This document shows, piece after piece, positions 1-48,840 of a DNA stretch of 48,840 nucleotides. The notes under the pieces were generated by a model. It saw only the letters and a program-made list of their open reading frames with translations, was not told the DNA's origin and did not search any database. Position 1 is the first letter of the stretch, and each line of letters begins with the position of its first letter. Made by a program: the position numbers and the translations under genes. Origin of the DNA: Saccoglossus kowalevskii (taxonomy: Eukaryota; Hemichordata; Enteropneusta; Harrimaniidae); the NCBI RefSeq assembly GCF_000003605.2, contig NW_003124896.1, forward strand, positions 103,776 to 152,615, written 5' to 3'.

Positions 1-184
1 CTAGTAGAGGGGACAGTCAATAGTACATGGGTATATACTGGCTAGTATTAATTGATGTATAAATAACTAAATCATCTCAGAGCACATGGCATTGTAAACC
101 TAGACAAGTGGTACTTTGTGCACTTTACACACGCTGAATTCATTTTTATAAAAACCAAACAATAATCATTGTTTTGTTTTCCAG

Positions 185-316
185 ACAAGTAAAGATTATG
201 CTGTAGGTCAAGTTATAGTAGCAGTAGAAGATTTAATTGATGCCATTAAGACAACAGATAACATGGAACTGGAAGACTTTGAAGAACCAGGAATGTTTGC
301 TGTCAAGATTAATAAG
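185..316 (+). CDS. Vinculin-like exon 1 of those visible
   Basis: Acceptor gttttgttttccag, donor gtatat; 132 nt, phase 0 at both ends, 44 codons. Encodes an amphipathic helical segment including VIVAVEDLIDAIKTTDNMEL. Earlier coding exons must lie left of the window because no start codon or leader is seen. Confidence 0.75.
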
Positions 317-3300
317 GTATATGTAATAATATTACAGTCGTACATACCAGAAAATGTTTGCAGCCAGGGTTAATATTAAAAATATATATAACATATTAGG
401 TCAGATAAAAAAATATTGTGTTTCCAATATCCAAACTTTACAGTTGCACATGCTTATTTTCCCATATCAAAGTTATGTGGCTCAATAATAATAATATAGT
501 ACTGTATATAAGTAACAACAAATACTTACTACTATAGTAACCAGGAAGGTTACGTTCCAAAATAGCCAGGAATTGTTGCTGCCAAACCTTTTGTTCGAAA
601 TATTCAGAGGACTGAATATGTTATTGCCCCCCCTCCCCAAATGGGAAATTGAATGCACATATCAAGAAATGGGGTTATTTTAAATGTATTTCATATAAAA
701 GTATAACTGAAATATATGTTTTATGAGAGAAACAAAACGAAAGTTTTCTACGAAAGACAGTTTCTTGAAATTTTCTCAGTTATGAATTTTTTCAACTGGA
801 AATAAACTATTTGGTTCGTGTATTAAAAATAGTAATAACACCAGCTGATTCGTGTAATTTTGCCCTAGACAAATGTTTACAAACTGCAGTAGTCAGAAAA
901 TCATGTAAATTATGCAATGTACATTTCAACTGTGTTCTTAAAACTGAGTGTCACTGTATACGATCTGTGTGTGAATTTTCGTAAATACATTGCTTTTAAA
1001 ACTTTTAAAACTATGGTGACATTTAACAAAATAAAACCCTCCTAATTTTGATCAAGGCCTGTAGCAAATTGTGAATTATGTCTATAATTGGCTGTAATTA
1101 TCAAAAATATTACAGAAAAATATGTTAAATTTTGCACCAAAATTGTGGAGGGAAAAATGCATGCATGTCATGGTGCCCTTAGTCTGTATCTTTTTTTTTT
1201 GTTTGCCAGATCATTTCATTTCTAGACCCAGATCATCGGTTCAGTCTAAGTTTGGAATTTGAGGCTATGATGGAAGGTGTTGTTCGTCACAGCATGGCGG
1301 TAGCATCGGTGTCTAGAGAACATATCAGAAATAAAATAATAGACACTTGTAAAGCGGTAAGAAATAATTTCATGTTTTTGTCATCTTTACTACACTGTAT
1401 ACTTCATTTACGATTTTTTAATTAAGGCTTTCTCGTAGACATTGTGTATTTTCAGCATTTGTGAATTTAGTATTGTAACTGTCACTTCCTTTGAATCTGT
1501 GCATTGTAACCGACAGACACCATCTTGATCTACTGTAAAAACTATATTAATTGGTTGACTCCTATTAATTTGCGAACCCAATTCATCCAACAACAAAAAA
1601 TGTATACTAATGTACAGTGTAGAAATGTATCCCAATAATCCATAACGTTACATTTCTGGTGATCCCACCAAAGATTTCTATATGTTGTACCAGCAGTGAT
1701 TTAAAAAAAAATTGAATTTCATTTTTTTTTACTTATGACATAACAACAGGCAACATTGGAAGCACAAAATACCCTTGATGTTCTTTTTATTTAACCGTGT
1801 ACTTGTATGTGAAAATGTCTTTCATGTTGTTCACAGATTTTAAGACAGGGCAGCGACATCCCAAACCAGTACAAGTCACTTTCTGAAAATCAGAGTTTTC
1901 ATCAACTCAAAGAAGATTTCAGTACAAATTGTGATAAATTACAAAATGATTTTAAAGATTTAGAAAAACTTGTTAACCAGTCACTAGGATATCAAGTGGT
2001 TGATGTGTTATTAGTAACCACTGAGCCGTTGGATCGTCTCATCAAAACATCTATTTCACATGTTAAGGTACGTGAGAAATAATATCAGCAGTATCCATGA
2101 TATTAGAATGCATATTGTAGTCTTGCTTTCTTATCTCTAAAACTCAAATGAAGTGGTCGAATGGTGCTATTCTGTGAGCTGGTGACCAGATGCAACACCA
2201 GCATGTTCACTTTACATCTCATTAGAATAAATTTACATCTCATTAACATAACATTTACATCTCATTAGCATATGTGTACATCTCATAAGGGTGATAATTA
2301 TTGCAGCAGGACTAGTCTAATCAATTTGGTCACAAATCGTGCCTGACCTGCCAATATTTGCAACAGAAACTAAAAAAGTACCCTTCTAAACAGCATAAAA
2401 AAATCTACCTAAATCTTAGTAGTGGAAAATTTTTAAATGAAAGTCATGTTATTTCTTTGTATTTGCTCCTAAGCAATGCTTATGTAATTGGCATTTAATT
2501 TCAGTTGCCTGCTTATGCTAATGATATCTGTCCAGTAATTTCAGAGAAAATGCACCTGTATGTTTGATGCATAAATATATTACCATGGCAGCCATACAAA
2601 ACAAATGCTCCCCATAGCTTTTGAAGTCATGCTTGTGTGGAAATTTTTTTTCCAACTTTTGATATACCCAGAATAGTTTAATATTTAATTTTTATTTTTA
2701 TGCAGGACAAATCTACGTTGCCAGAGAAGGTCTGCATTGATATGTTACAACCACTAGAAGAATCGTTTCATGATTATTCAGACAAAATAATACAACTTGG
2801 TGGATTTATTGCTGCTAGTTGTGTCGATAAACGAAGTGAGTATCTTTCACACATGGCCTATAATATTTCAAATCTCAGTTAAAGTCATTGCTGAGACAAT
2901 TTTCATTTAGATTAGTAGCTTAGTGGTCATGTAAATTGTTAGTACCCCGGTAACAGTATGAGCACCAAAATCAACTTTCACATTTTATTTTTTCATATTT
3001 TGATCAGCACCCGTAGCCACAGGGAATTATGTTCATTTGATCCAAAAGTATCAAGAAAAAAGCTATTAAAAAGTGCATGAAAATAGGAAAAATGTATACT
3101 ACTTCACAAATGCCTATTAGCATCTAATTTGTCATCTAATTTACATATAGGAGTTCGTCATCTACGTTCAACAGTCTCTCAACTTGAGAACTTGGATCCT
3201 GAGATTTACCCAGCATGCATTGCAGCCAGGCGAGACACTTTAGACAAAGGAGCATCTGAGCATGTAAAGTTGCTGCAAAGAGAATGGCATAATGAGATCT

Positions 3301-6300
3301 GCATATTGGTGGATATTATCGACGATATGACAGATCCTAAGACATTCTTGGACATATCAGGTATCAGACTTTTTACAATAATATGGTGAATTTCCGTATG
3401 TTTTAGCTATATGAGTGTGCTGCGATGAGTCAGGAACGCATGAAACAACCAAGAAACCATAAAGCTTACTGTTTATTTCACCATTTTGATCTACAGCAAC
3501 CAACTCTACTTTTGACATATCAATACTCAGTGATCAGGTGACATATAACACCATTAGAAATGTATTCCTGAATTAAAATAGTCCCAAAAATCCAATGAAC
3601 ATCTACTTCTCTTGTTATTAGCACTGAATACAAGTTTCAGACTACATGTATTTCTTTCTTTATTTCTGTGTTGTAGAATCCTCGATAAAATCGGATATTC
3701 GAGAATGTCGAGAATCTATTTTGATATCGGACAGTGATATGCTGGCGACATCGGCCAATCAGCTGCTTGGTAGGGCTAAGCGTATTGTACAGGTTGCAAA
3801 GAAAGTAGTAGATAATCATATAGACCCCATATATAGGAATGGACTTGGATCATACGTCAGTCACTTAGAGAAAGGTATGTTAATTTCTAAGCAGTTAAAA
3901 TGATTTAGTTAAAGGCGGCAGTCGTCGTGCTGCATCCTGTTCGATGTGGGACTCATAGCGACGTATACAACGCGTGTAACATACATTGTTTATATTCATG
4001 AAATTCGAACACACGCTGTGCGACGACCACCGTGCTTTAAAGTGTACTCGTAGCCAGCTGCCTTGTTAAATGTTGTTACAGTAGTTTGATCTCTCCACAA
4101 ATGGCACCACTCAAGTATAACTGCCAATTAACTCCTCATAATTTTCTCAGAGATGGAGAGGGCGCTAAGATCATGGCATAAGTCTTTATGAGATCCATGT
4201 GCACTCAATAAACGTCACCCTACATGTAGTTAGTAACGTATTGTTTATTTCAGCTATACCCTTAGTACAGAATTCTGCATACGAGGCCGTCAGTTTGATT
4301 CACCATGCAAGATTACATGATAAGTTATTAGAACGATGTGAGCTACTACTGCAGTGTGTATCAAGAGTTAAGATGGGATTAGATATTAGAAATCATCCTG
4401 ACATTCTCAGTCCTGTTAGGAACAACGTGAGAAGTAAAAAAAAACCAGTCATTTCAGGTGAGTGAGACAGTGCCCTCAAGTGTAAGTTTGAATAATCTTT
4501 CTTTTTTATAAAGACATTTTTATGTAAAATTCTGTCTTGCTTTGTATTTGTGTAACAGGCAACATTTTTTGTCGAATTTAATTGCAAGTTCTAACATTAA
4601 AAACAGTGCATGTTGCGTCAAAACTACTGTTTATTTTACCGATTCCGATACGTTACATGGTAGACTTTTATTTTAGGTTTATCCAAATTTTGATATTGGC
4701 TTCATTATGTTTATCGTTTCAGATCTTCCGGATTATCCATCGTCACATAATTCAAAACAATCAACCGAGAGTAATGCATATTTAAGTAAACCAATCCCTG
4801 ACTTCAATGATGAGTCATTTAGATCTTCAGATAGTAACATGTATCTCAGTAAACCAATTCCTGACTTCAATGAAGAGTCATTTAGATCATCAAATAGTAA
4901 CATGTATCTCAGTAAACCAATTCCTGATTCATTGCACACACCCATCACATTAACCGTTCCACAAACCTCTATACCCTCTTCTACAATATCAGGTAAGTGT
5001 CATAGTGAGTTGTGTGAGTTTTTGACACGTTGTTTTGAACCCTGACAAAATTAACATTGCTGTTCCAAATGATATTGTTCCAAATGTTATAGACACAGGA
5101 TAATATCAAGTCACATGGCCTATATGGCAGATGGCTAGAAATGAATTTTAGTTAGAACAATAAATCTTTTTTTCAACCTACTGTAATAAAATAAAGTGAA
5201 AAAATTATTATATATTTTTGTTTCAAAAGTATCACATAATTCATTATTTTTACCCGACACCACAACGGTCAAAAAAAATTCTCCTACTTAAAGCATTATT
5301 TCACAGAAAATAAATATTACTCATCAAATTTTCTGATTTTCACAACCATGCATATCCATCTATATTTTGAGATAAGATGAGACCTTATTACCATGGAAAC
5401 TGATGATTATAATGTCTAAAAAAACAGCATTTTCCTGAGTGTTTACCTGTGTTGATTTGGGAAAAGAAGTTCATAGACCATATATTTTTATCTGGATTTT
5501 GTGAACAAAGCATAAGATAAAACATTTAGTTCCACAAAGATCATTTTGGCTCACTTTGACATCTATGAAATTTACAAATTTTTGTCTATGTATCATGGTT
5601 TCCTGAGGACAGAGTTGCTGGAAATCATATACAAATGCTTTTGAGACAGCTAGGCAGTGTACCGTTAAATCTGTATTAGAAGCCAGATCCCCAATATTGA
5701 AGCCGCACCCAATTTTTTTTTGGACAATTGAGAGCCGAAAATTCACCATTTCTCATGTGTAGATGCTCTAATAGAAACCCCATCCCCTCTATCGCATTGT
5801 ACCATTTCAATAGAATCTGCGACTTCTAATACAGATTTTACAGTATTATTGTGTTGTAGATAATAGGCTGTATTTATGTAAATACCGGAGTACATGATTG
5901 TTGGTAATATCAAGAATTATCATAATATCAAGGATAAATATATGTTTCTAGAAATATTAATACAAATGAACGAGTCTGTGAAAGAACTAGTTTGTCTCGT
6001 GTTACTTTGATGATTTCGTTGCTCATTTGCAAATCATGATTCACGTACGTTTTGCATTTTTTAATACGCGGATAATCTTGCTCATATCTGTTTACTCAAT
6101 TGAACATTGTGTCGAATCTGTGATGCCATTTGAAATGTGTTTGATTTATGCCGACACTGAATGGTAGCTTGTAACATATTGCCATACATAGTCGCAATCC
6201 CTATCTTAAATTATAAATGATGTGTATGAACTATGTAAATCACTTTGCGTCTTTGAAGATTAATAAATTAATTTTGTAAATTGAACGTATACTAAACTCA

Positions 6301-9300
6301 CTGGATGTATATTTCTGCAGCACTGAATGTACCGTTGTATTATTTGAATCCTGTGACTGATCTACTCAAGGCTATTAGTAACGCTGATCGTATTGAGATT
6401 GAGATGATATGTCGAAATATAACGTCACAATCCTATGCATATAAAGACATTGTTCAAACACTATGTAAATTACCTAGTGACCAACATACAATAAAGTAAG
6501 TATTCATGACTTGTTCTATAAATTGCTTTCATAATATTGTCACAAAATGACTGTGAAATTTTACCACAAATTAGTGTTCTCTATTCACTTTAGTACAATC
6601 TTCAGTTAAACTACTGTAAAATACTTTAAATTTGCTTGGAATAAATTTTCGCTATTTTTCGCTGAAGGAATGATTCAGTGAAAATAAAATCCAGCAAATA
6701 TACCTTTTTTCCTATATTTTACATTCAACTTGTCAAAAATCAGAGAAAATAAATTCTATACAAAACTCCCAAAATGTCTTTTCAGCGAAAATTAATTCCA
6801 GCTAATTCCAGGTATTTTACCTGCGCGATAAATAGAGAAAATACTGTATTTATGATTTTCATGTAGTTGGAAACAACTAATCACAATAACTTATTTGGTG
6901 ACACTAAGAATAATTAGTACAGATATATTTATAGCGCGGTCACATTCTTTTTTACCTTTTTGTAGGCTCCAGGCAACTTTGGAGACATTAACATGAATAG
7001 GCAAAATTTTTGTCAGAGGGCGATGTTTTGAACCATTAAACTAGTTATGGTAACTAATGAATGTGGCACATAACCTAATTATCTCCTGGTCTATAGGTGT
7101 CTCGGCCATTTTCACTCTGTAACTATTTGTTGTGAAGTGACAATTAAGACCCATTTAATCACATTTTGACAAAACAAATATCAGAAGACTCATATTGATA
7201 ACTCAAACTGATTTATTTCTTTTTTTCAGCTCATTGGAATCTAATTTATCAGAAATCATGAAAATATTACCTGGTTTCCTGCAATTGGGAAGGAATACTT
7301 TCTCCACTGATGAAAGGGGGAAAGCCCAGCTTTACGTACAAGGACAGGAATGGGCCAAATATGTGTGTGAATTAGAAGCAATCATCCAGCATATGATGCA
7401 GCCATGGTCTCTGCCAGTACAAAAAGTTGCTGATTCAGCAAAAACTGGGAATACAAAGTCCATGCAAAGTGAGGTAAGTGCTATACAAACAAACATACAA
7501 ACATAATGCATTGTGGGATGCATACATGTATATGAACATGCATTTATCTTACAATCTTAGCTTACACATAGAGAATTTTAGAGAGCTTATACATTATATA
7601 AACTACCATGTCCAGTCACATACATCATGACTGAGACATGTGCACTCTTTTTGTGTTGTACTTGTCAGTATTACCATGCCAGGTTACTGAATAACAATAT
7701 CTGTTTTTAATTTAACAATTTTTTTCTCTTTTGGGATACAGATTCAAATTCTTAACAGTCATGTTGAATTGTTACATCATCTGGTTAGCATGGCAATGGA
7801 AGTATCTACAAATCAAGGCAAAGTTCAAGTGCATAGAAGGTCAGAGTTGATGGAGCATGCTCAGTTGGTTCAAAGACATGCAAATGAGCTGAGTAAATTG
7901 ACTCAGGAAGTGAATAGTGCAGCCAATAAGTTTGCGTTAAATAAAGGTATGAACATTTTTGAAACTATAATCTGAACGATCAATACATATTACTAGTAAT
8001 AATACTAATGATGAATGTAATGTTTTAGAACACCTGTGTTCTCTAAGACAGACTGGAATAGGAATGAAGAAAACAACAGATATTTGCATTAGCATGGGTT
8101 GGTTAGGCTTTGAAGATTGTGGTATACATTCGTGTAATCAGTCTTTTTTCTCTAACAATTGGTCAGGATCAGTACTCCAATATGTAGCGCCCTCAAGTAT
8201 CAAAGCACTCTACTCATGTAGGCTGATCAAACGATGTACATGTATAGCAATTCACTGCATCATCATCATCATTACTATTATTATACATCTGTCACCGTAA
8301 CGCCATAAGTTACAGTGTGTCGTAATTTTGCGCTATTTTATGGGGTATTTTCATCCTACCATATAAGGAAATGCGATTTCCAAATATGGAATGATTACGC
8401 GCATAAGCATCCTCGAATAATAAAAACAAACATGGCTGCCAGCAGGGTTCGACTGGACTCCACACAAAGAAGTTCACTGATTTTGTTCTAAACTTTTTGG
8501 ATTTCGGCATTCCCATGATGTACCATTGGAAGGAAAAGATGTATAACAATAAAGTTATTATGAGGATACCTAAAAGTATGCACTCAGACAGTACACCATT
8601 GCATCGACCTCCGCTGTGCGTCGGTCGATATTCCCAATGTACTGTCTTCGTGCATGAGGTATCTTCGTAATAACCTCATATTATTTAGATGTGTTGATCA
8701 TCCTTTATAGTTCCATGGAAGCAATTCTGTCTATGCAGGGGATGTCTTCTATTCATTGACACAAAGATTTGATGTGACACAACTAGTTCGCTAATTCACT
8801 GGCACGTCATTGACGCAACTAAAAATTATTCATTGATTAGTGCAGAGCTTACTTATAGCAATGTCTTACTATAGTTATGGAATTTGTAATTTTATAAACA
8901 AAATAGATTTAAAAATAAACGAAAACAGGGGACCACAACAGCTAATTTGTTTATTTTATCCTAGATGATAAATCAAAGGATTCTGTTCTAAGAGAGAAAA
9001 TACAGCTGTGGTCTGTGAAATGCTTTGAGTTGATGCATGGTCTGGACAGAATCACAGCGGGAATACCACTGAGGAATATGGATTTAGAAACTTCTTTTGT
9101 AGAACACAGAACAGATGATTTAGAAAGTCAAGTAAAAGACATGGCAGCATATTCAACTAAAATCTCTGATATGGTAAATAAAGTTATTGAAGGGTAAGTA
9201 ATGGCTTAGTTTTCAATATTTGACTGCAGTTTAGGCTAGACTTTTATTATCCCTTGTTTTGCAAACCCGCCGAATGAACTGGAGCCAAAAATGAAGTAAG

Positions 9301-12300
9301 TGCAAAAAATTGCTAAAAAAACTTGTTTATCTTCATTTTTTTCTGCCCGACGCTTAACAAACCCAAGTTGCATTTTCGTGGGAGTATCATGATCAAAGTA
9401 CCAAAGTCTCGTGCAGATGAGAAACAAGGTTATACGTGAAATGAAATTTTATTTCATTTCTTTTCCCCGATCAATGATCTCACTTACAATTCTTTGAGAA
9501 TCACACAAATCTAATGGAAAAAAAATAATTAATTTTTTTTCCCCCCTCCTCAAAAAAATTGCCTTATAAAAGCTTGAGAAACAAGGAATAAAAAAAAAGT
9601 CTGACCTTACTGTGAAAAAATTAGATGTATAGTGACTTTGATGTAATATAAATAAAAGATCACATGCAGTACAATTGTAGCTAGACTCTTGATACATAAA
9701 ACAGAGTTGCAAAATGTATTCTTTTAATTCTTCTTTCTCCATAGGCTTGAAGATGAGGCAAAGATTGATTCTGTAACTGGTATTTGTGAGTCTGTCAATA
9801 AACTGATGGATATATTGAATGAAGTAATACATTCTAACCACAATGATAGAAGCAGATTGAGCCTGGATATTGCAATCATTCAAAGACAGTGGGCATTGAA
9901 AGTAAGTTTACTTCAAAATTGTTGATACTTAGTATCCACATTGTATTTGTGTTTTACCTGTTTTATTACATGACTTTATGTAATAAGTTGATGGGCATAC
10001 ATCAGAACCAATATATCAAGTCAAATCACTGGTAGATTGTGGTAACATCATTCAAGTTATACCAATGGAATCATGGAATACTATTGTTCTTGTTGTTTAA
10101 ACAAATAATCTGTCTATTGTTTCCAATTGTCTTTTTAATCCAGTAATGGAATAAACTTAAAATTAAACCGATAATCAACCGTGTGCTTCAATTGTTAACC
10201 ATGGTGGCCAATTTGCATATAACATTATCTAATTTGAATACTCTTTTTGTTTCAATAGGAATAATTACCATATCAATACCCTTTCTATTGTTTTCTTGAA
10301 AGTTCAAGCATGGTTTGGGGAAAACACCGTAATCTTGCATACATTACTGATATGCAAATCACCCAATGCTAACTCAGAAGTAAATATATGCGATTCAGTC
10401 ACTTGAAGTTTCCGGCTTAAAGCGGGAGGGTTGTTATCTGCATATGCGCAGGAATTACAACACACGCTAAAAACGCAAAGACTCATGGGTAAACGCTTGT
10501 TTGTAAACAATGACACGCTATGGCCATCTGACGCATGCGTAGGTAATGACTCCCTCGCTTTAATATCAAGAAAATCGCTGTGATACTCTTGAACTTACAA
10601 ATTAATATTTCTGCTTTAATTTCATGTGTGTCGATTAAATTTGTTTCGATCAAACCCTATAGAACTCTGTGGATGCTCATTGCAAACTATTGAAATATTT
10701 TTGAAGCAGCAATGGTTATGGCTATCTGATATACAAAATTTATTCAAGAAAGTATAACAAGCCCCAGTGAATTGCTTCAAAATTTATGTGATTTTCCCAA
10801 TTTTGTAAAATTTGTGTCACAAAATGAAATCACTTTATAGTAGTACCGATAAGTAAGCTATTAGCATTTCACAGGAATACCTGAAGCTTGTACTTTCATT
10901 GACATCCATGATTAAAGTTGCAATCAATTCTATATTCAGATCAAATTGTTGGAATCAGTTATTGATGAATTAAGTAATGGAATGACTGTGCCCATAGACA
11001 GACTGGTTGGTGCTGCCCTCGCTGTCAACCAGGCTAAAGGTAGGTTTAGTGGAATTCTTTTTTATTTAATTATTCACAGTTTTTTAATTTTAAAATCCAC
11101 ATGGACATGTTTAATAGATAACAATAATACCTTGCCAAGTTTTTGAACTTACAACTCAATTCTCAAAACATCAAAATAGTGAAAATTAATGGTTTTACAG
11201 TATTTCAAATTAAAGACCCACTTGAAAAACATCTGTTGAGCAATAGAAAAAAAAATTGGTAAATTATGAAGAACATTATTTTGTTGTCACCGAGGTTGGA
11301 GTATGTTGACTTTGTAGACCGGATTGCTTCGATACTTGTATATGTACCTTGGGTAGACCCCACTTAGATTCATGATGATATCTTCAATTCTATAATTATG
11401 GTGAATATTTTTGTCATTTTTGGTATAAAGTGATATTTTTGACTTCTTCTTGAAAACCGAAAGCCGATTGCTTTTATAATATACATATGGACACTACAGG
11501 TGGACCTCTTCTCGGATTTGTTTATTTCGTGGTGATATCTTGAATTTTCTAATTTTGATGAATATTTTTTGTCATTATTGGTAAAATGTTTTTGACTTCT
11601 TGTTAAAAACTACAAGTCCGATTTCTTTGATATTATACACAAAAGTTACTATAGGCGGACGTCTCTCATTTCGTGATGGTATCTTCAATTCTTTCATAGT
11701 TCTTTTTTGCCGTTCTAGACTGTTGAGTCAGAATGTTAACTGGAACATTTGACAACTTGTTCTACAGGCAATCAAGAAATTTATATTAAAATAATTTGTA
11801 TTTATTACAGGTAGATCAAGAGAGAGTTTGATGAATGAATATCAAAACTATGCTGATGAACTTTCCGCTAAAGTGTCCAAAGCCAGACAAGATTGTAATA
11901 GAGCTGTGAAAGCGATTCCAGCATCACCACCTAAATATGCAGTGTTTTCATGTGTTGATATGCTGTGTAAGCTGACACCACAAATCCTAGCACAGGGCAG
12001 GAACATGGCGGGTATGTTTACTGGTGTATTGGCTTTGATTTGCTGGATTTGCACAATCGTTATGGACTAGTAGATAACAACTTTTACTTGTTTCAAGTCA
12101 ATTCTATACTTTTAAAATATTTGTTCTGTTCAGTATATGGATTGATAATTCGTTGCTTATTTCAGATGGTTCATCGATTTCATTGGACGACTTTCAACAT
12201 CTTAAAAGACAATGGGCATGTAATGCACATCAGTTAGTTCGAACATTACTGGATATCCCAAAGGCTGATCAAAAAGCTGTTACAGGTACTATGATTTTTG

Positions 12301-15300
12301 ACTCTGAATGTGTGATTGTATGCCCTGTATACCTCACTTAGGGACAGTGGTCATAGATCATGCAGCGAGTGTTCAAATTTTGTGCAAATAAACATTTGGT
12401 ATGGGGTCCATATTAAACAGGACGTGGCATGACTACCAGGGGTCTAATGTTGATGCTGTCATCATGATAGTGTGTACTTAAATATAACATTTTTATATTT
12501 TATTTATCTTGTAGATGTTATCAATGTTTTCCGTACTTTGCGAGACACAACAATGCAGGATGTGACTTTATCATTAGATTCCACCATCCACTCACTGGGT
12601 CTACCTGTAATAACATCAACTCCCTCCACATCTATTCATCCACCTATCCCCAAGGCAACTCCATATCTGCCATACTCAATGACTCACATGCATAGTAGTC
12701 CACTGCCAAGTACAATGCCTGTAACGTCTACTCCGCAGAACGTTAGATTCCTAAAACACTCTATAGATGCAGAACGTGATGGAGAGAAATCTGTGAGGGG
12801 GCAGCGTTCTACAGCTCCTCAATCATTGAGTCCACAGGGTTCCACGTCACTCAGTTCCAAGGGTTCTCCATCAAGTTGTTTGAGCACACAAGTGAGCAAC
12901 AGCAGGGAGTCGCTATCATCAACAAAGACGTCACCTTCTAGAACACCAATCAAATCACCTGAAAACTCGGCCAATGATAGCTTACTCACTATCAGGTACC
13001 TATCTTTTTTTGTCTGGGGAGGTACTATTAAATAGCATAGCCCAACCATTATAACCTTGCCCATAAAGATAGAATACTTTATATTTGTCAAGTACAACTT
13101 ATGATATCAGGAGTCCTCCACCACAAGATTGTCCACATGTTAATTCAAAGTCCATCCAATGTGAGATAGCAAGGTCCAAAAGTTTATCTTGTATATTGTA
13201 AAACCATTTAAATCTCACTAGCATTTATTTTAATGTTTTGAACAATTGCATTGGATTTTAAGTTCACAAGCAGGGAAACAACAAGTTCTATTGTTTATTC
13301 CACATGTTCACATGAATTTAATTTGGCGACTTTTACTTCAGCTAAAATAGCGAAATTAAAACCCAGTGAATATTTAATGCATTTACAGTACTTATTTTTT
13401 TATGAATAAACTCTTTGCATGTGACAGGAAGACTCCACCACAAGATGTTATTTCAATGTCCAACCTTTAGGGACGACGTCAAAAGATCGATGTCGGTTTA
13501 AAAAACTTAATTAGTTTTTTTCCAAACCCCCCTACCCCCCACTGAAACTTAATTGATAAATATTGGTCATGGCGTCAGACTACATTCACCATTAAATACA
13601 AATTGATAATCGGACAGTAGTATTGCATAGTAGTTGGTTGTCGGGTGGGTGTAAAAAGATTTTACAAATGCACCTCATTTGACGCACAGATTTACATTCG
13701 AACCAAACCATTTTTCTGGGTTTTTTTCTTTTTCGGTTATTTCTGTCCATGATTGGATAGAAAAAAACGAACTACAAATACTCCAAGATTGTTTTGACTT
13801 CATTAAAAAATAAAATCGTTTTTGTAGGATGGGAACTTTTTTAGGTCAAAACCCCCCACCCCCAAACTAAAGGAAATAAGTTTTTTATCCGACATCGATC
13901 TTTTGACGTCGTCCCTTAGTGAGACACCAATATTTATAGACAGCAATGTCGGAAAGTTTGTCTCGTACATCTGTCTCTCAATCTATTGGCGGATGAAAGC
14001 CTCAATGATTAGCCAAAATAATGGCATCTCAAGCATTGTGTTAAGAGCAGGGTAAAAAATCCTGAAAACAAAAACAATAGTTCAACTAATAATTTTAAAA
14101 CAAATTATACTAACAATGCAGATTTTTCAACATAGAAGACCTCGCTACATTAAACACTGGCTAACACTGACATTACATTACTTGACATTATTTGTTCTTT
14201 GTTTTGTTTCAGTCCTCACAGAACACAGCCAATCACCATAAGGTAAGCCTGACATGTGACTACTGATAATTTGCATAAAGCATGAACATGGTGGCATCAT
14301 GTATGTACACCGGTAGTCTTAAAGAAATAACTAGAATTTTGTGATTATCCTTAGTGCATCTAGTAAAGCCAAGACTGAATTATTAGTCTTTTGATCTAAT
14401 CACGTCTGACTAACTGTGCTTGGATAAACTTTTTTTCTTCTTTTGGAATCGTTTCATCTCCCGTAATGTGTTAAAGTTGCATTCCCAATTTGAAAATATG
14501 TGAAACATTTCTCCCATAACAAGATAGAAACATAAAATGTGTAATAATGATGCTGTTTCAGTTAAAACATAAAATATGTTATATTAAAAGTCGTTCTCAC
14601 TTTCCCGTCCTCCATTACTGGAGAGGTTATCCTTCAGACAAACATACCTACTATGTAATTGACCTTCCAGGACAAACAAAGCCTTTTAACTTAACCTTTT
14701 CACTACCAGTTCCCTCTTTTCTTTACAAATTCACAAAATAGTCCCGTTTATAGTCTGCACTTTCCTTCAGAAGATTTGGTAAAAACTGAAGATTGACTCA
14801 AATTTTGTCTGTTGGCTACAAAATTAGAATTCATTTCCATAAATATTGAGGAATATAAGAAAAAAGGTGCAAAAACATTTTGGGCGAGAAAGTCTGGTGG
14901 TGAAAAGGTACACAAGTTTCCATTGTTTATAAATGTAGTCTAATTTAGGTGTTCCTATTAAATTCATGTTGTCTACAATCTCAACATTTGATGGTACAAT
15001 GTATATGCAGGATGCGTACTTTGCATTGGGTGATGGGACCAGAGAATGAAATTTCGGCAGACCGTTCTTGAAGAAACCATATGTAAACAGCTTTATCAAT
15101 GTCATCGTTGTCGGATAATTTCACATGTTTTCTGTTCAGTTCCGCCTCTTGGTCAAAATTTCTTCAGCTTTTCTTCATATTTTACCCACCCACGAATAGT
15201 GGACTCACCGACTGCTAGGTCACGTGCAACTTGGTTTCACCTTTTCTCGATACGATCGATCGTTTATGGCGTACAGACAGACTGGATAGATTTCATTGTT

Positions 15301-18300
15301 TTTTTAGAGGTATATCAAAGGGGGACCGGCCAAGAAGGATGAATGGCCGCTACTCGACACCCCTGTTGACACCTTGAATAAGGTAGCCGTCACCCATTGC
15401 ATCTCAGTAATTGACGGACAGTAGGTGTTAAGTTATCTCATTAACGGTTGGTTAAATACACTATGCAACAAAACATTAGTCTTTGTACTTCAAAACTGTC
15501 GTCAAAACACAATAGACATTTTGAGAGCCATCCAAGTACTTGCGACTTGGCCAAATAGCGACTTACCGAGGCAAGACTTAGCGAGGGGTCACTGTATATA
15601 TATATATATATATGGTTAGGGGATATAGTACTTTAAAAACTTTCAAAGTGGAAATGCAACCTTAAATTAGTGCTTGCATAGCATTAATTATTTATTTACT
15701 TTCTAAAGCCTATATGTAATGTAAAATTATATAATTGTGATCCAAACCCAATCAAGAGATTATTAACAAACATAAAATAAATTTGAAACTTTTGCCTGAA
15801 AGTTTTTAGAAGTGCAGAAAAAGTTAAGACAATTTGCTAATGATTAGATTAGTCTGTCATGTTGCTTGTGTTATGAAATGTTGACAATTAGTATATGGAA
15901 TGTATTACATACAGTTAGGTGATAAGATAGTAAAAGTATTTACCAGAGTTTAAATGTTTCTCTAAACATAGGAGTAATTTGAAATCTGTTGCAATTAAAA
16001 TAATTGAAAATATTTGAATTGAATGAATGAATTTGGTGATACTGCTGATGGGAATGCCTGGTGACGGGTTACTTAAGAGACATCAATGTTGTTTGATTTG
16101 TAAACATCATTCGTCCTTTTTCTGCTTTAACATGAACAGATATAGGAAAACAAGGTGAGACTCAGTTGTCATTTACATGTAGCGAAATATGTGATACATA
16201 GGTCAAAGGTCACTTCAAGTTTTATTGACCTGACATATTAGGTCGTAACTAGTAGTATGTTTGTAGATTCAATCAATGATAAAATGATTACAAACTTAAA
16301 GTTTTAAATGTTTATGATCAATTTTGAATAACACTTGTTTGCCTCACATCATGCTTAGCCTAGAATCCAGCCATTCAGAATGCCCTTCCTAGTGCACTCA
16401 AAAATGACTGCAGAATTGGCTGTCTCCATGACTTCATTAGATTACCATGGGAACTCGCATGCAAATACTGACCCGTATGTTAGGCACGCTCACAGCCCTC
16501 AAGACTGAGTCATTCGTCTAATATTCAAAGATTAAGATCTCACGATAGTAGACGCACTAAATTTACATCATGTTAGGACATAATGGCAGTTGATTTGACT
16601 CTCTTTATACTATAATTCTTAAACTTTCTCACAAAAAAAGTATAAATGAAATCAATTGCATAATAGTAAATGTTTGGGGATTTAGTTCTATATGTCCTCA
16701 TCTGTCACCACTGGTAAGTTATGGAATGGAATTACAGTAAGGATAAAGTTTCAGGCAAGGGAATGTTTGATTTAGGTTAAAGTGTTCATATCAACATTAT
16801 TTAGGTTCAAATACTTCAGTGGGAACTTGATGAGACTTGCTATGTTTTACTTTTTAGAATTTCTATTTTATGACTCCATTTATATCTTAATTTCCTGAAA
16901 TATTAGTCTGGCAGAAATTACGCATATTTGTCACTTTGGATTGGCATGCTCCAACTAAGAAAATGTTGGATCACCGTACAGTTTAAAATATTAATCTTTA
17001 TTAAGTTTGAGGATAATTCTAACATGGTATAATTTTGTTGATTCATCTACAGTGGTTTTGCTGGTACAACATCGACAACAACAACACCAAAACCAGACTT
17101 CTCCAGCAGTCATAGTTTCCTTGAACCAGAACCTGGTCGACAATGGGAATCGTTTCTTGGTAATCGGTATTCATCGTCCCTGGCAGCGGCTGCACTGGTT
17201 TTACAACAGGAAGCAGATCGATGGGAAGATGAAAACAACGCTATAGTGAAAGTCGCCAAAACGATGTCTGGCCAGATGTATGATATGGCTGACTTTAGTA
17301 GAGGCAAGGGATCATTAACAGTAAGTCTAGTGTCTAGCCTTTTCACCACCAAACTTTCTTGCCCAAATTATTTTTTAAATAGTATTTTTGGAAATGAATT
17401 GTAATTTTCAGTTTGTTTGTTTTTGTCCCAATCTTCTGAAGGAAAATGCAGACTATAAACTGGACTATTTTATGTGAATTTGTGATGAAAAAACTAAACC
17501 AATGTAAAATATCTAAAATACTATTTATTTCCTTTAATATTAATGCAGATATAGTTATAGGTTATAGTGTTGCTGTTGTCATTGTAGGTTGAATATGATG
17601 TGTGCATGTTAGGTTAAAGAACTCTGTTGGCAAGGTCAAACTTGTTTCACTGTGTTATTTTATTAGTGATATATGGTCTAATGTAGTCTAATGAAAAGTT
17701 TGAAATTTGATAATTAATAGTCGTCATTAAATCTTAGAACAGTTCCTTCCCCTTCTACAGTATGGATATCTATATTTTTATTATATATTTCACAATAAAA
17801 CTAATTTTGAATAATGGACTTTACAGAGCAAAGAGGAAGTTATCAACACAGCTAAGGCCATTGCAGCTAATGGACTGGTTATTGTCAGATTTGCCAGAAT
17901 TATTGCAAAATACTGTGTGGATAAAAGGTAACTATAGCAACAAATCTTTTAACTAATCATATACATATAAGGCTTCTTCAACTATAATAATTTATTTTTC
18001 GACTACTTCTATAAATTTATTTGCTGAATCAATTAAATATTTACCATACTTTTCACTTGAATAAAACAGTTCATTGAAATTGTCTGCTTTCTGGTGGACT
18101 TCATCCACTGCTGGTCAACATCACCACTATTTAAAGATGCAACATGGACAAAAACATGTAATTTATAGTATTGTTGTTTGATACTGCTGCGCGTTGGTCG
18201 ATACTCAATACTGTCTTTGTGCATACTTCGTGCATAAGTTTAGAACAGAATTAGCGAACTAGAGTCCGGTCAAACCCTGATGGCAGCCATTTTTGTTTTT

Positions 18301-19681
18301 ATTATTAGAGAACCGCTTACACACGTAATCATTCCATATTTGGAATTCGCATTTTCTTATATGGTAGGATGAAAATACCCTGTAAAATACCGCAAAATTA
18401 CGGCACACTGTAACTTTTGGTGACAGATGTATAATAATATGATTTATTTCAGAAATGAAAACACCGTTCTTTACCACACATCTGGGTATTTGTTTGATAA
18501 AATGAAGTAATTTTTTATAAATATAAATATGCACTGGTTATTTTGGTATGTACAAAAAACGATCACTGCATATGCATATTGAGTATTTTTCTCATTTTCC
18601 ATTTAACTAATGTTTTTGTGTTAGTTTACAGTCATAATCTAATTTGTTCATTGACACACAGTACCAAATAGTAACACTAAAACAAAATACTGCATCTTTA
18701 AAACTGTTACTCATACATGCATATGCCACAATTCAATTCGAATTCCAGACCCCCCCCCCCCCCAAATCCTGCATTCGTCCCTGTCTATCAAACAAATGAA
18801 TATAAAATGATTTTGTTGGGTATATTCTATTTCTTTGTAGATTCTGTGAAGATTTATTACACTGTTGTGAACAGATTCCGTCCTTTGGTAAACAACTAAG
18901 CATTATTGCTAGTGTTAAAGCAGCCACACCTGAAGACAAGAGTACTGATGTTGTCCTGGTTAAAAATTCTGAAAATCTCATGCAGGCAGTGATGAAAACA
19001 TTAAAAGCAGCGGAAACTGCTTGTGTCAAGGTAAATTATATTTCAAGTTTTAATTAGTTGTATTCGAACAAAACAAGGTTGTCAAAGGCAAAGTTGCTTT
19101 ATTTTTACTTTTTATTGTAGTTATTAAAGTTACTGTATGAAACAATGGCTTTTGTGGTTTTGGGATTTATTTGATGGCACATTTTATTATTATTTTAAGA
19201 TTTGCCATTTGTGTAGACTTTACACTGAAATGGCTGTTGAGAACAAGTGAGTCACATGGCTTGGTTTTTCTCCAAACTGGTGTTCCATTCCCATGGTTAC
19301 ATAGGTCTGCGTAACAGTGAACTCAATGATGGTAGTAAATGGAACACTGTTAGGGAGGGGGGGGCAGTAAACTTGTGCCAATTTGAATGCGAAATATTTT
19401 AATTGCCTGAATTTCATAAAAGTAATTTGTGATATTGATTAACAATCACTGAAAGTTCATGTTTTCGTTGCGTCTGTTTTCATAAGGGTTTACAAGAGCC
19501 ACCTGAAGAAGAGACATGTGACGAAATGCAAGCAACGGCTTTAGCCATACAATGGAAGAGAAAATTTGACAGACATCGAATGATTGAATCAAGTTATACA
19601 GAAACTGACGACTTAGGGCTGAGGATTGTTAACAAAAATATAACCGCACCAACATTGACAGAGATATTCATTCCTAGATAG
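185..19681 (+). CDS. VCL-like: Vinculin/alpha-catenin superfamily gene, 3' part, 23 exons
   Basis: Family members are helical-bundle proteins that couple cell-cell or cell-matrix adhesions to actin. I joined 23 exons by GT-AG sites and the phases agree throughout, giving 1,410 residues to the TAG at 19679-19681; the start is left of the window. Numbering from the first visible residue: head-like helical bundles 1-417, linker with SKPIPDF repeats 418-507, second helical block 508-984, Pro/Ser/Thr linker 985-1160, tail 1161-1410. Family signatures include DIIDDMTDPKTFLDIS, the vinculin-tail-like CVDKRFCEDLLHCCEQIPSF with IIASVKAAT, and NSENLMQAVMKTLKAAETAC. The segment DMADFSRGKG also resembles alpha-catenin. 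With at least 1,410 residues it is longer than vertebrate vinculin (1,066). Vinculin-like is preferred because of the linker plus tail order; alpha-catenin or alpha-catulin relatives are alternatives. Confidence 0.85.
317..1836 (+). other. Introns, nothing further recognised
   Basis: The introns on either side of exon 2 (317-1209 and 1357-1836) are AT-rich, with short homopolymer runs. I see no repeat family, RNA gene or extra exon in them. Confidence 0.5.
1210..1356 (+). CDS. Vinculin-like exon 2
   Basis: Acceptor follows a T-rich tract (tttgccag), donor gtaaga; 147 nt, phase 0 to 0. Encodes EFEAMMEGVVRHSMAVASVS, matching the pattern of helices in the vinculin/alpha-catenin head where a hydrophobic helix is followed by HxMAVAxVS. 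Confidence 0.8.
1837..2067 (+). CDS. Vinculin-like exon 3
   Basis: Acceptor ttgttcacag, donor gtacgt; 231 nt, phase 0 to 0, 77 codons. The peptide is helical with heptad-like hydrophobics (KLQNDFKDLEKLVNQSL) and ends DRLIKTSISHVK. No domain boundary is obvious. Confidence 0.8.
2210..2289. repeat. Short degenerate tandem repeat
   Basis: Four imperfect copies of tttacatctcattag in the intron before exon 4, spaced about 20-25 bp. Confidence 0.7.
2706..2835 (+). CDS. Vinculin-like exon 4
   Basis: Acceptor tttttatgcag, donor gtgagt; 130 nt, phase 0 to 1. Encodes LEESFHDYSDKIIQLGGFIA and then SCVDKR, the loop that ends a helix in vinculin bundles. The last codon (Arg) is completed by the next exon. 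Confidence 0.8.
3151..3360 (+). CDS. Vinculin-like exon 5
   Basis: Acceptor ttacatatag, donor gtatca; 210 nt, phase 1 to 1. Holds VRHLRSTVSQLENLDPEIYP and the clearest family motif, REWHNEICILVDIIDDMTDP, corresponding to the W...L...(V/I)D helix of a vinculin repeat, followed by KTFLDIS. Confidence 0.88.
3677..3874 (+). CDS. Vinculin-like exon 6
   Basis: Acceptor tttctgtgttgtag, donor gtatgt; 198 nt, phase 1 to 1. Begins ESSIKSDIRECRESI, as in the vinculin D4-type helix that follows a LLDxSE motif, and continues with NQLLGRAKRIVQVAKKVVDN, the classic family helix. Confidence 0.88.
3909..4040. mobile_element. MITE with TTAAAGgCGG ends, copy 1
   Basis: Left end TTAAAGGCGGCAGTCGTCG, right end CGACGACCACCGTGCTTTAA. 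The ends are inverted and both carry TTAA, the usual piggyBac target. Similar elements lie at 10417-10563 and 47367-47527. No coding sequence inside. Confidence 0.6.
4254..4457 (+). CDS. Vinculin-like exon 7 (end of first head-like block)
   Basis: Acceptor ttgtttatttcag, donor gtgagt; 204 nt, phase 1 to 1. Encodes LVQNSAYEAVSLIHHARLHD and LLERCELLLQCVSRVKMGLD. In vinculin the equivalent helices stand directly before the proline-rich hinge. The basic end RSKKKPVIS leads into the repeat linker. Confidence 0.85.
4723..4992 (+). CDS. Vinculin-like exon 8: linker with 21-residue repeats
   Basis: Acceptor tatcgtttcag, donor gtaagt; 270 nt, phase 1 to 1, so skipping keeps the frame. Contains two full copies and one partial copy of a 21-residue unit (core SNMYLSKPIPDF, then NEESFRSS). 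The exon is Ser/Pro/Asn-rich and probably disordered, and it occupies the place of the vinculin hinge. The repeats are close copies at DNA level (63-bp period), so the expansion is recent. Confidence 0.85.
4993..6320 (+). other. Large intron between linker and second helical block
   Basis: A 1.3-kb AT-rich intron. Apart from the MITE at 5660-5845 I see no exon or RNA gene. Its neighbour 6496-7229 likewise holds only a MITE (6612-6826). Confidence 0.5.
5660..5845. mobile_element. MITE with TACCGTtAAATCTGTATTA ends, copy 1
   Basis: Left end taccgttaaatctgtatta; right end taatacagattttacagta is its near inverse. Interior text such as gacaattgagagccgaaaat recurs in the copy at 22415-22569. Ends in TA suggest a Tc1/mariner-type non-autonomous element. 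Confidence 0.7.
6321..6495 (+). CDS. Vinculin-like exon 9
   Basis: Acceptor tatatttctgcag, donor gtaagt; 175 nt, phase 1 to 2. Opens the second helical block: LNVPLYYLNPVTDLLKAISN, then a segment ending KLPSDQHTIK. Confidence 0.8.
6612..6826. mobile_element. MITE with TACTGTA..ATAC and ttttcgct ends, copy 1
   Basis: Contains tttcgct/agcgaaaa inverted arms and attccag words shared with the cleaner copy at 27119-27321. The right end is less exact, so the boundary is approximate. Confidence 0.55.
7230..7473 (+). CDS. Vinculin-like exon 10
   Basis: Acceptor follows a long T tract (tttttttcag), donor gtaagt; 244 nt, phase 2 to 0. Carries GQEWAKYVCELEAIIQHMM, a second copy of the W-centred vinculin-repeat helix also present in exons 5, 12, 13/14 and 16. 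Confidence 0.85.
7742..7946 (+). CDS. Vinculin-like exon 11
   Basis: Acceptor ttttgggatacag, donor gtatga; 205 nt, phase 0 to 1. Helical: NSHVELLHHLVSMAMEVSTN, then HAQLVQRHANELSKLTQEVN. Heptad pattern fits a four-helix bundle. Confidence 0.83.
8276..8700 (-). mobile_element. Foldback/MITE family, copy 1
   Basis: Contains catcctaccatataaggaaa and ccaaatatggaatgattac, plus a foldback part in which AAGTATGCAC...GACAGTAC pairs with GTACTGTC...GTGCAT and gttattatgagg mirrors aataacctc. Three other copies: 18176-18432, 20866-21196 (opposite orientation) and 32740-33066. Confidence 0.75.
8965..9193 (+). CDS. Vinculin-like exon 12
   Basis: Acceptor tttattttatcctag, donor gtaagt; 229 nt, phase 1 to 2. 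Third W-centred repeat helix, KIQLWSVKCFELMHGLDRI, followed by DDLESQVKDMAAYSTKISDM. Confidence 0.83.
9745..9901 (+). CDS. Vinculin-like exon 13
   Basis: Acceptor ttctttctccatag, donor gtaagt; 157 nt, phase 2 to 0. Helical; its end IAIIQRQWALK begins a fourth W-centred helix completed in exon 14 (IKLLESVIDEL). Confidence 0.83.
10417..10563. mobile_element. MITE with TTAAAGCGGG ends, copy 2
   Basis: Left TTAAAGCGGGAGGG, right CTCCCTCGCTTTAA. Same family as 3909-4040 and 47367-47527; TTAA at both ends. Confidence 0.65.
10940..11039 (+). CDS. Vinculin-like exon 14
   Basis: Acceptor attctatattcag, donor gtaggt; 100 nt, phase 0 to 1. Encodes IKLLESVIDELSNG and a helix LVGAALAVNQAKG. Short, but frame and sites fit both neighbours. 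Confidence 0.8.
11280..11700. repeat. Minisatellite, about 150-bp unit, diverged copies
   Basis: About three diverged copies carrying gatatcttcaattct, tgaatatttttgtcatt and gacttcttgttaaaaac. It is the reverse complement of the 157-bp array at 42738-45020, so both arrays have the same orientation relative to their host gene's transcription. Confidence 0.8.
11811..12011 (+). CDS. Vinculin-like exon 15
   Basis: Acceptor tatttattacag, donor gtatgt; 201 nt, phase 1 to 1. Encodes YQNYADELSAKVSKARQDCN and VDMLCKLTPQILAQGRNMA, two helices of the second block. Confidence 0.83.
12166..12285 (+). CDS. Vinculin-like exon 16
   Basis: Acceptor gttgcttatttcag, donor gtacta; 120 nt, phase 1 to 1. Fifth W-centred helix: HLKRQWACNAHQLVRTLLDI. 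This closes the second helical block. Confidence 0.83.
12515..12995 (+). CDS. Vinculin-like exon 17: Pro/Ser/Thr-rich linker
   Basis: Acceptor tttatttatcttgtag, donor gtacct; 481 nt, phase 1 to 2. Starts with the end of a helix (VINVFRTLRDTTMQDVTLSL), then becomes Pro/Ser/Thr-rich and probably disordered. It includes HPPIPKATPYLP, a possible SH3-type PxxP stretch, and many SxSS/SP sites. This is the second linker and stands directly before the tail, like the vinculin hinge. Confidence 0.85.
13111..13212 (+). other. Exon-like segment after AG, paired with 13438-13469
   Basis: After atgatatcag the phase-2 frame reads R-SPPPQDCPHVNSKSIQ and stays open to TAA at about 13210. A related copy begins at 13438 (R-KTPPQDVISMSNL, stop). 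Both could be alternative last exons or decayed cassette exons of the linker. Confidence 0.3.
13320..13390. mobile_element. Fragment of MITE with cccagtgaa...TACAGTA end
   Basis: Shares gcgaaattaaaacccagtga and the tttacagta end with the complete element at 45168-45313; the other end is not visible. Confidence 0.5.
13438..13469 (+). other. Exon-like segment with stop, related to 13111
   Basis: Good acceptor (ctctttgcatgtgacag). Phase 2 reads RKTPPQDVISMSNL, then TAG. The stop overlaps the TTA target duplication of the neighbouring MITE, so if it was once an internal exon the MITE may have ended it. Confidence 0.3.
13470..13915. mobile_element. PIF/Harbinger-like MITE, 446 bp
   Basis: Perfect 27-bp terminal inverted repeat starting GGGACGACGTCAAAAGATCG, extending imperfectly to about 40 bp, flanked by TTA on both sides (13467-13469 and 13916-13918). 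A TTA target and GGG-starting ends are typical of PIF/Harbinger. No transposase coding. Confidence 0.85.
14213..14242 (+). CDS. Vinculin-like microexon, 30 nt
   Basis: Strong acceptor gttttgtttcag and donor gtaagc; 30 nt, phase 2 to 2, adding ten residues (about SPHRTQPITI). It is in frame whether used or skipped, so alternative use is likely. Confidence 0.65.
15010..15592 (-). pseudogene. Tigger/pogo transposase fragment with one terminal end
   Basis: On the minus strand, 15157-15228 encodes ARDLAVGESTIRGWVKYEEK, a CENP-B/Tigger-type helix-turn-helix. Positions 15010-15111 encode DNDDIDKAVYIWFLQERS and SGPITQCK, matching the Tigger motif (L..AVY.WF.Q.RS, ISGPI...K). Stops and frame changes separate the blocks and the DDE catalytic part is absent. 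The right end reads (minus) CAGTGACCCCTCGCTAAGTC next to TA, as expected for a pogo-type terminus. Confidence 0.8.
15595..15613. repeat. (TA)n microsatellite
   Basis: Short TA run directly after the Tigger terminus, which is the preferred TA target. Confidence 0.9.
15656..17052 (+). other. Rest of the linker intron
   Basis: AT-rich sequence. Apart from the 15-nt microexon candidate at 16140-16154 I recognise no gene, RNA or repeat family. Confidence 0.5.
16140..16154 (+). CDS. Vinculin-like microexon, 15 nt (candidate)
   Basis: Acceptor after ttctgctttaacatgaacag, donor gtgaga; 15 nt, phase 2 to 2, adding about RYRKT. The phase match with both neighbours supports it, but so short an exon cannot be proven without cDNA. 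Confidence 0.45.
17053..17320 (+). CDS. Vinculin-like exon 20: start of tail
   Basis: Acceptor gattcatctacag, donor gtaagt; 268 nt, phase 2 to 0. Thr/Ser-rich start, then ALVLQQEADRWEDENNAIVK and VAKTMSGQMYDMADFSRGKG. The last block corresponds to the first tail helices of vinculin and alpha-catenin (MADFxRGKG-like). Confidence 0.88.
17827..17927 (+). CDS. Vinculin-like exon 21: tail
   Basis: Acceptor ggactttacag, donor gtaact; 101 nt, phase 0 to 2. Encodes SKEEVINTAKAIAANGLVIV and RFARIIAKYCVDK, matching the vinculin tail helix that ends xAKxCxDKR. Confidence 0.88.
18176..18432 (+). mobile_element. Foldback/MITE family, copy 2
   Basis: Carries ccatatttggaattcgcatt, tatatggtaggatgaaaata and gtgacagatgtataat in the same order as the copy at 20866-21196, and the gttggtcgatactc part of copy 1. 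Located in the intron before exon 22. Confidence 0.75.
18750..18763. repeat. Poly-C run
   Basis: Fourteen C in a row, about 80 bp before exon 22. Confidence 0.9.
18841..19030 (+). CDS. Vinculin-like exon 22: tail
   Basis: Acceptor tatttctttgtag, donor gtaaat; 190 nt, phase 2 to 0. Encodes FCEDLLHCCEQIPSFGKQLS, IIASVKAATPED and NSENLMQAVMKTLKAAETAC, the most vinculin-like part of the gene (CERIP..QL..L..VKAT and AQNLMQSV in vinculin). Confidence 0.92.
19487..19681 (+). CDS. Vinculin-like last exon with stop
   Basis: Acceptor ctgttttcataag, stop TAG at 19679-19681. After an acidic stretch (PPEEETCDEMQ) comes AIQWKRKFDRHR, placed like the basic Trp-containing end of vinculin. It is followed by about 33 further residues ending TEIFIPR, not part of the vinculin pattern I know. 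Confidence 0.85.
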   Translation, partial: GLQEPPEEETCDEMQATALAIQWKRKFDRHRMIESSYTETDDLGLRIVNKNITAPTLTEIFIPR

Positions 19682-19754
19682 TCAGTAATAATTGTCACAA
19701 TATTTATAGAATAATAATGTCTTCATTTGCATAATGCGTCATACAATCTTCAAT

Positions 19755-20034
19755 TAAAATTGCATTCCCCTATTGCAAATATATGGAACACTTTTATAAC
19801 AAAATGGGAAAACACAATGTTTAAAAATGTATTAAAAGTAGATTTCACTCCCCTCACTTTGGAGAGTACTGAAGGGTCTCATCCCTAAGACAGACATACC
19901 GGTATCTACAATGTAATTGACTTTCAATGACAAATAGTCTCCTAACTCAGTGTCTGTTTTACAAATCTAGCCTAATTTAAGGTGTCTACTTATATTCCTA
20001 TTCACAATCTCAACATATCAGTGGAAATGCAATT
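19755..20034. mobile_element. MITE with TTAAAATTGCATTCCC ends, compact copy
   Basis: Left ttaaaattgcattccc, right ggaaatgcaatttta: an inverted pair of about 15 bp. Interior matches the interrupted copy at 14470-15655. Confidence 0.65.
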
Positions 20035-20610
20035 TTACACAGTATTCCCCAAGTTTCCTGGATTAAAGTACTGTTACTGTTGATTCTTATCTCAGGTTGT
20101 TATGTCTATCATGTAAGTTTCTGTCAGTTTATAAATTTTGTTATTTATGTGTCTGAAATTTGTTTAATTTATTATTATTTTACTTTGATACAGCACATTT
20201 TCACTGAAAAAAACTATTTTTCTTAATGTGTGATATGGTCTTTTGCTTGAGTTTCCAATGTTTTAACATTTAGTTCTTATACTTTTGATGTTTCTCACAA
20301 CAGAGGCTATTTTATATTTTTAGTTCATGAAAATTGATTTTTCTACTTGAAATCTTAATTACCGGTATAATTTCCACTTGTCACAGGGGACGTCTTATTG
20401 ATGCAGCAATTACCTTGATATGAAAAAAACTATTGAATACTGAACTTGTAAATTCATTAAGTATATACTTCTATATGATGTACATATTTCAGTTCTTTGA
20501 GTATTGTATATATTCTTTATTGAAAAACTGTCAAGTGAATATACTGGTACATAATTCTGATTCAAGAATCACTTGAACTTCTCATCTGGGCTAGGCTTCA
20601 ACAGTTTACC

Positions 20611-20632
20611 TTATTATATATATATATATATA
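20611..20632. repeat. (TA)n microsatellite
   Basis: About ten TA units. A short (CA)n lies further on at about 20790-20804. Confidence 0.9.
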
Positions 20633-20865
20633 CACGATTGAGAATGTAAAACATTTAAAACCAAAGTCTTCAAACATTTATCCAAACACCTTGATAGTAT
20701 GTACTCTTAGTCTATAGATTTTCAATTGTATAGCAATTTGGTATAGGTAGATTTGTAATAAAATATATCTCATGTATACATGTATAATATACACACACAC
20801 ACTCGTGACGTAGATTTCATGGAGTGAAAGTAATCATGCAGGTAAATCCATGGTACCAAAGCAAT

Positions 20866-21196
20866 CATACAAGGTTATTATGAGTATGCACGGAGACAGT
20901 ACAGCGAGAGTATTGACAGACACACGCAGCGGAGGTCGATGCGACCGCATACTGTTTTAGTGCATACTTTGAGGTATCCCGGAAATAACCTTATTAGGTA
21001 TACATTTTTTCCTTCCAAGGATACATCATAGGAATGCAGAAAACCCTCGCGAATGCCACGTTTGTTTTTATTAATAGAGAATGATTACGTGCGTAATCAT
21101 TCCATATTTGGAATTCACATTTTCTTATATGGTAGGATGAAAATACCCCACAAAATTATGCTGTAACTTATGGCATGCAGTGACAGATGTATGAGT
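20866..21196 (+). mobile_element. Foldback/MITE family, copy 3
   Basis: The arm ggttattatgagtatgcac pairs with gtgcatacttt...aataacc. It is followed by the conserved block attccatatttggaattcac and tatatggtaggatgaaaata, ending tgacagatgtat. Confidence 0.8.
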
Positions 21197-22414
21197 TTTA
21201 TTTGTATTAAATTTTGCCTTTTACAAATGCATCAATGGGAGTACAACCTCGTGGTAGTTGCCTTTCAATCAAGCTATGTCATCTCCATACAAAGGAATAA
21301 TCAATGCATGTAAAAATCATACAACAGACAAATGAGCTTTCATTAGACAAGATATTCTTTAATTTTATTGTTTCACAAAGTAAAAAAATAATTTGCCAAC
21401 ATCATTTAAAATTATACAACAAAACTGATTATTTATGTAGGCCTTTACTTTATTCTGTTCCAATAATTTGTACGTCTGTTAGGATATGCCAACAAATCAA
21501 ACCAAACCACTGCAGAGTGCTATGACCACACCTTTTTGAGATGAAATTGTTGAGGTCATGGTAGTAATTTGGCAGTCACAAATGTTTTTCGAGTATTAAC
21601 CTAAAAGTACGGCAGTACAATGTTACTGAGAAATTAATACGTTTTTAATAAGCTTACTGGTATATAAGCCTGTGAAAAGTTAGATAATACTGGTGTACCT
21701 GAATATATCCATTGAAATGTGTAGAACATGCCTACATATATGGAATTCACAAATATCTTCTGTTATCTGTGGCACCGAATACTGTTGATGATCATGTATA
21801 AGGGTTGAAGTGTGGATGCTGAGCAAACTGCCCGTGGTTGGCAAGATTACAATTGTTCTAAAAGCCAAATCTGCATAAACCGGGGAAATTTTGCAGCATC
21901 GGGTACTTCAGAGACGGCAAGAAACTGGTGTAAATTTGACCTTGTAAAATAACGACTCACGCATGTTAATATAGAATACTATGAAATAAATGACAATGAA
22001 GACTTGTATACAATAACTCAATTAGAATACATAATCAACATCTTTGGTGTCAACATTGCACAGACATCCCATAATGCAAAAGGGAACACAACCTTGTATA
22101 TTGCCTGTTTCTCTGTTATAAAAACCTTGTTCACTTTTGTACTGGAATAGTATGTTTCTGCGATAAGGTTGTAAGATTTGTTGAGACCAGCTTCGCTACA
22201 AATCTGACTATTTTTTTAAAATTATCATATGGTAATTCCAGAGACTGAATAATACTGATACCTTTCCTGTTCTGGTTTTCTTTGCAAGTGTGAACACTAT
22301 ATTAAACCAAACATTATGTATGATATGTAAGATTATAATTGCAACAATGAAGCTTCATTTGACAAGATAAATGCCCTAATTAAATTAATTAGATATGGCA
22401 GCGATAAAACAATG

Positions 22415-22569
22415 TACCGTCAAATCTGTATTACAAGCCGCATCCCATTCTTTTTGAACAATTGAGAACCAAAAAATCACCATGTGTAGCTCTATTATAA
22501 GCCGCATCTTCTCTGTTGCCTGGTGCCATTTTAATAGAAGCTGCAGTTTCTAATACAGACTTTACAGTA
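22415..22569. mobile_element. MITE with TACCGTCAAATCTGTATTA ends, copy 2
   Basis: Left taccgtcaaatctgtatta, right taatacagactttacagta. Same family as 5660-5845, shorter. Confidence 0.75.
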
Positions 22570-23394
22570 CTAATTATTAAAAACTTTCAATTGAAAATAA
22601 CACACAAAAAATGATTATATTAGGTAAGTACAATGCAAAATTAAAAATATCTATTAAACTAAAAAGTATAGCACTTCAAAACCCCTTGAATGCCAAATGA
22701 ACTTGCTTTATGTTTTCCCGATTGTAGAAAAATACACAGTGTAGGTGTGAAAAATTCCAGCATCCAAAGAGTTTATCCCTTTGACTGCCAGATATTTTTC
22801 CTGTCCAAAATTCAATGCAAATATTTCACATTTTATAAAATTGTCACTAAATCTCATCATCATTTTGGTCCATACAGACAGTTTCAGATACTGCATTCAG
22901 TTTTTGACCAAAAGGTTGTCAATTCTCATCAACATTTCATATAAGGAGCAGTTTGTACACAATCATTTCGTTGTTGGTGCCAAAACTTGACAATGGCTAT
23001 CAAAGGGGTTAAGCTTGTAATCCTGATAATAAAAATATTGCTAATATATGGTGTTGAGATACAGGTACAGTAATATTTAGAAGACTTTAACCAAGCACCA
23101 CTCCTAAAAGTGTATTACATTATTGAGTACAAGTTTAAAACATCAATACTGATTTTTAATAATAAAAATTGATTTTTCAACAAAAATTGACATTTTTAAA
23201 AATATTATATCCACACAGAAAAAAAAATGCATCAATAGTTATCTCTTTTTATCCATTAGATTTTTGGGTCCTGTACTTTTTATTTTCAACAAGAGCAAAA
23301 GATTATATTGGATATATTTAATATGCACTTTGACACACATACGCCCTCTTGTGGTGAGTTTATCACTACTATTGTTTATAGAGGCCAATGTTCC

Positions 23395-23443
23395 CATAAA
23401 TCATAGACCCTCCAGTTATCTACTGGAGGGTCTATGCATAAAT
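23395..23443. repeat. Perfect 14-bp hairpin flanked by CATAAAT direct repeats
   Basis: CATAGACCCTCCAG (23402-23415), 7-nt loop ttatcta, CTGGAGGGTCTATG (23423-23436); CATAAAT on both sides. Lies about 240-280 nt past the prominin stop codon, probably in its 3' UTR. Confidence 0.85.
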
Positions 23444-23674
23444 GTATTAAAAATTTAATCAAATATATTCCAGTCATACAAGTTACTAGGAACTTAACCA
23501 CAATTATGATATCACTACTGTACCGGGTACGTGTCCTCCCAAATTGCAAAATAAGGCAATTCTCAATCTTATTTATCAAAATGCTTATTAAGTAATACAT
23601 TCACAATTGTTTCTAAATTCAATGACAAAGTAGTTCCACTTCCAAGGCTAGCCCAGGTATGACAAGGTGGGCCT

Positions 23675-23811
23675 TTAATATAGATGATTTATATTACGAG
23701 GAAATCCTGCTCCAGTTGACATAGGTCTGCCACCATTCATTTGTTGGTTTCCATAAGTCCAATTGTCAATGTCTATCTGTCCAGCAGATGCTGGTATATC
23801 CATTCCACTCG
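23675..23811 (-). CDS. Prominin tail exon 5, long-isoform stop
   Basis: Acceptor ttttttattattag; phase 1 in; stop TAA at 23675-23677. Encodes SGMDIPASAGQIDIDNWTYG and ends FPRNINHLY. Polar, no known domain. Confidence 0.7.
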
Positions 23812-26800
23812 CTAATAATAAAAAACAATCATTTTTAAGGGAGTAATCTCTATTGCACACTGTGTCTGCCATATTCAGCAGTAGTCATTCGCAAGTCATT
23901 TAAATAAAGCATGTACTTCAGTAAAGAGCTCAATCCAGTACAGTATGTCTATTAAGTATTTTGCATTGGAGGTACAGTACAGTACAGTCAAGAAGTAAAT
24001 CTGATATGGTTGGCATATACATGTAGGGCACATTTTAACAAACTTGCCAGGATGAAAACTAGTTTGCAAGTTCACCAGACTAGCACAAACTTTGACAGGA
24101 TATTAAGTACTGTGCTGGTCAACATTCTGTTTTAGTAGGATATTCAGGGATGGAGACATATTCTGGGGACGGAGATACGTCACAGAATGTTCTATGTTGC
24201 TAAGACACACACCACTGTATTTCTATGACCTGCTGTGGAACGCCGGTCGAAGAGCCAGTGAAAAAAGCTTATGACCAGAAAACTGCACAAACTCAATTCT
24301 GAAGCAAACCTGAGCAATCAAATTTATATATATTGCACATGTAGGGGTAATCTTGTTACACTGTTCAGGGGAGTCTCAACATCTAGCCTAAAGTACAGTT
24401 TTCTGAGAGTTTTCGACCATTGTTTTCACCGGTTGTGATTGCCTGGTGGAGATAAATGCTTGGATGTGCGCTCCTGAGAATACTGTAGTTCAATTCTAAG
24501 GGGTTGTTGATAAATGCTTGGATGTGCGCTCCTGAGAATACTGTAGTTCAATTCTAAGGGGCTGTTGATAAATCATGCGTATAGCAAATTAAATCTCTTT
24601 GTTTAGAAGGACGGGGTTGAAGGTGATTTCAGTTACAAAAACTGCACAGAGTTGTATTCAATGTTTGTTTCATTTGTTAACACTTGCAAACTTTTATTTG
24701 GGGGGGGGGATAAAACAAAAAGATTGCGTTTGCTATATGTATGTTTTAATTATTCATCGCCCCCACCCCCACCCCCACCCAGAAGCACACAAACTAAAAA
24801 TTGAAATACCATAAAAACAAGACAAATACTAGAAACCAGGTTAAAAAGATGATAAAATAGTAGCAGTATTTTATCGTCTTTTTAACCTGGTTTCCAGTGT
24901 TTGTCTTGTTTTTATGATATTTCACTCCGGCTTCTTCAAGACATTTGGATCCACTTGGCACTAAGTGCCATTTGTGTTTGGAGTCACTTGTATTTGATTG
25001 TATTTGATAAACTAAAAATTATATTTATTGCATATTGTATCATTAAATTATGACTTAGTTGACATGGAAACGCCTTCATTTACATAAAATTCATACACTA
25101 CCAATAAAGCACATGTGGACAGTCTGGTTTAATGTATTTGAGAAGTGAAATAGTATCTCATACCAGTACAATGGATAGAACAATGCATCCATTAGGAAAA
25201 CATTTCAAGTCAGTCTAGTACTGGTACGGTACATAATGGTCATTGTCAACACCAGGTCAATACTGGTTCAAAACGGTATATGTACTACATCCTAGTCTTG
25301 GTGCAACATCCACAAGTCTAAGAAAATAATCCAGGATCATACAGGACAAAGGTCACTTAACGTAAACACACAAAGCATGCCAATATCATACTGCACTCAT
25401 TTATAATGAAGATAATTTAACAAAATGAACACTTAAATAAAAATAAATGAAAATGAATAAAGGACTGTGCGGGCACATTTGGCTGTAAGACATGGTAAAT
25501 ATTTTCTACATTAGGAAAATAATTTTACAATGTACTAGTATAAAAAAAAAGCATATTACCAGGATGCTCGTAGTACAATGGGTTACGTGTTGCTTTAGCT
25601 GGTTTGAGGTAGTTATAAGACTCACTGTCTTCTAGTGAATCATAATAACCAGAGAGATGGTGATGATGATCTGGGGCATTCAAGTCATTCTGCTCATCAG
25701 TTTGTTGGCTATACCGTTGAAATGCTGATGGTTGATGATTAATGTATGGTCTTGAACGATCACTGTAATCTGCTATGGAATGCAATGAAATGAGAACAAA
25801 TATGCCATGCAAAAAGCAAACACAAAATGGTCATTGAAAGATAATGAGATTTTATAACAGTGGATATAATGTCAAAAAGTTTGAAATCACAATTACATTT
25901 TACCAAATTTGTCTCAATGCATGAATCGCATTAGGTTAATAATTGATTAGCCTGGTTATAAAACTTTGATTAGCAAAGTAATCATCTAAATTAGCTTGAA
26001 AAATACATGATTCATGGTATTGTAGAGCAGCTCAGAAGAATTACTATTTATGGCTTCAAAACACAATTCATTCCATCTCCCATTGTTAGCCTGCTGGATA
26101 CATGGTCTGGGAATATTCTATAATACATAGCTAAAACCAACACCAGGCGAAGCAGTTCATTTCCAGATAATGCTTAATTTAGTTTCCCTGATAATATTTT
26201 GAATTTAGTGTGCTGCACAGTAGTATGATTCAAAGATATACAAGTAAAGGAATGCAACTTTTATAACCTGGTATGACGACATGGAACAAAAATACCAGAA
26301 AATTATTAGGCCAAGTGAAATTGTACATATGTCGCACAAATAATATCCTGCTCACAAGGAGCTATCCAAATATATAAATATATAACTTTATGAACTGGCA
26401 GATTTATGTTATTAATCAGACAGTGCCTTGATTTTTAAAGCTTGGTGTCAGTAAAAAAAGTTTCACACACAAACAATTTCTTCAGACAGGATATTCTATA
26501 GCAATGTTTTCACAAATCATTCAAGAATTGAGCTTATCGTTGCATCAATAATAGACATACTGTAAATGGCTGTTATTTCATAATTAGAACAATTTTTGTG
26601 AATGGGGGGAGGGGGGGTGACAGTGAAAATTTGACTGTCATTTCGCAAGAATCGCAGTGACTTCCAAGAAATTTGATACCACTTTCATTTAGTGGATTGC
26701 CCTTAAACAATTAAATCACAAAAATGTTGAACAATGAAAATTACACAATTGTTTTATAGTTCTACGATCATACAAATCTCAAAACAGCATAGAGATTAAT

Positions 26801-29800
26801 TTGTTAAAACAAAAGATATAGAAATGAAATAAGGTATTAGTATTTACAGTTCCTGCAAGAAAAAGCTAGTTTAGTTTTGTGCTATATTTTCTTTGATATT
26901 TGAGACTGATATAAATATCTGAATTTGGGTTCATAATTTGATATACGTCCCTGAATCACAATGTATTAAGTTTCAGTTTGTTGTCTTGCATATACCGTAC
27001 TTTCAAGTTCCATTCTCAGATGACATTCCCAAGCACTGATATTTTCCTGTTATTATACACATATTCAATGGCATGAATATGTGGAATATATACTATCGGT
27101 ACAATGCATTGAATGATATACTGTGGAATACTTTATTTTCGCTGGAATTAATTTTCGCTGAAAAGGCTTTTTGGGCATTTTGTATGGAATTTATTTTCAC
27201 TGATTTTTGATGAGTTTAATGTGAAATATAGGAAAAAAAGTATATTCGCTGGATTTTACTTTCATGGAATCATCCCTTCAGCGAAAATAAATTCCAAGCG
27301 AATATAAAGTATTCTACAGTATTCAAATTGAGATCAAGTCTGAGAAGCATCTTCCGAACAACTGAATTTTGTTTTGGCTACCCATTTGGTTTGTTAATGT
27401 TGTTTAAAAGTCATTTTCAAAAACTTATGAATAATGTTCCAATGCACACAGACTCCTAACAATGTGCCTTTGTTCCAAATTATTACAATAATTGGGTTAA
27501 TTCCCAGAGTTGCACAATAAATGTTGTATAATTATCCATAAACACCTGGTCTTAAGAAAAGTATCATCTTAAGAGTAGAACTTGTAGAAGTAGAGTAGAA
27601 TTGCTAAAAAATACTTAATATAAATGTGAAATTTTAATATGAATTTGATATCAGTCTCATATCACCAAAATACTGTAGAACACTGTTTTTAAGTAATATT
27701 TTTATGAAGGCACGAATGATGGTATTGTATGTGCTGTGCTCTAGAGCCTAGGATTCAAATTAAAAATATATTGCTGCAAGTCAATACACTGTTTTGCGTG
27801 TCAGTTTTGTAATTCCCAGAATGCTAATAAACTTTCTTTGGTTCAGCTTTGACAGTTGAAGCATGCTCAGTGAATTTTGAATAAATTTGCATCACTAATA
27901 AGATAAGCGACCATTAATTCAGAAGCATTTTTAGATCTGCCTTGCACATACTCTAGGCTAATCTGTACAAGACAGAAGACAAAACTTAACATTTATTAAT
28001 TTGTCAAAATGCCATTTTCAATTATCACAATTCACCATCAAAATAATCTACTTTGATAACTGAGTGTTCTTGAGTATCAGCAATCCACCACCAGGAAAAG
28101 TGAGACTGGCTAAAGAGAATGAAAGATAAAAAGTTTGAACACCATGACTGGAACTAAATACCGTTAGATGTATATGGCAATACCCGGTGTTGATATGCTG
28201 CTGGAATACCTCTACCTTGATGACCATCTAAATGACAACAAACAAACAAAATTATGAAAATGAAAATGCAAATAAAAACATAAATATGCAAGCATATAAA
28301 CTGAACCTAAGATACAAAACAAACTAAGAAAAGAAAACGTGCAGTTTTAACAGAAATAAGATCAACGAAAGCAAAAGCGTTTTTCAAAATTTATTTGTTT
28401 ATTAATCTCAAAAAACAAAACATCATATCTAGTTATTACAAATAAAATTGATTTAATAGAAATGATTATCAACATCTTGTAATTTTTTTCTTCTTTAAAT
28501 TTAGATATGATTTCTGTTGTTGTGCTGCACCATAGTTATCACTTTACAAATGTAAATTACCTTCAAATTAAATGATACCAGGGAATTCATTTTCTTATTT
28601 AGAATGCTGTGTTTTAAGCTAGTCAAATTGTAGATGGTTCTGCCTAACATGCAGATATTAACATATTGAATGCCAATTTCCTGAATATAAAATGGATTCA
28701 CCCTAGAATCCAGAAAAAAGAAAACATGTCTTAATTTTGATGAGCTGCTGTCATGATATTATTCAGAATACAGTTTAAATGATGTGAACGAAAAGATCAA
28801 GGACTCAAAGAAACTCTAGATGAAGTAAAACTTATGGCTTACCACTGTACATTAATCTCTCTTATACTTTTACAATGACTGACTTTCCAACTCTTGAAAT
28901 TGCATGGGTACAAGGTTTGATAAACCAAACTAGTACAGCACATTCAACAACAAAAATCTGCCAATTGTAATTAAGTCCAGACAACCCTGGTGCTACAACA
29001 AACTAATTACTAGTACATTGTAATGGATTTAATTATTATTCAAAAAATCTGCATAAATAAATAATTTTACAACACATGAGTAGCCCTTTACTCACAATGT
29101 TTTTGTTTTTTTATCAATCATGTTTTTTTTTATCAATCACAATGTACATTTTTTTTTTTAAAAAGTCACTTGTGTCACAATTCCTGATTAAATTATCTTG
29201 AGAACCAAACATTCAGTAGTGACAGTACAACAACAATAGGCTCCCAAATGAATTTTAAATTTACAAAATATAATTGATTGCCATGGTGATGAAATACAAG
29301 AGCTTGCCTGATAGCATTGGTTGCTATGGTTGTGATAACAGTGGTGAATAACCCAGTTTTGAAATGGATGCAGGATGCTTAAGCAATGGAAAATAATTGC
29401 ATTAAGGGTTAAGATAATATTATGACTTAATACTGTATTTGCTCTATTAGAAGCGCATCTCTGATAGAAGGAAAGTAAAACAAAAATTACATTTACAGTA
29501 TGCTGTATTTTGACACCTCTGTCATTTAAACATAAATTTGTATGCGTTACTAATAAAACAAATACAGTGTGTGGAAAGAAACAATAAATTTTATACATAT
29601 TAAAGGCAACAAAGATAGATAATTTCAGCCTAAAGTAAATGTATTAATTAAAAACATATTTAGAAACAGCAGTACATGAGAATGTACGTGTATTCAAATA
29701 AACAACTGAGGTATTAAAATGAGCTGGGAACTGCTCACCTCAAATGGAGATTTTAGCTTTTAGTCCCAAGATACACAGGTCATAATCACAGTTCGGAAAC

Positions 29801-32800
29801 TGTGTCATAATCAAAGAATTTACCCAAGCAACTACATTATATTAGCTATGTACCAGTCTCAGAATTCTGATATTAGCTACATTTTTGTAATAACCATTGA
29901 TGAAAACTTAAGATAATTTGCTAATATTGCTTTTAAACAGTACCCAGTTTTTTAACACAAGAACTGTACATAACTTAGCTCAGGATATTTAGTTTATTGC
30001 CTGTAAACTTTTATTTGAAGTTCATAACTAAGGAATCAGTAAGCAATATAACTGAGACACGAGTAATGCAAAATGACAGCACCATCCAAAGCTGAGGTAT
30101 TACCTCCCTTACTGCTACTAAAATAAATTATTCATATCTCAGACATCCGATTACTAACTATTAAACATAATGAATTAAAATGCAATCTAAATTTTACACA
30201 TTATTAACGGATAAATGAACACAAATTGGAATTCTGTGTATTTTTGAAAAAATAGTTTATCACCTGCCGATTCATAAAATAAAGGCAGTTTTCAATCACA
30301 TATGTAAAAGTACATCTTAAAAGTATATATTATTTGAAATGCAGTCAAGGATTTACAATTATAGCAAAGCTATGTGGCAGCAAATAAAAGGAAGATTTCT
30401 CTGAATCTATAATTATGGAAGCAAATTCAAGGCAAATTGAACATAATATATAATCACAAATTGATTTCAAATATTTCAAATTTCATTTTTGATTTTTTTA
30501 TAAACTGAAGAAAAATTGCACATTTTATTGACATGTGTCTTAATGTATATCAACACTTGCTACGATGAAAATTTACCAAGATTTATTGGTCTTACATGAA
30601 CTGGTTTGAATAATTATCAGATTTGTTGTTCATTTTTGTTCTCCACACATAAAAGAATTGTCATCACAAATTTGTTTTCCCAAGACTTCCACAAATTCAT
30701 GTAAATGGCTTCTGTAGAAAATTGCTTTTTTTTTTACATTTTTTCGTTCAAAAAAATATATAACTTTTTTTAAATTAAAGTAGAAAAGCAGAATCAGCAT
30801 AAAAAAGAAACAGTAATAACATTAAGAAAGGTGTAAATTAAGTACAATGGAAAACAGAAACTTAAAAACTTGATGTTCTTAAAAATAGAATGCATGATAG
30901 CACATATATAAGCAGAAGAGTATGATATAAAATAATCTGTTTTTGTAGAGGATATAACTTAGAAGTAATTATTAGGTGACACTAACTGACTCTCACCATT
31001 GTAAGGAGGTGGGGGCACTGCACGTGCAGACATCGGGTGATTGTAGGCCATGATTGGATCATCTGAAAAAAAAAATTACAAATTTTCATAAATCTTTTTA
31101 TACTGGTAATTGCTTTGGGCATATCCACTGGTCAACCCTGGCTTGTGCATTCAACTTTCTATAAATGAGTATGAATACACAGACTAAATGTATACTGCCG
31201 ATTGGAGGGCAGTTTTCAGCATGATGGCAAAAAACGAATCAGGATTTATATGAGGATGAACTGTAAATTGTCTCAACTTAGTACGAGACAAAAGCCTGAA
31301 AATTGTATACACTGCAGCTGTGAACATATCACTCTGGCCACAGAGCTTCTTTTAAATTATGATTGCACATGTTTCAAAGATCTACCAACATTCGGACAAC
31401 TACAGAACTAAAAATAACTTTTGAAAACCATAGATTTGATAAGTATGGCAGTTAAAGCTGTTTAGTCACATAAGATAATACAAGTTAAAGTTAGTGGACA
31501 GTTGTAGTCACATGATGAGATAATGTATAGTGTCCACATGATCAAAGATTTTGTTCACATGGCAGTCACATGATGAAAAACTGTGTCCACATGTTGCTCA
31601 CATGATCAGAGTTTGTTCACATGATGAAAAACTGTGTCCACATGTTACTCACATGATTAGAGAGTTTGTTCACATGATGAAAAACTGTGTTCACATGTTA
31701 CACACATGATCAGAGAGTTTGTTCACATGTTTGTAATGTCTGTACCTACCATGCATGTATTGTGGATTAGCATGACCCGAGTAATCTTTATTAGAAGCAC
31801 CATTATAATGATTGGGTTGGTCGTGTACAACAAGATGATTAGTGTCTGGAACAACATAAGAATAATAAATTAACCAAAGAAAAATAATTAACACACATAG
31901 AGAAGAAATAAAGAAAAAGTAATCACCAGCAGCATGCGTCAAATTGATGGTTGTCACATGATGTCACTGGATTTCAGATATGATATATAGCGTGAACCAT
32001 GTTAAGAGAGACACGTATTCCTTCTAAGTCTGGGAATTTTACTTGTTCTGGCAGTGAATTATGGACTGGGGTTCTTAACAAATATTGTCACAGTGCTTTT
32101 GCAAAATATAAAATCTTGTACATTCATAGTAGCAAAAATGTTTACAGTATATATAGAAATGTTAGGTGCAGGGCTTGAACTTGAACTTGAGTTAAGAAGG
32201 CATCAAATTTCAGGGCAGCATTAGCATACAGGATATACTATACGTAAGAGGTGCATGTTTGAAAGGGCACCAAAGCTTGATGCCCCATTAAGTTCAAGCC
32301 CCAAAATTAGAAGCAACAGATGGATGGTTATTACAAAAAGTGGATAAACATCAGTAAATTAAATGTTACATGTATTAGACAATAAAATCAGACTTCACTA
32401 TAAAAAAAAAATGTATAAAATTCTGGCTATATTGTTGAATATATCTGGGAAATTCACAGAATGCCTAATAATATGTATGAGATGTATGCAACCTTCAAAT
32501 ATCCTAGCTTCGTACACATGATATTTTATTGAACTGGTCAATGCTTGCTATTTCCAAAGACTTATAAGATAGTATGCAATTGGTGTTAAGATTATGAAGA
32601 TTCCTTTGAAGTCATGCTAATGGAGAGATGATCATAAAATCAAAATCATAAATTTTTTTAAAAATGACAAGGTAAACGAGTGATTCCGTGAAAGAACTGG
32701 TTAGTCAGTTTCAGACTGTTATTGTAAGTGACCACTATTTTTAGCGCATGTATAACAATTTATTCTGTGAATGCCATATGCTACGGTGCCTGGATTTTCT

Positions 32801-35800
32801 TTTGTATTCCATGGAGTATCTGTATTCTACCATATTAGAAAATGTGAATTCCAAATATGGATTGATTACACAGCATTTCTAAGACGGTGGATGTTTTTGA
32901 GAAGTACATAGCAAGTAATTTTTAATAGTTTTCATCATTGTTCATGTATAATAATGTTATTGCAAGTGCAAAGTATACACTCAGACACTACGCGATTGCT
33001 TCACCCTGTGTTGTGAGAATACTCCGACTGTATTTTATTTGTGTATACTTTGAATAACCTCATATTAAAAAACCTGCCATTGTATCCCCCCCATAACAAA
33101 TTACAGCATGCAATGTATTTTGTGGTAATGCAAATGCCTACCCCTGCAGGAACAAGCAAATTCCAAAACAGAACATTTATCCTCATAACAATGTAATATA
33201 CATCATTGACTTTGTACTCTAAATTATTAAATCAAAAAATGCAATTTCCAGTTGTTTCAGAACGTTCATCAGTTAACAATGAGACACTGAATTATTTATG
33301 TATTGACTAGTTATGTGACAAACATGTGTTATAGACATTTTTAAGATCTGCTCAGTGGCAACAAAATTCTATAACAATACCATGAATAGCATTTACCCAT
33401 CAATTATTAAGATTCTTGGACTGTGTCGTGTTGAGCCACTATTCTGAAATATTTTCTGATCAATTTTGGAAAATCTATGTTACTGTACTGTTATCAGTAC
33501 CAGGTAAGCTGGTACCGGTATATGAATTCCGCTCTTTAAATCCAGTTGGTTGCAAAGTTTATCACTAGACTATAATATCAATACTGTCACTGTACATGGA
33601 AGTACACACATTAATTTTGTGCGAAAAATTATTCTCCAACTTGCTGCTGAACTTATTGAACTGAAAATTTTTTTTTGCTTAATTAATGCATATACATTCC
33701 GGCATTAATGGAAATTAAGGGATACCATCAGCCAACATATTAGTTAGAATTTAGTTTGGTTGATGTTTCCCCCTGTGCAAGACATTAATTTACTTTACAA
33801 AATACCCATTACAATTTATTTAATTCTATCAATATACATCATCTTAAACTTACCTGAAACAGACTATAGTATAAGGGTACACTATAGCCATGTGTACACT
33901 ATAGCCAGGTAGTTACATTACAGCTATGGCATAACTTGTCACTTTTCCACCTCTAATCCTAACTCTAACCCAATCGCTACCCTCTATTGCCCCTCAAATT
34001 AATTGTAGATGACACATACAGTTATCCATAAGAACATATACAACTGAACTGGGGGAGGGGGCTGGAGGCTAGAGGTTAGGGTTACAGTTAAGGTAAGGGG
34101 TAGGGGTATATTGGAGAGTCTTTCCCTGGATTGCAATGCATGCTGATATTGTATAATTGTACAGAATACCATATTTTCCTGGGTGAACAATCTAATACTA
34201 GATATCACATTCTCAACTAAATTATCAAGTATGCAAATTTACACATCATTGATAGCACATGCAGCAATGAAGAGAGACTAAACAGATGCAAAAGTAATAT
34301 CACATTGTTGTGAAGCCAATCTTTTTGTTTATATGAAGAGAAATAAAGCGACAGGTTATGTCACAGTCATACTGTACAACTCTCACACAAAATTTCCAGT
34401 ACCTGGTATTCTTCATCGTTTCTATATTACAAGTCGTGTATGCCATGACAAAACGTTTGGCTATTTTGCACTTCAGTAATTAACTCTTTCAATTGCAGGG
34501 GAACAATTTTGACTGGAGTGCATGTGAATATACGTTACTAGTATGTGTACTGAGAAATAATTTTTAAACTCATAGTTGCTGTCGACATAGGAAGTAAAGT
34601 AAGCAAATAACACCGAATAAACGGCAAGGTAAAGACTATGTCTAATTATAGTAAATACGTACTGCGTGCGTGACTCGAACCGGCGCTCGCGTACGGCACC
34701 TAATCGCCTAGCTTCACGCCACTACACGTCTTCCCCTCGGCCACCGGGCATCCCCAATAAAGGATGCTTAATAACCGAGCTTATTACGTGCAGAGAACGT
34801 GAAACCCGTCCACGCGATACGCGCCACACAGCATGGCCAGAATGCGGCAAAGGCCTTCAGATCTGGCTGTAGTAGGATGGTGAAAGTAATGGTACAGCAT
34901 TTTAACAGTGAATAAGTACTGAGAAATAATTTTTAAACTCATAGTTGCTGTCGACATAGGAAGTAAAGTAAGCAAATAACACCGAATAAACGGCAAGGTA
35001 AAGACTATGTCTAATTATAGTAAATACGTACTGCGTGCGTGACTCGAACCGGCGCTCGCGTACGGCACCTAATCGCCTAGCTTNNNNNNNNNNNNNNNNN
35101 NNNNNNNNNNNNNNNNNNNNNNNNNNNNNNNNNNNNNNNNNNNNNNNNNNNNNNNNNNNNNNNNNNNNNNNNNNNNNNNNNNNNNNNNNNNNNNNNNNNN
35201 NNNNNNNNNNNNNNNNNNNNNNNNNNNNNNNNNNNNNNNNNNNNNNNNNNNNNNNNNNNNNNNNNNNNNNNNNNNNNNNNNNNNNNNNNNNNNNNNNNNN
35301 NNNNNNNNNNNNNNNNNNNNNNNNNNNNNNNNNNNNNNNNNNNNNNNNNNNNNNNNNNNNNNNNNNNNNNNNNNNNNNNNNNNNNNNNNNNNNNNNNNNN
35401 NNNNNNNNNNNNNNNNNNNNNNNNNNNNNNNNNNNNNNNNNNNNNNNNNNNNNNNNNNNNNNNNNNNNNNNNNNNNNNNNNNNNNNNNNNNNNNNNNNNN
35501 NNNNNNNNNNNNNNNNNNNNNNNNNNNNNNNNNNNNNNNNNNNNNNNNNNNNNNNNNNNNNNNNNNNNNNNNNNNNNNNNNNNNNNNNNNNNNNNNNNNN
35601 NNNNNNNNNNNNNNNNNNNNNNNNNNNNNNNNNNNNNNNNNNNNNNNNNNNNNNNNNNNNNNNNNNNNNNNNNNNNNNNNNNNNNNNNNNNNNNNNNNNN
35701 NNNNNNNNNNNNNNNNNNNNNNNNNNNNNNNNNNNNNNNNNNNNNNNNNNNNNNNNNNNNNNNNNNNNNNNNNNNNNNNNNNNNNNNNNNNNNNNNNNNN

Positions 35801-38800
35801 NNNNNNNNNNNNNNNNNNNNNNNNNNNNNNNNNNNNNNNNNNNNNNNNNNNNNNNNNNNNNNNNNNNNNNNNNNNNNNNNNNNNNNNNNNNNNNNNNNNN
35901 NNNNNNNNNNNNNNNNNNNNNNNNNNNNNNNNNNNNNNNNNNNNNNNNNNNNNNNNNNNNNNNNNNNNNNNNNNNNNNNNNNNNNNNNNNNNNNNNNNNN
36001 NNNNNNNNNNNNNNNNNNNNNNNNNNNNNNNNNGAGCGCCGGGTTCGAGTCACGCACGCAGTACGTATTTACTATAATTAGACATAGTCTTTTACCTTGC
36101 CGTTTATTCGGTGTTATTTGCTTACTAGTATGTGGGTTTGGGCTACAGTTCATATGTGAACGCATTTCACATGTCACTCCAATTTCAAGTGTTGATTTTG
36201 GTCAGTGTATGCATCTTTTACACATATCACAATGCAATCACTGATATCTAAATTTAAATTATTTTGCAAATCAGCCAATCGCAAAACATGGAGTACTTTA
36301 TAAATTGCACACTTAGCGTTGTTTGTGGCAATGTACATGTAGAATAAACAAACACACATACATACCATACCGGTATTAAAAGACAAGGAAGGAAGCAACA
36401 ATGTCTATGTGAAAGCACAAAGCAAGACACCAGAAAAGAAAACAGACTTTCAATTATGTGCTGGCAGTTTTACCATAAGTTAGTAGTGCTTAGAATAAAT
36501 AAAAGTGAATTATCACATACAGGCAAAATTAGAAATCAGTTTAGACAGTGTTTGCATTTAATAGTTGTTAGCGCAACACTTGTACCACCCACAGAAATGT
36601 GCCTTTGATATAATGAAATTAACTTTTGTATTCATATTGTATTTTAGATTTCCATTCACAGAAGTTGGTATACTTCAAGGTTTGTGTATTGATATTGAAG
36701 AGCAGAAAAAAAATAAAACATGTGGTGTATATGATAAAAACAATGTACCTACAGTTTTCTTAGACCTAGCACAACCAAAGACATTAACTGGGCATCACAC
36801 AAAACTGACAATGCAAATAACAACTGGTAGATCAAGTGCAAGACAAATTACAAATATAGCTCTTAAAACAGAAAGACAACCTAAAACCATGAGTAAGAAA
36901 GCAACCAAGAGTTCCAAGAAGCAATACAGAGATAGAAAAGCAATAGTAATTAATTTATAGCCTAGTTTAAAAAAATACAAATAATTACGCTTATTTAAAA
37001 TCAAAATAATTTTAAAAAATAAAGTAAAGCAAGCAATTCTATGTTTAACTCATTAGTTAAAATTTAAAAAGCAGTGTAATTATCCATGTTAATTGTAATT
37101 TGGATAGAATAAGAAAGGTTTCACAATAGCACATGTGTTGTATTACATTGGATAATCACAACAAACTCACTGAATATTGGTATGGAAGTATGGTTTTATT
37201 TGAAAAATTAATGAAGATGAAAATATAGTACATGTTCTTTAAGGATTAATATTATTGTATTTTTCAAAAAAAAAAAAATGTTACAGAATTATTGGCAAAT
37301 ACCAAAGAAACAAGAATATGGAATGATGTGTATAAGTACCATTAAAATAAAAACAGAAATAGCATGAACTTGTATTTTTTTTTTTTGTTACAATGTTTGT
37401 TAACTAAAGCTAAGATATTGCTGATGAAGTAAAATTGAAAAAAAGAAAAAATGACAATGAAAAAAGCAGCAATTACAAAGTATATTTTATAAGCTGACTG
37501 GTGAAATGTTTACTAATTGTATTATTATACAGCCAAGTTGTAGATCTTCCCATATAACAGGGACACAGTTGATTTCATTCAAAAAGCAATGTAATCATTT
37601 CTGTCCATCCATAGCTTCCACCAGAATCAACTCACCAGATACAACTCTGTCAAATCTAACTAAACAGAAAGCAACTTGCCCCAAACCAACACGATAATAT
37701 ACACTACCTGGTAATACCAATAACATAACTTATTATCGTACAACAAATTGTTTCAGACAAGGTTGCTCTGATAGGTTAAGAGAAGACAACTGCGAGCACA
37801 TGTTGCAAGGAACTACTGCACAAATCATGACAGACATGCTCAGACCATTGGAAAAGATGCTTTAACCAGAACAGTTCTCTATCACCAAATAACTTCTACC
37901 AACATGTGAACACTCACCATTTGTATGTGTGTGCACATGTATGTGTGTGGTATGGAAAATGGATTCACGAGTTGAGAATGAAAATAAAGTCATGGCAGCA
38001 TGAATATTCTGTACCAATCACAAGAATCACATCACAAGAAATGAAACAATGTTAGTAGTGCTAATAGTGATACCAAAAATACATGAATGAATCAACCTTA
38101 ATGGGAAGAACCAGCCTTTAATAAGGTTACAGTGCTGTAATTTGTACTCTAGCTAGTAATTTATGTACATCTGTGCATAGTCTAACAAAAGCATATCAAA
38201 ACAAAGTAACCTCCATGTATCAATATGAATAAAGGCCTTTTTTTTCTTATCCCAGGGATGGCACTTAAAGTGTCCAGCATATCACAAAGGAATTTCAATG
38301 CAATCCATTGAATAGCTCAATTATGAAAGTAAATTGTTCACACTTCGCAACTTCAAACACTACAATCACCACAATTGTGAGCAAAAACATGCAGCCTGCT
38401 GCATTTGCTTATGATAAATATATAATTATATACATTTTTAACCTGTGTGAAGCTTACTCAAGTTGGCAAGCTCTATGAGGAAACACAAATCCAAGGCACT
38501 TAATATAAATGCAATTTGTATAGTTTCTGTACTTATCTTGATGCTAAATAAGACTTGCTAAATCAAGTAAATCCTAATTTTATAGGCATTTTACTATTTA
38601 ACAAAATGTAAATGTTATATGTAATAATTTCACGATATCTAATTATGAACTGGCCCTTGAAAATATACAGTTCATATATTTCAATAATAATTCCATCTCT
38701 GAATCAAGGCATTTCCCCCTGTATCCTGCCATTTCAAATAAATGCATGATGATTCTTCTTTTCAAGACAAACAACTATCCTGCCCAGACACCACTTGATC

Positions 38801-41800
38801 TCCAAAAACACTTGGAAGTGAACATGATGCTACAAAATGCTACAGCCAATTTTCAACTGAATTGGATGCTCTTTTACATGTTTTGGCTAAACAATGTTGA
38901 AATTTAACTTTCATGGAATCACCATTTGGCCGACAGCTCAACATTCTGCCTCATATAAAACTGGAACATAAGAGCTATTAGTAAACTCATCTTCTGGGAC
39001 ATACACTATTTTATACCTTTTACCTCGTTTTCCAACTAAAATTGAATTCTCAGGAACATTTCTGAAATGGTCATTATTAACAAGATTAGTAGAAGGAAAA
39101 GAAAATGCTATAGATCTATCACCTAAACCATCTGCAGTGTCAGCATCACTGTTCATGTCTTTCATGGCAACACTATCTGTTTGGTTTTTCTTGGCCTTCT
39201 TTTTTTCTTTCTTGTTTTTAGGATATTCTTTATGCATGATACGATAGTATTTGGCTAGCTTTACACCATATATAATACTTGGCACATAGAAGAATACACA
39301 CCATCCAAGAGTGAACCATATTAAATTCTAGTAAAGAATATAAAGTTAATATTAGTGTATCTATAACATAAATGGCTTGAATACAAGTGATTGTTTTATG
39401 TGATTTCCTATTACAATGTTTGTCTCAAGGATGCATAAATTATACATCCCACTTTTTCCCACACAAACCTACCAACCGTACTCTGTTCATGTGGGGTCTA
39501 GTTGCATGTAGGAGATTTAGAGACTTATTCTATGTACAAGGATGACATCTATGACCTACCCCGGTATGTCCTGAGTACACGACTGATATTTTTAATATTT
39601 CCATACCCAGATAGAAGCTAAATCCATAAGTGTATTATTACAAATTGGTAATGTAAGCATTAACTGCTTGTACACTTTTAGGATTTTCTGAGAGATTTCA
39701 CTACTAAACAACTTACCAGAGCATCAATAGAATAATTACATAGTATAACCACAGCTGAATCATATATAGTTCTTACAGGCAAACAACGAGCTACTTCCTC
39801 TGTAATCTGTTGAGAAACAGAGAAAAGTCTGGTTAATTCAAAAAAATCCCTGAATGAGATATTTACTATTACAACTACAGAATTGATCATATTCATTGTA
39901 ATTTCTTCATGGCCAGAATATACACTTGAATCTTTTGAGCATGTACAAAGCTATTTTATACAGACAACTTCTCTCCACCTGAAATGTTGACAAGACAAAC
40001 CTTTTGATCAAAACCTAAAAACAACATCTGAACTGATGATGATGATGACAAATGATGTGAAAATGTATGACTAAATTTTGGGCAGAAAAAATATTCAGCA
40101 CTCAAAGGGATGAAATTTTAAATAAAAGTTATTTAGACATTAGAATTTTGTTCAATATCTAAATTAAACAAATATTGCTAGTTATTGTGGTTTTACTTCA
40201 ATTACATTTCTAACAAACATTCCTTCAATTATACAGCTGTCTGCAATGTATAATACCTCAATATTAGCATTATTTGTAGCAGTAAACTAGTTTTATTAAT
40301 TTGATAGTGTAGGGTAGGATTGTGAACCTTCAACTAAGAATCCATTCTTAATCAGTGAATTGGTATTAAAGTCTACTCCTGCATATAAGTGAGTAGTGTT
40401 GACAAGAATCTTACCTGCGTGACAGCATAATTCACGTAATCATCTGTAACTAGAAGTAATTCTTCAGCATATAAGTGAGTAGTGCTGACAAGAATCTTAC
40501 CTGTGTGACAGCGTAATTCACGTAATCATCTGTAACTAGAAGTAATTCTTCAGCATATAAGTGAGTAGTGCTGACAAGAATCTTACCTGTGTGACAGCGT
40601 AATTCACGTAATCATCTGTAACTAGAAGTAATTCTTCAGCATATAAGTGAGTAGTGTTGACAAGAATCTCCTCAGTATCATTTGAATTTATCTGATCCTC
40701 GGCTGCCTGGGCTTCAACAATTATTACATCAATACTGGATTGTATTTCATCATTTATTTTCTCTAGTGCAGTCAACTGTACAACAAGATGGTCCTTAAGA
40801 TGAAAATAATGAGAAGTTGTAATAAATACATTGAAAATATAGAGATCAAAGTAAGTACCGGTACACCTGAATGATAGTAGCATTTATCATATCAGGATAT
40901 TCCTTCACTTGTATGAGTCAAATCAAATGATAACCTTATGTTAGTTTTATTGTGTATTATTTTATCATATAGAAATATAGAAAATATAGAGATCAAAGTA
41001 AGTACCGGTACACCTGAATGATAGTAGCATTTATCATATCAGGATATTCCTTCACTTGTATGAGTCAAATCAAATGATAACCTTATGTTAGTTTTATTGT
41101 GTATTATTTTATCATTAGACAAAAAAGTAATGAATTTCCATGAGTTTCGCTTTAGAGGGTAAATTTAGGATTTGAGTACATTACAATAGTAACAAATAAT
41201 CCACTCACAGCAGCATCTTCCATGGGTTCTACCAACTCTTTGTCGATCCTTCGGAGCTCTTGAGAATCATTTGTAAGGGCCCATCGAGTTGCCTAGTGAT
41301 GAAAAGGAGAAACACAATGAATACAGAAAAGAATCTTCCCATCACAGTGAACTACATAAATGCATTACTGTTTACTATGGAAATTTATATTGTAAATGCA
41401 TTAATTATTCACTGAGTTTAAAATACGCTAAATTAAATCTACATGAACATGTAAAATAACAATAAAACTCATTAGAAATTATTAATTTTCTTCAAAAGTT
41501 ATTATAACAGTATATATGATAAATAAAAAATAAAAATATTCAAACAAATGAACTTAGAAACAGTAGCAAAATATTACTTACATCATCTGAGATATTTGCA
41601 GCTAGATTGTCAATAGTATCAGCATATTCTGTTAAATCCACATTAGTTACATTATTACTCAACTGTGGAGTGGACAATAAATACATTGATTAACCACTGA
41701 ATATTCATTACCTCTATTTTCCCAATTTTAAATGTTCAAGCCCTGGGGCTTATGATCCGGGAAGCACAGTCATCAGAATCTGTCATTCTCTCTTATGTGT

Positions 41801-44800
41801 TGAATCAGGAACACATCCATACATTCGGGTGATAAGGCGACATATAACACCATTACAAAAGTATGTACAAAATGTATTCTGATGCATGCAATAAAGTAGT
41901 CCCAAAACATCACACTCAAATAAATAAATATATGTATAGAATTTCTTCACAACTCAACAGATCTCTGTGCAAATGGGTTTAATAAAAGTAGCAAGCTATT
42001 CCTGATCAAGGGAAGAACATTGAGAAAGAAGAGTAAGAAATGTTTCAGATCAAATTTCAGTTCCATTAATATTTGAATAAATTTGGACAATAATGATCAT
42101 GGTACTATCAACTCACATGTCAAGGGTATGGTTATCTATAATAATGGTACATGTATTGTTTTATTTCCACAGAAATGAAGAATTATCACACACAGACCAA
42201 GTTTTGACATGATAGGTGTTTTTTAGTACGAACATTTGGATGGATTGACACTGGGAACTTGTTTTAATTTCTACACAGAATGTTACCAATGTGAAATTAT
42301 GTCCAGCCCATTCATTAACATAGAACTTACTGAAAAAACCCATACAAGTGAGGACAATTTTGCCAGGTTTTATATTCACCTCATCAGTAAAATCAGTAAA
42401 TGATGTGTCATTCAAAGCATCTTGGAAATCTCGTAAAGCTTTCTCCATATCAGTGGTGAATATATCAATATCCTCCAAGTTGATGTCAATAGAATCCAAT
42501 TTCTCCTCAATACCGAGTTCCTAAAAATGAAACAACATAGAATACTGAAAATACAAAACGATGATGCAGTTCTGTAATGTAAATGGTTAAAGGAATCTGA
42601 TATAGTGTTGATTTTCACCACCACCCCCCCATCAATCACAAACAATATTGTTTTTGAAAGATTTCAGATATTTTAAACAAGCAGTTTTAGTATCAGGTTT
42701 TAGTATCAGTATATAGACAAGCAGCCTGTTGGCTGAGATATCTATATATGTAATATCAAAGCAATCGGACTTGCAGTTTTTAACAAGAAGTCGAAAATAT
42801 CACTTTTTACCAAAAATGACAAAAATATTCACCAAAATTAGAGAATTGAAGATATCATCACGAAATGAACAAATCTGAGAAAGGTCTACATGTAGTATCT
42901 ATATATTTAATATCAAAGCAATTGAACTATTGGTTTTTAACAAGAAGTCGAAAATATCACTTTATACCAAAAATTACAAAAATATTCATCAAAATTAGAG
43001 AATTGAAGATATCATCACGAAATGAACAAATCTGAGAGAGGTTCACATGTAGTACCTATATATGTAGTATCAAAGCAATTGGACTTGCGGTTTTTAACAA
43101 GAAGTCGAAATTAAAGCTGCAAGCAGCGTCACAGGGTCCCCAAGCTATCACACAAACATGTATATTCCATAAATAATGACGTCACTGGATTGCCATTAAG
43201 GTAAGTTTCCATGTATTTACCTGGTTACGGTTATCGAGATATGTTTTTTTTAAAAAGATAATGAGGTATGTGCTTATGCATATTAATGACCTTGCATGAC
43301 CATATATGGTCAACTGTTATTTTAATTAAACCTCTTGCTCAACGTTATCATAATAAAACAGGATTCATCATCCTACCTGCAACAGTGTTTGAGATATAAC
43401 GATTACGCATATTAATGAGTTCACATGACCATATATGGTCATCTGTTATTTTAATCAAATGTCTTGTTCAATGTTGCCATAATAACACTAGATTCATCTT
43501 CCTAACTGCAACAGCGTTTAAGATATAACAGTTATGCATATTAATGAGCTCACATGACCATATATGGTCATCTGTTATTTTAATCAAATCTCTTTTTCAA
43601 CGTTCTCATAACACAGGATTCATCTTCTTAACTACAACAGTGCTCGAGTTATAACAGTTATGCATATTAATAAGGTTAGAAGCCCCCACCCCATGGGTGC
43701 CCAGCCACGTGGCCTAGCAGTGTGCTATTGGGGCAAAATGATGCATCTGATGACACAAATGCACTTACAAAATTTGAAAGAAATCAGACTAATATAAAAC
43801 ATATAGTTGCATAATTTCTATTTTCACAAAATTCAAGATGGCGGCCAAACCATGTGACTGATCAAAATAATATTATTTTTCTCATATGGAGCTAAGGCCA
43901 GGCATGGTAAATATGCAAACATCTAGTAGATTGGTTGAATCACCTCTGAGAAACAAATGCCCAAACTTTTGGTCAATTTTCCTTAAAATCCAAGATGGCA
44001 TCCAAACCATATGACTGATCTGAAATCTTTTTTAGGTTTCTGAAAGAGATTGATATAGAGATGCCATACAGCAATATTGAAAATAATCCCTCAAGTGTGG
44101 CATGAGTAAAAAACTACTTCCTGTTTAGAAGAAACCCAAAATGGCGGCCAAACCACGTGACCAATCATAATGAATTTCTCAAATCTAAATCTGCACTATA
44201 TGTGGAAGCTGAGTACTAAATATGAGAACATTTTACTCAGCGGTTCTGAAGAAGAAGATTTTAAAGTGTTTTTTGCTGTTTTTAGGAAAAACAAAATGAC
44301 GGGAAAAGTCACGTGACCGCTAAAGTTTTTATTGCTGATATTTATTACACATGAGTTGTACTATATTCCCTAAATAAATCTAGATGCCTAGACCCTCAGA
44401 AAGTGGTCAAACAGCCACTTCCGGTTTTATTTCAATCCAATATGGCTGCCAAACTAATTGGCCAATCAAAATTCTGAAAGCATGTTGCACCAGTTCACAT
44501 TAGGGACTATCAGTATAGAGCATTATCAGACCATTCTGTTCAGCGGCTTGACAAAAAAAGATACGGAAGAACGAAGAAAGAAAGAAAGAAAGAAAGAAGA
44601 AAAAACCGAACGATAATAATAGGGACCTAGCCCTTCGGGCTTGGGCCCCTAAAAAAACGGTCAATAAGAATAGGGGCCACGCCCTAAGGGCTTGGGCCCC
44701 TAAATATCACTTTTTACCAAAAATTACAACAATATTCACCAAAATTAGAGAATTAAAGATATCATTACAAAATGAACAAATCTGAGAAAGGTCCACATGT

Positions 44801-47800
44801 AGTACCTATATATGTAGTATCAAAGCAATTGCACTTGCGGTTTTTAACAAGAAGTCGAAAATATCACTTTTTACCAAAAATAACAAAAATATTCACCAAA
44901 ATTAGAGAATTGAAGATATCAACATGAAATGAACAAACCTAAGAGAGGTCTACCCAAGGTACATATACACCAAGTATCAAAGCATTCAGGCTTGTAGTTT
45001 TCAAGAAGAAGTCGAAAAAGTAAAACATTGACACGGACGACGACGACAGACAACAACGACAGACAATCACTCATATGATAAGCTTCGCTCGACAAAGTCG
45101 ACAGCGGAGCTAAAAAACTAGTAACTATAGTTGTAACAACACTAAACTGAACCTTAATTAGAGCAAATACTGTAAAGGGGTTAATTTTTCACTGGGTTTT
45201 AATTTGGCTTATTTTGCTGACTGGAGATTGCGCTAATTTAAAACGCACTGAACATTTCTGAAATGGTAAATCAGCGAAATTTAAACCCAGTGAAAATTAG
45301 TCATTTTACAGTACTGATACTCATCTAAGTAATCACACCTATTAAGCAGTCACAACCAATGTTCCGACTGTCAAACAAGCAACTTGACAAGACTTACCTC
45401 TTTATATTCGGTCAGTTCACTCACATTGAAGAAATGTACTAATTGTAATGCATCATACAAAGGTTCATCTCGTCCACAGTCCTCAAGGAGACCAGATACA
45501 GTCAAGTTAGAGTTCTCATCAGGATAAAGAGTATCACCCAACCAGTACCCATCTGTTATTAGTCCAGGTTGATCTATTGTCTATTGTAGAAATAACAGAT
45601 CATGGTAAATTACACTTCCTATGTATGACATTTACATTTGGGTACAAAATGTATGATAATTTTGCACCAAAGACAACAGGTGATTTTCAGTTTAGTGTAA
45701 TATCCTGCTCATTGTATGAAATGCACGGATCTAGTGTCTGCCACAAAGATCAAACAATTTGATTTGCTTTTTTTATAGCTCAATGTTGATCAGTGAGAAG
45801 GGAATATTGTGTTGAGATACCCTTACTTCATCAAAAGTTATCATAAACATTAAAATGATTGGCGTTCTGTCATCTTGTATCTGCTTGTCAAATGAGTTTG
45901 TATTGTTCTGGAACAGCATTAATTAAAACAAAATGGTCACCGATTGAGCATTATGAGTCAGACCACCAAACTAAAACACCTGTATATTTTATGACATGAT
46001 GTAGAATGAATATATACACCAATATCATATACTGATGTTGATTGTTTGAGTAAAAAATTTTTTTACAAACCTCTTCAAATAGTTCCAATGTATTCAGTGG
46101 TTCACACAGTTGAGCAATATTACCAAGTGCAAAGAACATAATCATCACCAGCAAAACCAGCAACCAAGAAAAGAAAAAAGAGAATGCAGCGCCACTGGAA
46201 AAGGTAAAAGTTTAACATTAGAAGTGAGACACATTTATAAAGATCGGACGTGAAAGTAACATCACTGTGACATCTTGTTATACGCACGAGTAATAACAGG
46301 CATGCATGGTGAAAAAAAAATATAGCAAGACACCAAATGAGTCAACCTTGAAATTATGTGATCACCAAACACAGAATCAGGCTGTATTCAAGGATACTGC
46401 TAACTCTATGTTCACAGCATAACTGCTGTTCATAATGACGAAAAAATTTAGACATTGCTAATACAACTTACGCAACCAGTGTATTTCCTCCTGCATTTGA
46501 TAATCTAGTTCTCTCCATAGGGTGTGCCGATTTCTTTGTCCCACACGTACCCATTGCCATACCAACAATGTTGAATATTACAATGAGTAAAGTCAAGCAG
46601 GCTAAACCAATGCATGTATAATACCTAAAATAATGAAATATACCGCATAGTTTTTGATATAAGAATGTACATAGTTATGAATGGTACATTAAGTGTGTGA
46701 ATAAAAATTGGCGATATTTAATAGAATCAATTCCTACCTATAATCATCAATTTGTTTGATTTTCTCCCATATGTCATCATCGTCTAGACCATTTATTTCT
46801 TCTTCAAACTGCATAAGTCAGACAAAAGTGATACTAATTATTTTAGTAAATAGCGTTTTTTAAATAACATAATCATTCTTATTCATGTTACATTTTTGGA
46901 AAAATTCAATCTTTCTATCACCTAATGCCAATTCAAGTATACAATGTATATTTGACCATTAACGTGAATGAAAATATTGTGTTTTGACAATGAGCTGTTA
47001 TCACTGTGTTTAAAAAAGCTAATGCTGCTTTTCCACCAAAATAATAATTAGAATTTTCGTTTTATATAAATCAAATATTAAATATCTAAGGTCTGCCTTA
47101 TATGATTTCTGATTTTGATCAACACAAATAAATGTGTTTTTGCTGCAGGTGTACTGTCTAAAAAAGATTATGTAAAATGTACGAGTCGTTGAGCCGATAA
47201 GCGAATAAACAAACAAACCAGATAAAGGCTACCTGTCTATTTTAGTGAAGTCCCTTGAGTGGTCACTATATCCAAGTTTGACTGTAGTTAACATCTACCA
47301 ACAGAACACCCCAGCCTTCAAACATTGTCTCATCAGGCTTACAAACATTGACTAGTTAATGAATACTTAAAGCGGAGGGGGCGTCACCTGCACAAATGTG
47401 GGAATTGAGTTCTAAGTGACGATAGGATGCTAAAACCACAAAGGCTCATGTGTAGATGCATGTTTGTGAACAACAACAACGACTATAGTCGTTTCCCACA
47501 TGCGCAGGTGACAACTCCATCGCTTAAAAAAGTCACTTACATCTTGCACAAAATCATCCAATTCATGAAATCCGTCTTCGGTTTGATTTTGAAAATCATT
47601 TAATGCTACCAACACCTCATCCACAAAATCTTGTGTTTCGTTGTTTATTTTTTCAGGAATACTGTCAAAGTTTTCTCTAGCCTAAAATTTGTTTAGAGAA
47701 ATATATATGTTAGAGAAGTTTGAGGAATTTCAATTCAAAGAGAAAAAGCATTTTCCAACACTGAAAGAATTTACTAAAACATACAAAATCAACCATGTCA

Positions 47801-48840
47801 TATCGAAGTCCCATGTGAGACGCATAGAACGCATACATTGCATTGTGAGATGACAGTGAAACTTTAATTCATTTCAGTCCAAGAATGACAGCCTGTTGGC
47901 CGTATTGACTCCACTGCCTGAATTAAGGTATGGTTTGTTGTCTTTGTAACATCTCTGAACCACTGAAATCTGATAAAGACATTTCTCCACATGGTATCTA
48001 GTTTGAATGTAATCAATAAATTGAGAAAACAATCAAAGACAAATATAATTTAAAGCAAAAATGGATCATCGCTGACAGAAATGTGGTGACAAATTGTTAC
48101 TTATGAAAAGATAAACTCTTACCTTATCTTTTTGCTCAGAAAAATCCTGATCAGTCACATTTTTTATGTTTTCAAGTTCATCTTCAAGGCTAGGAATCTA
48201 GAGTGCAATAAATGCATGAATGAATGTGTCAATGATAAAATGACTGTATAAAAACAAATCAAAGACAGTTCCTAATAATCATTGCAGACCTACACTAGAT
48301 AATTTCTATGACTTGTGAATGAATTGACAGCGTTTTTTGTAACCAAAAGATTGCCCATCTTGCTGAAGCATCGCCCGTAAACAAGATTTTGGATGGCTGT
48401 GTTATGGACGATATATATGAATCAACTAAATCCATGTTGAATGGTAGGAATGCTTAGTTTTGGTGGAGTTTTTCCACTAAATTGGCTGCCTGTCAGCATG
48501 TAAATATGTGGTACATTCAGAATATACATAGTTTGATGCAATCCGGCCCAGCATATCAGGGATAGGGTTTCAGAACAGCGATTTTGAAAACAGAATTGCT
48601 ACCACACAGTAGACTGTTAGTCCTTCTTTCACGTAAACGTAAAGGAAATCTGCATTTTGGCATTTAACCACTTCTTTTTAATTTATACATTATGTAATGG
48701 CAATTTTCAGAGATACAGAATACTCACCGATTCCAAATCCATGCCTAATGTAAGCTTTTCTAAACTCTCCAGAATTTTTGTACATGGATCTAAAATACAG
48801 CCAGCAACAGTTGAATTCAATGATGTTGCCACATTCTCCA
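23675..48840 (-). CDS. PROM1-like: Prominin (CD133 family) gene, partial at its 5' end
   Basis: Prominins are five-span membrane glycoproteins of protrusions, microvilli and cilia. Thirteen exons from 48840 to 39327 join in frame. In order they give the end of the second extracellular loop (about 125 residues), TM3 (YYTCIGLACLTLLIVIFNIV), an inner loop with GTCGTKKSAHPMERTRLSN, TM4 (FSWLLVLLVMIMFFALGNI), the third extracellular loop with conserved Cys (LCEP, LLEDCG, ARCLP, ILCNYS), and TM5 (WFTLGWCVFFYVPSIIYGVK, then LAKYYR). NxS/T sites are frequent in the loops. LGWC...KLAKYYR is diagnostic. The tail is unusually long through five phase-1 exons. The N-terminus, TM1 and TM2 lie right of the window. 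Whether it is nearer to PROM1 or PROM2 cannot be told. Confidence 0.9.
24451..24573. repeat. 58-bp direct tandem duplication
   Basis: Units 24451-24508 and 24509-24566 differ at one base near the end (ggggttgtt / ggggctgtt); a third partial gataaat follows. Recent. Confidence 0.95.
24759..24780 (-). promoter_or_regulatory. G-quadruplex motif on the prominin transcript strand
   Basis: The plus strand reads gcccccacccccacccccac, so the minus (transcribed sense) strand has four G tracts with one-base loops. Intronic, between tail exons 4 and 5; a run of ten G on the plus strand lies at 24700-24709. Confidence 0.7.
24803..24923. repeat. Long hairpin, 57-bp arms, 7-nt loop
   Basis: Arms 24803-24859 and 24867-24923 pair with only four mismatches, all transitions; loop gtagcag. 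Intronic in the prominin gene, so expected to be transcribed. Confidence 0.93.
25560..25769 (-). CDS. Prominin tail exon 4 with NPLYY motif
   Basis: 210 nt, phase 1 to 1; acceptor ttccatagcag, donor gtaata. Tyr/His-rich, with DHHHHLSGYYDSLEDSESYN, and ends KATRNPLYYEHP. NPLY fits the NPxY signal bound by PTB domains and clathrin adaptors. Nine Tyr in about 70 residues, several in acidic context as for tyrosine kinases. Confidence 0.78.
25770..28161 (-). other. Intron between tail exons 3 and 4
   Basis: AT-rich. Holds the MITE at 27119-27321 and a G-rich run at 26604-26617. I see no further tail exon. Confidence 0.5.
27119..27321. mobile_element. MITE with TACTGTgGAATACTTTA ends, copy 2
   Basis: Left tactgtggaatactttattt plus tcgctggaatta; right ttccaagcgaatataaagta plus ttctacagta, the inverse. 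Inner arms ttttcgctgaa / ttcagcgaaaa. Related to 6612-6826. Confidence 0.75.
28162..28227 (-). CDS. Prominin tail exon 3
   Basis: 66 nt, phase 1 to 1; acceptor gttgtcatttag, donor gtattt (weaker). Encodes DGHQGRGIPAAYQHRVLPYT and SN. Same length and phase as tail exon 2, so the two are interchangeable in frame. Confidence 0.65.
28228..30996 (-). other. Intron between tail exons 2 and 3
   Basis: 2.8 kb of AT-rich sequence with A/T runs (29100-29165, 30725-30775). No repeat family, RNA gene or exon recognised. Confidence 0.5.
30997..31062 (-). CDS. Prominin tail exon 2 with PPPPY motif
   Basis: 66 nt, phase 1 to 1; acceptor ttttttttcag, donor gtgaga. Encodes DDPIMAYNHPMSARAVPPPP and YN. PPPPY is a classic WW-domain ligand (Nedd4/YAP type). 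Confidence 0.75.
31505..31735. repeat. CACATG-rich minisatellite, 51-53-bp unit
   Basis: Four to five units containing tcacatgatgaaaaactgtg and gttcacatg. It ends only about 15 bp past the donor of tail exon 1. Each unit brings several CACATG/TCACATGA words, an E-box-like sequence. Confidence 0.85.
31750..31845 (-). CDS. Prominin tail exon 1 (phase 1 to 1)
   Basis: 96 nt; acceptor ttatgttgttccag, donor gtaggt. Encodes DTNHLVVHDQPNHYNGASNK and DYSGHANPQYMH: polar, His/Tyr/Asn-rich, no known domain. Symmetric, so it can be skipped in frame. Confidence 0.7.
32740..33066 (-). mobile_element. Foldback/MITE family, copy 4 (most diverged)
   Basis: Has tctaccatattagaaaatgt, gaattccaaatatgg and the later agtatacactcagacacta ... 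gtatactttgaataacctc arms, in the order of copy 1. Confidence 0.65.
34535..36134. mobile_element. tRNA-derived SINE copies around the assembly gap
   Basis: On the minus strand a pol III A-box-like tggccgaggggaag and B-box-like ggttcgagtc precede a body (tactataattagacatagtc). A copy in the opposite orientation follows the gap (36034-36123). Positions 34916-35083 repeat 34547-34714 exactly, 369 bp apart. TTACTAGTATGTG occurs at 34535-34547 and at 36122-36134, so the whole block may sit between 13-bp target duplications. The inner part is much more G+C-rich than its surroundings. The T-stem does not pair well, so it is not a working tRNA gene. Confidence 0.6.
35084..36033. other. Assembly gap, 950 N
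   Basis: Unknown bases. ORFs running through it are artefacts. It sits inside the SINE block, where assembly is expected to fail. Confidence 1.
36642..36960 (+). other. Unrecognised plus-strand ORF, possible nested exon
   Basis: Open from an acceptor-like gtattttag to TAG at 36958-36960, about 105 codons: starts FPFTEVGILQGLCIDIEEQK, ends in a basic region (SKKATKSSKKQYRDRK). I do not recognise it. It lies in the prominin intron on the opposite strand, so it could be a nested gene, a retro-copy or chance. Confidence 0.25.
37540..37865 (+). pseudogene. Unrecognised coding-like stretch with one in-frame stop
   Basis: After ttattatacag the frame encodes PSCRSSHITGTQLISFKKQC and continues to TAA (37695-37697). 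In the same frame it goes on with NCFRQGCSDRLREDNCEHML and ends EKML-stop. The continued frame and Cys-rich composition suggest a broken coding sequence, but I cannot assign a family. Confidence 0.22.
38938..39327 (-). CDS. Prominin exon with TM5 and short-isoform stop
   Basis: Acceptor ctttactag. TM5 is WFTLGWCVFFYVPSIIYGVK, followed by LAKYYR and a Lys-rich stretch (KNKKEKKKAKKNQ). Read through, the exon ends at TGA 38938-38940 after VPVLYEAEC, giving a short tail. An internal donor (acgag|gtaaaa, exon end 39024) leaves phase 1, exactly what the five downstream tail exons need. I infer two isoforms. Confidence 0.85.
   Translation of the reverse strand, partial: NLIWFTLGWCVFFYVPSIIYGVKLAKYYRIMHKEYPKNKKEKKKAKKNQTDSVAMKDMNSDADTADGLGDRSIAFSFPSTNLVNNDHFRNVPENSILVGKRGKRYKIVYVPEDEFTNSSYVPVLYEAEC
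39717..39806 (-). CDS. Prominin exon before TM5
   Basis: 90 nt, phase 0 to 0; acceptor gtttctcaacag, donor gtaagt. Encodes ITEEVARCLPVRTIYDSAVV and ILCNYSIDAL. The spaced Cys (ARC..P and LC) match the conserved end of prominin loop 3. Confidence 0.92.
40381..40668. repeat. 86-bp tandem repeat across an exon-intron border
   Basis: Three full units (starting 40411, 40497, 40583) plus a partial one; neighbouring units differ at one or two bases. Each unit contains the exon end (minus tacgctgtcacacag) and donor gtaagattc. Confidence 0.95.
40587..40793 (-). CDS. Prominin exon whose 3' end is tandemly triplicated
   Basis: 207 nt, phase 0 to 0; acceptor catcttaag, donor gtaaga at 40586. Encodes DHLVVQLTALEKINDEIQSS up to LLLVTDDYVNYAVTQ, with NDT and NTT sites. 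The exon end plus donor lies in an 86-bp repeat, so two further copies of the donor follow in the intron (40500 and 40414). The nearest donor keeps the frame; a distal one adds 86 nt and reaches a stop after 16 codons. Confidence 0.85.
40832..41115. repeat. 148-bp tandem duplication
   Basis: Units 40832-40979 and 40980-41115 are essentially identical (gaaaatatagagatcaaagt to tattattttatcat). Intronic, only 40 bp from the exon that carries the 86-bp repeat. Confidence 0.95.
41209..41292 (-). CDS. Prominin exon, extracellular loop 3
   Basis: 84 nt, phase 0 to 0; acceptor catcactag, donor gtgagt. Encodes ATRWALTNDSQELRRIDKEL and VEPMEDAA; site NDS. Confidence 0.85.
41582..41662 (-). CDS. Prominin exon, extracellular loop 3
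   Basis: 81 nt, phase 0 to 0; acceptor ccactccacag, donor gtaagt. Encodes LSNNVTNVDLTEYADTIDNL and AANISDD; sites NVT and NIS. Confidence 0.85.
41663..42379 (-). other. Intron in extracellular loop 3
   Basis: AT-rich, no repeat family or RNA gene recognised. Confidence 0.45.
42380..42520 (-). CDS. Prominin exon, extracellular loop 3
   Basis: 141 nt, phase 0 to 0; acceptor catttttag, donor gtgaat. Encodes ELGIEEKLDSIDINLEDIDI and a helix ending TSFTDFTDE; site NDT. Confidence 0.87.
43111..44703. mobile_element. 1,593-bp insertion element inside the minisatellite
   Basis: Interrupts gtcgaaa|atatcac. Starts ttaaagctgcaagcagcg and ends cttgggcccctaa. Non-coding; contains three 129-bp tandem units, a (gaaa)n run (about 44573-44600) and a duplicated end (cccttcgggcttgggcccct, then again ccctaagggcttgggcccct). 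No long terminal inverted repeat. The start resembles words I associate with a repeat in fish genomes; this is a memory, not a match. Confidence 0.8.
43250..43670. repeat. 129-bp tandem repeat with perfect 16-bp palindrome
   Basis: catgacc at 43295, 43424 and 43553: exact 129-bp period. Each unit has TGACCATATATGGTCA, a perfect palindrome, after gcatattaatga. Confidence 0.9.
45168..45313. mobile_element. MITE with TACTGTAAA...cactgggttt ends
   Basis: Left tactgtaaaggggttaattt, then ttcactgggttttaattt. Right aaatttaaacccagtgaaaa, then ttagtcattttacagta. Inverted ends of about 35 bp with mismatches; TA at both ends. Confidence 0.8.
45398..45580 (-). CDS. Prominin exon, extracellular loop 3
   Basis: 183 nt, phase 0 to 0, donor gtaagt. 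I used the acceptor at 45581 because the alternative AG seven bases into the exon gives an early stop. Encodes TIDQPGLITDGYWLGDTLYP and GLLEDCGRDEPLYDALQLVH, then FFNVSEL, matching the prominin DC...L..aL.L...FN pattern. Sites NLT and NVS. Confidence 0.88.
46071..46194 (-). CDS. Prominin exon with TM4
   Basis: 124 nt, phase 2 to 0; acceptor ccttttccag, donor gtttgt. TM4 FSFFFSWLLVLLVMIMFFAL, then GNIAQLCEPLNTLELFEE, whose Cys is conserved at the start of the third extracellular loop. Confidence 0.92.
46472..46624 (-). CDS. Prominin exon with TM3 and inner loop
   Basis: 153 nt, phase 2 to 2. TM3 is YYTCIGLACLTLLIVIFNIV; then GMAMGTCGTKKSAHPMERTR and LSNAGGNTLVA, the small inner loop leading to TM4. 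The GGNxLV segment is typical of prominins. Confidence 0.92.
46738..46808 (-). CDS. Prominin exon before TM3
   Basis: 71 nt, phase 0 to 2; acceptor gacttatgcag, donor gtagga. Encodes FEEEINGLDDDDIWEKIKQI and DDY, the membrane-near end of loop 2. Confidence 0.85.
47367..47527. mobile_element. MITE with TTAAAGCGG ends, copy 3
   Basis: Left ttaaagcggagggggcgtca plus cctgc; right gcaggtgacaactccatcgc plus ttaa. TTAA at both ends as in 3909-4040 and 10417-10563. It lies just beside the exon at 47541. Confidence 0.7.
47541..47681 (-). CDS. Prominin exon, extracellular loop 2
   Basis: 141 nt, phase 0 to 0; acceptor aaattttag, donor gtaagt. Encodes ARENFDSIPEKINNETQDFV, then a helical stretch ending DGFHELDDFVQD. 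Glycosylation site NET. Confidence 0.85.
48123..48197 (-). CDS. Prominin exon, extracellular loop 2
   Basis: 75 nt, phase 0 to 0, donor gtaaga. Encodes IPSLEDELENIKNVTDQDFS and EQKDK; glycosylation site NVT. Confidence 0.8.
48728..48840 (-). CDS. Prominin exon at window edge (partial)
   Basis: Runs off the right edge; donor gtgagt at 48727. Encodes ENVATSLNSTVAGCILDPCT, then KILESLEKLTLGMDLES, from the second extracellular loop with one NST glycosylation site and two Cys. Ends in phase 0. Confidence 0.8.

Follow-up and report, generated by a model that had tools for sequence, protein, structure and literature searches.

The window, a 48,840-nt stretch of the Saccoglossus kowalevskii genome, contains on its minus strand a prominin gene with a core of exons A–N, followed by five exons, T1–T5, behind the segment encoding TM5 (see the table). 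Only the 3' part of the gene lies in the window; its 5' part falls beyond it, and the adjoining 20 kb consist of N. Exons A–N and T1–T5 were delimited by hand from splice borders and the open frame. The prominin part up to TM5 matches profile PF05478 with E=3.8e-107 (359.8 bits vs a curated cut-off of 34.3); the profile is matched up to its final position, immediately behind TM5, and the first 29 residues of the TM5 exon (exon N) account for this end of the match. The joined chain of A–N and T1–T5 contains zero internal stops. Within the core, exon G (45907-45827) has no counterpart in the intronless paralog C4563, and the C3811 paralog, as read by eye, passes directly from the TM4 exon to the next exon without it; exon G thus appears doubtful or facultative. 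A vinculin-family gene (PF01044) on the plus strand ends at 19681, convergent with T5, and its hand-joined end matches the profile up to position 847 of 852 (E=8.2e-21). A plus-strand open reading frame at 36565-36957, considered as a rival gene, has no Pfam match, a tRNA scan of the window found none, and a PDB search returned two chance-level matches and no prominin.

Table. Features of the prominin locus and prominin relatives in the same genome
Feature	Position	Strand	Characteristics
Prominin core, exons A–N	39129..48838	-	hand-set splice borders and open frame
TM5 exon (N) to first usable phase-1 donor (TTTAG/gtgata)	39123..39327	-	donor score 0.5; phase 1
TM5 exon, in-frame extension of 61 residues past donor 39123 to its own TGA	38938..39122	-	open frame, period-3
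T1, phase 1-1, NPQY	31845-31750 (96 nt)	-	AG acceptor, GT donor
T2, phase 1-1, PPPPY	31062-30997 (66 nt)	-	AG acceptor, GT donor
T3, phase 1-1, weakest of the five	28227-28162 (66 nt)	-	AG acceptor, weak GT donor (score -0.5)
T4, phase 1-1, NPLYY	25772-25560 (213 nt)	-	AG acceptor, GT donor
T5, terminal, starts in phase 1	23811-23675 (137 nt)	-	AG acceptor; stop TAA 23677-23675
Intronless prominin	C4563:233634-235925		single open frame, 867 aa
TM5 exon of an intron-bearing prominin	C2935:3996-4111		116 nt, starts in phase 0, ends in phase 2
Further prominin exons	C3811, C1232		genome search

The exon borders bear out the original prediction that all five tail exons start in phase 1 and that T1–T4 also end in it. 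Skipping any of T1–T4 keeps T5 in frame and open to its stop in all 16 possible subsets, and the predicted inclusion or skipping of these exons without loss of frame is therefore possible. T4 could start at either 25772 or 25769, a tandem acceptor (with a CAG just inside) that makes a one-codon difference. A second copy of T4 was not found in a search of the genome, and the 526 bases 23675-24200 (the T5 region) match nothing there over their full length other than the window itself.

As a set, T1–T5 are coding, because their three-base periodicity (chi2 76.9) exceeds that of every one of 300 random sets drawn from stop-free intron sequence with the lengths of the tail exons (11.2 +- 5.7). Their GC content (0.418 vs 0.340) is matched by one of the 300 sets. 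Taken singly, the periodicity of T1 and that of T4 are matched by 0/300 random stretches, that of T5 by 4%, of T3 by 17%, and of T2 by 47%. The genuine TM5 exon also fails this single-exon test (matched by 32% of 400 random stretches), so the test is weak at such a size and a poor single value says little. Moreover, T1 and T2 are supported by strong splice sites, scored with textbook frequencies and not with a trained model. When the exons' own values were set, after the fact, as cut-offs, 200 simulated regions contained an open phase 1-1 exon with splice sites of at least T1/T2 quality in 1% of cases and two such exons in none; an exon that equals or exceeds T4 in length and has sites of at least T4 quality was present in 2.5%. 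The plus strand of the region yields zero exons at either of these cut-offs. At the T3 cut-offs, at least one exon appears in 72.5% of simulations (mean 1.5), and 10 candidates turn up in the region itself, where T4 contributes several in nested forms. T3 alone is indistinguishable from chance; weakly supported, it rests on its context.

The TM5 exon reads MHKEYPKN in place of the EDVYDD that characterizes the vertebrate type and that the window gene does not have. Two phase-1 donors with scores above 0 are present, one after 39123 (0.5) and a second after 39024 (2.2), both mediocre. Past the first donor the frame stays open up to the exon's own stop. The periodicity of this extension (39132-38941) is matched by 0/300 random open stretches; when the extension is split in halves, the signal weakens, with matches in 2.5% and 16% of 400. 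Both an ATTAAA at 38122 and an AATAAA at 37200 lie downstream of the TM5-exon stop, and the intron between exon N and T1 is 7.3 kb long and includes a 950-N gap. With two phase-1 donors and a read-through to its own stop, the TM5 exon makes a short tail possible, and its extension is a possible alternative short C-terminus.

T1–T5 are very probably the tail exons of the prominin, as originally predicted. The chain is open and the phases match; furthermore, the sole other gene identified nearby, that of the vinculin family, is convergent, so a separate owner is unlikely and the prominin appears by far the simplest one. We infer the joining of the TM5 exon to T1–T5 from the genomic sequence. The alternative, that T1–T5 form another minus-strand gene between the prominin, which would then end at 38938, and the vinculin-family gene, could draw on the ability of the TM5 exon to stop by itself ahead of ATTAAA and AATAAA, and on the long, gap-containing intron before T1. 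It could also draw on an exon scan of the minus strand in the TM5–T5 interval, in which two non-tail candidates, 37707-37636 (phase 1-1) and 24828-24773 (phase 0-2), outscore T1. However, a splice pair equal to that of 37707-37636 occurs in 10% of simulations, and this candidate, whose composition is unlike that of the tail, was excluded, whereas 24828-24773 ends in a G-rich run and its phase does not fit. The scan was strict on donors: it gives T1 and T2 but leaves out T3–T5, and a further exon may have escaped it as well. No start exon could be recognised, and the phases of the T exons match exon N. A separate gene is therefore considered very unlikely.

The tail encoded by T1–T5 comprises 192 residues, among them 19 Pro, and is rich in Tyr (18), His (15), and Asn (18), in agreement with the composition originally described. 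The two motifs already named, PPPPY and NPLYY, are present. A second NPxY motif, that of T1, had not been named before. In 20,000 shuffles of the tail, these motifs, which were picked after the fact, gave P=0.0015 for PPPPY and P=0.012 for two NPxY, with P=0.155 for any PPxY; YxxPhi, YxN, and PxxP were at chance level. PPxY is a ligand of WW domains (e.g., those of NEDD4-type ligases), NPxY is a ligand of PTB domains or endocytic adaptors, and tyrosines serve SH2 partners. Every binding partner of the tail is thus a putative one, predicted from the presence of a motif. The common phase and the composition rich in Tyr, Asn, His, and Pro would also be compatible with an origin of T1–T5 by tandem duplication of one exon; nevertheless, the best of 21 segment pairs, T2–T4, is matched by 10% of 500 shuffles, and such an origin seems highly improbable.

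The phases of the introns separate the tail from the rest of the gene. All five tail introns are in phase 1, compared with 0/13 core introns, of which 11 are in phase 0 and 2 in phase 2 (P=1.2e-4); the contrast persists when the doubtful exon G is left out (5/5 vs 0/12, P=1.6e-4). Uniform phase 1 sets the tail apart as a separate unit, without demonstrating alternative use. In particular, same-phase borders are no evidence of alternative use, because most internal core exons, 10 of the 12, likewise have lengths divisible by three (9/11 without G). That symmetric exons are so ordinary in this gene, together with the strong splice sites of T1 and T2, favors a reading in which T1–T5 are real and, whenever the TM5 exon is spliced, are all included, giving a fixed long tail with no mixing. 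The tandem acceptor of T4 and the weak donor of T3 argue against it, as does the alternative use of prominin-1 tail exons in vertebrates (PMC3108902, PMC3047580). We give a fixed tail a substantial chance, though one short of even. It overlaps the explanation preferred below, of which it would leave only the choice between a short and a long tail. For T1–T5, we infer that alternative use may occur.

In vertebrate prominin-1, tail exons 26b and 27 keep the frame, 28a brings its own stop, and their use is tissue-specific; alternative prominin tail exons with tissue-specific profiles are reported in Xenopus (PMC3108902). Ten prominin-1 C-termini, demonstrated or predicted, that are built from exons 24–28 and F27' are given in Table 1 of another study (PMC3047580). 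Some prominin-1 C-termini carry PDZ motifs, Y828/Y852 are phosphorylated, and it has been proposed that the tyrosines of facultative exons vary prominin-1 signalling (PMC10967083). According to a review, K848 ubiquitination of human prominin-1 governs TSG101 interaction and exosome release (PMC11776279). Variation of the tail exons is described in three of these sources (PMC3047580, PMC3108902, PMC10967083), and the idea of a modular tail is thus already known. The suggestion that an interchangeable set of tail exons would be a new way for a prominin to vary its partners is therefore not supported, as vertebrate prominin-1 already has alternative, frame-keeping tail exons.

The window gene and vertebrate prominin-1 are alike in having small exons after TM5 whose combination could vary tyrosines and docking motifs. 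Moreover, the short vertebrate type C (exon 24 alone), apparently a read-through form, resembles the unspliced TM5 exon of the window gene. In contrast, the vertebrate tail junctions appear to be in phase 2, judging from the junction residues in Table 1 (D, N, and T, or E for exon 24 on its own; PMC3047580), whereas those of the window gene are all in phase 1. In human type A, the tail counted from RRM comprises 46 residues and includes 3 Tyr, against the far longer and more Tyr-rich sequence encoded by T1–T5. PPxY or NPxY is found in 0/10 of the vertebrate tails of that table, whereas the window tail has both. Among the matches listed in the literature search, PPxY or NPxY is not described in any prominin tail, and invertebrate prominin tail exons are not described either. 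In 49 comparisons of the TM5-exon end, its extension, and T1–T5 with seven vertebrate tail peptides, no similarity above shuffles was found; the best comparison, that of the TM5-exon end, is matched by 15% of 500 shuffles and the best of a T exon by 19%. A search for relatives of the tail exons in viral contigs gave 5 pattern matches, none of them confirmed.

The genome (572 Mb, 4830 contigs) was searched for prominins; 20 candidates were scored, and the match counts are therefore lower bounds. Some of the prominin-bearing contigs may be fragments of one gene. The intronless prominin, identical to the window gene at 160/580 aligned columns (28%), has a short tail, FRRMNEEDVYDDGMEMQDKAPSYKSGPPINAYGKNKVDPAF, with the EDVYDD that the window gene does not have. 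The TM5 exon of the intron-bearing relative (C2935) starts at the same residue and in the same phase 0 as that of the window gene; it ends, however, at a phase-2, near-consensus donor (GA/gtaagt), as predicted for vertebrate exon 24, whereas the window donors are in phase 1. No convincing tail exon past TM5 was found there among the candidates listed. In the C3811 paralog, the TM3-TM4 intron equals that of the window gene in position and phase, as read by eye. A weak prominin match on a further contig (C2733) lies inside a simple repeat and was set aside. From the shared TM3-TM4 intron and TM5 exon start, it follows that the core gene structure is common to the paralogs and that the window gene differs behind TM5. 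Homologues of the T exons were not found at the paralog loci examined.

Descent of both tails from the same modular system in a common ancestor would explain the small same-phase exons behind TM5, at an equal place in the gene (PMC3108902, PMC3047580). However, the T exons show no similarity above shuffles to vertebrate exons 26b, 27, and F27', and their phase 1 differs from the phase 2 that the junction residues (PMC3047580) suggest for vertebrates. Furthermore, paralogs in the same genome keep the phase-2 donor (C2935) or EDVYDD (C4563), both absent from the window gene. Common ancestry is thus regarded as improbable. What appears to be new is the phase-1 exon set, perhaps independent, for which the comparison with vertebrate exons revealed no similarity.

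The best explanation, and in our judgement a fairly probable one, is that a divergent, intron-rich prominin has its cytoplasmic tail encoded here, with a choice between a short and a long form, optional exons, and docking motifs. The TM5 exon would be spliced from 39123 or 39024, both in phase 1, to T1–T5, yielding a long tail that is probably disordered and carries docking motifs. NPxY would bind PTB or endocytic adaptors, PPPPY would bind WW proteins (NEDD4-type ligases, for example), and the tyrosines would attract SH2 proteins. Left unspliced, the TM5 exon would add 61 residues up to its own stop and give a short tail without docking motifs. T3, and perhaps T1, T2, and T4, would be optional pieces. 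The most likely working of the choice between the two tails would be to set the trafficking of the protein from membrane protrusions.

A more far-reaching reading, which we consider rather unlikely, is that modular tails originated twice among prominins, with read-through as the switch. The ancestral phase-2 junction and EDVYDD would have disappeared from one paralog, whose TM5 exon would have grown and gained new phase-1 exons with PPPPY and NPxY downstream. TM5-exon read-through would then toggle the protein between a short form and a long form whose tail recruits NEDD4/ESCRT and clathrin adaptors, and the toggle would set vesicle release against recycling.

The tail is real and unusual; its modular principle is known, and the phase-1 variant is perhaps independent. 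If the exons are constitutive, they encode an ordinary long tail. If they are used alternatively, the choice of tail would be recurrent in the prominin family rather than peculiar to vertebrates, and the set of motifs would tie that choice to the ubiquitin and endocytic machinery in a concretely testable way. In particular, the built-in PPPPY would directly recruit a ligase like that acting in the K848 ubiquitination of human prominin-1 that the review reports (PMC11776279).

Exon G of the prominin gene is either a false call or a facultative exon. Its counterpart is absent from the paralog on contig C4563 of the same genome by sequence comparison, and from that on contig C3811 by our own reading. 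Exon L ends in a tandem repeat that also takes in its donor (86-bp unit, 3.4 copies, 98%), and if splicing moved to one of the copies further on, the reading frame would change.

Within the intron between the TM5 exon and the first tail exon, T1, an open frame on the plus strand looks like a terminal exon of an antisense gene, and a Pfam search with this frame returned no match. Copies of one repeat lie on both sides of a 950-N gap; the repeat contains what we take to be a tRNA-like GGTTCGAGTC box, and ARAGORN detected no tRNA in the window. The prominin gene and a neighbouring vinculin-family gene are convergently oriented.

Features of the prominin region and an intronless paralog
Feature	Position	Strand	Details
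Vinculin-family gene	about 1200-19681	+	
Minisatellite	31566-31729		53-bp; immediately downstream of T1 donor
950-N gap with flanking repeats	34540-36100		
Open frame	36565-36957	+	131 codons; intron-like acceptor
Exon L repeat	40381-40669		
Exon G	45827-45907		27 codons; phase 0-0
L008 (intronless prominin)	G000:C4563:233634-235925		867 aa open frame

The tail of the intronless paralog is vertebrate-like and carries EDVYDD; this gene is possibly a retrocopy.
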